This document shows positions 1-64,000 of a stretch of 64,000 bases of DNA, in pieces (position 1 is the stretch's first letter; the number at the start of each line of letters is the position of its first letter). The stretch comes from Onthophagus taurus (lineage: Eukaryota > Arthropoda > Insecta > Coleoptera > Scarabaeidae), in NCBI RefSeq assembly GCF_036711975.1, contig NC_091972.1:17551001-17615000 (forward strand), in the 5' to 3' direction. The notes under the pieces were generated by a model, which did no database searches, was not told the origin of the DNA, and saw only the letters and a list, made by a program, of their open reading frames with translations. A program made the position numbers and the translations under genes.

Positions 1-460
1 AAAACATACATAACTTTGGCAGAAGGCTAGATACTGCTTCTAGAAGACTAAATACTGCTTTCTGAAGACTAGATACTGCCGACAGGTCTAAATACAGCGT
101 CTGGAACACTAAATACTGCCTTCTAAAGACTAAAATTGCTTTGTGGCGACTAAATACTGCTTTTTGAAGACTAGCTACTGCTGACAGGTCTAAATACTGC
201 AAAAGAAAGATAAGATATTGTTGGAGAAAACATACATAACGTTGGGAGAAGACTAGATACTGCTTCTAGAAGACTAAATACTGCTTTCTGAAGACTAGAT
301 ACTGCCGACAGGTCTAAATACAGCATCTAGAACACTAAATACTGCTTTCTAAAGACTAAAATTGCTTTGTGGAGACTAAATACTGCTTTCTGAAGACTAG
401 ATACTGCTGACAGGTCTAAATACTGCAAAAGAAAGATAAGATATTGTTGGAGAAAACATT
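1..460. repeat. Complex tandem repeat, ~226-bp period, two copies
   Basis: The block starting at base 1 restarts at about 227 with few differences, so the period is about 226 bp. Each unit is itself built from 20-30-bp sub-repeats around the core gactaaatactgc, with variable spacers. It ends near 460 at a GC-rich segment. No coding potential is seen. It lies upstream of the first visible FIRRM exon, so it may sit in an upstream intron or 5' flank of that gene. Confidence 0.85.
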
Positions 461-878
461 AAAAAGGCGCCGGTGCCCCCGTTTAGGCGGCGCCCGGGTG
501 CAGTGCACCCCTTGCACCCCCCGGTAGCGCCGACTCTGAGCATAAGAAGCGATATCCTCTATGTGCGGTATAAACGATAGTCTGATATCAAAAGGTACTC
601 CCAGATCTTTGAGAGAAGTCAACTTAAGCAGGGAAATTAGGACTATAGGAAATGGTTAGGAAAATTTTCTTTTCGAATTTAAAACAAGAGGCGACCATGA
701 ACACAATGCCGTTGGAATTAGATTGATTAAATACCCCGCTCACGAATTTTTTTCAGTTTAAAATCTATGGCCAACTTCACACGCGTACAAAACTAACCTT
801 ACACAACATTTTTTGTTGCTAGTTTTTACAAATTTATCCTGATTTTTTTATTTAATTACTTTTATTACTTTATTTTAG
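461..878. other. GC-rich insert, then intronic sequence
   Basis: Bases 466-533 are strongly GC-rich compared with everything around them and contain a perfect palindrome (gggtgcagtgcaccc, 496-510). This looks like a fragment of a mobile-element end, possibly hAT-like, but no partner terminus was found. From about 640 to 878 the sequence is AT-rich and ends with a polypyrimidine tract and an AG acceptor at 877-878, directly before the first recognised FIRRM exon. No exon was recognised here. Confidence 0.4.
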
Positions 879-3800
879 ATGGTTGTGGATATAATAGAAG
901 TTTTAGAAGATTTAATTTCATACATTCCAGGTAGTAATCTACCAAACCAAACATTTTCATTGCATCTATGTGATATTTTATATAAAACATTCTTACACTG
1001 TAAAGAAAGGTATTTATGGCAAACACCTACTAGTATTAGTATTGAGTGTTTCTTTATTTTGATAATTATTTTTAGCCATAACATTTACTTAATTTACTAC
1101 AACTCAATCAACGAGATACTATTAATAACATTCAAAAAAGCTCAAGAAGTGCATTCAAAGTTACTAAAACTGTTAGAATTTGATTTAGTTATTAATAACA
1201 TTAACGAAGATGAAATACTTTTATTAAAAAATAGTAAAGTGAAATTAAAAATTTTAAGCTTTTAACATAAATTTATACATATTGTTTTCTTTAGTTTTGT
1301 GTAACTTGGTTAATATTGGAATTGTATTATCTGGGATGAATGTAAAAGCGATGGTCGATAATTGGAAAGGATACACGACTTTAACGCGGAAATACAGCGA
1401 ATTTTTAGCTAAAAACATGGATTTAAATCAACCTTTACAGTTACTTATGACCGAAATCTTAATGAATTTAAAAGGAGTTTTTGAAATAGTAATATTTTTT
1501 TTTGATATAAACAAACATTTTTAATTTATCAATTTTTGTTATTTTTTTTCAGGATATGGATGATTTAACCACAATAACGTACACTTTAAAAGTTGGTAAT
1601 TTTCTCGCTAAAGTTTTATCAAAGTTATGTTTCACCTTTTGGGATGACGTCACAAATCATTCCGAAACTTTTTGGAAATTTTTTATTGAATTATACAGGT
1701 AAATCCCTATAACTATAACAAATTTAATAATATTTTAAAAAATCGTTTTAGTTATTCAACCCCTCACGTTAAAAAAGATTTATTTTGTACCGCTCACGTT
1801 GTAAGTTTAATTAAACTGTATTTATTGGACGCTTTAGAATCATTAATTGAAAAGTTATCTTTTGAAGAACAATTTTGTTCCGTAAGTTTTCTTGATAGTA
1901 TTAATTTTAATGTAATCCCAATTAATTTTTAGATTAACGACAAGTTCGACAATCATTCTTATTCATACGTCTTATTTATAGAAAAAATTTTGAAATATTG
2001 GGCAAATAAGCTTGCTAAATGTCCAATACATCAATACAATGTGGATGGATTACTAAAGCACTTAATCAAGTGTTTAGATACAAGTAAATTATAATTAATA
2101 CAGTAAAACCTCGATATAACAGATTAATATGGGGAAGGGAAAATTCGTTATATGAAAAATTTTTAATTTGCACTTTACACTGAATGAATAATTGGACCGC
2201 GTTATACATACACTTGACTAAGCACTTGACGATAAAAAGTCTATCGTTTTTAGAGATTTTCATGCTGTCTGGTAGGATAAAGTTTTAAAGTAGTTTTAAG
2301 GTAGTTTTAAAGGATAAAGCTAAGCGCGTTATGCGATTTCAAGTTCAATTTGCATCATACGTTAAGAACCGACTTAGATACGACACTTAGATAGACCAAG
2401 AAATTCTGCAATAGAAAAAATAGATGAGAAGTTTATGTTTTTTATTTTATATACAATTTAAATCTAACTAGTTTCGGCCCTTGGCCATCTTCAGAGACTC
2501 TACAAATAGATTAATATCTCTCATATTATCCATTTTACAAATGACAGCGATATCACTATGTTGCATATTTTTATTGCACTAAAACTAGAACTAACACTAG
2601 ACCTAGAAGTTTTAGAAAGTTTCGGGTTTTGCCGTGCTTATTTCTAGTTCTAGGTCTAGTGTTAGTTCTAGTTTTACACTATCACTAGAACTAACACAAG
2701 ACTTATAACTAGAATCATTCGGGTTTAGCCGTCTTGAGAGTTAGTTCTAGTGGCAGTGGTAGGTAGCGCTACTTAGCATAAGATATTACTATGTTGTATA
2801 TTTTTATTGAACTAAAACTAGAAACATTTGGAGAAACATTCAGTTGTCAATGTCAACTTTAATTTTATTATTATATTCGTAATCTTTATAAAATAACCGT
2901 TAAAGTGAGTCCAAACTTGACGCATTTATCTTAAAAAACCAAAAAGTTCGAACTTTCAACTTTTAATTTTGACATACCGTGAAATTCCCCTAACACGAAC
3001 TTCTATATCTCGAGTAATTTTCTTAAGCTCAAGCGTTTGACGAGGCTTCAAATGTGTTTAAATGTGTTTCTCTAACTAGAATTTTCCATAACTCGAAGTT
3101 TTCTTCCGGTCCCTTAGTGACTCAAGTTAGGGGATTTTCACTGTATTTGTCAACTTCATAAAAATCCTTTCAAATGAATCCAAACTCGACATATTTAACT
3201 TTAATATTAATGGAAATACAATGACTTCCGGTTTAAAATGTCAACGTCAATTTTGATATATTTGTCACCTTCATTAAAAAAAACTTTAAAATGAGTGCAA
3301 AGATGACGCACTTACCTCAAAAACAAAAAAGTTAGAATAAAAAACATTAAACCCGAAATTAGCAACAATGAAGATAGGAAATTAATTTTTAAATATTAAT
3401 ACCAACCTTAATTTTTTATTTTTTTTTTATTATATTTTTGTCTTTGTGACAAATATTAAGACTAATGGGGTCATACACGATTTTCTTTTTATTATATTTT
3501 CTGAAAGTTTATATAAAAATATAGTTACCGTTATTTTTTTTTTTTTTATTTTCGAACAAAGTCATTGTTAAAAAAATTATTGAAAATTTATATACCCATT
3601 TGCGCTTTTAAAATTCCCGCGTTGATGACGTACGATTCTCACTTTTGCGTCCCCTGCTCCCCGCTCAAATGCGAGAAAGAGATGAACGTCATTTAGGTTG
3701 TATTGAAAAGAGATAGAGTGTTTGTAGGTTATGTTTATTATGTTTTGTTCATGGATGTAATAGAGACACTCTATTACATCCATGGTTTTATTTTGACACT

Positions 3801-6800
3801 GTCACACCGCAAGCGCTATCTAACGGACAATTTAACTTGTTTTAGGCAGTGCGGTTCCTACGTCACAGAAAAGCCGCGAAATTATTTCGTTTGAATATTT
3901 GCTATTTTTCACTTCAAATTAGGCAAAATATAAAATTGATCAAAATATTTCTTTTACTTTGTGTTCATGCATATACTTGCATATATCGTTTGACATAAAA
4001 ATTTTCTCTAAATTTAATAAGTGTGTATGACCCCATTGTAAGATAAAAATTAAGAATATGTCAAAATGACATTGACATTTCAAACCGGAAGTTGCTTATA
4101 TCTTGAGTAATATTGGAATTAAACGTGTCATGTTTGGATTCATTTTAAAGGATTTTTCACAACGATTACAAATATGTCAAAATTAAGGTTGACATTTTAA
4201 TCCTGAAGTTAGTTATCATATAACAGACAAATAGACAACTTCATGGTGTTCTTTCATGATGTATTCTTTATTAAAAAAACCTTTAAAATGAGTCCAAACA
4301 AGACGCACTTATCTCAAAAAACAAAAAAGTTAAAATAAAAAACATTAAACCCTAAGTTAGCAACAATGAAGATAGCAATTTAATTTTTAAATATTAATAC
4401 CAACCTTAATTTTTTATTATATGTTTTTGTGACGAATATTAAGACATTTTATAAAAATTAAAATTATGTCAAAATTACATTGACATTTCAAACCGGATGT
4501 TGCTTTTATCTCGAGTAATATTGGAATTTAACGTATCATGTTTGGACTCATTTTAAAGGATTTTTCACGACGATTACAAATATGTCAAAATTGACGTTGA
4601 CATTCTTAACCGGAAGTTGACCATAACTTCATGAATATTGAAGATAAATATGTCGTGTTTGTACTCATTTTAAAGGATTTTTAATGAAGATTACAAATAT
4701 GTCAAAATTGAGATTGACATTTTAAACCTGAAGTTAGTATCATGTAATAGAAGTTTTATAACTAAAGTTAATCTAGTGTTAGTTACTTTTCCGCACTTTT
4801 TTTTATTTTTAACGTGTTTTTTTGGGTCATTTCACATTGATTAAAAAAAAATTGTCGATTTTTAAGCCATATTATGATTCTTGGATTTTCCCAAGTTTCT
4901 TAATATTTCTTTTGTTAAAAAAGAGCGTTCTTAAATTTTAATCTGTAAACTTGTAACACTTCGTCCTTAATTTCATTTTACAATTTTTTAAACTTTAATT
5001 TTGTAAATTAGTAACTAATAATCTGATTTCGACTTTGATGTGTGACCTTTTTTAACAAAACAAAAGTAAATATTAAGAAACTTGTTTGTAAAAATGGATA
5101 AGATGAGAGATGTTAATCTATTTGTAGAGTCTTTGAAGATGGCCAAGGGCCGAAACTGGTTAAACTTAAATTCTATATAAAATAAAATCCAGTTTAAAAG
5201 TACAAAATCAAACTCTAAATTATTTTCTTCAAAAAATTTTTACACTAATCGTCATTTTATCTCTAGTTTTAGTGATTAAATTTATGCCACGACTTACATC
5301 CATAATCGTAAAACGTAACGAGTCACCAAGCGGCTTCTGTGCTTGTGATAGCTGTCATCAGTGTTCTATGATAAAAATGGCCAGGCGCCAAACAATTTTG
5401 AATAGCTAAAGCCTGTTTATTCTGAGAAGTCTTCTATTTTTAGAAATCCCGAAAATCCCGTTTTTCTCAACATTATTCATTTGTCGCTTAGTCAACTGAT
5501 GCATAACGCGGTCCAATTTTAATCCACACCGTTGCGTTCTTATTAGTTAGTTCTACTTTTAGTTATCTAACGCTGAATAACAACTAAAACCAGAGCTAAC
5601 ACTAGAAACATTTCAACTTTCCCCAAATAAAATCCAAATGTTTCTGCTAGGTCTGGTGCTAATTCTACTTTTACTGCAATAAAAATAGACAATAATCTAG
5701 CACTGAACAAAAACTAACACTAGAACTAAAAGATATCTTATTTTTAAGAATCTTTATTAATTTTTTACACAAAATTGTTTACAGTTATTTATACCGGGTT
5801 ATCTTTTACATATTAGTACACATATTGAGCATCTATAAGATGTTTTTTTTATTTACCTAATGAGATTCTAAAAATATACATGTGCAGCTATCGTCTGATC
5901 TAGAATAAAGAAAAAAGCATCGATAGCAACAAAATGGTGTCAATTTGAAGATTGAATTTTATTTATTTACGCTTGAAATGAATATTTTGACTTGATTCTA
6001 GTTCTGACGATAACGACATATCCGATTAATATATGTACACAGTTTGAGCACAATTAAGCAAATAATTTTTGAGTAATCGTGGTTACTACATAATGCCGTT
6101 TCGAGAAAAACGTGATTGAAGTTTTTGTAACTTTTACACTCTGGAAACTTTGAAATATAAATATTTACTGTTAATCTGTAATTCCAGGGTCATAAAGGGA
6201 TCCTTCTTCGATGTAGTACATACTCTGTAATTTCGACCTTTCTTCTCTGTGTTGCGTTCTTTATTTTGCAAAATCGGACGAGTGCCTTTCCGCTCAGCTA
6301 ATACGAATCTCGTTGCGACTGTGCGCTTGCATTTCTGCTTGTCGCCCAATTTTCACTCCCATCACATCCATAAATTTCAAAATTGATATAAATCCGTCGT
6401 TGAAGATTGCCACTGTTAAAAAAGTTGCAACTTTAATTGTTTTCGCAGCACGATGTAAATGTTTCGGATCGAAATTTCAAATTAGCGCGTACGACGATTC
6501 ATTATTGTTCTGGGATTCTGCACCCAAACAAAGTCCTAGTAACTCATCATGGAATAAAACTTGATAAATTTATTTTAATTTATCCAAAACCTGTAACTCG
6601 GCGATGAACTTGAGTGACAGTTTTGATGTGGCTTTTCATCAGTGGACGTTTTGTGGTAGTACGTTGCCCACATTTCTTTCTTCATATCTTCACTATTCGG
6701 CATACCTGGTTAGATCAACTATAATTGTGTCAGTCAATTTTTTTAGTTATTAATCTGAAATCATTAAAGTACACGTTATGTGCTGATTTATGAGGTAAAA

Positions 6801-9752
6801 CCTGTAAAAGATTGATAACAACTTCTTCCCCAAGTCTAAATATTTTCCTAATACCTTGAAAATTTCGTCCTCCATATATGATATAACCTGAAAAACATTT
6901 CTGCCAAGTTCAGACAAGTATCCGGCTTTGGCCGGATATTAAAAACCTATTACTTAGGACTCCACCATTCACAGGAATTAGTATCTCTTTTAGGTTTTGG
7001 ACAATGCAGATAATAATCAAGTTCAACCTAAATAGGACTTTTTTCATTGAATACAACTTTATTTATATCAGGTTTGTTTCTAGCAACCTCATTATAATAA
7101 TCCCAATGTTGTGGGATTGTTGTTATGTTGTTTTCTTCTCTTCGCTTATAATTCATCATCACATTCATTACTAACAGAACTGTCGCTGTTATCACTTTCG
7201 ATTATTAATTAAAGTATCCTCTTTTTAATGTAACAAGCCGTTTTGAAAAATCACTTTCAGTTCTTGAGAAATAAATTTTTGAAATGATCGACAATTTTTT
7301 CGAATATTGCAATTTTCGCCGATTAAGTTTTAAAAATTCGTATAAAATCCAGTTCTTGGAATATGAGTATGAAAATTTCCCAAAGTGTTAATAAAAGTAT
7401 CTTCTTTCCAATGAACCAACCCGTTTTGGAAAATAGTTTTTAGTTTTTGAGAAAACAATATTTAAAGTTTTGATAAAATTTTCGATGTTGCAATTTTCAT
7501 CGATAACTTACAAAATTCGCTATAAAATTCATTTTTTGGAGGATCCTTGTGGAAATATCACCAATTATTAATTAAAGTATCCTCTTTTTAATGCAATAAG
7601 CTGTTTTGAAAAACCGCTTTTAGTTTTTGAGATAAATTTTTGAAATGATACACAATTTTTTCGAATTTTGCAATTTTCGCCGATTAAGTTTTAAAAATTC
7701 GTATAAAATCCAGTTCTTGGAATATGAGTATGAAAATTTCCCAAAGTGATAATAAGAGTGTCTTCTTTCTAATGAACTAACACGTTTTGAAAAATAACTT
7801 TTAGTTTTTGAGAAAACAATATTTGAAATTTTGATAAAATTTTCGATGTTGCAATTTTCATCGATAACTTACAAAATTCGCTATAAAATTTATTTTTTGA
7901 AGGATCTTTGAAGGATTTTTAGAGTTGCTTCGTGAGTTAGTTAATCAGCATCAAAAAAGTTCATTTTGTATCTTGGATCCAAACAAGTTGACATATATAA
8001 ATATCGCAATAATGTGGCAAAATCACTATCCGTTCCATCACTACTATTCATCAACATTGTTCTGTGAAGTATACTGCATACGAAAATCATTCAGGATTAA
8101 AAAAAATATATAATAAGAGTTTTTTTTACAATGTTTTTTACAATCCTTAAACGAATAGTATCCTAATAAGTATTAATAATTATTTTCGCGACCCAATGAT
8201 TGCGTTTCGCTGAAATTGATAATATTAATAGTTTATATCGTTATATCGAGGTTTTATTGTAATTATAATACCTAAATTTATCATTGTTGTTTTAGCCGAT
8301 TTCATTTTACAATCAACCTCAATTTACCAAGAATTAATCATTAAAATGTCTCTTGTGATAAGTAATTTAGACGAGAAGAACTTTTCGTGCGTTGAAAACG
8401 AATTGTGTAAGAATATTTTTAATAAAAATGTTATGGTTTCTGTTTTTTGTCAAGAAATTTGGTTGGAAGTTATCAAGTAAATTAATTTTTCCGCAAGATT
8501 TCTTTTAAATTTACTTTTAATTTTCAGATTAACTCCTTTAAGTTACAATTATGAAGTGTTATGTGTCTTAATAGATAGATTTATGTTAGTGTTAAACGCT
8601 AAAATTTATGTAAACCCCCTCGTTTATCTTTTAACAAACTATTTAAGAAAGCTATTTATGAATTTAAGCAACGATTATAGAATGCAATTTCTACTAAAAT
8701 ATCCCGTTAATAAAAATCTGGTTTTATGGAAATCAATCGGATTGGATTTAGTATCCATGTCGCCTCGTTTTAAGCAAGATGTGGACGTTTTATGTGTGGA
8801 GCTTACAAAATACGTTGAATTATTTTTATTGCGAAGTTGTTCCTTGGATCAATACCTAAATCTTGTATAAATAACAAAATAATTTCGTTTTGTTAAAAAT
8901 TAACAGATTACTTTTTAGGTCAATTTATTAAACGTAACAGCCACCATCCCATCCAATGAATTATCAACAAATCTAAACAAATTATCTTCCTTACTTATTG
9001 AAATGTGGATTTTAGAGTTTAACGAAGACATCATTGATTCTCCTTTCTTTAATTTACTCTTAGAAGGAATGATTAACTTAACTTTATCGTTAATATCGAA
9101 ATTTAATGAACAACAATTAATCGAAGTAAATCCATAACATTAATTAATACAACTTTAATTATTTTTTTATTTTTAGATCTTAAAAACGTTACAATCCTTA
9201 ATAAAAGTCAACGACACATCAAAAATCCATTCAATTAAAATAATAAAGAAATTAATATTTATCCCGAACATGAAAAACTCCAACACAATATTATTTCACA
9301 TCGAAGAAATGATCACCGCATTATTAACGGCAAATCAAACCGTTTTAACAAATGAAATTCTCAACCTAATAAGAAAATGTCCTAATGTTAAGCAAAAAAC
9401 TTTTCTTGAGAACACACTCAAAAAAAATTACGATTTCAACACTAAATATGAAACTTTTTTAAAATCTAATAACGATAATTCTGTTAATACTATGAATATT
9501 TCGAATTTGATTTTAAATCAAACGGCTGATTTAGCGAAATCGGATGGTTTTCATAAATGCGTACAATGGAGTGTTGAGCCGAAAATTAAGAAAATGAAGT
9601 TGGATGAAAACGTCGATTTGGAAAAAGTTTTGAATAAAATAAAAGAGGACGTTTATGGCCTTAAAGAGTTGATAAAACGTGAACCCTTCCAGAGTCGACA
9701 TGTTGATGTGATTCACGATGTTATTGGTGACTTACAGTTATGCTTAAAATAG
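879..9752 (+). CDS. FIRRM: FIRRM (C1orf112/FLIP) homologue, C-terminal ~736 residues
   Basis: FIRRM binds the AAA+ ATPase FIGNL1 and controls RAD51 removal during recombination and mitosis; that role is transferred from the family. Exons: 879-1009, 1076-1233, 1295-1488, 1553-1698, 1752-1881, 1933-2083, 8296-8476, 8528-8864, 8919-9125 and 9177-9752. All introns are GT..AG and all phases match. The spliced translation aligns almost without gaps to my memory of human FIRRM: FLHCKESHNIYLIYYN against FVHCKNSESVYSGCLH, then a conserved block ending LSGMN/ISSMD, a FANSLLHY-like block and the coiled C-terminus. It is a helical-repeat protein with no catalytic motif. About 110-125 N-terminal residues are missing: an acceptor precedes 879, so ATG 879 is probably internal. 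The 66-nt first intron is stopless and in frame. The sixth intron is 6.2 kb because of a transposon. An AATAAA lies at 9829. Confidence 0.85.
3464..4037. mobile_element. MITE with ATGGGGTCATACAC inverted termini
   Basis: Termini atggggtcatacac (about 3464) and gtgtatgaccccat (about 4024-4037) are inverted, with TA at both borders. The flanks join to match the undisturbed second copy of the host repeat at about 4430 (attaagac followed by an AT-rich stretch and a gtcaaaat motif), so the insertion point is well defined. The element is about 574 bp. It contains a perfect hairpin at 3750-3784 and a locally GC-richer segment (3600-3680). No transposase is present. Confidence 0.65.
3750..3784. repeat. 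Perfect 16-bp hairpin with 3-nt loop
   Basis: CATGGATGTAATAGAG at 3750-3765 is followed by ACA and then its exact reverse complement at 3769-3784. It lies near the centre of the MITE at 3464-4037. Confidence 0.95.
5191..6179. other. Intronic repeat debris, no gene
   Basis: Part of the enlarged FIRRM intron. Bases about 5485-5520 repeat, inverted, the cgcggtccaat subterminal segment of the pogo-like left end (about 2190-2222). Bases 5570-5720 again carry ctagaactaacac-type runs. Nothing coding is seen. Confidence 0.5.
6180..6600 (-). pseudogene. Decayed TE-encoded protein C-terminus (family unassigned)
   Basis: Reading the minus strand with frame changes gives a C-terminal segment with a CLGAESQNNNES-like start, a VAIFNDGFISILKFMDVMG core and an end of the type EEGSLYDPGIT. 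I associate this pattern with multicopy transposase-like proteins in invertebrate genomes but cannot name the superfamily. Several frame changes and stops show it is dead. It lies inside the pogo-ended composite in the FIRRM intron. Confidence 0.4.
6900..7000. mobile_element. hAT-like terminal fragment, copy of the window's right end
   Basis: The stretch from ccggatattaaaaacctattact to taggttttggac nearly matches 63920-64000. It contains ccggctttggccgg. At the right end of the window the same family begins with a gtggtgaaacggatatccggcc terminus typical of BED-finger hAT elements. Confidence 0.5.
7195..7905. repeat. Tandem pair of ~360-bp repeat units
   Basis: Two successive units share the phrases tttgagataaatttttgaaatgat, ttcgccgattaagttttaaa, aaaatttcccaaagtg and gatgttgcaattttcatcgata, about 360 bp apart. 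The same unit occurs once more, inverted, at 32390-32650. There is no open frame. It fits internal or subterminal repeats of the hAT-like family whose ends lie nearby. Confidence 0.7.
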
Positions 9753-9828
9753 TTTATACGAATAATTTACGGTTATTGTTTAAAATTCATTTATTTTGGT
9801 AGTATTTAATAATATGTGTTATTTATTA

Positions 9829-9834
9829 AATAAA
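9829..9834 (+). terminator. Polyadenylation signal of the FIRRM gene
   Basis: AATAAA about 77 nt after the TAG stop at 9750-9752. Confidence 0.7.
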
Positions 9835-9896
9835 GATATCGTTTATATAGAAATCAGTTCTTCTTTCTTCGTATCTAAGGAAATTTGATGTTTGAA

Positions 9897-10230
9897 GTAA
9901 TTTAAATATTACTTTTACTAGCACAGCCCCAAAGTTGTAGGCCGTATAAGCATACTGCTTTTAGTACTTGCTTATAAAGGAACAGTTTATTGTGGGTAAC
10001 TTGGACTTCCTTGGAGCAGTCAGTACATTCTTTTATATTTTAGATTAAACATTTCTTCACATGGTCATGTCCAGGTATTTCGCCAAGTTAGACTTACAGA
10101 CTTGCTTTCATTCAACTTGATACGCTAAGTTCTGGTTCAAGTATTTATTTTGTCCATAGAGGATTGTAACTTTTCTTCAGCCTCTTCATGATTTTTTCCT
10201 ATTGCCATGATAGTGTCACGTTCAAGATCC
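9897..10230 (-). pseudogene. Jockey-like LINE reverse transcriptase fragment
   Basis: On the minus strand the frame reads DTIMAIGKNHEEAEEKLQSS, which follows a YADD-type site, and further on LKAVCLYGLQLWGCASKSNI, the characteristic C-terminal RT motif of Jockey-group non-LTR elements. The fragment is 5'-truncated and interrupted, and it lies just downstream of FIRRM. Confidence 0.75.
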
Positions 10231-10866
10231 CAAATATCACTAGTGTATATAACAGTAGAATACTGGGCTGTGGTGAGGCTGCCTCTCAACGATCTCGACC
10301 TTTGGTAATACCGCTGCCACCAGAAACAGTATTTCGCGCTTCCTAATACTTAGTCTGAAGGACCCCTAATTGATCTTAGCAAATCAATGAAAACTAAATA
10401 AGAAGCGCGCGGGAAAGGCTCTGTCAGGAAAAGGGAAACACAAGTGTTTTAACCACACTTAAACTATATTTACAAAGCAAAAAAAAAAAGAGTATTGATA
10501 TGGAACAAAATAAATCTTAAAGGTATCTATGTTATATGAAAAATGTATAGATAAAAATTACATTGAAATCATGAAAGCGGAAGTAGTATTTTACTTATTT
10601 GTTAGGTTTCCACATGTGATTTTATATATAGGAGTTAAAATAAAGAAAATTCTACAATTATTTTGTATTTAGTGCCTTTATTAAAAGTATTTTTCCAAAA
10701 ATTTATATTTCAGTCGTATACAAATGTGAGAAAGTCGAGTGTAGAGCACTGTAGTTTTGTTATTATTATGTTTTTATGTTTTTCATTTAATGTCACCTCT
10801 TAAAAACAGGATTAAAATATGTTAAACAATTTTATATGTACATAATTATAGGTATACACAATTATA
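10231..10866. other. No gene recognised
   Basis: AT-rich intergenic sequence with a short GC-richer stretch (10260-10420), possibly more TE debris. No ORF, motif or repeat was assigned. Confidence 0.4.
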
Positions 10867-11595
10867 CCGGGTGTTTCATTTAAAATGACATATGCTTATA
10901 TCTCAAAAACAAAAACTCAAATCGAAAAAGTTGTACACATGAACAGAATTTCTGACGTCATTTTAATTTTTTCAAATGGCACATATACTTGTTTCTTTCA
11001 AAGTCATAAACAACTTGACAAACTGATTACTTTTTGCTTAAAAATTTTTTTCTTAAACTCTCCGTTGTGAAGATATCAACATAAACAAAAATAAAATAAC
11101 ATGTTTCAAAATGTAATTAAAAAAATTAATAAAAAACGATTTAATTAATCGTAAAATAATATTAAAATTTTTCTTAACTTTTGAAATCGTCTTAGAAAAT
11201 TGATTAAAAATTTTTTTTAATGTTTATAAATCGAGTAAATCCTGTTCTAAACCTTGTTTGAATGTGCGCTAACTTGCACGTAGAATAAAATTGTGATCAA
11301 AGCAAAATTTTTTCTTTAATGTACTATTTTCTGACGAATCCTCTTTCACCAATCACGCAATCAAGCAAAAAATACTCAGTTTGTCAAGTTATTCAAGACT
11401 TTGAAAGAAAAAAGTATATGTGCGATTTGAAAAAATTAAAATGACGTCAGAAGGGCCTTTAGGCAACCCTGAAAAAAATTTGCTCATGTGTACTCTGTGC
11501 CCCCCTTTTCACCAAAAAAAGTTTACTTGAAACTTTTTTCGATTCGAGTTTTGGTTTTCGAGATATAAGCATATGTCATTTTAAATAAAACACTC
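10867..11595. mobile_element. Palindromic (foldback) element with TA target site
   Basis: The left end ccgggtgtttcatttaaaatg follows TA. The right end, reverse complemented, reads gagtgttttatttaaaatg and abuts TA. The two halves are long inverted copies sharing catatgcttatatctc, a run around aatgacgtca and the phrase cttgacaaactga. It shares the G-G-G-T-G-T terminal style of other foldback elements in the window. The ORF in the left arm is not conserved in the right arm, so it is not taken as coding. Confidence 0.7.
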
Positions 11596-11928
11596 TATAT
11601 GTACATTTTGTAAATTTTTTATGAATATTACTGATACTACAGAGTAATATTATTTTTGAAAAAAACCCTAACAGTCTATCTGAGATATAAATATTATAAT
11701 AAAATGTATAATATACATATAAAAATGTTTAACTCGTCCACTATTCCATCATTGCCTGACGCTGTTCAACTTATTCAATTTAATTTTCAGAAATCAGGTA
11801 ATACTGTGTTAAAAGAGCTAGGGTTTCTTCATCAAGTTTCTTTACATTTTTAATGCACTGCTTTCTAATATTCATTATGTATGGATCTGATGTATAAAGG
11901 AGTGTATGAAATACATCTTCGTTGGTAG

Positions 11929-12293
11929 TGTCACCAAGTACGAATTGAGCGCCGTTCGATCTGCTTGGCCATTGGTCGTCAACCCTACCTACGGATCGGA
12001 CGGTCGCCAACCAACCACAACGCCCGGTTGATAGGGTTTTACCCAAGGGCGCCTATTTAAGGCGGCCGGGTTTCCATCAGCGGTCAATTCCAACCGAACT
12101 CCGAAGCGACAACAACAGCGACAACGATAACAGCGACAACAAGCCAGCACTTCAACCGCCAATTCGAAGACGACCCCTTTCGTCTTAAAAAAAACCTTTG
12201 AGGGTTTTTTTTTTTGTACATATTGTAAATAAATTATTTCGTTTTATTCAACAACTGTTGTTTCTTCTTCGGTGCAATCCATCCTCCGTAACA
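11929..12293 (+). repeat. 5' LTR of gypsy element 1
   Basis: Runs TGTCACC..CCGTAACA, 365 bp. It contains a TATA-like tatttaagg at about 12052 and AATAAA near 12230. It carries about 28 bp more than the 3' LTR, mainly from extra gacaac-type repeats at 12110-12150. The cytosine-rich, low-T stretch from 12090 to 12180 is presumably the R/U5 leader. Confidence 0.95.
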
Positions 12294-12319
12294 ATTGGCG
12301 CCCAACGTATGGCCCGATA

Positions 12320-13234
12320 ATGCGAAAAGGACCAACAACGAGAAGCCGTTCATTGTCGACACGGCCATATCCGACGAAGGAAGATTTGGCAAGCTCTTCA
12401 GAAGAAGAGGGGCCCACCCAACCGATTAAAGAAGAGAAGAAAGGAAAAGAATCCCAAACGCAGAAGATGGGGAAGACCGCCGAAGAACCGAAACAAGACA
12501 GTGCGACCGTTCAGACACAGGTTTGCGCCCTGTCAAAGTTATTGGCCGAACATGTCTGCATCCCAAAAGCCGAGCCCCCGTGCTTCACCGGCGATTCCTT
12601 GGAGGATCCTGCAGAATTCATCAAGGTAATAAAGACATATTTCACTGACACCGGCATTCCATCAGCGGAACAAACAAAGAAAGCGACCAGTTTTCTTCGA
12701 GAAGATGCCGCTGTGTGGTGGAGTGCATTCGATGATTTGGAGATGTCCTTCGCGGAATTTCACCAAGCGCTGTTGGAAAGGTTCAACAGTCCGCAAATAT
12801 TGGCACAAGTCAACAGCCAATATTTCAGCCGCCATCAGCAGACTGATGAATCGGTGCAGGCGTTTTTGAAACGCAAACACCTGCAAGCCCGTCGTCTGCA
12901 CCGAAAACCGGACGACGACATTGGAATGATGGTTGCCCTGCTGCTACCTCAGCTACAGCTGCACCTGTCCCCCAACATACACGAGTTGCGACACAAAGCA
13001 ATTCGCACGGAGGCGCTTCTTAAGAAGTCGGGCCTCCTCAAACAACCCACAACACCATCTCCAAAGGGTAAGAAGACTCCTGAAGGGGACAACGAGGACC
13101 CCAAGAAGAAGGTGCCCCGATGCTGGTACTGCCCCGGGTACCATTGGAACCGTGACTGTCCCCTACAACGCAGCACCGGTTCGGGAAACGAAACGGCGGC
13201 CGTTCGCCCAGGACAACCCGGACGGCCGCAGTAA
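12320..13234 (+). CDS. Gag of gypsy element 1
   Basis: The open frame enters from inside the LTR, but the first ATG after the PBS is at 12320, giving 304 residues. A charged N-terminus is followed by a capsid-like helical region with the retrotransposon-gag signature AAVWWSAFDDL and FHQALLERF. A basic linker leads to one zinc knuckle at about 13121-13159. Its spacing is C-x2-C-x3-H-x4-C, one residue short of the usual C-x2-C-x4-H-x4-C. It ends at TAA and is followed after 8 nt by pol in another frame. Confidence 0.85.
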   Translation: MRKGPTTRSRSLSTRPYPTKEDLASSSEEEGPTQPIKEEKKGKESQTQKMGKTAEEPKQDSATVQTQVCALSKLLAEHVCIPKAEPPCFTGDSLEDPAEFIKVIKTYFTDTGIPSAEQTKKATSFLREDAAVWWSAFDDLEMSFAEFHQALLERFNSPQILAQVNSQYFSRHQQTDESVQAFLKRKHLQARRLHRKPDDDIGMMVALLLPQLQLHLSPNIHELRHKAIRTEALLKKSGLLKQPTTPSPKGKKTPEGDNEDPKKKVPRCWYCPGYHWNRDCPLQRSTGSGNETAAVRPGQPGRPQ

Positions 13235-13242
13235 TCTCCACA

Positions 13243-16200
13243 TTGGAGGAACCTGGTTGCTCCAGCCGCTCGACTGTAATAATCGAGGTAGCAGGAAGGC
13301 GCAGCCTAGCTCTCCTGGATTCCGGCTCGACAAGCAACTTCGTCAGCTCAAGAGCCGTCGCGTCTTATAAACCGCTGGGAGACACCTACGCCACCCAAGC
13401 GGACCCGAATGCCCAGCTGCCCATCCTCGGGAAGGCCGAAATCCAGTTCACCATCGGTGGACTCCAGTGCACCCAGCAGTTTTTGGTGGTTCCCCGACTC
13501 AGCACCCCGTTTGTTTTTGGGGATCCCTGGTTCCGCGACCAAGGGGTGATCCTCGATTTCCAACGAGGCTGTTTTCACTTCGGGAAAGAGAAGAGGGCCA
13601 CGATGTACTTCCGACGGGGCAGCCCCACTGCGCCACTGCCCGCTCTGGACGTCAGTACTATCCGTCACCAATTTCCGGACAAACACAAAGAGGCCTTTCT
13701 AACGACGCTTCGTGCCTTCCCCGACGTGTTTACCGACTCCCCTAACAGTACCACAGGGGCAACTCAGCACAAACTGGAGCTCACCGAAGGAGCAAGGCCG
13801 TTTCGACTACCGCCATACCGCTGCTCCTATACCAAAAAGGAATTTATCGCCCGTGAAGTAGAGAAGATGTTGGCGGAAGGTGTCATTGAAGCCAGTCGTT
13901 CTCCGTATTCATCTCCGATCGTACTGGTGGAGAAGAAAGATGGGGCCAAGAGGTTTTGCGTCGACTACCGTCGATTAAACCAGCAAACGGTGGACGAGTC
14001 CTCAGCGTTGCCAATCATCCACGAGACGCTGCGGGACCTCAGCCAGGCTACCGTTTTTTCGAGCCTCGACCTGCGGTCCGGATATTGGCAAATCCCAATG
14101 GAGAAGGGGTCTCGACCCTTAACCGCCTTCACAACTCCCGACGGTGCCACCTACCAGTTTCGCGTCATGCCTTTCGGATTGAAGAATGCCCCGGCGACGT
14201 TCCAGAAGTTGATGACGCAAGAAGTGCTCCCTGGATACCTCCGGAAATTCGCCCTGGTGTACCTGGATGATGTCATCCTCTACAGCAACTCCTGGGAAGA
14301 ACACCTTAGACACTTATACCTGGTGTTTAACGACTCCGGTTACACAACCTCCGGTTATCACCGGAAAAATGCCACTTGAGGGCAACAACCATCGACTACC
14401 TGGGTCACCGGATTACACCAGGAGGAGTGGAGCCCTTACCGAACCACGTCAACTCCCTCTGCGACGCATCGAGACCGTCCAACAAGAAGCAGCTGCGATC
14501 CTTCTTGGGACTGTGTAACTGGCTACGCGGGTTTATTCCACGCTGCGCCGAAGTGTTAACCCCGCTGACAGATCTCTTGCGGGGCCAGAAACAGTTTAAG
14601 TGGACAGCTGAAGCCGAGAACGCCTTTCTCGAGATTAAACAGCTACTGAGCCGCCCACTGCAACTTAGACGCCCGGACTTCACTCAACCTTTCGTGCTAC
14701 AGACCGATGCCAGCGGGAAGGGAATTGCCGCGGTCCTCTACCAAGAACCGGGAAGGAAGATCATCGCATTTGCCAGCGCCAAGTTGTCTCCCACTGAGCA
14801 GCGCTACCATGCTAACGAACAGGAATGCTTGGCAGTCGTCTGGGCGATGCGATTTTTCCGACCGTACCTGGAGGACAAAAGATTCACCCTGCGCACCGAC
14901 AGTAGAGCATTGTTATGGCTTGACACCATGAAGGACCGGAACGCCAAGTTAACCCGGTGGGCGCTCCTTCTTCAGGAATATAAATTTGACGTACAACACG
15001 TCCCCGGGGGAACAGAACGAACTCCCGGACTTTCTCTCGCGCCAACCCGGGCATGAGCCAACGACTCCTGCGGGTCACACAGCTGACTTCGACCGGATGT
15101 TTCTTCCACCATCCGCCGAACAAGAACCAAAAAACGTCCGACCCCACATCGCATGTGTCGAATTCCCTGGGCTAGCAGACGACTTAAAAGACAGTCAACG
15201 ACGAAATCCCCACAGCCAAAACCTGATTCGTACCCTGGACGGAATCAACGAGGCGGGTCCCGCAAACCCGGCGGAAGCTAGAGTCGCCGCCCAGTATTTA
15301 GTGCATGATGGGCTTTTATGGAGACGACATCCCGATGGTAACCGATTGATCGTGCCACAGGACATGCACGACCAGGTGTTGCACGCCTACCATGACGCGT
15401 CCACCGCAGGCCATCCCGGAGCTGAGGAAACCACGAGGGTCATCCTGAGGAAATACTGGTGGCTCGGCGTAGAGGAAGACGTGGCCAGACACGTCCGGGA
15501 TTGCTGGGCCTGCTCATCGCTCAAGCGGGGACCCCTACAGGAACGGGCTCCATTACGACCACGAGCGCCCACACAACCATGGGCAGTTTTGGCAGTAGAC
15601 CTCATGGGCCCATACGTGAAAACACGAGATAACAACAGGTTTGTGTTCGTTGTCACCGACCTGTTCAGTCGATGGGTGGAGGCGTTTCCGGCCGCTACCA
15701 GCAGCGCTCCGAAAATCATAAATATCCTGGAGAGTGAGGTGTTTCCCCGGTATGGTTATCCAAGGGCCATTTTATCCGACAACGGGCCTCAGTTTACCAG
15801 CGCCAACTGGGACTCCGCGCTGAGACGTTGGGGGTGCCACCACTGGACGACGCCGATATACCACCCTCAGGCCAATCCTGCGGAGAGGAGGATTCAAGAA
15901 ATAAAGAAATGCATACGGATCCAACTCCAGGGCATAAATCCAACGACCTGGGATCGACACATCAATCGGGCTCTATTCAACGTTCGGTCACGACGCAACG
16001 CGGCGACAAGAGAAACCCCCGCCGCCCTGCTGTTGGGATACGAGTTACCGCGACCTGGGGAATGGTTTCTTGAGGGCCCCCAAGATGGTCAACAGCCAGC
16101 GGCAGGACGGGCCGAGAGAAGAAGACGAGCGCACAGGAACGAGCACCGATACTGCCAGCGATACGCTGGGGCTGTACCACCACCAGAGCGGGCTCATGTA

Positions 16201-16380
16201 GCGACGCCGTTTGGTCCTCGTTGGATAGGACCCCACATGGTTATAGAGGAGGCCGGACCTACAACGTACTGGATCCGCAGACACCAGACTGCAGAGCCCA
16301 GCAAAGTCCACATCAACGACCTACGTCTGGCTCCTCCACCACATCGACACCCACCTGCGCAGCCCGAACCAGCGCCTTGA
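13243..16380 (+). pseudogene. Pol of gypsy element 1 (PR-RT-RH-IN), two frameshifts
   Basis: Aspartic protease LLDSGST at about 13312; RT with YLDDVILYS at about 14259-14285; RNase H starting TDASGKG at about 14703; integrase zinc finger HAYHDAS..CWACSSLK (15383-15520); and the DDE core with AVDLMGP, LSDNGPQF and NPAERRIQ. The C-terminus has a GPY-like GPHMVIEEAGP. The first frame runs to about 14330, the second from there to about 15010, and the third returns to the first frame through 16380. All catalytic residues remain visible. The shifts fall in the RT thumb and just after RNase H. Confidence 0.9.
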
Positions 16381-16389
16381 GGGAGGGGG

Positions 16390-16726
16390 TGTCACCAAGT
16401 ACGAATTGAGCGCCGTTCGATCTGCTTGGCCATTGGTCGTCAACCCTACCTACGGATCGGACGGTCGCCAACCGACCACAACGCCCGGTTGATAGGGTTT
16501 TACCCAAGGGCGCCTATTTAAGGCGGCCGGGTTTCCATCAGCGGTCAATTCCAACCGAACTCCGAAGCGACAACAAGCCAGCACTTCAACCGCCAATTCG
16601 AAGACGACCCCTTTCGTCTTAAAAAAAACCTTTGAGGGTTTTTTTTTTGTACATATTGTAAATAAATTATTTCGTTTTATTCAACAACTGTTGTTTCTTC
16701 TTCGGCGCAATCCATCCCCCGTAACA
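16390..16726 (+). repeat. 3' LTR of gypsy element 1
   Basis: 337 bp, same termini as the 5' LTR and near-identical apart from a ~28-bp shorter gacaac repeat and a few substitutions. It is followed directly by the GTAG target duplication. Confidence 0.95.
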
Positions 16727-18250
16727 GTAGCATATCTAGAATATTTTCGTGCATGATGTAGTCTAAATTTTTTGTAATCTTTATTTCGAGATTCCTGTGC
16801 ATCTTCTGATAGCTGCCCAATAGGTAAAATGTCGTATGATACGTTTACCATGAATTAATATTTTATGTACGGAAGATGGCATGTAATACCAGTCATAATT
16901 TTTAATATATATTTTTGCCGTTTCCATAGCATATTCTCCAAATTTTTCTGGATCTACCATAACATCCGATGTCAACGCCTGAAGAATTATATAAAATCGC
17001 TTAATCAATATTTCGTCGACACCGGTAATTTCTGCCGAAGAAGAAGCATTACAAAAAAATCTTCCAGCAGCATTTCCATCGTTTTTACTTATTTACTTTG
17101 GCTTATAAATAATCAAACCAAGCTCTTTGCGGAATCGTGCCTGCACCAAAGCTTTCTTATCTTTCACTTTCGACCACTTGCGCAAGCGTAGATTATATGA
17201 TATGTGTAAAATCATCTCCATGCAACATATTCAGGCATGTAGCGTTGATAATCCATAGCGAAATGCATTATCATTTTCTGGTCTTGCACCCACCTTTTCT
17301 AAATTATTCTTTTGCCGTGGATTGGCACCGCAAATAGTGCACGTGGAACATGAAGGTGTACCTGTTATTGTTTGGGCAATTTTTCCATCTATCATAGTGA
17401 GAAACATGTCATGTTTGATTTGTATTGCTTTTCCTTGCTTTGTAATTATCGATAGACTCAAACTATCAATTTGACTTTGTATACCATCCACAACGGCTTT
17501 CGTTTTCTCTGTAGTCTCTTTAAAAAACCCAATTGAAATTGGTCGACAAAACCGCACAGAAGAGGGAACAGGATTTTGCCACACTACCTTAGTTTAATAA
17601 TAGGTACAAATATAGCTATGAACAACTTAGCATCAGATACAATATTAGACTCTTCAGGTAGTACTTGCTTGTATTCGTTTGTCCAGATAAGCCATCACAC
17701 CCCCACTTACTATATAAAACTAAGTTTTGTAATCCAGACTTATATACTGACTCAATTAATAAAATTCTATTAATCGTGTGATTTAATGAATTTTATAAAG
17801 ATGTTACTTTTGCATATATATTGCTGATTTCTATGCTAGAAACAGGTGGATAACAGTTTTTTTTACTTTCCTGGATGTAGTGATACGTGGCAATAAAAAG
17901 CAGCTTTTCTCATTGGTTAGATTTCTAAGGTATAAATATGGTGCTTTAGTCAAATCTAAATCAATGTAAACGCTTAATGCTTCATCTGCAGTCAATGGTT
18001 GTGATTTATTATGGTGGATCTGTTTTAAAATTGCTTTCTTTCCATAACGCTGCAAATCTCTTATAGTCTCCACTAAATTTGCTTCATCACTTTAATATGA
18101 ATATATGCATTGTATATGCGATTAAATCCATATTCATTTAGCAATGTGGTATTTTTTCGTCTCTTACTAGATGGTGCAGAATCTTCATAAGGTAGATACG
18201 GTTTTCCCTCTTTTCAATAGATGTAGATGGCATGGAACCAACAGATTTGT

Positions 18251-19570
18251 CGCATTCTTCATTTAGAACAGATAAAGATACAGTATACTCCTGGTTTAAC
18301 CAGTCATGGTTAAATAGTTCAACAGATGTATTTGTTTCAAATATCAGAAATATGTTTTTTTAATTTTTAGTTATAATTTACAGGAAACTGTAAATTTAAT
18401 TTCTTTGACGACACCAAAAAAAAAGATTATTTTTAGCTTTATTCTAAAACAATAAGAAATAGACCTATCTAACCCCATATTTTTGTAATCAGAAAAAAAT
18501 AGCGAATTTAATAAGCGAATAATTAGTGGTTGTTTCCATTTAAAAAAACCAAATTTGTCACAATATCTCAAAATCTAAAACCGAAAAATTTTTTTTGACT
18601 ACGTCATCAAATTCTCTGTAAAAAAGTGTCCATATAATGTCTTAGATATAATACTCCACCTATAATAATAACCAAGATAATTGCACTTGCTGGTTTTACG
18701 ATATTTTCAATTTTGGCCTCTAGGGGAAAAATAAAAGACGATACCGCTTTGAGATTTTCGGCATTAGCAGTTTCTCGAAAAACGAGATCATGTAAGCTAC
18801 TTTTTTTCTACCTCTTATAGTTTCCCAGTTAGCCTATTCAGACATCGAATTTGAACCACTCTGTACTTCTAAATAAAGACCATAAACAACCATACTAAGC
18901 AAAATTCAGTGCATTATAATACAATAATAAATACTTAGCTATTACTTTTTAAATTATCACTGCTCGATTGGTGTTCCCATCTTTAACCCGCTTTCCCAAA
19001 CGATGGCATCTATCTATTATGACTTACATCCAACACTTTGTTTTCTCTATTTCCTCACCCTCTTCGATTCCATGGAACACAAGACAATTTGGCACTATCT
19101 GCCAGTCATGTTTAGTTCCATTTGGTGTGGCAGCGTTGAAAACTGCCATCGTTCTTTTTTAGAATGTCACAACTGTGTTTTAGGCCACGAGATAGTATCT
19201 TGTTAAGGCGTGAGGTCTCAGTGGCACTCTCCACCTCGTCGTAAAAACCTCTCCAGGCTTGTCGCTTCTTTTGACGTATCAGACATTTAATTCTGATTGG
19301 TGTGTTTTAAACACAGCAATTAGACCTTAATCACTACTAATATTTATAATCCTTTTCCAGGATCCATCCACATTTGTAAATATAAAATTACATTTCAAAA
19401 ATTATATTGACACATACTACAGCAAACTGGCAATGATATATTTACAAAAAATCTAAATCAAAAGGTCTTCTCAATACCAGCTAACATTAATCTTATTCAA
19501 TAAGGTAATTAGTTTATTAGGAGCAACATTACATACTTTAAAATAATAGATCATCATAAATGTAAATTAA
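18251..19570. other. Intergenic, probably old TE debris
   Basis: No intact gene is seen. On the minus strand 19170-18970 gives a short peptide-like stretch in shifting frames (of the form AVFNAATPNGTKHDW) that looks like decayed mobile-element coding sequence, but I cannot name it. The remainder is AT-rich without repeats I could pair. Confidence 0.4.
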
Positions 19571-19574
19571 TCAC

Positions 19575-19580
19575 TTTATT
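19575..19580 (-). terminator. Polyadenylation signal of Nup43
   Basis: AATAAA on the minus strand, about 20 nt beyond the Nup43 stop codon. Confidence 0.6.
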
Positions 19581-19600
19581 TAGAATTATAAAACAATTAT

Positions 19601-20766
19601 TTAATAAAGCTTAATATTACTAATTAAATAAATCGCCTCATTATCACATCCACACAAAATTCTATTTCTATTTAAATCTAAAGTATTAATTGGCATATGT
19701 AACTTGGACATCAAAGCATATACTTCCAATTTATTTTTGATGGAATCTCCTAAAAGCCATACATTCGAATCGGGTTCATCATCATTAATTAATAAACGAT
19801 TTTGTTTATTAACCATCCAATGCCATAATTCTCCTGAGGATGATGATGTAAATAATTGATCTGGGTGATCAGGATGAAATTGAAGTTCGGTTACACTATC
19901 TGAATGAGCACTGAGTAAATTTAAGGGGTAGGTGTTGTGGCGCAAATCCCAAACTGTTAAAGAACCCTCTTCATCACCAGCCACTACCATGTGCCTTTGA
20001 GTTGGATGAAATGTTAAACAAGTTGGTGCAATTTGTTCCCCACTCATCATAAACGAACTGCTCTCTGTGTTTGATGATGATCTTAAGTCCCAAATTTTCA
20101 TATGGCCACGAAGGTTACCAGTTAATATTTCACTGTGTTTTAAAAAAGTTACACAGTGAATTGAACAACTATCAGCATTAACTAAAAAGCGAAATATAAT
20201 TAATATGAATATAAAGGAGTGTTTTAGAATTATTTACTAATTTTTCTAGCTGGTTCTTTTCTTAATGCTGTTAACAAAAAAATATTTCCATCTTCACCAA
20301 CAGTTGCAAAATCATTATCATAAACAGCAAAAGATATACAAGAACTCTTTTCACCATTCTTGAATTGATGAATATGTTTCCACTCAATCTCTTCACTAAT
20401 ATTAGTCACCGCTTTCTCATCTACATTTATTCTCATTAAAGAAACCGACCCCGTTGTTGAAGAAGAAACAAACAGATCGGGGCTTAAAAACTGATATAAT
20501 ATTATTAAAAAAAAAAACTTTTTAAAGTTCTTTTTAATACTTACCCTACATTCGGTAACATCTCCATCGTAATTATACTCACTTACAACGTAAGGATAAA
20601 TATCAGCATCTTCAGGAGATTCTTTAAAATCCCAAAGTTTGATGTGATTCGTTTCGTTGTCCCAACTTCCGGTTATAAAAGAGTGGGCATTATCGAAAGG
20701 ATCAGGACGCCAACGAATTTTATTAATTTTCTCAGACACAAACGTACCGTGTAAGTTTTGAGACAT
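19601..20766 (-). CDS. Nup43: Nucleoporin Nup43, WD40 propeller
   Basis: Subunit of the Y-shaped Nup107-160 complex that scaffolds the nuclear pore. Exons on the minus strand are 20766-20545, 20490-20238 and 20181-19601, joining to 351 residues; human NUP43 has 380. The N-terminus FVSEKINKIRWRPDPF and the following GSWDNE match the family exactly. Later blades show TVGEDGNIFL, the KIWDLR and TVWDLR WD-type ends, SGELWHWMV, and a C-terminal CGCDNEAIYLI. Intron 1 (54 nt) is in frame and stopless, yet the spliced product aligns gaplessly to the human protein, so it is a real intron. Intron 2 is 56 nt. The gene lies downstream of Grx3 in the same orientation. The start is the first ATG of the conserved N-terminus. 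Confidence 0.93.
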
Positions 20767-21162
20767 TTTTTAGATTTATTTTAACGAAATTATAAATTAT
20801 ACGTTGATGTTTTGAATTTCTAACCTCAAAATTTAACCTAAAATTTGTGATTAACTGTCATTTCTAATTATACTTATATTTAATACGGATAGATGGCAGG
20901 TTTTAATTCATCATATTGAAATTATATTTATATAGTATGATGTGATAATTTGAATTAAAAATGTTTTTAAAAATCTTTTAATGTGTTTAATAAGATAATT
21001 TATTAATAATTTTAATAAACAAATAAAAACTTATTTAGTGCAGATAACTGTAAATTTATTTATAAAAATAAATAAAAGAGGGCACTAAAATCGCAGATTT
21101 ATTAGCACCAATTAATTAACCAAATTTACATTAAATAAATTAAGAAAGGAATTTGAAAATGT
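20767..21162. other. Intergenic spacer between Grx3 and Nup43
   Basis: Very AT-rich. It must contain the Nup43 promoter and 5' UTR and the Grx3 3' end. No repeat or small ORF of note was seen. Confidence 0.5.
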
Positions 21163-21168
21163 TTTATT
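21163..21168 (-). terminator. Polyadenylation signal of Grx3
   Basis: AATAAA on the minus strand about 40 nt past the Grx3 stop. Confidence 0.6.
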
Positions 21169-21209
21169 GAAATGCATCTGCATGTTCTAAATGCAAAAAT
21201 AAAAACGAA

Positions 21210-21904
21210 TTAACCCTTCAAGGTATCTGAAAGTTCGCCAGAAGCCACCAACTCTTTGACAATATCTAATCCACCAATAAGTTCTCCTTTAACATACAAT
21301 TGGGGGTATGTGGGCCAATCAGAGAATGTTTTAAGACCTTGCCGAACTTCTTCATCCTCCAAAATATCAAAAGTATCGAAATCCTCCCCAACATTACGAA
21401 GGATCTCAATAATTTGCCTGCTAAAACCACATCTTGGAGTTGTGGGATTTCCTTTCATAAATAGCATGATTTTGTGTTTATTTATTAACGATTTTAATCG
21501 TTCCTCTAACGTTTTAGCTTCGATCGCTTCTATTTCAGCATACTTCTTTATGGATGTCGTCAATTTACCGGGATTAACGCCATCGACACGTTCTAATTCT
21601 TTTCCAGATTTAAAGAGTATTACAGTTGGTACAGCTTCAATTTTGTATTTAAGTGACACATCTGATAACTGTTCCGCATCGCATTTAAGAAACTTTGTTG
21701 TTGATGTAGCGTTTTGTTTTGCCAAAGCTTCTAAAAGTTCATCTATTTGTTTGCATTGTTCAACCCAATCAGCCGAGAAATGAATTATAGATAAATGATC
21801 ATTCCTAAAATCAACGACAAGTTATAATTATAATTTGTATGTTTTTGAGTTACTTACTCAATTATGTCTTCGAATTTATCTTTATTTTCGATTTTTTGGA
21901 TCAT
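21210..21904 (-). CDS. Grx3: Monothiol glutaredoxin-3 (thioredoxin-like plus one Grx domain)
   Basis: Grx3/PICOT-type proteins carry Fe-S clusters and take part in cytosolic iron trafficking. Two coding exons, 21904-21858 and 21804-21210, joined across a 53-nt intron, give 213 residues. Residues about 1-110 are a thioredoxin-like fold lacking the CxxC (FSADWVEQCKQ, then the cis-Pro motif EAVPTVILF). From about 120 on there is a Grx domain with the monothiol active site RCGFS, the WPTYPQLYVKGELIGG glutathione/cluster-binding stretch and a DIVKEL tail. Vertebrate GLRX3 has two Grx domains; a single one is the arrangement I recall for Drosophila Grx3, so this is not a truncation. The start ATG at 21904 is preceded by non-coding AT-rich sequence. 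The protease gene ends only about 180 nt upstream. Confidence 0.93.
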
Positions 21905-22033
21905 TCTTTTTGTTTAATCTGTACAGTTCAAGATATGGTGAAATGATAGGTTATGTTTAATAAATTTTGTATAGAATTCTGTAATTTAATATAGTTGTTA
22001 AAAACACTAGATGGCGCTTGATTTAAGTGAGAG

Positions 22034-22039
22034 TTTATT
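22034..22039 (-). terminator. Polyadenylation signal of the serine protease
   Basis: AATAAA on the minus strand about 45 nt after the stop at 22085-22087. Confidence 0.55.
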
Positions 22040-22084
22040 TTACAGTAATATTTACAATATATACAATGATATAATCTAACTATT

Positions 22085-25000
22085 CTACTTTTTCGGGGGT
22101 TTAACTTTCATTTTTGTCTTTATCCACGGTAAATAATAAGATAATCTTGTGTAAACGTCAGGAAATCCTGGTTTTGCACATCCTGATCCAAATGAAGTAA
22201 TCCCGGCTAAAAACCATCTCCCATCACTTAATGCACATTGAAGAGGACCTCCAGAATCTCCCTGTTAATAGTTATTATTTAATATAAGTACAATGTGTTA
22301 ATTAATTAACGTACCCGACGTCATCATTGCAAGTATGCAACCAATATCACAGTTGTGGTTGCATACTTGCAATCATGACGTCGGTACGATAATTATTAAT
22401 TAATTAACACACTGTGCGAAGGCTTTCACGGCCGATGTTAATTAAACTAAAACTAGAAATAATAGTAATACTATCACTAAAACTATAGAAACTTTCGGGT
22501 TAAGTCGTGCGTCTTTTGAAAAAGTGTTTGACGTTTCGGATGCCATCTTGCAACCTTTGCTGTTACAACAGAAGAGATCCGTGATTCAAGCCTTATTCCA
22601 GCGAGCAGAGAGGATATGCGATAAAGAAAACCTAAAGAGAGAAGAGAGTTTTCTACAAGACTGTAGAAGAACGGCTATACAATGAGGGATATCCAACGAG
22701 CCATCAAATCACGCAAACAGAGGGAAAACTCGGTAAGTACTACACCAGCCGGTTTTATCTGTCTTTCTTATGTTTCAGGTGTGATGGACCGAATTGCGAG
22801 GTGTTTGAAGAAGAATGATATCGTGGTACGATACGTTCAGCAAAATACAAAACGTTCTTCCGAAGGCAAAGACAAACTAACCCCATTAAAGGGAGTCTAT
22901 TACGTTGGCCAAACTGGGCGTAACATCGAATGCTCTAACAAGAATCTAACAATCTGCAGTCGCGGAGCATTGCCACAAAGGAGGACACACCATGGAGTTT
23001 GACAAAACTAAAGTGCTAGCAAGAACCGGATATTACTTCCAAAGAATGATGAGAGAGGCGATAGAGATCCATCGACATGGAAACAACATGAATAGAGAAG
23101 ACTCAACGAAACCTTCTCCACCCGGATATGACAAAAACAACTTAATTGACAATTAGACACTAATTTTATCTTTTTACGTATTTATTGCCCAAATTTCGTC
23201 ACTTCGAACTTGTTTCTGAAGAAGGTTGCAACATGGCATCCAAAACGTCAAACACTTTTTCAAAAGACGCACTACTTAACCCGAAAGTTTCTAGTTCTAG
23301 TGATAGTTTATTAGTTAGAATATGTTATAGTAATGAGATTAATTACTTACAACGCATGTACCTGAAGATCCATCTAAATGGCCAGCACATAAATGTCCAG
23401 ATCTTATTGGAACAGCATGTTCATATTTTTTCTTACAAACTGCATTATCATGTACGGGAATTTTTACCTCTAAAAGTTTTCCAGCTAATTTTCCATCTTC
23501 TTTAGCTCTTCCCCAACCTGTAGCTATACACAAATCGGTTTCGTTATAAGATAATCTTTTGGTAGGCAAACAAATGGACCGTACTCGATTTCCTGTTAGT
23601 TTTACAGGTGTTGATAATTTCATTAACGCTACAATTACAACATTATAATATTATATGCATACAGAAACATAGAAATACCTATGTCATGTTGAAAATTATG
23701 AAATCTTTCATGTAAAACGATTTTGTCAACGGGAATTCTTTGCTCGGTGTTTTCTTCTTGGTCGTGATCGTATTCACCTAACACGGCAGTCCATAATGCA
23801 GCAAGAGGTAAATTAAATAAATCACTGGAATTACAATTAAACACAACCTTTACATTTTATTTTATATGTTGTGTTTTATCTAAATAAGATTTACTTGCTA
23901 ATACAGTGTGCTGCCGTTAAGATCCATTCGGGCGAGATGAGAACCCCTCCGCACCAGTGACCTAGAAATCCGAACTGTGGATGGAGGAGTTGCAACGAAA
24001 CCTGCAGAACCACACCGGTTATGTAATAGAAGGTTGAATGAAAATATTTGATGGATTTTAAATATTTAGGTAACAAATTTATCTTCTGGTATGTTAGATG
24101 AAGACGTAGTTCAATGATCTTTATGTAACGTACGCAATACAATTCGATCCGTAAAAGATACCTGTCTTCGTTTCTTGTTGATTTATCCTTACCGGTTTAG
24201 TTAAGTATGCTTAAGATAATACCTGCCAAGGCCATGCTCCTCGAACGCTCCTCTTCCCATTGATGATGCGACCGTGACCCAGTGTTGTTTGCCGAGGCTG
24301 TCGGGAACGTCTCACATTTCTTCCGCATTCTAAACAATGGAAAGTTTGATATAAATTCAGTTACAGAAGAATTTCTCATTACATTATTGTTTAAGTAACA
24401 ACTACACGAATTTAATAAATCTTATTAAGTAATTTTGAATTTTGAGCTTAAATATTAATAGACATAGAGAGATTATTATAATTTTGTGCACAAAAATTGT
24501 TTATTATCATTAATTCTACTCTGGCTACCATCAATATCGTGGTAACAGACATGGATTTGAAGATTAGTGTATCTGGAACGTCAGAACTCTGAACCAAGCG
24601 TTCGCAAACACACTTAATTAAATTGATAAGTACAGACTGGATATCATGGCTCTGCAAGAAATAAGATGGCCAGATGAATGGATTTATTGTCAACAGGAAA
24701 GTACAACAACGAGTGACCAGTATTAAATGTATCAGCACAGGATATGCTATATCCGAATCAAAATGAGCATGCGAAATCTACCGATGTTCTCGATACATGC
24801 ACCAATTGAGGAGAAGTCGGTTGAGGAAAGCTATACAAGGAACGGGATGTTGTGAGATTTGTAATGATGCGAAGATTTCAGCGGACTGGACATATGGAAC
24901 GAATGGATGAACGAACTTTTCTAAAAGTGGAATGATACAAACCGACAAAGGAGAAGCCCTCGAACGCGATGGCAGGATAACATAAAGAGGGATGCTTTGG

Positions 25001-28000
25001 AGGAATTTGCAAGCGACTGCGAGGAGTTTATGTAGGCATATATTTGAAGGAGGGTAAAGCCCAGTCTGGTCTGTAACGCCACTGGAAGAAGGAGAAGAAA
25101 GAAATCCATAACTAGTTACAACGGATCAAGAAAAATGCTGTAAATGAAAATTGTTAATATTAAAGCAAAAAGTTTGATCCACAACCAGATTGAGTCAAGG
25201 CATCTCCAGTTTAGAAGAATATAGTGAAAATCGTCAAACTAATAATGATCCATAGACACATAAGATATAATTAGTTCCAGCCTAGCCATCATCATTTTTA
25301 TGTAATAAAGGAAAGTTCCAAAAATGTTGATATGGATGGTTTATATTAAAAAAATGTGTTGCTACTCAAAAATTGGAACCGGCCAAGAAAAATGTTGGGC
25401 ATGAAAATTGTTGATATTGAAGTAATAAGCATGATCCATAACCAGATCGAACCTAGGTATCGCCATTTTGGAAGAATATGGCGAAAACTTTCAAAATGTA
25501 TGGTTTAGGTCAAAACATCTATTGTTACTTAAGAACCAAAAGTTATTGAGAAAAATGTTGTGTGCAAAATTTGTTTATAATGAACCATAGAAACATAGCT
25601 CCTCAGAGGTAAGATATGTTAAGTCGCAAACTCGAAATTGTTAAGGAGAGAGATTTGAAAGTGGACTTTACGTTTAAACAAATACACATGGTGGAGACAA
25701 CTCATTTCGCAGAAAATGTGACTTAACACACCTTACCTCTGAGGTGCTAAATTAGTTCCAACCAAGCCATCACCATTTTTATGTAATAAAGGAGAAACTC
25801 CAAAAATGTTGATATGGATGATTTATATTCGATAAAAAAAAGTTGGAATCAATAGATCTATTACAACTTAAGCCCTCCAAAAGTTTAGGGCAAGTGTAGG
25901 TCCTTGATGAACTTAAGTATTGCTTCAAGGTCTTGTTCCTTTATGTCGATAGGTGTCAGGTGTACTTTACCGAAAATTTTGTGTCATGTATTCACACAGT
26001 ATATGTTCGGCAGTCTTTGACTCGTTGTTACAAAGTCAACAAGTTTGATCCTCAGCTTCTTCAATGTGGAAGAGATGCCGTGTATGTATTTTAGTGATTT
26101 AGTGTTCTCTTTGGTTTTGTTTTGTGATGATATTATCATACTCTTCGCTTGTCAGTGACCTGGAAGTTCTTTCCAGCGTAAGGCTACCTTTGAGGCCTCC
26201 CAACTATTGATTACCTCTTTTAAGTGGTTTTTTGTAGTCCATAACCGGGTTGGGGTCCAATAAAGGGCCTTCTCTGCCTCATTACCCAGCTTGTTCGCCT
26301 TTTCATTGCCCTCAATGTCTCTGTGCTGGAATCCACCATAGAGTAACATCATTACTGCTAGCGAGTTTTCTCAGGTTACTGGAACATTCTCTGATCAGTG
26401 CAGAGTCACACATGTACACCTGAATTGCTTTTAGGGCGGCTTGACTGTCTGTGAAAATGTTTATGGATGCATCTTTCTGTCTCTTTTCTAGGTTTAAAAT
26501 GGTGCAGAAGTTTATAGCAAGTACTTCTGCTTGAAAAATGGTTCTGTCCGAGCTGAGGGGCAATTTAATGCGGCTATTTGATCCACTTCACGTCTTTGAA
26601 GCATCGATGTAAGAAAAAACCATGATCCATAACCAGATCGCGCCTAGGTATTGTCATTTTCCAAGAATAAAGCGAAAATCTTCAAAATGTCAAAATGGAT
26701 GGTTTACATTACAGAGTCTATTGTTACTCGAGAATTAAATCTGATCAAGAAAAATTTAGTGTACAAAAATTGTTTATAATGAATCAAAGAACTGTAATCC
26801 ATAACGAGTTATACCTTGGCCATCGCCATTTTCTTGCTAGTAAAGTGAAACTTCGAAAAATGTTGGTATAGATGGTATACATTACAAGAGTGTATCGTTA
26901 TTCAAAAATTGGGACCGATCAAGAAAAGTGCTGTGAATGAAAATTGTTGATATTGAAGAAAAAACCATGATCCATTACCAGATCAAGAATGGGTATTGTA
27001 ATTTTCCAAGAATAAAGCGAAAATCTTCAAAATGTCAAAATGGATGGTTTACATTACAGAGTCTATTGTTACTCGAGAATTAAAACTGATCAAGAAAAAT
27101 TTAGTGTACAAAAATTGTTTATCATGAATCAAAGAACTGTAATCCATAACGAGTTATACCTTGGCCATCCCCATTTTCTTGCTAGTAAAGTGAAACTTCG
27201 AAAAATGTTGATATGGATGGTTTACATTACAAGAATGTATCCGCTATTCAAAAATTGGGACCGATCAAGAAAAGTGCTATGAATGAAAATTGTTGATATT
27301 GAAGAAAAAACCATGATCCATTACCAGATCAAGAATAAGTATTGTAATTTTCCAAGAATAAAGCGAAAATCTTCCAAATGTCAAAATGGATGGTTTACAT
27401 TACAGAGTCTATTGTTACTCGAGAACTAAAACTGATCAAGAAAAATGTTGTGTACAAAAACTGTTTATGATGACCCAAAGAACTGTAATCCATAACGAGT
27501 TATACCTTGGCCATCGCCATTTTCTTGCTAGTAAAGTGAAACTTCGAAAAATGTTGGTATAGATGGTATACAATACAAGAGTGTATCGTTATTCAAAAAT
27601 TGGGACCGATCAAGAAAAGTGCTATGAATGAAAATTGTTGATATTGAAGAGAAAACCATGATCCATTACCAGATCAAGAATGGGTATTGTAATTTTCCAA
27701 GAATAAAGTGAAAATCTTCAAAATGTTAAAATGGATGGTTTACATTACAGAGTCTATTGTTACTCGAGAACTAAAACTGATCAAGAAAAATGTGTACAAA
27801 AACTGTTTATGATGAATCAAAGAACTGTAATCCATAACGAGTTATACCTTGGCCATCGCCATTTTCTTGCTAGTAAAGTGAAACTTCGAAAAATGTTGAT
27901 ATGGATGGTTTACATTACAAGAATGTAGCGCTATTCCAAAATAGGAACCGATCAAGAAAAGTGCTATGAATGAAAATTCTTGATATTGAAGAAAAAACCA

Positions 28001-30867
28001 TGATCCATTGCCAGATCAAGAATGGGTATTGTAATTTTCCAAGAATAAAGCGAAAATCTTCAAAATGTCAAAATGGATGGTTTTACATTACAGAGTCTAT
28101 TGTTACTCGAGAACTAAAACTGATCAAGACAAATGTTGTGTACAAAGACTGTTTATGATGAATCAAAGAACTGTAATCCATAACGAGTTATACCTTGGCC
28201 ATCGCCATTTTTTTGCTAGTAAAGTGAAACTTCGAAAAATGTTGGTATAGATGGTATACATTACAAGAGTGTATCGTTATTCAAAAATTGGGACCGATCA
28301 AGAAAAGTGCTATGAATGAAAATTGTTGATATTGAAGAGAAAACCATGATCCATTACCAGATCAAGAATGGGTATTGTAATTTTTCAAGAATAAAGTGAA
28401 AATCTTCAAAATGTTAAAATGGATGGTTTACATTACAGAGTCTATTGTTACTCGAGAACTAAAACTGATCAAGAAAAATGTTGTGTACAAAAACTGTTTA
28501 TGATGAATCAAAGAACTGTAATCCATAACGAGTTATACCTTGGCCATCGCCATTTTCTTGCTAGTAAAGTGAAACTTCGAAAAATGTTGATATGGATGGT
28601 TTACATTACAAGAATGTAGCGCTATTCAAAAATAGGAACCGATCAAGAAAAGTGCTATGAATGAAAATTCTTGATATTGAAGAAAAAACCATGATCCATA
28701 ACCAGATCGACAATGGGTATTGTAATTTTCCTAGAATAAAGCGAAAATCTTCAAAATGTCAAAATGGATGGTTTACATCACAGAATTTATTGTTACTCGA
28801 GAACTAAAACTGATCAAGAAAAATTTTGTGTACAAAAATTGTTTATAATGAAGCAAAGAAATGTAATCCATAATTAGTTATACCTTGGCCATCACCATTT
28901 TCTTGCTAGTAAAGCGAAACTTCGAAAAATGTTGATATGGATGGTTTATATTACAAGAATATGTCGCAATTCGAAAATAGGAACCGATCAAGAGAAGTGC
29001 TATGAATGAAAATTACTAATATTGAAGAAAAAACCATGATCCATAACCAGATCGACAATGGGTATTGTAATTTTCCTAGAATAAAGCGAAAATCTTCAAA
29101 ATGTCAAAATGGATGGTTTACATCACAGAATTTATTGTTACTCGAGAACTAAAACTGATCAGAAAAAAAGTTGTGTACAAAAATTGTTTATAATGAAGCA
29201 AAGAAATGTAATCCATAATTAGTTATACCTTGGCCATCACCATTTTCTTGCTAGTAAAGCGAAACTTCGAAAAATCTTGATATGGATGGTTTATATTACA
29301 AAAATATGTCGCAATTCGAAAATAGGAACCGATCAAGAAAAGTGCTATGAATTAAAATTGCTAATATTGAAGAAAAACCATGATCCATAACCAGATCGAG
29401 AATGGGTATTGTAATTTTCCAAGAATAAAGCTAAAATCTTTAAAATGTCAAAATGGATGGTTTACATCACAGAATTTATTGTTACTCGAGAACTAAAACT
29501 GATCAAGAAAAATGTTGTGTACAAAAATTGTTTATAATGAAGCAAAGAAATACAATCCATAATTAGTCTCATATTAGCCAGCACCATTTTTTAGTTAATT
29601 AATAGAAAGTTACAAAAATGTTGATATGCACGGTTTATATTAAAAAAATGTATCGCTACTCAAAAATTGGAACCCATCAAACAAAATGTTGTGAATGGAA
29701 ATTGTCAATATTGAAGCAATAAGCATAATCCATAACCAAATCGAGTCTAGGTATCCAAAAAGAAGTTCTATATCCGATACTTTCTCCGTTTAATACCATT
29801 GCTGTTCGTATTGAGGAAACTATTGTTGTGTCATTGAACGATTCCAAGCAAGATTCTTACCAATTTATATTCCAACCAGGTTGATCCATATACAAAAGTT
29901 TTTTTATACACACCGAATAAGTTGAAAATCCCATTTTAAGACGGTTAAATCATAAGTGATATTAAGGGGGGTTATAAAATAGGCGTGAGTGGCTTTGTTA
30001 GCATAAAATACAAGAGAAGTTCTAGAGAGTGAAGATTCTACGTTGGAGTTTTCTTAGTCATTGATTCTTATCGCATTTTACAGGAATTTGAAGGAAGAGT
30101 TGAAAAGAACAAAAAATTTGTGTAGCCAAAATCATCCCTTTCTATCAATTAGCTTTCTAGAACCACATCGTAACCCAGGGGACATCAGCTTGTTCACTTT
30201 CTAAATATACACATCTTTACGATTCCCATGTATAGATTGTCTGTTAAAATTAATATTCTATTCAAACTTAATGTATTTTTTTGCAAACCACAATCCATGT
30301 AATAAACTAATCAAATCCGCTAAAATGAGTCGATAGTCACGAAAAAAATCCTATTAATATTCAGGTCAATATCTGTGTCGCTTTGAAGTGAAAATGAATA
30401 TTCACGTGTTTAACTTTATGAAAATAATGGTGTTATTAAATTATTTTTAACGCCACATATTTAGTTCTTTTTAAAATTACTTAATTACACAAAATGGAGC
30501 AATTGTGTAAATTTACTTTAACAAACGAAAATGATCTCTGTAAGTAAACAATTTTAAATAGAAACAACACAACCAATTTAAATCATCTCCCATATGTAGA
30601 TTAAGCACGAGAAACTAGCCACAAATGGAAAAGTCCCGATCACTGTGCTTATTACGTATAATTATCTTGGCTTTCTACATATCAATTACTAATACCATCT
30701 ATCTCCTGCATTTCTTTTTTGAATTTTTTTATGATACATTTTAAAAAACTAATTGTAAGTGTGTGATGAAAAAAACTTAAAGTAATAAATTTTTTACCTA
30801 GTACTTGAGCCGTAGACATCGAAAAAACAACAATAACAATTGAAAGCACATTCAACATCCAGTTCAT
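22085..30867 (-). CDS. Secreted trypsin-fold (S1A) serine protease, six coding exons
   Basis: Minus-strand exons: 30867-30798, 24329-24223, 24001-23895, 23824-23679, 23628-23351 and 22261-22085, giving 294 residues. Exon 1 encodes a signal peptide ([20 protein letters not shown]); its phase joins exactly to ECGRNV in exon 2. A basic propeptide ends at HGR|IING, the zymogen cleavage site. The triad is visible: His in LTAAHC, Asp in QHDIALMKL, Ser in VGDSGGPL. The propeptide Cys and a Cys in the domain could form the usual activation disulfide. The residue at the S1 specificity position 189 appears to be Gly (SGTCVGDSGG), so trypsin-like cleavage after Lys/Arg is not assured. Intron 1 (~6.5 kb) holds satellite DNA; intron 5 (~1.1 kb) holds a hairpin and a Penelope-like element. 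The exon 1 link rests on phase and logic only. An alternative in-frame ATG lies at 30918. Confidence 0.82.
22291..22416. repeat. ~125-bp near-perfect hairpin in protease intron 5
   Basis: The arms share gtgttaattaattaa, gtacc, gacgtcat and attgcaagtatgcaacca and are inverted around a centre near 22352-22356. Only one mismatch is visible in the inner ~27 bp. The right arm has a few extra bases between the AT-rich and gtacc parts. It directly precedes the Penelope-like fragment. Confidence 0.9.
22440..23330 (+). mobile_element. Penelope-like element fragment with inverted flanks
   Basis: The plus strand encodes the RT C-terminus and GIY-YIG region of a Penelope-like element: [31 protein letters not shown] with the GVYYVGQTG motif, then a [27 protein letters not shown] tail split over frames (22682-23150). 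Flanks at 22441-22560 and 23190-23320 are inverted copies of each other, sharing actttcgggtta, tcttttgaaaaagtgtttgacgttt and a ggttgca block. A stop and frame changes make it non-functional. It lies in the last intron of the serine protease in the antisense direction. Confidence 0.8.
24630..25110 (+). pseudogene. Collapsed LINE: endonuclease start joined to C-terminal tail
   Basis: The plus strand reads [16 protein letters not shown] near 24640, typical of the start of an apurinic-type LINE endonuclease. From about 24860 it reads [17 protein letters not shown] and [19 protein letters not shown], resembling the tail of RTE-like or craniofacial-type LINE ORFs. The RT between them is absent, so it is internally deleted. 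It lies in intron 1 of the serine protease. Confidence 0.6.
25120..29760. repeat. ~345-bp satellite array with alternating A/B monomers
   Basis: The landmark ccatgatccataaccagatc (and close variants) recurs at about 25430, 26618, 26968, 27311, 27657, 27999, 28346, 28689, 29035, 29377 and 29717. Steps alternate around 346 and 342 bp, and copies two steps apart are more alike, which indicates a ~690-bp higher-order dimer. Each monomer has two related halves sharing an atggatggtttacatta motif and a gatcaagaaaa motif. Units from 25120 to 25850 are more diverged. A LINE fragment interrupts the array at 25870-26615. Repeated short ORFs starting [13 protein letters not shown] are a by-product. The array occupies intron 1 of the serine protease. 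Confidence 0.93.
25870..26615 (-). pseudogene. LINE RNase H fragment inserted in the satellite
   Basis: On the minus strand the RNase H domain reads [14 protein letters not shown], then [15 protein letters not shown], then [20 protein letters not shown] (usual WVPGH altered to WIPAQ). Beyond it lies a Cys/His stretch, a C-x2-C..H-x4-C knuckle with one stop inside, as found at the C-terminus of R1/Loa/Jockey-type elements. It is a 5'-truncated, inactive copy flanked by satellite monomers. Confidence 0.75.
29761..30797. other. Serine protease intron 1, 5' part; no gene
   Basis: AT-rich sequence between the satellite and exon 1. No ORF, repeat pairing or TE protein was recognised. The donor gtaaaaaa lies at 30797. 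Confidence 0.5.
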
Positions 30868-32340
30868 AGCACCACAAACCGCACACCGCGGAATACTAAA
30901 ATCAACCGTCGTCTTCAAATTCGACGAAAATCTATAACTTCTTCAAACACAATGAAAACTCTTTGCAGTTAGAAGTCTAAAGAAGACTTGATGGGTTTTA
31001 GAGAAGAACCGTTTGCCCGAACGAAACAACCCCTCCTTTGAGTGTAGAGCTTGAAAGAACCTCCTCTTTTCAAACGACTTGGAGAGAAAGTGACAGTCGT
31101 GGCGGGTATCTGGACGGACTATCGAAAGTGGTCTAATACCGCCTTCGCCGAAGTCGTAGGTGCATGCGCTACAAGTTAAAACATTAGATCGAACGGCCCC
31201 GAGCTTTTGCTTGTCTATGCTTATCTGGCCTGGTATTTTCATTTATTAACCCACATTAGGTAGCTTCGTGAGGTCCGAAATAACAAACACGCCAAGCGGC
31301 GACAATGTGGGGCTTTGTGTGTTGATGAAAGGTGGTCATCAATCTTGTTAATCTAAGAACAACAGATTAAAGATAAATAAATTGAGAGTTTCTATGTCGT
31401 GTGATTTAAAGTTGTTTTAAATTGACTGTGTGATTTATTATGGGTTATTAATAGAAATTGTTTGGTTTATTATTTAAGAAAGTTGATGAAATTATAATTG
31501 GAATATTTGTGAAATAAATAACAATTTTATGTAAATAAAATGTTTAATTAGTGATTTATGTAATTAATTTATTTGAAAAGTGTCAAAATAAGTTTGGTGA
31601 GATTAAAAAACGTTAATATAGTTATTGTTTTATTGTCTTTTTACCTACTTCCAATCCATCTCCTCTTCCCTCAACTCACTGCACTCCACCAGCAGATGGT
31701 TTAAAAAGAGTACCAGCCTTCAACACGTAGTCTGCAAGTTGCTAGTAAAGTTAGGTAGAGTACTTTACCTACCGCAAATCCACAGTTTACTAGAACAGTA
31801 GCATAAAATGTCATTTTAATGCCGAAAATGGATAGCATAGGCATAAAGTATGTTTTTGCTGCCAGTTGGAGATAAACGTCTTTCTGAAAACCATATTCTT
31901 CCAATCTATGCGCATGATAACTCCCACATTTTTCAATGGATTTAAAATTTCTTTTTGTTATTAAGTTTGTATCATCTTACTCTAGGAATGTATGTAGCCG
32001 TTTGTGAATGCATCTGTTGTCTGTTTTGCAACCATTTTTATACATGTTTTTATTAGCAAATATAACACCTCTAGTAATATCGACACCGTTTCGTCAAAAA
32101 TCAATATTTTCATTCCGTATTGCAAAGAAATCTTAAATTTATCTTTATTTTCGGGTCTCCAAGGTGGCATACTCTCTTAATGAAGAATCTATTACTCTAT
32201 TAGTAAACTTGAAGCTGAAAAATGTAGTGTTTTTTAATCAGAATTAACGTCAAATTTTTCTGGTCAGTGTAGTGTACAGAAAAAGTACCTGCCAAATTGT
32301 CAGAACTATAATATATATAATATAGATAGATGATCTACAT
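30868..32340. other. Upstream region of the protease; no firm gene
   Basis: Bases 30940-31250 are GC-richer and would be the 5' UTR or promoter of the protease; a 99-codon open frame there has no recognisable motif. Bases 31630-32170 on the minus strand hold two hydrophobic reading-frame pieces separated by stops (around MEEYGFQKDVYLQLAA and KISLQYGMKILIFDE). This could be a broken membrane-protein gene, but I cannot identify it. Confidence 0.35.
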
Positions 32341-32344
32341 TAGT

Positions 32345-32655
32345 GATGGAACGGATAGTGATTTTGCGAAAAGCCGGATATCGAATATTAGTTATCGATG
32401 AAAATTGCAACATCGAAAATTTTATCAAAACTTCAAATGTTGTTTTCTCAAAAACTAAAAGTTATTTTTCAAAACGGCTTGGTTCATTGGAAAGAGGACA
32501 CTCTTATTAACACTTTGGGAAATTTTCATACTCATATTCCAAGAAATTGATTTTATACGAATTTTTAAAACTTAATCGGCGAAAATTGCAAAGTTCGAGA
32601 AAATTGTCGATCATTTCAAAAATTTATTTCTCAAAAATCGAGCGATTTTACCAAG
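32345..32655. repeat. Inverted single copy of the 7195-7905 repeat with a hAT-like end
   Basis: Starts with gtgatggaacggatag and a ccggatat stretch, like the hAT-like end at 63855. It continues as the reverse complement of the ~360-bp unit at 7195-7905 (gatgaaaattgcaacatcg, ggaaattttcatactcatatt, acttaatcggcgaaaattgc). This links the tandem pair in the FIRRM intron to that hAT-like family. Confidence 0.65.
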
Positions 32656-33469
32656 CATCCTTACAATGGACCAACTAACTACTGCTGGGATCTTGTTAGG
32701 GAGAGTGATGGAACGGTTAACAAAAGAAGAACACCGTTGTCACATTTTGTAAACACCAAAGAAAATTAAAGTTGAAAATATGTTGCGACCTAATTTAAAC
32801 ATTCTAATTTTGGCTAATTTTTTTTCTAATTTAGACATCAGTCTATGTGCTAACTGTACATATAAAATAATATTAAGTTCTAAAACACTGATTCTGTGTA
32901 TATAGGAAATGTGATGTGATAGACAAAAATTGATTTTAACTCAGCATCCCAAAGTTAGTAAAATCCACCTACTTATAAAGCAGAGATGCAGAAAAAAATG
33001 TTTAAATTTGTTGACTAGTGAATTTTGTGCTTTTTCTTGCGTTTATTTTATTTTAATTGTTTGTTTCTTATGTTTTCTATTTTAGATTATCCCCAGCCTC
33101 AATTACATCTGGAGTAACCCAGCTATAATCTTTAATTAGACTTAATTTGTAAAAGTAAGTTATAAGATAAATAAGCAGACCAGCTCTATAACTCTCCCAA
33201 TATTGGTCGCCTTAGGATATCGATTGCAAGGACTATAACGGTAATAATTGTTTCAATTTTTCACCTAGTCCATATATATTTCCCTACGTGTATTCAGTGT
33301 TGCTTCAATTTTGCATATTCAGCCGAGTCACCTCCCTTCAATTTGGGCACTATTCCTGTATCATTTGCTAATTGAGACAATTATGTCTTGATTTTTGTCA
33401 TAGTCGCCAAAAAATTATTTAAGTATACAAATATTATATAGCAGAGTAAATAGTTAAGAACGTGAGTTG
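32656..33469. other. No gene recognised
   Basis: AT-rich intergenic sequence. I see no open frame with a motif and no paired repeat. Confidence 0.4.
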
Positions 33470-34250
33470 GGTTTATTTTTATTCCTCATCTTCACCTACA
33501 AGTTTTTTAGACAGAAACTGCTAGTTCTTATCTATCTTTTGCCAGCAAGCTATCTTTCCAGACGGACTCTCATAAAGTTTTTCAACATCTAATAGCACTG
33601 CTTTCTTTTCTTTTGGACAAGTTTTAATGCGCTAATGAATTGTGCACTTCCTCTACGTACCCTGAACCCAAATTGGTACTTCAACTTCTTTTTGTAGCAG
33701 TTCAAGTAGAATCCTTACCATAATTTTGGATAACCCGGACAAACTGTTATCTCGAACGGGTTGTATTTTGATTTTAGGATTAATAAAAACATCACATAAC
33801 TTGCTATCTTGTAATTTCGGGAAACATCTTGCGTCTCTTGCTTGGTACACCATCTATTTCTGGAGCTTTTTTGGATTTAATCTGTCCATTTCAATCTCCT
33901 TTATCGCAATTTTGAATTTTTATGGATTTGTTGCCGGGGTCATTAAGTACAGTGTTGACTACGTCTTGAATACTTTCATCACGATCTCTCTTACTTGTCT
34001 CTCACTTACTTCTCGTTTGTACTAATCGTTCTTATCCATGATATTTGCAATCTTGCAGTTTCGGGAAACTCTTATATATGCTTTCCGAATGATGTTTTTT
34101 CTTCAGCTGTCATACACTCTCTCATATTTATATTATGCCTTTCAATAAGCGGTTGTGGCTCATGCGAAAATAGTTTCTGTAATCTTTTTCTCTTCTTCTC
34201 TAATTCTGCCTGCAGAATTTCTTTAATAAGAACAAGGTCCAGTACTCGTC
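33470..34250 (-). pseudogene. Heavily decayed LINE reverse transcriptase
   Basis: In shifting minus-strand frames one reads LDLVLIKEILQAELEKKRKR, a KAPEIDGVP motif resembling the LINE RT KAPGPDGIP block, and later RT palm-like fragments. Many stops and frameshifts are present. It directly abuts the tail of the next LINE. Confidence 0.5.
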
Positions 34251-34257
34251 TCTTATA

Positions 34258-35190
34258 ATAATAATAATAAGTTTATTGCAAAAAAAACCTTTTACATGTC
34301 AAATTAAAAAGAAATTCAAAGTTTTATAATAAATTGTATAATAACGAAATTAAAGATATTACATTATTATTACAGAAGATTTTCTCAAAAAATTCTTGAA
34401 TGGTATAGAACGCGTTTTGGCAAAGGTGGTTCTTTACAGCATTCTTCATTCTTGGAAAGGGTAGATCTCGTACCGACGCAGGTAGATGGTTAAAGAATTT
34501 AATGCCCCAATAGTTGGCAATATTTTGGGTTTTAAACAAACGATGTGTGGGGATACGCAGTTCGTTTTTGTCTCTAGTGTGATAGTTATGGGAATCACAG
34601 TTTTTTCGCAGAAGGTATAATTTCTGGTGAACGTTCTATATACAGTTGAATATACAGGGTGTCACACAAAAAACGCCCCAAGCTGTAACTCTGTCATTTA
34701 CATTTCGATTTTCATGAGCGAGGTATCAAATGATATGGTTTGATAAATACTATGATTCATGCTACAAAGAAATTTTTTCCAAAGCCATCTTCAATTTGAA
34801 GCGATTATTTAGTTTTGTCAAATTGCTCCATATATTTTTCTTCGCGTCATTGGATAGAGATTGTTTTTCTGAATCCATTAATGTACAATACATCCATTTT
34901 GAATGCAATTTTAGCAGAGAAAAGACACCTGTACATACAGGTTGTTACACAAGAATATTCTACAAATATTGTCTTACAAATATTCTAGTAGTTTTGACAT
35001 TGTAGGCAATATTGAGATAGGTTTGAAATTTTCTGGTTTGCTTGTCACCCTTTTTATATACAGGAACTATTTTAGCGACTTTTAATTCCTCAGGGAATAT
35101 TCCATGTTTGAGGCACATGTTAAAAATGTACACTAAATGAACATATAAGCTTAATATAGATTTTTTTAAGAAGGCCATAGACATTCCATA
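34258..35190 (-). pseudogene. CR1/Jockey-like LINE, 3' half (left of gypsy element 2)
   Basis: On the minus strand an RT start block (HLVYIFNMCLKHGIFPEELK, then AKIVPVYKKGDKQ) lies at 35140-35020. A C-terminal block (WGIKFFNHLPASVRDLPF) lies at 34510-34330. The 3' end is AATAAA followed by a (TTA)n tail at 34258-34275. The core RT between them is deleted or replaced by a MITE. The 5' half continues on the far side of gypsy element 2 (45169-46090). Confidence 0.7.
34654..34935. mobile_element. CAGGGTG-type MITE fragment inside the LINE
   Basis: Begins at TA|cagggtgtcacacaaaaaacg, the terminal style of the palindromic elements elsewhere in the window. A possible right end is gacacctgta near 34930. 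It interrupts the LINE between its RT and C-terminal pieces. The right border is uncertain. Confidence 0.45.
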
Positions 35191-35978
35191 TGTCACAAAC
35201 TAGCTCTCGAGAACTTCTCGTTTCCCGTAGTGGGTTTCCTAGCTAGGTCCACGGAGCGGCTCGCGTACCCAACTGTCCACGCACTACCGTTTTCTTGATA
35301 GCTAGCAATGACTGAGTTAGGGTTTGGCACACTGCATTCGTTCACTTGAAAGCAAACGGCAGTAATTTGAAATTAAGAATAAAAATAGATTGAAAGAAAA
35401 CGAAATTTCACTGCTAAAGAATAAGTTTGCTTTATTTTTGAACAAGAACGTATTATATTATATATAAAAAAAAACAACTGACAAAGGTTTTAAAAAGTAA
35501 AAATTACATGACATAAGCTATTCAACAACATCATTACGAAATTTGCCGAGGTGGTTAGCAGGTTCAATGAGAAATCGGAAGTTTAAGATTTTAATAACGC
35601 TTACCCGTTTGTTAAAGTAAAATATTCATCGAAGAAAGAGAATCCAATTCAACGAATTTTATAACTAAATTGCTATAAGTTCAAATCGCACGACTCGAAT
35701 TTAAAAACACAACAAAAACTTTAATTTCCCGGTTTCGCCCGATGCTTTTCTGTTCCAATCCCGTAACCGACTCCCCGATTTTTTCTTCATTTCTTCCCTG
35801 CTCCATCTACTCTAACTGCCACCTCGGCACATTCCTGCCAGAACCGCCTACGTAGTATTTAGTCTGGACCCTCGGTTCTCAAGACGCAACTTCGTAATTA
35901 AATTACAAAGTTCTGCCTGTATTGCGTTTTATTATTTTTTTTTAATCGCTTTCGAATCCCAAAATGCGGTTTGTTACA
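35191..35978 (-). repeat. 3' LTR of gypsy element 2
   Basis: 788 bp. On the element strand it runs TGTAACAAACC..GTTTGTGACA. It is identical to the other LTR. Confidence 0.97.
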
Positions 35979-36652
35979 TCCCTCCCACCTTTTTAAAAGA
36001 AGGCTCCCTTAAGAGCCTTATTTATGATACCAAAATGAACAATACAAACCGCATTCTAGTATTTCCGATATCTACTTGAAATCTTAAGAATCAACAATCT
36101 CAATCGTTACAAAAAGTCTACATCTAAACACTTCTCAGTAACATAGAGTCCAATTTTCACATAATTTTAATTACGAAAACACATTTTTATTGATATTCTT
36201 TTGAAACAAAAAGTCAATTTTTTTTTTTTTTTTACATATGCATTTTAGTCACTTTCTTAAGAGTCTTTCACCGATTTTAACACTTAATTTATTAAAAATT
36301 ATTTTAAAAGTTGTAACATAGTCCTTCACACCAAAACGTTTAAGAACTACCACGCACGCACAGTCAAGTAGTCGAAGTAGAGAAGCTGTCATCACATCTC
36401 GGGGCGACCTGACGTGTGCTACTACATTTCTTCGGTGGAAAATAAACATGTTCTCAGCTGGCTCCATTTATGTGTCGACGATAAGACATTGTTGATTTAT
36501 TTAGAATGTTTTTTTTTTATTTAATGATTATTTACAAATGATAGGAATCGTATATTTCAGGATTTTTTTTGAATGAAGGACAATTTCGGAGTAAGTATTC
36601 TTGGTTTAATAGGATCTGTAACAGACGAAGTTGTCTGAATCTTGGTTACCAT

Positions 36653-37498
36653 TTATTTCCGCATCCAACTTGGAGAGGTCGGTACCTCAGAATATATATT
36701 TGAAACCATCACTTCAGGGCTTGTGGAATTGGTTGCCTCAGGAACTATGTTAGTCGGAGTTTCTGGCGAAGCAAGATCCTCACCCCTTCTCTGATTAAGA
36801 AGCCACATCGTAAAATTTTTCCACAACTGGCCAAGATGACGATACCGCATCCCAAGGTTTTATATATTGCGTAGCCATTCAATATCACGCTAGCGAGTCC
36901 CTTTACGAAACACAATAAAACAATCACTCGTGCGATAACGTGCTCTTAGCAAATTTACGCAACTCTTCCGCATGAAATAGTTGAATCCAGTTCTTATTTT
37001 TCTGTCTTCTTTCCCTGGATTTTTCTAATAATGACATTGTTTATAGCTGATCGTTCCAAGCCGACTTGTACTATTTCTTGTGCTTGTCTGACGTCTTCGT
37101 TGTTATAAATTTCGGCCACTCCCAAATTCATAATGGTACTAAATTTTGATTTCTGAATCTTCATAAGGTAGAAGTCCATCAGGAGGTGTCTGGGATACCT
37201 GCAGTGGAGTTAAGGCTACCCAGGGCTTTTCAATCTGATACATTGGTGAATTAATGAGGTTGCGGTCAACCTGGTCTGCATAGTCCAGGAGTACATGTGT
37301 CATTGGCGACTCAAAATAGGACCGGTTATCCGTATCAGAGACAGGAAGTTCATGGTAGCAAGTATACGTTTTTCTTACTTGCACTCTCTTTGGTACACAT
37401 TTCAATATGTACAGGACTTCTCCGATTGCACGGCCGACATAACTCGTTTCATTCTTAGCGAGCAAACTAACGGTGGTTGGTGATAACGGGGCCAACAA
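36653..37498 (-). pseudogene. Env-like third ORF of gypsy element 2 (not continuous)
   Basis: Downstream of pol, minus-strand frames 37498-37139, 37179-36994 and 36927-36653 together look like the C-terminal half of an insect retrotransposon envelope glycoprotein. The features are a Cys-containing block with a CYHELPV motif, a region ending in a PYEDS segment, a hydrophobic helix (36920-36800) and a short tail. The frame changes twice and no upstream signal peptide was found, so the ORF is either broken or needs splicing. This identification comes from pattern memory only (errantivirus- or chuvirus-like glycoproteins). Bases 36000-36650 and 37500-37980 are AT-rich and unassigned. Confidence 0.45.
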
Positions 37499-37982
37499 TA
37501 AGCGATTTTTATGTGTTTCTATATACGATTTGTCGGTGAATCCGGGCTCTTTGGACTATTTGCACTTGTAACATGTTTTCTACATAATTGGACCTTATTT
37601 GTGAACAATTTCCAACGTTTTTTTTTTTTAGCGATATGAGACTAATATTAACACTACGGGTGCTACAATCGTATGTGATAATAAATTGTTAATCCTATAT
37701 TTATGTAGGCTCCAATCGCCAATAAAGTAGTTAAGAGCGCTGAAACAAACAAAAACAAAAATCCGATTTTCCGGTGTTTAGTAATCAACAACAGAATAGA
37801 CAATAAAAGCTATTAATTATATATTTTTTTTTTTATTATTTAAAAAAAAATAAATAAATTTATTTTCTTTTTAATTTTAGTATTTAACTTATTAATTTAC
37901 TTATTTTAATATTAATATTTTTATTTATTTATTAGTTATTTATTTTTTTTTTCTTTTTTTTTTTACCTGTATACCTTATACT

Positions 37983-40900
37983 TTACCTATACCTAGCTGG
38001 AAGTTTTATGGCTCTCCTCTCCCGTCGTATTGCCAACGGTTCTTCAAGGGGTTCATCTATTAATTCTGGTGCCTTAATAATAATGCTATCGTCCTCACGT
38101 TCTCTTTCTATTTCTGAAGGGTTTTCAGAAGGTTCAGCTATTGACTCCAACAACTCCTTACTCATACATTCATTTTTCCCTTCCAGATTTTCTGCTGTAC
38201 TAGTATCATCACTCTCTTCTAGAATTAATCGTCTCGGACATATATTAATTTTTGGGCAGGGGGTCTCATTTAGTAAATCTGTTACTCCTGTATTTTTTCG
38301 AAAAGTCAGATCCGGTGTATGTAAACTGATTATCGGCATATGTGGATCAACATACCGGTCTTCGTTTATTTCTTCGAGGTGTACATTCGAATCTAGGCTT
38401 TTACACTCTTTCGGGGTTGAGTCTTTATTAGTTCGAAATGATTTCAATCTATTACTATGTACAATAGATTTTAGCTTTCCGTTTACTGATGTAATTTCGT
38501 AGTTCTCTGGTCCTTTAATTTTTGTAATCATGTACGGTCCTATCCAAGGTTGGGCTAATTTTCTATTTAGACCTGGTTTTATAGATGTGTCTTTTAAGAG
38601 TACCAACTCTCCTACGTAAAAATCTCTGTGCTTACTTCTTTTATTATAATACTCAGCCTGTCTTCGAGCGGCAAACTGCAAACTTTCAAAAACCGTCTCA
38701 TACACGTGGTTCATTCGCGCTGCCAATTCCGTCACATAGTTCTCATCACAGTCGTACTTACACCTGGAGGGTCGGAGAAAAACATCCACTGGTAATTCCA
38801 TTTCCCTGCCGTATAACAAAAAGTGGGGGGTATAGCCCGTACTACTATGCACCGTTGATCTGTACGCCAGAAGAACATAGGGTAGCCATTCATCCCAGGT
38901 TCTTTGGTCCTTTTTAACATAGTGAGATAGTACGTCCTTGATCACCCGATGACTTCTCTCGATAAGACCATTGCACTCGGGATGATACGGTGTGGTTTGT
39001 ATTTTGTCGATATTTAATAGCTTACAAATTTCCTTCATGAGTGACGACACAAAATTTGTACCCTGATCGGTGAGCAACTGCAGAGGAGTACCGTGGCGAC
39101 TTACTATTTGCGTTACAAAAGCTCGAGCCACAGTATCAGCCTTCTGATCAGGTAAGGCTACTGCCTCTAAATATTTGGTGAAATAGTCCTGGAACGTAAG
39201 TATATACTTGTTTCCTTTGTATGTTGTTGGTAACGGACCCACTATGTCCATTGAACTTCTTTCGAATGGCTTTCGAACAGTTGTAAATTTTTGCAAGGGT
39301 GCTCTAGACATATGGGGGGAAGTTTTACGTCTATTGCATGACTCACAATTCGAACAATACTTTTTAACATCACGTGTCATAGACGGCCAAAATACCCTAT
39401 CCTTAAGTAAAGCTAATGTTTTCGCTTGACCGCCATGACCTGCAAATGGTAAATCGTGGTAATCATGCAAAGCCTTCTGCACAAATGATTTCGGCAACAC
39501 TAGTACTTCTTTTCCTAACTCATCAGTTTTAAATAAGAGCTTATCATTATCTATGAAATAACTATCCCTAAGATCTTTGTTTGATGAAAGCGAATCCCGT
39601 ATTTCAATGCAAAACTCGTCCTTATCTTGTTCTTTCAAAATAACATTTTTATCCCAAACTGGCGTTGCTATATTTTCCTGTATTTTACATAGTGTTTTGT
39701 TTTTAACAAAAGGTAATTTATATACCATTATCATGGTATTCGTTCCCTCAAAACATTCTCTTAATTCTTCTTTAACTAGGCTCCACTTTAGTTTATCGAG
39801 ACCACATCCTATTCTGGGTATTGCCAAATATCTCTCCCCAGATTTATTCATTTCCTCCCGTAACGTTTCTAGACACTGTCTCAACATGTGGTACGTTGGT
39901 TTATGGTAGTATTCGTCCTTTGTAATTAAATGGTATATTTTTCGTTTCTCCGCTATTTGCGGTACTATGTCACCAACTCCTTTCTCCTCGGATCTTAATT
40001 TTTCAACGGAGCCAAATCGCTTTTTAAATTCCTTTGCAATACCAGCTCCCATCGCAAAATCAGCCGAAACGCAATGAGCTAATACCCAACCTTGGGGAGC
40101 ATCAAACAAATTTCCCTCTACTTCATTAATGCATAACTTATCTTTCTCATCCTTTCGGATTAGGGAAACTATACTGTTTCGGCTGAGAGCATCCACGTTT
40201 CCATGCTTTCGGCCCGGTCTGTGGATAATCTCGAAGTCATACTCCATTAGCATTAAAGCCCATCGTGCTAGTCTCGAGCTCGGGTCTTTGATATTCATCA
40301 ACCATTTCAATGGTCTGTGGTCTGTTATGATAGTGAAACGGCGTCCATATAAGTAGCACCGAAATTGCTTTATCCCAAATATGACAGCAAGACACTCTTT
40401 TTCGGTAGTCGAATAGTTTAGCTCAGCCTTCTTTAGTCCTCTACTAGCGAAAGCCACAGGGCGTTCATTTCCCTCTCTCACCTGACTAAGTATAGCACCT
40501 AATCCTGTGTTACTCGCGTCTGTAGCCAAGATGAAAGGCTCATTGAAATCTGGGAAAATTAATACCGATTCTGATGTTATCGCGGCCTTTAAGCTTTCCA
40601 CCGCTTCCAATTGCTCTTTTTCGAATTTAAACGCGACATCTTTGCGCGTTAACTTCGTAATTGGGGCCGCTAATCGGGTAAAGTCCGGTATAAATTTCCT
40701 ATACCATCCCACCAGCCCCAAAAATTCTCTACAATTCCTAACGTTTTTTGGAACGGGGAAATTCTGTATCGAATTGATTTTTCCCGGATCCGGTTGAACG
40801 CCTTGGGCAGATATTATGTGACCAAGATAAGACACCTTTGGGACCGCGATCTGGCTTTTCTCCATCTTAAGTTTTAGTCCTGCATCTCGGATTCTATCAA

Positions 40901-42929
40901 AAATAGTTTGTAGTTTGTTCACATGATCGTCGACACCCGTTCCATTGAAAATTATTATATCATCTAAATAGACGAGGCAATGAGTACCTAATAATCCCGA
41001 AAATGTAAAATTCATGAAGCGCTGAAACGTCGCGGGGGCATTTACTAGCCCAAACATCATTCGGTTGCTCTCATAGTGCCCGAACGGCGTGGAGAAAGCT
41101 GTTTTTTCTCGGTCATTCTTCTCCACTTCTATTTGATGGTACGCCGACGCTACATCAAACACGCTAAACAGATTAGTCTTCCCTAACACATCTACTGTCT
41201 CTTGCAGATTCGGCAACGGGTACACATCTTTCTTAGTTACCGCGTTGAGTCCTCGGTAATCTATACATACTCGGGGTTTTATCGATCCGTCTGACATCTG
41301 CCGGTTAACGATTACAACCGGCGCCGACCAGGGTGAATGAGATGGTTTAATAATATTTTTCTTTAACAGCTTATCTATTTCTTCCTGTAAGAACTCTCGT
41401 TGATGAACTGGTACTCTATATGGACGTTTACTAATTGGTGGTACATTCTCAGTAATAATTTGATGTTTGACCTTGTGAGTTTTCGTAAAACTTTCGTCAC
41501 CATTGTCGAAAATATCTCGATAATCTAATAACAATTTTTCAACTTTCTCTTTGTCTGTTTCTGATAGATGAGCCAATGAGATCGATTCCAAAAATGTTGA
41601 TGTCTCTTCGTTTTCTCTTATCATTGCAACCATCTCGCTTTTTACTTCTGGATTAACCTTCTTATTCGGTATTATACAACTATACGCTCTAGCTATCTCT
41701 GTATGCTTTGGAATCGTTATTGATTCTTCTCCTATGTTTGCAACCAATACTCGTGGTTTTTCCCCTCTTGGAACAGCACATCTTCCTATTAATATATTTG
41801 GATGAAAGGGCGTTTTACTTGATTCAATTACAATGTCGTTCTTTTTATTATTATTACGCACGTCAACCGCTAACACCTTCTCTGTAAACGGTTCAACGAT
41901 ATCTTCTTCAACGGTGATAACAGGATTACATTGACAGTTTTTATCATTGTTTATTTCGTTTTCTTCCGTATCTTTCATATCAGTTTCATTCTTAATTTCT
42001 TCTTCATTTTCGCATTCCCTTAACTCATTATTTTCTGCAACAATTCGTGACTTCTGCGTCACTAATCCACTACTTCCGCTGGGGTCTTCTTGAATTTCGC
42101 CTTCTCGGCTCTCCCTTTGACTTTCTTTAGTCTTTAATTTCTCTATTTTTTTTTCTTCTTCTTCTATTCTTCTATCGTGACAATCCCTGTCCACATTTAC
42201 ATCGATCATTCGGCGATACCCGGTTTCATAGTCATCGTTGCTATCTGAACTTAACTCCCCAAACTCTTCTACCAAAACATTTACCTCGAGTGGCATAAAC
42301 CTCGTTCGTTGATTCGTCTCCTCGGTTACGTACTTTTCTTCGACTTCACGTTTCTTTATTAGATACTCCGTCCTCGTTACTTGCGGTTCGATTAAATTTA
42401 TTTCCGTTGATAATTCTGATACATAATCATTCGCGAGTTCCAAATTATCTACCTGACCTACACCCAAACCTGATGTGGTGGATTCTCTACATTCAAGGGA
42501 ATCTGTAGACACAATACGCTGCGACCCCAAATTGACGTTCATGATACTTGAAAATCTAACATCGATACCTCCTACATTTAGGCTACCTTTACTAAAATCA
42601 ATAATTACATTGTGAAATTCCATAAAATCGCGTCCCAATACTCCATCTGTGGTTAAAGGCAAATTGTCCAAACATACATAGCACGAGAAATCTCCTAAAT
42701 TCGATTCATTCCCCAATGAAAAATTTAACTCAGTCGTACCTAGCATGTCAATTCCGTGTCCCGTTATTCCCGAAATACTAAAATCTCCCGACATAGGTTT
42801 AATTGCTTCTGAAATTACACAAGAATGTTTAATTATCGTAACAGGAGAACCGGTGTCTACTAACATCGTTATTGGTTTGTTTTTATTGAACAATTTAATA
42901 GAAAAAGGTGTTTCAAAAATGAGTCTCAT
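37983..42929 (-). CDS. Pol polyprotein of gypsy element 2: PR-RT-RNaseH-Macro-IN
   Basis: 1648 codons without interruption. Residues 20-100: aspartic protease (MLVDTGSPV; flap and GVLGRDF). Residues 180-440: charged spacer. Residues ~490-740: RT with CLVYLDDIIIF at 651-661. Residues ~800-915: RNase H (LATDASNTGLG). Residues 932-1073: a complete macrodomain. Residues ~1130-1205: integrase H2C2 finger. Residues ~1215-1335: DDE core (SSMDIVGPL, LTDQGTNFV, NGLIERSHR). Residues ~1440-1500: GPY/F-type module (WIGPYMITK). A Glu-rich tail follows. The pol frame is open upstream of this ATG across the gag stop in the -1 frame, so a gag-pol fusion by -1 frameshifting is likely. All catalytic residues of PR, RT, RH and IN are visible. 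Confidence 0.96.
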   Translation of the reverse strand: MRLIFETPFSIKLFNKNKPITMLVDTGSPVTIIKHSCVISEAIKPMSGDFSISGITGHGIDMLGTTELNFSLGNESNLGDFSCYVCLDNLPLTTDGVLGRDFMEFHNVIIDFSKGSLNVGGIDVRFSSIMNVNLGSQRIVSTDSLECRESTTSGLGVGQVDNLELANDYVSELSTEINLIEPQVTRTEYLIKKREVEEKYVTEETNQRTRFMPLEVNVLVEEFGELSSDSNDDYETGYRRMIDVNVDRDCHDRRIEEEEKKIEKLKTKESQRESREGEIQEDPSGSSGLVTQKSRIVAENNELRECENEEEIKNETDMKDTEENEINNDKNCQCNPVITVEEDIVEPFTEKVLAVDVRNNNKKNDIVIESSKTPFHPNILIGRCAVPRGEKPRVLVANIGEESITIPKHTEIARAYSCIIPNKKVNPEVKSEMVAMIRENEETSTFLESISLAHLSETDKEKVEKLLLDYRDIFDNGDESFTKTHKVKHQIITENVPPISKRPYRVPVHQREFLQEEIDKLLKKNIIKPSHSPWSAPVVIVNRQMSDGSIKPRVCIDYRGLNAVTKKDVYPLPNLQETVDVLGKTNLFSVFDVASAYHQIEVEKNDREKTAFSTPFGHYESNRMMFGLVNAPATFQRFMNFTFSGLLGTHCLVYLDDIIIFNGTGVDDHVNKLQTIFDRIRDAGLKLKMEKSQIAVPKVSYLGHIISAQGVQPDPGKINSIQNFPVPKNVRNCREFLGLVGWYRKFIPDFTRLAAPITKLTRKDVAFKFEKEQLEAVESLKAAITSESVLIFPDFNEPFILATDASNTGLGAILSQVREGNERPVAFASRGLKKAELNYSTTEKECLAVIFGIKQFRCYLYGRRFTIITDHRPLKWLMNIKDPSSRLARWALMLMEYDFEIIHRPGRKHGNVDALSRNSIVSLIRKDEKDKLCINEVEGNLFDAPQGWVLAHCVSADFAMGAGIAKEFKKRFGSVEKLRSEEKGVGDIVPQIAEKRKIYHLITKDEYYHKPTYHMLRQCLETLREEMNKSGERYLAIPRIGCGLDKLKWSLVKEELRECFEGTNTMIMVYKLPFVKNKTLCKIQENIATPVWDKNVILKEQDKDEFCIEIRDSLSSNKDLRDSYFIDNDKLLFKTDELGKEVLVLPKSFVQKALHDYHDLPFAGHGGQAKTLALLKDRVFWPSMTRDVKKYCSNCESCNRRKTSPHMSRAPLQKFTTVRKPFERSSMDIVGPLPTTYKGNKYILTFQDYFTKYLEAVALPDQKADTVARAFVTQIVSRHGTPLQLLTDQGTNFVSSLMKEICKLLNIDKIQTTPYHPECNGLIERSHRVIKDVLSHYVKKDQRTWDEWLPYVLLAYRSTVHSSTGYTPHFLLYGREMELPVDVFLRPSRCKYDCDENYVTELAARMNHVYETVFESLQFAARRQAEYYNKRSKHRDFYVGELVLLKDTSIKPGLNRKLAQPWIGPYMITKIKGPENYEITSVNGKLKSIVHSNRLKSFRTNKDSTPKECKSLDSNVHLEEINEDRYVDPHMPIISLHTPDLTFRKNTGVTDLLNETPCPKINICPRRLILEESDDTSTAENLEGKNECMSKELLESIAEPSENPSEIEREREDDSIIIKAPELIDEPLEEPLAIRRERRAIKLPARYR
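39711..40136 (-). other. TARG1/OARD1-type macrodomain embedded in gypsy pol
   Basis: Pol residues ~932-1073. The motifs run in family order: EGNLFDAP (VKGDLFACP in human OARD1), LAHCVSADFAMGAGIA (LAHCISEDCRMGAGIA), FKKRFG, YHLITKDEYYHKPTY (YYLITKKRASHKPTY), IPRIGCGLDKLKW (MPRIGCGLDRLQW) and a closing MVYKL. The catalytic Lys (K84 in OARD1) is pol K1004 and the catalytic Asp (D125) is pol D1045, with the same 41-residue spacing. OARD1 removes ADP-ribose from glutamate/aspartate and deacylates O-acyl-ADP-ribose. The domain is in frame between RNase H and the integrase finger, with no intron or stop. Confidence 0.93.
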
Positions 42930-42997
42930 ATGCGGTATAATCTTATTTACAGTTGGGTCATAATTTTCGACAGGCTTTATTGACCTATCGTAACCCT

Positions 42998-44113
42998 TTA
43001 ATTCGAGTCTCCTGCGGTTCGGGTATTCACCGCAGGACGATATGCGTTTAAAGAGTTCGTCTCATTGTACCTGTTATTCGCGGGAATTTGCGGTGATCTA
43101 GTAACCCGCGGGGGCGATTGTCGATCCGTATAATTGTTATCGTTTACATTACGTCGCGGTTCGTTTTGATAATCTCGCTGTTGGTAATAAAAATTTCTTC
43201 GGTCGCGGTTGTTTACCTTATCGGATGAATGACCCTCTTGAAAACTAACACGGCGTGGGAGGTCACGCCTTTGGTCGTAGTTCGGTTGCATTTTATTTGA
43301 AGGTAACCTACATTGTTTACTAATATGACCGGGTTTTCCGCAATTATAACAATTAAACACGGTTGTCTGTGCATTACAAAATTTCGCAAAATGACCTGAC
43401 TTTCCGCATCTGTAACATAATCTAGTAGTCGTATCCACCGCTCCTATATTAATTCGATTTGGACGATTTCGGTTTGTAGCCTGATTTAATTCTTCAAATG
43501 ATGCGATCTCTTCCGCTTTATCTAGAGTTAAATCCGTTTCACGCATAAGTAACGTTCCTACCATTTGACTTAATTCACGTTTCATTCCCACTTTAAATTG
43601 ACTTAGTGCTAATTCATTAATTTTTATAATAACTCCCGGTAATTCTGCTGCTGTTACTTTCGCTTTGTCCTCCTCGATAATCTCATTCGCGATAGACTTT
43701 ATACTGGTTACGTAAGACGACACGGATTCATCGTGTTTTTGGAACGCGCGCATTAATTTCCCTAGTGCTTCTCCCGGTAATTTTCGCGGGGTAAACTTTT
43801 TAATTAATTTTTCCCGTAATTCTACATATGTGACCTGATTACTCTGTAAGTTTGTTTCCGCCTTATAAAATTTATAAGCCTCTCCACTCAATCGATACCT
43901 AACAATATGAAGCATTTGTGTTTTATTCCAATTATCTAAGATCGCACGTTGCTCTAACCTTTCAAAATACAGTTTAACATTTTCTCGACCTGAAAAAGAT
44001 TCTACCGTTCCTGCTAACATTCCTAAAGAAATCGGTGTAACCATCATTGGTGTTGTTAGAATAGAACCTTCAGCTTCGCCCGGAATTTCTGCTACGTTAT
44101 CATCGGCGTTCAT
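42998..44113 (-). CDS. Gag of gypsy element 2
   Basis: 371 residues. The helical capsid-like N-terminal part contains the retrotransposon-gag pattern (GTVESFSGRENVKLYFERLE; YKFYKAETN; KLMRAFQKHDESVSSYV). Two consecutive CCHC knuckles of canonical C-x2-C-x4-H-x4-C spacing follow (CYRCGKSGHFAKFC and CYNCGKPGHISKQC, near 43420-43310), then an Arg/Asn-rich tail. It ends 69 nt before the first pol ATG, but the pol frame overlaps it in -1. Confidence 0.92.
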   Translation of the reverse strand: MNADDNVAEIPGEAEGSILTTPMMVTPISLGMLAGTVESFSGRENVKLYFERLEQRAILDNWNKTQMLHIVRYRLSGEAYKFYKAETNLQSNQVTYVELREKLIKKFTPRKLPGEALGKLMRAFQKHDESVSSYVTSIKSIANEIIEEDKAKVTAAELPGVIIKINELALSQFKVGMKRELSQMVGTLLMRETDLTLDKAEEIASFEELNQATNRNRPNRINIGAVDTTTRLCYRCGKSGHFAKFCNAQTTVFNCYNCGKPGHISKQCRLPSNKMQPNYDQRRDLPRRVSFQEGHSSDKVNNRDRRNFYYQQRDYQNEPRRNVNDNNYTDRQSPPRVTRSPQIPANNRYNETNSLNAYRPAVNTRTAGDSN

Positions 44114-44380
44114 AATGATTAAGATTTTTATTATTTTTAATGATAGTCACAAAATATTCACCTACTAACCCCTGCACGACAAAATTTATTACTTTATACG
44201 TACAAACAAAAGAATGATTGACAAAACATTAAAGAAAATTAACTCGAAATCTTTAAATTTTGAAATACGAAATAGTAACAAAAACAAAACAAAAAAAAAA
44301 TAAATAAATAAAAAAATAACAATTAGATTTTATTTCTACTTTTACATCAAATTGTGCCAACCCCACACCTGACACCAGTT

Positions 44381-45168
44381 TGTCACAAACTAGCTCTCGA
44401 GAACTTCTCGTTTCCCGTAGTGGGTTTCCTAGCTAGGTCCACGGAGCGGCTCGCGTACCCAACTGTCCACGCACTACCGTTTTCTTGATAGCTAGCAATG
44501 ACTGAGTTAGGGTTTGGCACACTGCATTCGTTCACTTGAAAGCAAACGGCAGTAATTTGAAATTAAGAATAAAAATAGATTGAAAGAAAACGAAATTTCA
44601 CTGCTAAAGAATAAGTTTGCTTTATTTTTGAACAAGAACGTATTATATTATATATAAAAAAAAACAACTGACAAAGGTTTTAAAAAGTAAAAATTACATG
44701 ACATAAGCTATTCAACAACATCATTACGAAATTTGCCGAGGTGGTTAGCAGGTTCAATGAGAAATCGGAAGTTTAAGATTTTAATAACGCTTACCCGTTT
44801 GTTAAAGTAAAATATTCATCGAAGAAAGAGAATCCAATTCAACGAATTTTATAACTAAATTGCTATAAGTTCAAATCGCACGACTCGAATTTAAAAACAC
44901 AACAAAAACTTTAATTTCCCGGTTTCGCCCGATGCTTTTCTGTTCCAATCCCGTAACCGACTCCCCGATTTTTTCTTCATTTCTTCCCTGCTCCATCTAC
45001 TCTAACTGCCACCTCGGCACATTCCTGCCAGAACCGCCTACGTAGTATTTAGTCTGGACCCTCGGTTCTCAAGACGCAACTTCGTAATTAAATTACAAAG
45101 TTCTGCCTGTATTGCGTTTTATTATTTTTTTTTAATCGCTTTCGAATCCCAAAATGCGGTTTGTTACA
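44381..45168 (-). repeat. 5' LTR of gypsy element 2
   Basis: 788 bp, same as the left LTR at every position compared. The PBS follows on the element strand at 44377-44360. Confidence 0.97.
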
Positions 45169-46090
45169 CATATATGTCCTCACTGCTTTTTGGTGCAAAT
45201 TTCTTTACTATCGACATAATAACATGACGCATTGTTTTGTATTGATAGAGTCTTCATATAGTTGTTTGCTAAATCCGAGTTTACTTGATTTCCAATTGTT
45301 TTAATGTATTCATTAAACTCTTCAGGTGTAACATCAATTTTGCTCTTCGTTTTCTTGTTTACCTTTAATTCATTATTTATTAATTGCCATACCTTCTTTT
45401 GCTTGTTTGGTTTGGTGCATTATAGATCTCATTTTCGTTTCGTAATTCATTTTTATATTTATTATAAATTCTGTATGCCTCATCTGTTTTTGTACATTGC
45501 GCAAGAATACTTAAAATTTTTATGCTGTTTATTCTATCCTTTATTCTTGTTGGTAAATATTGGTTGGAACGCGTACTAGATTGCAATGTAATTTCTCTTT
45601 TAGGACAACATTTAAGTTAAAGACGGATATTAAATGACGAAAACAGCATAGTAGGTGAGATCCAATCATTTTCGTTAAAGCAGTATCGGGATATTTCTGC
45701 ATTAAAACGGTAAGTGTTTTCATGATTCATGTTCCTACTTTTAATAACTTATTTGCTTACAGGAATCTCCTTCGGCGCACAAACAGCTCTAATAATTGTG
45801 CATAATGGTCCGACAGATGAAGATTGGTCGTTTGTGAATAGTATTGATCTTTGCTGCAATTTGTAATAATATTGTCAATACAAGAACGAGATGTTGATGT
45901 TTTTCTCGAAGTTTCGAAAAATACACAGTGTAAATTAAAACTCTCAGAAATGTCTTGCAGTTGCACAACTTCATACTTTCCCATGACTTGTACATTTATA
46001 TTAAAATCTCCCGCAATAAATACTTTTTTATCTCTAATTTCTTCTTCTATGTAACATATCTTGAAATCTGTCAAAAAATATTTCAAGATT
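45169..46090 (-). pseudogene. CR1/Jockey-like LINE, 5' half (right of gypsy element 2)
   Basis: The minus strand reads an endonuclease C-terminus: VFIAGDFNIN, then SRSCIDNIITN and LSDHYAQ (46040-45800), with an alternative frame showing a frameshift. Next come linker-like, lysine-rich frames up to the LTR border (RIKDRINSIK, EAYRIYNKYKNEL). The RT continues left of the gypsy element at 35190. It is decayed and inactive. Confidence 0.7.
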
Positions 46091-46177
46091 CCCTCCAGTT
46101 GAACGGTTTAGAGCGCATTTTGTAGTACAAGGTAGAATAATTGCGGCAGTGTTCAGTTTTCAGAGTGACCGTGTAAC

Positions 46178-46235
46178 GTCAAAAAATACTAATGAAGATT
46201 TTTTACTTCAATCTTCATCAGTATTTTTTGTCAGT
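46178..46235. repeat. Short hairpin of aatgaagatt repeats
   Basis: The stretches gtcaaaaaatactaatgaagat and atcttcatcagtattttttgtc are inverted around a short spacer (about 46178-46232). It lies just outside the Tc1-like left end. Confidence 0.75.
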
Positions 46236-46639
46236 CTCAGGAATGACAGATTAATGCATGTACAAGGAGTGAATATATCATGTACAATAAAGTCTACATA
46301 CAACGCAGAAAATCATAATATCTCAGCTCCTGAAATGTAATTCAATATCCACTCTGTTCAAAACCTAATTTATTGACGATTCCTTTAAATTAGTTCGCAA
46401 TATGTTCAGATATACATAACGGTCCACAATTGTTTTAACAAATACTACACCAGCCACCGACATACAACCCCATACCACTACACTTCCTCCACCATGCTTT
46501 ACTGTGGCTTTCAACTTTTTCTTTTTCATTTCTTCGTTTTTCTTTCTCCATACCTTTGCTATGCCATCATAGCCGAAAATATTGAACTTGCTTTCGCCCG
46601 AAAATACAATCGACTCTTTTTTTCGCATTACCTCTTTTA

Positions 46640-49600
46640 TTAGTATTGTCAGTGGGGCTCGGGAATACTGTCTAAGAATTAATGAAAGGAAAACTCAAAT
46701 GATCCTATTTGATCCTACTAAATTGAAAAAAATCTTTATCGACAGATTCTATCACATTTCGCTGGGAAATGTGCCTCTTCCTCTGAGTGGGTCTGTTAGG
46801 AACCTTGGCCTGATTATTGATGAGTCACTAAACTTTAGGGAACATGTTAATATGCTGTTGGAGCGGGCTTATGGCTCTCTGAGATTGATTTTCAGTAATC
46901 GACATTGCCTTGATAATTCTGTTAAAAAACTCTCTCGTCTTATCACATTTTAATTATTGTGATAACATTTATGGTTCATTTATTGACTCCCGCCATCAAC
47001 AGAAAATTCAAAAGCTCCAGAATTCCTGTGTCCGGCTGATCTTTGGGTTAAGAAAGTACGATCATGTCTCTTTTGCTTTTAAGAAACTTAAATGGATGAA
47101 TATAAAGTCGCGTCGGTATGTTCACAAAGCATGTTTTTATTATAAGATTATTACGGAGTGGAGCCCCCCTTATCTATTCGACAGAATTAACTTTAGAACG
47201 GACGTACACAATGTTAATATCCGGTTCAGGGGTAGGTTAACTCCTCCTTCCCATCGTTTGGAATTTTTTAAGAGATGCTTCTCATATCAAATTACATCTG
47301 TTTATAATAATCTTCCTAAACATTTAGTGGGTCTACCCTTGAACCGATTTAAGAAATCTTTGCGGGACTGGCTTTTGGGTGTGTGACTGTGGGTTTGTGC
47401 TTGGTGGCCTCGGGGGATGAGATTCTTGTATGATATCTTTTGGACACTCTATAGTATAGTATGTGTGGCTAACTATTGTGCATGTTCGACATTAGCCTAT
47501 GACGGTGCTCAGTTGTCATTGAATTTTTTTTAGTTTATTATTGTTTTTGATTTGGGTTTGAGTGGTAGAACAGGTGTTACCTGAACTCCGCCTAAATTCA
47601 GGCTTTAATGTATTTTATTTTACTTTAGCATGTACTTATCATTTTCTTTACCTTTGTACAGGGTGTCCCGTTAAGCGTACGGAGCGGCTGTATCTCAACA
47701 ACGGTAAGGCCTAGAGGTTTGGGAAAAAAATCTTTATAAGCAAAGTGGGCAAGAGAAATAGCTGGAAATTATTTTGAAGTTCGTAATTCGACCGCTAGGG
47801 GGCGTAACTGCCATAGAGAAACATAAAATTCCCGCTATCTCAGAAAGTTAGACGATGAGCTATAACTTTGACAACATCATTTAGTAGCTTGGATAATACC
47901 ACATCGCTTTTGTTTTGCAATATTTTTCATATCTGTCATAATATGGGAGGGGGAGGCCAATGCGTTTTCAAATGTTTACATTTTAATATCTCCTGGACCA
48001 TTCAACCGATTTGAATATTCTTGGTCTTGTTTGAAAGAGCATTTGATGCTCTTTTAAAAGATATTTTCAGTAAGACCGCTTGGTTTAAAACAAATAAGCT
48101 AGAGGGCGTTATCTGCAGCGGTTACATATTTTTGTGATTTTTGAAAAAAAGTTAAATGGAACGGTACTATTTACTTCACAGACCGTTAATCACCATAAAA
48201 TTTGCTAAATATTAGTGAAAACCGCATCTCGATATCTCCATCCATTCTCGAATTATAAAAGAAAATGTTAAAAATTCGTATATCTTAATCGGATCAAGTT
48301 ACCTTAGGAAGAGATAAGAGATAACAAAAATTTTATTATCTAGAACCTTCCTTCACACTTTATCCAAGCTTACAACTGCTTCAAAACTACCTTTTGAGGC
48401 GTGTTGAAAAGCCAACGGATCAATGAAACATCAACAATGATAATAAAACAAAATAAACCGAAACACTTAGAACAACTTAAATTTTTGGCAAAAATAGCTC
48501 ACTAATGTTCGAAATGTCTTACATAAACCTCGATGCATTTATTTAATCTAGTTTCGACGAAAAAAAAGCGCTGCTAAGTCTCTTCCCTGAACACGTTTTT
48601 ACTGGTATTTAGTGTTTTGTCATATTTTCCCTGGTTATTGGTTTTTCTTGAAAAGTCAGGTCATTTAGTCTACCCAATAGATAAAGGGGTGAAAGCAATG
48701 TGGGTTTTGCTCGAACCAAGAATGCATATTATGCAAGTTTACATCAGCTTGTGGACAGATGCTTCATGCATCCATAGCATTTGTGATAAAAGGTTTGGAT
48801 TTGCCCAAATCATATTTAAAAGTCAATGGTAATAGTTCAGTCTGTTATCATAATCGGTATCTGTTAAGGCCTGATGTAAAACAACGTGGTGGAGATATTA
48901 TTCTCTTGAGAACTCTTGTGGACAATTGTTTTCGGAGTTCCCAGATTATGTGGGATCACATTGCGCGCCAATATGATTTACGAATTCATAGAGACGTCTG
49001 AATGGGCTACACGTTGCCAGTTTTCCGTAATCGCTAAGTCAATCTTAAAAACACTTCTAGAGAAAAATGTCTTTCTTTGTCGTAATTGCATTGCACATTT
49101 TTGCCATGCAGTTGCATCGTATTCGAAACATTGAAAATAAATCATCATACGCTCTATCATACGCTTCTGCGTTAGTAAATGACATGTTTACAGTTACCAT
49201 GGTAATGTGATTTGTTTCTCTCGATGAGGTAACTGGATCCGATTGATGGCACTCGAGTTTTTAACATTTTCTTCTATAACTCGAGAACAGGTGGCGATAT
49301 CGAGATGCGGTTTTCACTAAAATTTAGCAAATTTTAAGGTGACTAAGGGTCTGTGAAGTAAATAGTATCGTTCCATTTAACATTTCTTCAAAAATCACAA
49401 AAATATGTAATCGCTGCAGATAACGTCCTCTAGCTCATTTGTTTTAAAGCAGACGGTCTTACTGAAAATATCTTTAAAAAGAGCATAAAATGCTCTTTCA
49501 AACAACACCGAAAACATTCAAATCGGTTGAATGGTCTAGGAGATATTAAAATGTAAACATATGAAAACGCATTGGCCTCCCCCTCCCTTATTATGACAGA

Positions 49601-49955
49601 TATGAGAAATATCGCAAAACAAAAGCGATGCGGTATTATCCAAGCTATTAAATGATGGTGTCAAAGTTATAGCTCATCGTCTAAGTTTCTGAGATAGCGG
49701 CAACTTTATGTTTCTCAATGGCAGTTACGCCCCTAGCGGTCGAATTACGAACTTCAAAATAATTTCCAGCTATTTCTCTTGGTCACTTTGCTTATAAGGA
49801 TTTTTTTCCCAAACCTCTTGGCCTTACCGTTCTAGAGATACAGCCGCTCCGTACGCTTAACGGGACATCCTGTATATGTATAATTTTTTTTTAAAGTTTG
49901 TACTTGCTTGATGAAGTCTGAATAAAGTTATTATTATTATTATTTATTTCGGATA
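46640..49955 (+). mobile_element. CR1/L2-like LINE 3' half, inserted in Tc1 and itself interrupted
   Basis: The plus strand encodes the RT C-terminal part: REYCLRINERKTQMILFDP, SVRNLGLIIDESLNF, KLQNSCVRLIFGLRKYDHVS and a final NNLPKHLVGLPLNRFKK segment ending with TGA near 47386. A frame change lies at about 46910. The 3' UTR continues to 47656, is interrupted by the palindromic element at 47659-49872, and resumes to an AATAAA and a (TTA)n tail at about 49921-49955. It is 5'-truncated. Confidence 0.8.
47659..49872. mobile_element. 2.2-kb palindromic element, CAGGGTGTCCCG ends, TA target
   Basis: The left end is cagggtgtcccgttaagcgt. The right end, reverse complemented, is caggatgtcccgttaagcgt. 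TA lies on both sides (47657-47658 and 49873-49874). Each arm is about 750 bp (47659-48360 and 49170-49872) with shared blocks such as gaagttcgtaattcgaccgc, tcggttgaatggtc and aaatatgtaa. The central ~850 bp (48360-49160) is unique and holds no recognised transposase; short plus-strand frames at 48617-49134 look like decayed coding sequence. Confidence 0.85.
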
Positions 49956-50352
49956 TAAACGGCTTTTTTCTTGGAACTCTACTGTTACTTGTGAATTATG
50001 ATATTTCGCACTGCATAAGGTATTCCTTTCCGTTTAGCTTCCATTGTTAGAGGTATTACTAATTACACTAATTTTGTTAGTATGCTGCTATAGCAACAAC
50101 GTTGGTATGAAATAAAACGCAAATTACATCAACTATGATGTTTATAAATAAAAAGTAGTGTCGTGTTATAGGTGTATGTAGACTTTTTTGAGTTACAAAT
50201 ATGATTATATTTTGTGTTTTTCAATATAAATAACAAGTTATACATTTTTATGTCAAATATTATAATAATATACACTTCTAATATCCTTCGTTTAAAAATT
50301 TCATTGAATTACATTTCAGGAGTTGAGATATTATGATTTTCTAGCACCACTG

Positions 50353-51469
50353 TATGTGTCATCTTAAATTTTCATAATATTTCAAACTTAAGAAGCATTG
50401 TAATTTCACCACGCAACAATAACTTTCACAATAACTTACATAAACCGTAGGTACAGTTTGTTTAACTCTTGTAACAAATCATTAAAAGTAGAAGCGTTTC
50501 GGTTCATTAAGAGTTACATAGTTAAATCTTGAGATTGTATTAGAAAAATGAATTGTAATTAAAATTCGCTTTCTCACCTTTGTTCGTACGTTTGCGGTCG
50601 GTTGAGAAGTAACGAAAGTTAATAATACACAACGTTCCGTATCGGTTTCGCTTTTAGTCGTCACCGCATGAAAGTTTTCCTCTCGGCATCTGTTTTAGCA
50701 ATTAATTGCTAGTCGTTTATGTACGGTGAGCAGCATTACAGTAAAGTAACCGTTTGAATTGTTTGTGTTGAGACTTTTACTTTCGCTGTGTACGAATAAT
50801 CTGTTCTTTAGATCTGGATCTAAACAAAGTCGTTAACACAAAACAAAAATGTGCCAAGAAAACTTTAAAAAAAATTAAGATAAAAATTGGTAGCTTTCCA
50901 GTTTGGAATTCGTTTAATTATAACGGTTACGAGGGCATTTATAAGTCGATCTTGGGTGGATTAACCGTTAAATGTCGTGCGGAACGGTTTCTATTTAACG
51001 AGAAAGTAAGCTTTATATCGATGCATATCGTATGTATGTTGTTATTTTCTAAACATTGAACATGTCGAGCGTTGATCGGTGTTAGTTGGGTTATTCTATT
51101 AGATTGTGGTTGAGTAGGTACGTCGAATACAAAAAGGAGTCGATATTCAAATGTAGTCACGTATTTACAGGTAAATATATTAACCAATACCCGATTCACG
51201 GTTTCACTTCGTTAGATTCGTTTTCTAACTTGCTACAATTTCTAATTTTCTGGAAGAATTTAAAACCGCGGTACAAAAAATAACATTTTTTTTCTGAGAC
51301 ATAAATTTCTCCGAAGTATTCACCACAAAGAATAAAAATACAATTCTTAAAAAAATGTTTAGAAATTTAGAATCTCTTCGGATCCAGATGGAAGTTGGAT
51401 TTTCTGCTCTTATTATAGAAAATCCACGATCCGTAAGTAATTAATAACTTTCAACTCCGAAGCGTATTT
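50353..51469. other. Intergenic, no gene recognised
   Basis: Mixed-composition single-copy-looking sequence between the Tc1 element and a promoter-like block. Several ORFs of 60-86 codons occur on both strands without recognisable motifs. Confidence 0.4.
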
Positions 51470-51850
51470 ACGTCGTCCTCGGTAATTTACAATCTTGGCG
51501 GGTCGTTTCACTTTCCTGAAGCGCCATTTAGCCGAGCGAAGGCGAATCAAACTACAATAGAAGCACCGCTCTTCCAAGTTTTCACTTTTCGTTCACGTCT
51601 ACGATCAATCTGCCTCTTCTGATCCCCGTCAGATCCTCCGAAACGATAGGACGTTGATCATTCCGTCTATAGTATAGTGAAATGAAGACGAAACGTGTTC
51701 ACGAGTTTTTGCTGCTTTAGTGAAAGTGCGGCGCCATCGCATTAACTACCAACTATTTTCGATACAATTTTCACGGTTAATCACCGTGTAATTTTCGTTC
51801 GAACGTTCGAGGTCGTCAGCGAAAGGTGCAAATTTAAGTTTTGTTTTTTA
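51470..51850 (+). promoter_or_regulatory. Possible promoter / non-coding first exon
   Basis: A GC- and CpG-richer island in AT-rich surroundings with no ORF and no repeat pairing. It ends in a plausible donor (cagcgaaag|gtgcaaat near 51830). It could be the 5' UTR exon of a plus-strand gene that continues beyond the window. This is inferred from composition and position only. Confidence 0.25.
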
Positions 51851-52063
51851 AAGCTATTTAAAAATTAAAAGGATGTAAAAAAAATTCTTTTTTAATTAAT
51901 TAATTAACTACAATTTTAATATTTATTTAAAATTTACAATTAGGAAAGTTAAGTTATGAATAATGTAACTTAGAAAAAATATTGTCAATAATGTAATAAA
52001 ATTATTGAAATAAAATTGTGTTTTTCTTGAACTCCATAGAACCTAAAAATGGAGTAGTATATA

Positions 52064-54142
52064 CAGGGTGATTCACATAAGAACCGACACAGAGCAGGGA
52101 CATGTAGAGGACAATAAATTAAGATGATTTAACGTAACTTACCTCTATACTAACGTAAGTTGTACACCTCAGGAGTTATAGGCCTTCAGAGTCGGCTCTT
52201 AAATTTTTAAAAAGTTCAATATCTTGGTAATACATTAAGCTAGAAAAACCAAATTTGGTATACGTTATGAGTGTACCACAGGTATTAATTGGTAGCAAGT
52301 TGAGACCAATTGAGGCATTTCAAAGGGTTGATTTCAAGGTGATGGTTCCCTAAATTTTGGCAGATTTTTTTAACCTTTTTGTGGATTTAATACATTATTA
52401 CCTCATTTCATGTGGAATTTAATTCTAAAACTTTTCTTACCCGTATTATTTTTTAAAAAACTTTGTCGTTTTCATAAAAAACGTAAATAACTAAAGACAC
52501 GTATTTCGTATGTTACTTAAAATAAGAGAAAATTTAATAGTTGGCTATGAAATTGTACGTCAAACTTGACGACAATGTTATAAAGTTATTTGACGACAAG
52601 GTTTTCTTCATCTTTTCTCCATCGCCTTTCATTCTTGAGTTATTATCGATTTTAACACTAAAAGTACCCAATTTTGACATTTTGGGGATTTTCTCTTTAT
52701 CACCTGAAAGTCATTATACCTAAACTAAATTTGTTTATGGATGATGTCTTCTTAGTTGACAATAAACAACTTATTCCTAAAAAACTTTTCTCCATCACTT
52801 TTCATCCTTGAGTTATGATCAATTTTAATACCAAAAGTACTCAATTTTGATATTTCGGTGATTTTCTCTTTATCATTAGAAAATCATTATAACTAAACCA
52901 AATCTGTTTATGAGTAATGTCCTTTTAGTTCATAATGAACAATTTATTTGAAGTATACTTTTCTCCATCACCTTTAACTTTTGAGTTATGATCTATTTTA
53001 ATACCAAAAGTACTAAATTTTAACATTTTGGTGATATTTTCTTTATCACTAGAAAATCGTTATACCTAAACTAAATTTGCTTATGGATGATGTTTTTTTA
53101 GTTCATAATAAACAATTTATTTCAAATAAACTTTTCACCATCACCTTTCATTATTGAGTTATGATCTATATTAATACCAAAAGTACTCAATTTTGACATT
53201 TTGGTGATTTTTTCTTTATCACTAGAAAATCATTATAACTAAACCAAATCTGTTTATGGATGATGTCTTTTTAGTTCATAATAAACAATTAATTTCAAAA
53301 AAACTTATCTCCATCACAATTAATTTTTGAGTAATGATCGATTTTGATAACAAAAGTACTCAATTTTGACATTATGGGGATTTTCTCTTTATCACTAGAA
53401 AATCATTACATCTAAACAAAATCTGTTTATCAATAATATCTTTTTAGTTCATAATAAACAATTTATTCCTAAAAAACTTTTCGTCATCATCTTTCATTCT
53501 TGAGTTATGATCGATTTTAAAACCAAAAGTACTTAATTTTGACATTTTGGGGATTTTCTCTTTATCACTAGAAAATTATTATGCCTAAACTAAATTGGTT
53601 TATGGATGATGTCTTTTTAGCTCATAATAAACAGTTTATTTCTCAAATTACGTACAATTTCACAGCCGACTACTGAATTTTCGATGATTTTAAGTAGCAT
53701 TAACAAGATATGCGTCTTTAGTTTTTTGATTTTTTTATGAAAACGGCAATGTTTTTTAAAAAATAGTAAGAGTAAAAAAAGTTTTAGAATTAAATTCCAC
53801 ATGAAATGAGGTAATAATGTATTAAATCCACAAAAAGGTTAAAAAAATCTGCCAAAATTTAGGGAACCATCACCTTTAATCAACCCTTTGAAATGCCTCA
53901 ATTGGTCTCAACTTGCTACCAATTAATACCCTCGGTACACTCATAACGTATACCAAATTTGGTTTTTCTAGCTTAATGTATTACGAAGATATTCATTGTT
54001 TTAAAAATTTAAGACCCAACTTTGAAGGCCTATAACTCCTCAGGGGTACAACTTGGTATAGAGATAAGTTGCGTTAAATCATCTTAATTTATTGTCCTCT
54101 ACATGTCCCTGCTCTGTGTCGGTTCTTATGTGAATCACCCTG
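52064..54142. mobile_element. 2.1-kb palindromic element with internal tandem repeats
   Basis: The left end cagggtgattcacataagaac and the right end, inverted, are identical; TA lies on both sides (52062-52063 and 54143-54144). Arms of roughly 480 bp (52064-52540 and 53650-54142) are near-perfect inverted copies. The interior is a tandem repeat. No transposase is present. Confidence 0.9.
52560..53645. repeat. ~174-bp tandem repeat, six copies
   Basis: The landmark tgagttatgatc (and variants) occurs at about 52634, 52809, 52983, 53155, 53329 and 53503. Each unit also carries ccaaaagtactcaattttgac, ctttatcactagaaaatc and ttcataataaacaattta. It fills the centre of the palindromic element 52064-54142. 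Confidence 0.9.
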
Positions 54143-54599
54143 TATGTTACCGTCAATCTGTATAATTCAGATATTCTATACAATGCCTAGGTAATGTATA
54201 AAATACCTGAGGTGTATTTCTGCAATGTATGAAATATTATGAAGATTATTGTTCCTTAGATACTTTACCTAGGTAATGTATACAATTCTTAGGGATTACA
54301 TAGAGTACCTGTTGGTCGACGGGCAATGTGTAAAATAAATAGATTTTGGTCTGTATTTATCAATTTTTACACATAATAAACTTTTTTATAATCTATAAGT
54401 TATTGTACAAAGAAAGGCACCTAGTACCTTTCTGTAACTATAGTAAAATCACAATTAAATTACACTAAACTTAAAATTTTTCTGGGTTAACTAACATAAT
54501 GTCATTTGCTTATAAGTAATCAAGTAATAAGTATTAAAAACTTTGGCAACTAAATAATTCTGTAAAAACAAGACGTAGATGTACTGGCCTCTCAGAATT

Positions 54600-54760
54600 G
54601 AGTAAGTAAAAAAATATAATTATTTGTTCTTACATGAGGAACTATTGTGACATTTTGAAGTGCATAAAATCTTACTTTTAAGACATGAACACTTTTTAGT
54701 GTCACAGTGTTTCTTGCAAGTACATTTAATAAATCCCTGACCTGTCCCCGTACATTGCAG
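54600..54760 (-). pseudogene. Cys-rich CXC-like domain remnant
   Basis: In one minus-strand frame the sequence reads GFIKCTCKKHCDTKKCSC, then LCTSKCHNS and a final SCKNK. The dense pattern C-x-C-x3-C-x4-C-x-C..C-x3-C-H resembles the CXC domains found at the ends of some DDE transposase or integrase-derived proteins. No start, no partner domain in frame and no intact ORF was found. Confidence 0.5.
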
Positions 54761-55057
54761 ATTCGCAACTGTAAGGAGCGTCGTTTCTTGATTAGGAACA
54801 TTTTCTTTTTTAAGTAGTTCTTGACGACAAACTGTAAACTGCTATCAGCCCCGGATCTTCAATTTCTTTTAAGCGGTGCAAAAACTGAAAAATGCCGCCC
54901 CCGCCCACTTATATTTATTTTTACCTTTATCATCTATATAATTTCAGCTATCAGATGTCCACTAATTGATTGACATTTGGACATAGCCTACATAGGCCTT
55001 CCGGAAATAATGCATCCATCGCTGTTCTTTCTGTTAAGCCTATTTATTTACAGATAT

Positions 55058-55615
55058 ATACACTGAGAGAAATAGATTGTACGAATCGTATTATGAAAAA
55101 ATATTATACATGCAGCAATTCATTGTACACCTATCCCCCGATTTACACGTTTTCGCTTTTACACGGTTTTTCAAATAAGTTTTTTTTTGTTTTTATCGCA
55201 CTCTACTAAATGCTACTGTGATTGAACACGTGCGCTGTGTACACATCTCACGGGGAATCCCGAGCTTATGTGCTGACTTAAAATATATTACATATTTTAA
55301 CCTGTCAATGCATTTTATTTTTATTTCTGTGTACACCTAAAAATATTGAAAAAAATCACAACTGTTAAATAGCAAAATTATGCATTTTCTGCAAGCTTTT
55401 CGATTTACACGGTTTTGAGTTGAAAATTTTTAATTTTCGATTTACACGTTTTTCTCAGGAACGTATCTACCGTGTAAATCGGGGGATAGGTGTATTATAT
55501 TCATTATATTTATATGCTTCAGTACAATCTCGTCTCGCTGTCACTAACGTGTTAAATATTATATTACCTTATAGTATATTTTTAGTGCATAGTACAATCC
55601 ATTTCTCTCAGTGTA
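55058..55615. mobile_element. MITE with CACTGAGAGAAAT ends, containing a second MITE
   Basis: Outer inverted ends are cactgagagaaatagattgtac and gtacaatccatttctctcagtg, flanked by TA. An inner element at 55128-55493 has ends cacctatcccccgatttacac and gtgtaaatcgggggataggtg, also flanked by TA (366 bp). The outer element is interrupted by the inner one, so the inner is younger. A perfect 20-bp palindrome (tgtaggatatatatcctaca) follows at about 55627. Confidence 0.85.
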
Positions 55616-55639
55616 GACATGAACGTGTAGGATATATAT

Positions 55640-57290
55640 CCTACACATCATTTAGCATTCTGCAAATCATGCGCAAGAGATAGAAACCGTTAGCCTTTTC
55701 TATATCAAAAAATAAAAGCGGAACATGCTCTTTAAAAACGTAGAGTTCCTGGCAGAATTCAATGGCACTTAAATCTCTCTTGTATTTTCGAGCCAGATCT
55801 GCTCCATACTTTTTCAGTTTTTCAAAATATTAGTACCATTAAGAAAAGCAAAATTCAAATTCAGCATCAAACCTCTTTTTAATTTCTGATATGATGCGGT
55901 CAAATACCATCATTATTTCTTTAGAAAATAGTTGAACAGGTTGTAGTGTTTGTAATTCCCCTTCACACATTTCATTGAAATGTTTTTACGTTTCAGAATT
56001 CGGTTGTTTTGCAAAATAGGGTCAACACCACTTTTTTCAGCAACTTCTCCAGCCTCTTTTATTCAATATTCCATTTGATTTTGTCTCATTTTTTGTAAAG
56101 TTTTGAGTAGACCATCCATTAGTGCGAGGGAACGGGCAAGGATAATATCTTCTTTCTGAATTTATATATTCACTCGATTGATTTCGCGGAGAATATTCGC
56201 CCAAATAGTTAAATTAAGAATAAATTTAAAATCCTTTATAGCAGTTAAGAGATGACCTGCCTCGTACTTAGCTTCTGGAGCATGAGAAGTTTGCTTAACT
56301 TCTTCTAAGGGATTCCGCTATTTCTGGAAAATTATTTAATAGGGCATTCACAGCAACATGTTTTGCCGAACATCTCGTCTGACTACTTCCTTTTAAATTA
56401 AATTTGTTTTAACGTATTTTTTCATAATGTCCCAGCTAGTAGTGGAACCAACAAAAAAGCAATATACTTTTTGAATCAGCCCAAATAGATTAATAGCTTT
56501 CTGGCATGATGAGGCAGAATGAACACCTACAAGATTTAAGGAGTGAGCCAAGCATGGTACGAACTCGGCCAGCTCATTCCTTTATGGATGCCGACCATAT
56601 TGGACCCATTATCATAAGATTGGCCACGACATTATCCAATATCTAAATCATCAACTGCCAATTTTTCTAAAATCTGTTGACAAATGTCCTCTCCTGTCTT
56701 TCCAGCAATTTCTATGAAATCAATGAAACTTTCTTTTATTCCACACACATCGCCAGTTCATTTTACATATCGAATTACCTGGCTCGTTTGTTCTGTATGG
56801 GATACATCTGGAGTGCAGTCGAACATTATCGTGTAGTATTTGGCTTCTTTGATGTCATTTAAAATACTATTTCTAACTGTTTTTGCCATTATGTTAATCA
56901 TTTCATTCTGTATTGTCTTTGATAAATATGATACTTGTGCCTTTTTTATGTGTTTTAATTGAAACTTAAGAGTTGAATTATGTTTGGCGAGCAGGGAAAT
57001 TAAGTTCAAGAAGTTACCTTGACTAGGCTGAGGACATTGTGTGATGAGATCGCTAGGAGTTTCGTGGGACCCGCGAAAAGAAAGGCAGTTTGTGGTTAGA
57101 TACAATACAGCATCCATAACAATACGCAGGATCTGTCTCCATTTTGCTTTCTCTGAGTGAATTACTATCTTAATGTCTTGATCAATACCCTGGCATGATT
57201 TCATTTGTTGTACCCGTGTTTTCCACTTGATCATACACTGTTTGGGCATTTGAGTTGCCTCGTGTTCGGTTAATCTCGCTGAAACTTTTT
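55640..57290 (-). pseudogene. hAT-type (ZMYM1-like) transposase remnant
   Basis: On the minus strand, 57249-56758 encodes a segment with KWRQILRIVMDAVLYLTTN, LSFRGSHETP, NFLNLISLLAKHN and YYTIMFDCTPDVSHTEQTSQ, which is the DUF4371-type N-terminal part of ZMYM1-like hAT proteins. Further on, in broken frames, come a DNGSNMVG motif, a region matching the helical insert, and a C-terminal dimerisation-like stretch near 55900-55640. Numerous stops make it inactive. Confidence 0.8.
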
Positions 57291-57406
57291 TAATACTTCA
57301 TATATTACGTAAACGTCTTAGGTATTCTATAAATTGCCTACGTATTGTATAGAATATCGGATTATACAGATTGCCGGTAACATATACAAGCTGTTTCATA
57401 ATATAT

Positions 57407-57593
57407 GACGAACATTTTGAGGTATTGATGGCATAAATCGGACTCCCCGTTATTTTGCTGCAGCTTAAGTGATCTTTAAGTGATAAAAAAAATGGGAAAA
57501 GTGCCAAAAAAATTGATTTTGTTGAGTTGTTTTAGGCTGTAGCAAAATAACGAAGAGTCTCATTTATGCCATCAATACCTCAAAATGTTCGTC
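57407..57593. repeat. 187-bp hairpin
   Basis: The arms contain gacgaacattttgaggtatt, gatggcataaat and ttattttgct, repeated inverted around a centre near 57500. They match over about 60 bp each with a few differences. It lies just outside the hAT-bearing element and is possibly a small MITE. Confidence 0.85.
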
Positions 57594-58256
57594 TGGACCT
57601 CTACTTTCATCTCCATATAGCTACAGAAGCACACCATGGAAAATAAAAAATATACTGAACATGAACCGTTACTATGTTTTTTAATTTACGATTTTCCACA
57701 TTTTTGGGTATATCTCAAAAACTGGAAATGTCGAAGTCTTGAAAAAAATTGATTAAAATTTGTAAATTAGTGGAATTATAAAATTGATGAAAAGTTGTTG
57801 GGTAAGAATCATATTCTGCATGTTGTGGTTTAAGTGTAAGAAAATAAATGTTGTTTATTTGTGTAAAAGTAATTATACACATATTTTGTAATTCGTTGTT
57901 TCTTTAGGTAAGAAATTTATTAAAGCCTGATGATGGGAATAGTTCCAGAAACGTGGACTTATTTGTAATGGTTTAGAAATAAACATTTTAAAGGAGAAAA
58001 TTGGTATATACAACTATAAATATACAAGAAATTATAGGTTAGTTAAGTTTAAAAAGTAGAATCTTGAAATACATATGGTGTTGGTCCTTACATATTCAGG
58101 ATGATTGGAAATGAAATAGTAGATTACAAATAGAAACTGTAGCAAGCTAGGTATTTCAAACCTTCATTAATAAATGCCATTATTATTTATTAATCAAATT
58201 AAAAGTCATTACAAGGTGAAATTACAAAAACAAAATTTTTTACATTACATGCATTA
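57594..58256. other. Intergenic with a hammerhead-like motif
   Basis: No gene. CTGATGA..TTCCAGAAA at 57927-57951 has the order of a hammerhead ribozyme core with a 5-bp stem II. The flanking sequence is AT-rich. The 3' end of SLC3A2 lies at the right edge (candidate AATAAA on the minus strand at 58257-58262). Confidence 0.4.
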
Positions 58257-58296
58257 TTTATTAAATGCATTTCTTCATCTACATATTATGTCCATT

Positions 58297-60122
58297 TTAT
58301 GCTTCCTTTGGTTTCGGTTGGTAAGTCAATACAATACCAGCCTTAGGAGATATTTTCACTGCATCAGCCTTAATCTTCATACTAAAAAATATTATTATAA
58401 TATTACAGTTAAAAAAAAGTCTTAAATAATTACGGTGACTTGACGTCGGTAACATTATAATTACTACTAATCAAGTCTACAGTCACTTCATCCGAAACGA
58501 CCCCATTTGTATCTTTGGGGAAGTTAACAGTGACTTCTTCTAATGATGGATTTATCGCTACGAGATATCCTGGACTACCAGAAATAACTCTACAAAAAGA
58601 AACGAATTTTATTATTAAAAAATGTTAATTTATAATAATTAAAAACAACAATTTTTTTCCTTACTTTCTATCTTTTCTACATCCAAAAGAAGGCATTAAT
58701 AAGAATGTATAATGAGTTTTTGTTATAACATTTCCAATTAAATTATTTTACTTACCTAATAAATGCATAAACACTTTGATTTGCAACCAAAAATTGGTCC
58801 AGTGTACCATGTGTTAAAGACGGCACCGTCCTTCGCTTCAATAATTCCTTATTAACGGTATAATTAAATGGAATTAAAGTGCTTCCTTTAAACATAAACG
58901 TCATCATATCGATAACATCAGGATCCAATCCCGTATTATTTTTAACTTTCCACAACGGCCATTTATTCCTTAATAAACTCATAGTTAGATTCATATCTCT
59001 ATACAACTGGGAAGCTGATACAATTGGATGAGTAAAAACATGGGAATTACTAGGTAAATCCACAGTAACGCTTCCGTTAAATATATACGGATCTAAACTC
59101 GTTATATCTTCGGAAATCATTAATAAACCGTCTTCGGTTTTGTTTTTAATTGCAGATTTCCACTCGTTAAGCGTCACTCCCAAATCGTTTAAATTCATCG
59201 TTTTGTCGTGATTGTAAAAGTTATACTGCCCAATTGTAAAGTTGCCCATAGAATCGCCCATCACTTCATCTTTTAACTTCTCGTCCACAAACATATACGG
59301 CGCTTTATTTATACGAATTCCTTTAACGCCAGCGTCTAAGAAACCGTTTAATATTTTTGAAAATTCTTTTTTAACCTCCGGATTGCGAAGATTTAATTGT
59401 GGTTTTCCAAATGGAGCCAAATAGTATTGTTGGCGACTCGAAGAATAAACCCACGCTGTAGAATCGTTTGGATTGAGCTACAAATGAGTCGATTAATTTT
59501 GTGAAAATTAAAAAAATTAGGTTAATTACCCAATTATTTGGTGGAGATGATGATCCATTTTCGAAAGGACCTTTAGGATTCTCCCAATAATAATAATTCA
59601 AGTAAGCGTCAGCTTTGGATTCGGAATCATTAAAGAATCGCATTGAATGAGCCGGTTCTAAACCTACTATAACCGGAAGTTCGACAGATTGAGCTTTTTT
59701 AATTAAATCGCCGAATTCTTGTGAATCTTGAACGCCTTGATAAGTGTCTAAAGGCCAATCGGCTATTACACCTTTCACGCCAGATTCTTTAAGGAGTTTC
59801 AAATCATCTTCAGTTATTTTGGTTGGATCAATTTCAGTTAAAGGTCCTTGTTCGTACCTTAACCAAAAGACATTTTAATTCTTTTTGTTTTCATTTTAAA
59901 GCTAACTTACCAAGTTCTAGGTTCGGGTCTAGGACATTTCGGTGCCCCAATAATAATCACAATGGCCCCAACTAACATCGAAGCCCATAACAACCAAAAA
60001 AGAATGAACAAAGTCCAACGTAGTCGCACCCAAAACGGATCGTTGGCATATTTCATGAGTTCCTCCTTGCCCATTCCAACAAAAGTGGATTTAAGCTCAC
60101 CTGTAGGTTCAGGAGAAGACAT
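58297..60122 (-). CDS. SLC3A2: CD98 heavy chain / 4F2hc-like amino-acid transporter subunit
   Basis: Type II membrane glycoprotein that pairs with SLC7 light chains and brings them to the plasma membrane. Exons: 60122-59911, 59857-59530, 59477-58756, 58589-58434 and 58381-58297; phases agree; 500 residues. A short cytosolic N-terminus ends in MKYANDPFWVRLRW. One membrane helix follows (about residues 36-58, TLFILFWLLWASMLVGAIVI), then APKC, where the Cys corresponds to the one that forms the disulfide with the light chain. The ectodomain is an amylase-like GH13 fold (SGVKGVIADWPLDT; GVKGIRINKAPYMF) without the catalytic acids, as in 4F2hc, and ends in a small beta domain. At least eight N-glycosylation sequons are present. 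It is closer to 4F2hc than to rBAT or maltases because the hydrolase motifs are lost. Confidence 0.9.
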
Positions 60123-60614
60123 GTTAACCAGTTGATTTTTTTTGTAAAACTAACGTGTTATAAAATTTCGTTTCGTTGGCAAAGTGGTGCACTAGGCAAT
60201 TATCGTCGAGTTGCAAATTAGGAAAGTGTCTGATTGCGCGTGTATCACGAATTTCACTGTTAATCGCTAATCGGTTTTGAACGAATCGAACAATGAAATA
60301 TATACGGTGCATTAGTGTGCGTGTGTGTTCAAAAGAAGTAGATATAGGTGGGAAATATGCGGGTCATAAAATGTTTAGTGGATTATTCAGTTTCTTAGTA
60401 CGAATTAAACGGTTTAATTTATATTCGAATTGGTTTAGTGAAGTTTTTTGCTGCAATAAAATTGTTTTTATAACCAAGTAAGTAAAACTCAGAAATTTTC
60501 ATTTTATTATTTCATCTGGATATGAATGTATTTGAAACTCAGGTAATTAAACTAAACAATAACATATTTTTAGAGTATTTGTGTTTTGATCCCCTTTTAA
60601 CACCATTATGTGTG
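60123..60614. other. SLC3A2 5' flank and promoter region
   Basis: Contains the 5' UTR and presumed promoter of the minus-strand SLC3A2 gene. Short ORFs on both strands have no motif. No repeats were paired. Confidence 0.4.
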
Positions 60615-60901
60615 TTAATGAATGTGTAAATGACAGTCGTACTTTGAAGCCTAAAATCAGTCCTAGATGTAAAAGAACATCGTGGTTTTGTAAATTAGAT
60701 AAAACAAGTACAGGTTGATTTGAACATTAAAACAATTAGAATAGAAATTGGAAGAAAAAAAAATAGTATGATAAAGGGAAAACATGAAATCGTATAACGT
60801 GGTTTCCTGATGATGGCATTAACACGCCGAAACCGGTAGAAACTGAAAAACAAATAAAATCTTTCATCGTTAAAGTACGACTGTCATTTACACATTCATT
60901 A
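60615..60901. repeat. Inverted-repeat unit around a hammerhead-like motif
   Basis: Arms of ~31 bp (ttaatgaatgtgtaaatgac plus agtcgtacttt at 60615-60646) recur inverted at 60871-60901. Between them CTGATGATGGC..GCCGAAA (60807-60832) has the order CUGANGA-stem-GAAA. The total is about 287 bp. It fits a short Penelope-like or retrozyme-like relic. Confidence 0.6.
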
Positions 60902-60931
60902 TACTTTTAGAGATTTATAAAGGTGTTTATA

Positions 60932-62117
60932 CAGGGTGGTTCAGTTTTTAATCGGGAAACTTTACTAGGATGTAGTACTTGCCAAAATAACACAAGTATT
61001 TTATATAAACATGGGGTCGCAACTCTTTTGTTTTAGAGCTATGAGCGATCAAAGTTGAGCCAAAAATTTACATTTTGTTTTGTATTTCGGCTGTACGTAA
61101 ACCGTTGAATTTGAAACTTTGTACGTATTCACTACTGGTTAAGACCTTATTTTCAAGCATACTTTAAACTTCACTAGCGCCCTCTAAAGGGATGAAATTC
61201 ACCACTCTCTTGATTTTTTTATAAGAACTTTTTAACGCTATGGAATATTAACATAAAAAAATATGGATTGTATAGCTTATTCTTTAGTGGTACTTTTTTG
61301 TCTCTTTAGTATTTTCCTTATAGTTAATAGTTTCCGTGTAAAAAAATAAAATATCGTGCCATGTACCGCTTATGCCGCCATGTTTAGCTAAAATTATTCT
61401 AAAAGTTAGCTCTGAGAACATGTAAGTTTTATTTACAGTGAATCCTCATAATTATTTCTGGTTATTAATAATTTTTGACGGTTATTAAGCAAGAGCATCA
61501 ATTTTTTAATATTGTTTAAAACAACGTAATTTGTTCAGACAGGCATTAATCTTATTTATGGTTTTTCTTATGAAAATCACAATTAATTGGTGTTATTTAG
61601 TTAGTACTAGATCCTAGTAAGTGCACAACTTCCATAGCCACCTATAAAGAAAAAATTTTTTTTAATAATAGCAACGCTTTACAGTCCAATGTAGCATATT
61701 TTCTTTTTTTACGCTAAAACTATTATCTTTAAGGAAAAAACTAAAGAGACAAAAAAGTACCAATAATGAATAAGCTTTACAACCCATTTTTTTTTATGTT
61801 AATATTCCATAGCGTTAAGAAGTTGTTATAAAAAAATCAAACACGTTGTGAATTTCATCCCCTTAGAGGGCGCTAGGGAAGTTTAAGGTATGGTTGAAAA
61901 TAAGATATGAACCAGTAGTACATACATACAAAATTTCAAATTCTGTGGTTTACTCATACCCGAAATAAAAGATAAAATGTAAATTTTTGGCTCAACTTTG
62001 ACAGCTCATAGCTCGGAAACAAAAGAGTTGTGACCCTATGTGTATATAAAAAACTTGTGTTTTTTGGCAAGTACTACGTCCTAGTAAAGTTTCCCGATTA
62101 AAAACTGAACCACCCTG
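60932..62117. mobile_element. 1.2-kb palindromic element, CAGGGTGGTTCAG ends
   Basis: The left cagggtggttcagtttttaa and the right end are exact inverted copies, with TA at both sides (60930-60931 and 62118-62119). Nearly the whole element is two inverted halves sharing tcccgattaaaaactgaacc, aacaaaagagttg and a gagggcgctag block, with a ~150-bp unique centre. No transposase. Confidence 0.9.
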
Positions 62118-62427
62118 TATAATAAGGTGATTTTATTTCTCATAGTATTTCTACTATCTCATTCTACATCTTTTATATCCCATATATCCTGTACCTAACA
62201 TTAATAGTTTGGGAGATAATTAGGGTTTTTTGAAAAATGCACACATATATCGATATTTAACCTAGCGTCCCATGGAAAACAAATGTTTAATGAGTTATTG
62301 ACAAATGTCAAAGTCTTTACGTTGTATTTACGTTGTTTCACGGTTGTGAGACTTTTTAAAAAAAGTTGTATGGGCGGACGAATTTAAAAACCTTGAAAAA
62401 AGAGAAATTCAAATATGTAAAAATATA

Positions 62428-62600
62428 CAGGTGTTCCGTTTAAAAAAATAAAGTAGGTGGCGGCTTCCGGGATTGTAAGAAATCTGAAAATATTTTAGCC
62501 GAAGAGAACGCAACTGATTATACTTAAATCTGAATTCTCAAATTTTTATTTTGGTCAGAACCCCAGAAACGATAAAAAACGGTCTCGCTGAGACACCCTG
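62428..62600. mobile_element. 173-bp MITE, CAGGTGTTCCG / CAGGGTGTCTCAG ends
   Basis: TA flanks both ends (62426-62427 and 62601-62602). The terminal inverted similarity is limited to about 10 bp (caggtgt and cagggtgt). It shares the terminal style with the palindromic elements but not their long arms. Confidence 0.55.
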
Positions 62601-62615
62601 TATATTATTTCCTAT

Positions 62616-62807
62616 ATAGACTACCTAAGCCTTGACGTCACAGAGATGGGCGGAGCTTATGGTGACTCCAAACATTTTCGTTGCTAACTGTAAATCGAAA
62701 AATTGTATATGGGAATTTATCGTTAGCAACACAGTTGGCAACGGAGATGTTTGGAGTCGGTATAAGCTCCGCCCATCTCTGTGACGTCAACACTTAGGTT
62801 GTCTATT
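62616..62807. repeat. ~192-bp hairpin containing TGACGTCA boxes
   Basis: Arms of about 58 bp contain cctaag, ttgacgtcacagagatgggc, ggagcttat and actccaaacat, inverted with only a few mismatches. The loop also holds smaller inverted pieces (gttgctaact and gttagcaac). It is a MITE-like hairpin whose arms each carry a perfect TGACGTCA palindrome and a gggcgg box. Confidence 0.9.
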
Positions 62808-62845
62808 ACAGGAATGCGTTTGTATCAAAGGGAGACGGAATTATG

Positions 62846-63779
62846 CAGGGTGTGTCAAATGTCTGGAATATACCCAATAACTTCGCCATTTGTGGTTTTA
62901 AAGAAAAATGTTTGAAATACAAGTTTCGTTATTAATCATGGCGCATTTTTTGGCGATATTTGCTTGTTTGTGTTGTTTTTCGTTTCGTTGCTATGGCAAC
63001 CAACATTGTTATTTTAAATGGGAAGTATGTTTTTTTTGCATATTTTGATAGTCCCTCTATGCGAGGAACATATCAAATCATATGGTTGTATGAGAAAAAA
63101 ATCGAGAAAAAAATGCGTTTTTAGAAAGTCTTAAATCAGCTAATTACAATCAAAGTAGGCGCCGAAATAACGCCGTTAACAGCTTGAAATGTCAAAAAAA
63201 TTACAGTTTCAACAATTATGAATAATTAATAATGTATGGTACCAATGACCATGTCTTCGGCCATTAACTTTTTGGAAGGTTTTTAACGCTTCCGGTGTTA
63301 AAATTTTTTTTAATATTTTGGTTACTGTGGATTGTGTAATTTGTGTATCCGGGCAAATATTATTGAACAGTGTACAAACTTCACTTCGAGTGCGTTTTCT
63401 ACCACCTACACCGTATCCATACATTATTAATATTTGGATTCTTTGTTGTTCGCTTAATTGCGCCATACTTGTTTAAACAGTAAATTTTTTGACATTTACA
63501 GCTTCTTTTCTCGATTTTTTTCTAATACAACCATATGATTTGATATGTTCATCGCGTAGAGGGATTTATCTTCTATTAAAATGTGCAAAAAAACATATGC
63601 ATCCCATTTAAAATAACAATGTTGGTTGCCATAGCAACGAAACAAAGAAAAATGTAAACAAGCAAGTATCGCAAAGAAAGGCGCCACAACTAATAAAGAA
63701 TTTTTTGTTTGAAACATTTTTCTATAAAACCACAAATGGCGAAGTTATTGGCTATATTCCAGACATTTGACACACCATG
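62846..63779. mobile_element. 0.93-kb palindromic element with a DNA-binding ORF
   Basis: The left cagggtgtgtcaaatgtctg matches the right end inverted (catggtgtgtcaaatgtctg). TA is at the right border; the left border reads TG, probably mutated TA. Arms extend about 250-300 bp (shared ttcgccatttgtggtttta, tggcaaccaacattgttatt). The centre holds the short HTH ORF on the minus strand. Confidence 0.85.
63209..63466 (-). CDS. Helix-turn-helix fragment of an IS630/Tc1/mariner-type transposase
   Basis: 85 codons starting MAQLSEQQRIQILIMYGYG, then RTRSEVCTLFNNICP, then ITQSTVTKILKKI. This is the order of an N-terminal HTH of mariner-group transposases (recognition helix QSTVTKILKK). No catalytic domain follows, so it can at most bind DNA. 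It lies in the unique centre of the palindromic element 62846-63779 and suggests that the foldback family derives from an IS630/Tc1/mariner transposon. Confidence 0.55.
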   Translation of the reverse strand: MAQLSEQQRIQILIMYGYGVGGRKRTRSEVCTLFNNICPDTQITQSTVTKILKKILTPEALKTFQKVNGRRHGHWYHTLLIIHNC

Positions 63780-63854
63780 TATATTGTCTATCTTTGTTGT
63801 GTATAATGTCGCGAAAATGATTGCGCGAATTGTAAATTTTAAAGAGTTTGAAGT

Positions 63855-64000
63855 AGTGGTGAAACGGATATCCGGCCATTTTTTAAAATCCGGCGGGATA
63901 CCGGATAGTAACCAAATATCCGATTTTGGCCAGATATTAAAAATCTATTACTTAGTATTCCACCATTCACAGGAATTAGTAGCTCTTTTAGGTTTTGGAC
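63855..64000. mobile_element. hAT-like 5' end (runs off the window)
   Basis: Begins gtggtgaaacggatatccgg with ccggc/gccgg repeats, a terminus style seen in BED-finger hAT elements. The following sequence matches 6930-7000. On the minus strand the last bases read VQNLKELLIPVNGGILSN-like sequence, possibly coding remnant. It continues beyond the window. Confidence 0.5.

What the first reader, a model, noticed from the sequence alone, without database searches (positions are those of the whole stretch)
39711..40136. A catalytically intact-looking TARG1/OARD1 macrodomain fused inside a gypsy retrotransposon Pol
Seen: between RNase H and the integrase zinc finger, in one uninterrupted 1648-codon frame, lies a ~142-residue domain with all OARD1 motifs in order. 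These include LITK with the catalytic Lys (pol K1004) and GCGLD with the catalytic Asp (pol D1045) at the family's 41-residue spacing. Known: OARD1/TARG1 removes ADP-ribose from acidic residues; some RNA viruses encode macrodomains that reverse host PARP marks. Inference: the element may have captured a host OARD1 gene to counter PARP-based defence or to process ADP-ribosylated proteins at integration sites. I do not know of a described LTR retrotransposon with this module at this place, but I cannot exclude one.
Basis: partly seen in the sequence, partly recalled or inferred. Interest (0 to 1): 0.93.

Follow-up and report, generated by a model that had tools for sequence, protein, structure and literature searches.

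The report
ADP-ribose eraser inside a beetle retrotransposon
A jumping element in a dung beetle genome carries, in the middle of its replication polyprotein, a captured animal enzyme of the kind that removes ADP-ribose marks, and related elements carry the same domain in working-looking or decayed form.

Summary
Confirmed, on the minus strand. Window 39711-40136 encodes a TARG1/OARD1-type macrodomain inside the Pol frame of a young Ty3/gypsy element of the dung beetle Onthophagus taurus, between RNase H and the integrase zinc finger. Human OARD1 is the best solved relative (E 1.9e-34, 138 of 142 residues); catalytic Lys and Asp stand at the human spacing of 41. It is no private chimera: 22 near-identical copies and diverged lineages carry it. 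In this genome such domains sit in two Pol slots (RNase H-integrase, protease-RT). In one element clade the domain has decayed, yet profiles and one predicted fold still say TARG1. In a tree it lies with animal OARD1, apart from 21 of 22 phage-contig domains; the number of captures is unresolved. Most likely it erases host-applied ADP-ribose from the element's cDNA or proteins; that is inferred, nothing was assayed, and young copies show no constraint on it. Fish retroviruses with macro-domain ORFs are on record; ten literature searches listed no gypsy Pol with one. A broken negative-strand-virus-type envelope follows pol.

The parts
35191..35978 (-). 3' LTR, 788 bp, TG...CA
   Evidence: 0 mismatches to the 5' LTR over 788 bases
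44381..45168 (-). 5' LTR, 788 bp; 4-bp target-site duplication TATG on both outer sides (35187-35190, 45169-45172)
   Evidence: sequence
44361..44380 (-). putative primer-binding site just inside the 5' LTR
   Evidence: read; tRNA partner not tested
35979..35994 (-). polypurine tract before the 3' LTR
   Evidence: read
42998..44146 (-). gag frame with CCHC zinc knuckle; Retrotrans_gag match below its cut-off
   Evidence: zf-CCHC E 2.5e-10, Retrotrans_gag E 3.8e-4
43046..43052 (-). TTTAAAC heptamer in the gag-pol overlap, in phase for -1 frameshifting
   Evidence: phase computed; use not tested
37983..43061 (-). pol frame, 1692 codons stop to stop
42618..42884 (-). aspartic protease (RVP)
   Evidence: Pfam E 6.7e-5, over cut-off
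40812..41279 (-). reverse transcriptase (RVT_1), cut in two by the pieces searched
   Evidence: Pfam E 2.2e-20 (over cut-off) and 3e-5 (under)
40239..40550 (-). RNase H (RT_RNaseH)
   Evidence: Pfam E 2.3e-42
39711..40136 (-). TARG1/OARD1-type macrodomain
39918..39920 (-). codon of the catalytic Lys (TARG1 K84 equivalent)
   Evidence: loss of function of TARG1 K84A from passages of PMC8501950
39795..39797 (-). codon of the catalytic Asp (human D125 equivalent; number recalled)
39318..39494 (-). integrase zinc-binding H2C2
   Evidence: Pfam E 7.8e-22
38979..39272 (-). integrase core (rve)
   Evidence: Pfam E 7.5e-14
38442..38540 (-). Integrase_p58_C
   Evidence: Pfam E 2.1e-7
37142..37555 (-). 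remnant of a Monjiviricetes-type fusion glycoprotein (env), 138 open codons, broken
   Evidence: PF24664 E 1e-26; the same 138-codon piece in 22 genomic rows

Best explanation
The domain is an ADP-ribosyl hydrolase of the TARG1/OARD1 type, taken from an animal gene, made as part of Gag-Pol (a -1 frameshift signal precedes pol) and so expected in the particle beside RNase H and integrase. It most likely removes ADP-ribose that host PARPs place on the element's own replication intermediates: single-stranded cDNA, DNA ends or acidic residues of particle proteins. TARG1 is known to clear such marks from ssDNA and from Glu/Asp. Shown: identity of the domain, its place, active-site residues, copies, related lineages. 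Inferred: activity, substrate, benefit to the element. Of the inferred substrates I put nucleic acid slightly ahead of protein.
For: Human OARD1 is the best solved relative. K and D kept, spacing 41. In the 22 complete window-family rows K and D are present in 22 of 22, one of which has a stop between them. Lineage L030 (68% identical domain) differs from the window at pN 0.194 against pS 0.775. Macrodomains of this type occur between RNase H and integrase and between protease and RT in this genome and after integrase in two fish proteins: the same kinds of slot as reported for dUTPase in retroelements (passage of PMC5408684). The envelope is broken in one shared way in the window family (the same 138-codon piece beside 21 of 22 complete copies) while the macrodomain stayed, which points to a role inside the cell. 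TARG1 removes ADP-ribose from thymidine in ssDNA and needs K84 (passages of PMC8501950); PARP1 marks ssDNA at unligated fragments and 3' overhangs and TARG1 clears it (abstract of PMC11102865).
Against: No biochemistry. Variants among the 22 young copies show no constraint on the domain: 1 synonymous against 5 amino-acid or stop variants, where RNase H has 5 and 0, RT 3 and 6, IN 3 and 2, H2C2 1 and 1. Sister lineages L031-L037 and P0007/P0008 have SQG in place of GAG in the ADP-ribose loop, and L044 has Asn for the Asp. Between lineages the domain changes faster than RNase H and integrase (window-L032: pN/pS 0.43 against 0.15 and 0.21). In type III elements the domain is decayed while elements multiplied. 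No link to a PARP was tested.
Confidence: 0.55

Rival explanations
1. Reader, not eraser: the macrodomain binds ADP-ribose on chromatin or at DNA breaks and guides or tethers the integrase beside it, as chromodomains do in other gypsy elements (parallel recalled).
For: It lies before the integrase in the window lineage. Solved human TARG1 entries include ADP-ribose complexes (titles).
Against: Catalytic Lys and Asp are kept where a pure reader would not need them. In type II elements the domain lies before RT, away from integrase, and the one copy checked has the plain RNase H-integrase linker (L161). After proteolysis domain and integrase may part; cleavage sites unknown.
Confidence: 0.18
2. 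Structural filler: the domain folds as a spacer between RNase H and integrase and its catalysis is not needed.
For: In type III elements the decayed domain stays in frame at the same place: L055 (Lys lost), L061 and L063 keep a profile match (E 7.9e-24, 2.2e-18, 1.7e-23), and the model led by L061 matches TARG1 best. L055 against L060: pN 0.024, pS 0.097. Young-copy variants show no constraint.
Against: In the window lineage and L030 the whole active site is kept at deep divergence.
Confidence: 0.2
3. It acts on a small molecule (O-acetyl-ADP-ribose or similar) and has no dealings with PARPs.
For: PDB depositors name OARD1 'O-acetyl-ADP-ribose deacetylase 1'.
Against: Gives no reason for fusion into Pol and placement there in several lineages.
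Confidence: 0.05
4. Chimera or assembly artefact.
For: None found.
Against: 22 near-identical rows on seven contigs, further lineages, and the same RT-RH-Macro-IN order in P0007 and P0008 from other sequence sources.
Confidence: 0.01

Closest known systems
TARG1/OARD1 (C6orf130) macrodomain ADP-ribosyl hydrolase
   Same: Sequence over 138 of 142 residues, active-site Lys and Asp, spacing 41
   Different: Embedded in a retroelement Pol instead of a small free protein; activity untested
Fish epsilon-like endogenous retroviruses with macro-domain ORFs (Basta et al. 2009, seen only as cited in a passage of PMC4977317; my own examples P0004 Puntigrus, P0006 Triplophysa)
   Same: A retroelement carrying a macrodomain; in P0004 and P0006 of OARD1 type
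   Different: In P0004 and P0006 the domain follows the integrase part; retrovirus-like by my reading, not gypsy; not between RNase H and IN
dUTPase domains in retroviruses and in rotifer and basidiomycete LTR retrotransposons (passages of PMC5408684)
   Same: An enzyme domain in Pol, in variable slots (PR-RT, RT-IN, after IN)
   Different: Different enzyme and chemistry
Macrodomains of alphaviruses and other RNA viruses
   Same: Same fold; virus-carried ADP-ribose erasers (recalled)
   Different: Other macrodomain subfamily (recalled); not in the Pol of a reverse-transcribing element
DarG macrodomain antitoxin
   Same: TARG1-like, reverses DNA ADP-ribosylation (passages of PMC8501950)
   Different: Bacterial antitoxin; weaker match here (5m31, E 1.3e-7)

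Membership tests
TARG1/OARD1 macrodomain | Homology to the Macro profile and best match to OARD1 | tested here: met
   Pfam E 1.1e-5; OARD1 E 1.9e-34, next 5m31 1.3e-7
TARG1/OARD1 macrodomain | Catalytic Lys in LITK and Asp in GCGLD at family spacing | tested here: met
   K73 and D114 of the domain, spacing 41 in both window and human
TARG1/OARD1 macrodomain | GAG-type ADP-ribose loop | tested here: met
   MGAGIA; changed in some sister lineages
TARG1/OARD1 macrodomain | Macro fold | not tested
   The window domain itself was not modelled; the model of the decayed relatives led by L061 gave TARG1 as best match
TARG1/OARD1 macrodomain | Hydrolase activity on ADP-ribosyl-Glu/Asp or DNA-ADP-ribose | not testable with these tools
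   needs an assay
Ty3/gypsy LTR retrotransposon | LTRs with TG..CA ends, short target-site duplication, polypurine tract | tested here: met
Ty3/gypsy LTR retrotransposon | PR-RT-RH-IN order in pol after a gag with zinc knuckle | tested here: met
Ty3/gypsy LTR retrotransposon | Place in a named gypsy clade by RT tree with reference elements | not tested
   no reference elements at hand; the tree holds copies of this genome, the window's second element and P0007/P0008
Fish ERVs with a macro domain | Macrodomain after the integrase | tested here: not met
   The domain lies before H2C2
Virus-type PARP antagonist | Reversal of host PARP marks that restrict the element | not testable with these tools
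   no functional data

The most novel reading that the evidence does not exclude
An old TARG1-type macrodomain lies at the RNase H-integrase junction of a broad, largely unrecognised group of animal gypsy elements. Some lineages keep the enzyme, one clade has turned it into a dead or half-dead domain that still folds, and in further members of that clade (L071, L073, L074, L075, L078) the linker is a macro-like fold without sequence likeness. Retroelements would then have taken up ADP-ribose erasers repeatedly, in three Pol slots, against host PARPs.
Probability: 0.35. Interest if true: 0.88.

Novelty: new variant of a known kind. Interest (0 to 1): 0.77.

Why it matters
If the domain is active, LTR retrotransposons, and not only RNA viruses, phages and some fish retroviruses, carry ADP-ribose erasers, here as a built-in part of the replication polyprotein. 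That would point to ADP-ribosylation of DNA or protein as a barrier to reverse transcription or integration in insects. The series from intact to decayed domains in one genome lets that be tested by comparison.

Tried and rejected
Artefact or private chimera: rejected by copies and lineages. A second macrodomain in the PR-RT stretch of the window element: none found (hmmsearch E 0.19). Phage origin: 21 of the 22 phage-contig domains put in the tree lie apart; L090 fell with P0002, and P0003 too lies, on the side of the animal and element domains (22 of 77 extractable domains were used). Pol domains beside macrodomains in IMG/VR: 0 of 82 fetched loci gave a PR, RT, RH, H2C2 or IN match at E 1e-3 (one search kept 80 of 89 relatives). 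One or several captures: not settled; all gypsy domains as one clade is not rejected (p-AU 0.277 and, without the protease-side rows, 0.148; 0.106), though slots and junctions differ. dN/dS by YN00 failed for the diverged pairs and NG86 dS is saturated for many, so only pN/pS is given; RT, RH or IN pairs with frameshifts (pN near 0.7) are not interpretable. The L038-L039 domain pair, with L038 damaged, gave pN/pS 0.85.

Literature, all ten searches answered. Those joining macrodomain, macro domain, OARD1 or Appr-1-p with retrotransposon, gypsy, integrase or transposable element: 2 papers; 0; 1, PMC4977317; 1, PMC4695847, listing only; 0; 433 hold two of three terms, 15 listed, none of these with 'macro domain'; 40, 12 listed. 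No paper on a gypsy Pol with a macrodomain was listed; the library lacks most subscription papers, and capped lists were seen in part. PMC12440569 (Troyka elements) and PMC5408684 (rotifer elements) have no word beginning with 'macro'. Basta et al. 2009 is not held.

Full report
What is there. The window lies in a 290.8-Mb genome. Its glutaredoxin-3 stretch is 100% identical over 97% to that of Onthophagus taurus on a contig of 40,836,205 bases, the length of contig C7 of this genome, so the host is the dung beetle O. taurus. On the minus strand at 35191-45168 lies an LTR retrotransposon of 9978 bp: two 788-bp LTRs without a difference, TATG target-site duplication, polypurine tract, putative primer-binding site (sequences). 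Gag has a CCHC knuckle. Pol has protease, RT, RNase H, the macrodomain, integrase H2C2, rve and p58_C in that order. TTTAAAC at 43046-43052 sits in the gag-pol overlap in phase for a -1 shift, so the domain is expected as part of Gag-Pol (inference).

The domain. Residues 4-141 of 142 align with human OARD1 (E 1.9e-34, 122 bits; next distinct protein, 5m31, 1.3e-7). Lys 73 and Asp 114 are 41 apart, as in human; TARG1 K84A is inactive in rescue tests (passages of PMC8501950). The window domain itself was not modelled.

Copies. A protein search of the genome at E 0.01 gave 77 rows, a lower bound. The first 22 are copies of the window family at 99-100%; 16 of 22 lie in a 1692-codon frame without a stop in the domain, a seventeenth (L027) has a stop inside the domain, five lie in shorter frames. 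Of 63 loci fetched (L008-L070), 46 have RT or RNase H before and H2C2 or IN after the domain, 7 show one side only, 6 have it on the protease side of RT (L054 with protease but no RT match, L038 with RT but no protease match), and 4 have no pol match (L048, L066, the host gene L049 and its broken copy L065) (my count). Eight further rows of the protease-side family were not fetched; each has an RNase H row on its 3' side.

Arrangements. Type I (window, L030, L032, L044): RNase H, macrodomain, ordinary linker of about 75 residues, H2C2. Type II (L038-L040; also L052-L054): protease, macrodomain, RT, RNase H; the one copy checked further (L040/L161) has the plain RNase H-integrase linker. Type III (L041, L055, L056, L058-L063, and P0007/P0008 from other sequence sources): macrodomain in place of the ordinary linker. 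Fish proteins P0004 and P0006: macrodomain after the integrase part.

Descent. In a midpoint-rooted tree of RT, RH and IN pieces (34 rows), window, L030, L047, the L032 group and the L042/L044 group form one group (96/84), and the type III lineages with L072, L077 and group C another (100/100). In the macrodomain tree with 22 phage-contig domains, element and animal domains lie on one side of a 100/98 branch, together with P0002, P0003 and phage-contig L090; window, L030, L031 and L032/L033 group at 99/94; the protease-side domains fall with the host OARD1 (94/83), and these with L041 and P0007/P0008 (98/97). One common origin of all gypsy domains is not rejected (p-AU 0.277; 0.106). So: an old capture of an animal-type OARD1, possibly more than one.

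Selection. Window against L030: pN 0.194, pS 0.775; integrase in the same pair 0.068 and 0.891. Thus the domain is constrained between lineages, but less than integrase. Among the 22 young copies its variants are 1 synonymous and 5 changing (one a stop), which shows no constraint.

Envelope. Between pol and 3' LTR a 138-codon piece matches the Monjiviricetes fusion glycoprotein (E 1e-26). The same piece stands beside 21 of the 22 complete macro copies, not beside L017, so the envelope probably broke before the family spread. In 9 of 9 rows of the 45% (type II) group an open frame of 516-659 codons matching this piece lies 4.0-4.3 kb downstream of the macrodomain on the same strand, and 8 type I relatives (L030, L032-L037, L045) also have a match downstream (my reading of the coordinates; their Pfam class was not tested). 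PMC10084718 (passages) reports chuvirus-like glycoproteins near Gypsy fragments but no clear capture by Gypsy. These stretches are described only.

How it may work. TARG1 clears ADP-ribose from Glu/Asp (opening text of PMC11102865) and from thymidine in ssDNA (PMC8501950); PARP1 marks ssDNA at unligated fragments and 3' overhangs (abstract of PMC11102865). A reverse-transcribing particle exposes such DNA (established retroelement biology, recalled). An eraser tied to RNase H and integrase would keep cDNA, or the proteins on it, free of these marks. That the family kept the domain after its envelope broke, and that such domains are found in Pol slots also used by dUTPase (PMC5408684), fits a role in the particle. 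It remains inference.

Novelty. Macro-domain ORFs are on record for fish endogenous retroviruses (PMC4977317). In the ten literature searches (set out under Tried and rejected) I saw no account of a macrodomain inside the Pol of a gypsy element. I file it as a new variant of a known kind.

Noticed in passing
window 37142-37555 (-): Monjiviricetes-type fusion glycoprotein remnant between pol and 3' LTR (PF24664 E 1e-26); the same broken piece across the family, longer open frames in related type I and type II elements.
   Followed up: partly
window about 11928-16726 (+): A second gypsy element, GC 53-56% against about 27-37% over most of the window, gag/RT/RH/IN in separate frames, direct repeats about 4.4 kb apart.
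   Followed up: partly
window 47657-48278 and 49254-49874: Large inverted repeat, arm pairs of 145 and 480 nt at 95% and 92% complementarity.
   Followed up: no
L071, L073, L074, L075, L078 linkers: RNase H-integrase linkers without sequence likeness to macrodomains whose model gives weak macro-like structural matches in one of two comparisons.
   Followed up: partly
P0002 (594 aa), P0003, P0005: OARD1-type macrodomain after PF00752/PF00867 domains (XPG nuclease, names recalled) in P0002 on a 93-kb contig, and together with a PF10686 domain in P0003 and P0005.
   Followed up: no
P0004 Puntigrus tetrazona, P0006 Triplophysa rosa: Macrodomain at the C-terminal end of retrovirus-like proteins in two fishes; P0004 has the integrase core PF00665.
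   Followed up: partly
L065 (C3:27701148 region): Broken partial copy of the host OARD1 gene of L049 with the same short intron, so probably copied as DNA.
   Followed up: no
IMG/VR loci L081-L160: OARD1-type macrodomains are common in phage contigs: 89 relatives among 105 stretches matching the patterns.
   Followed up: partly
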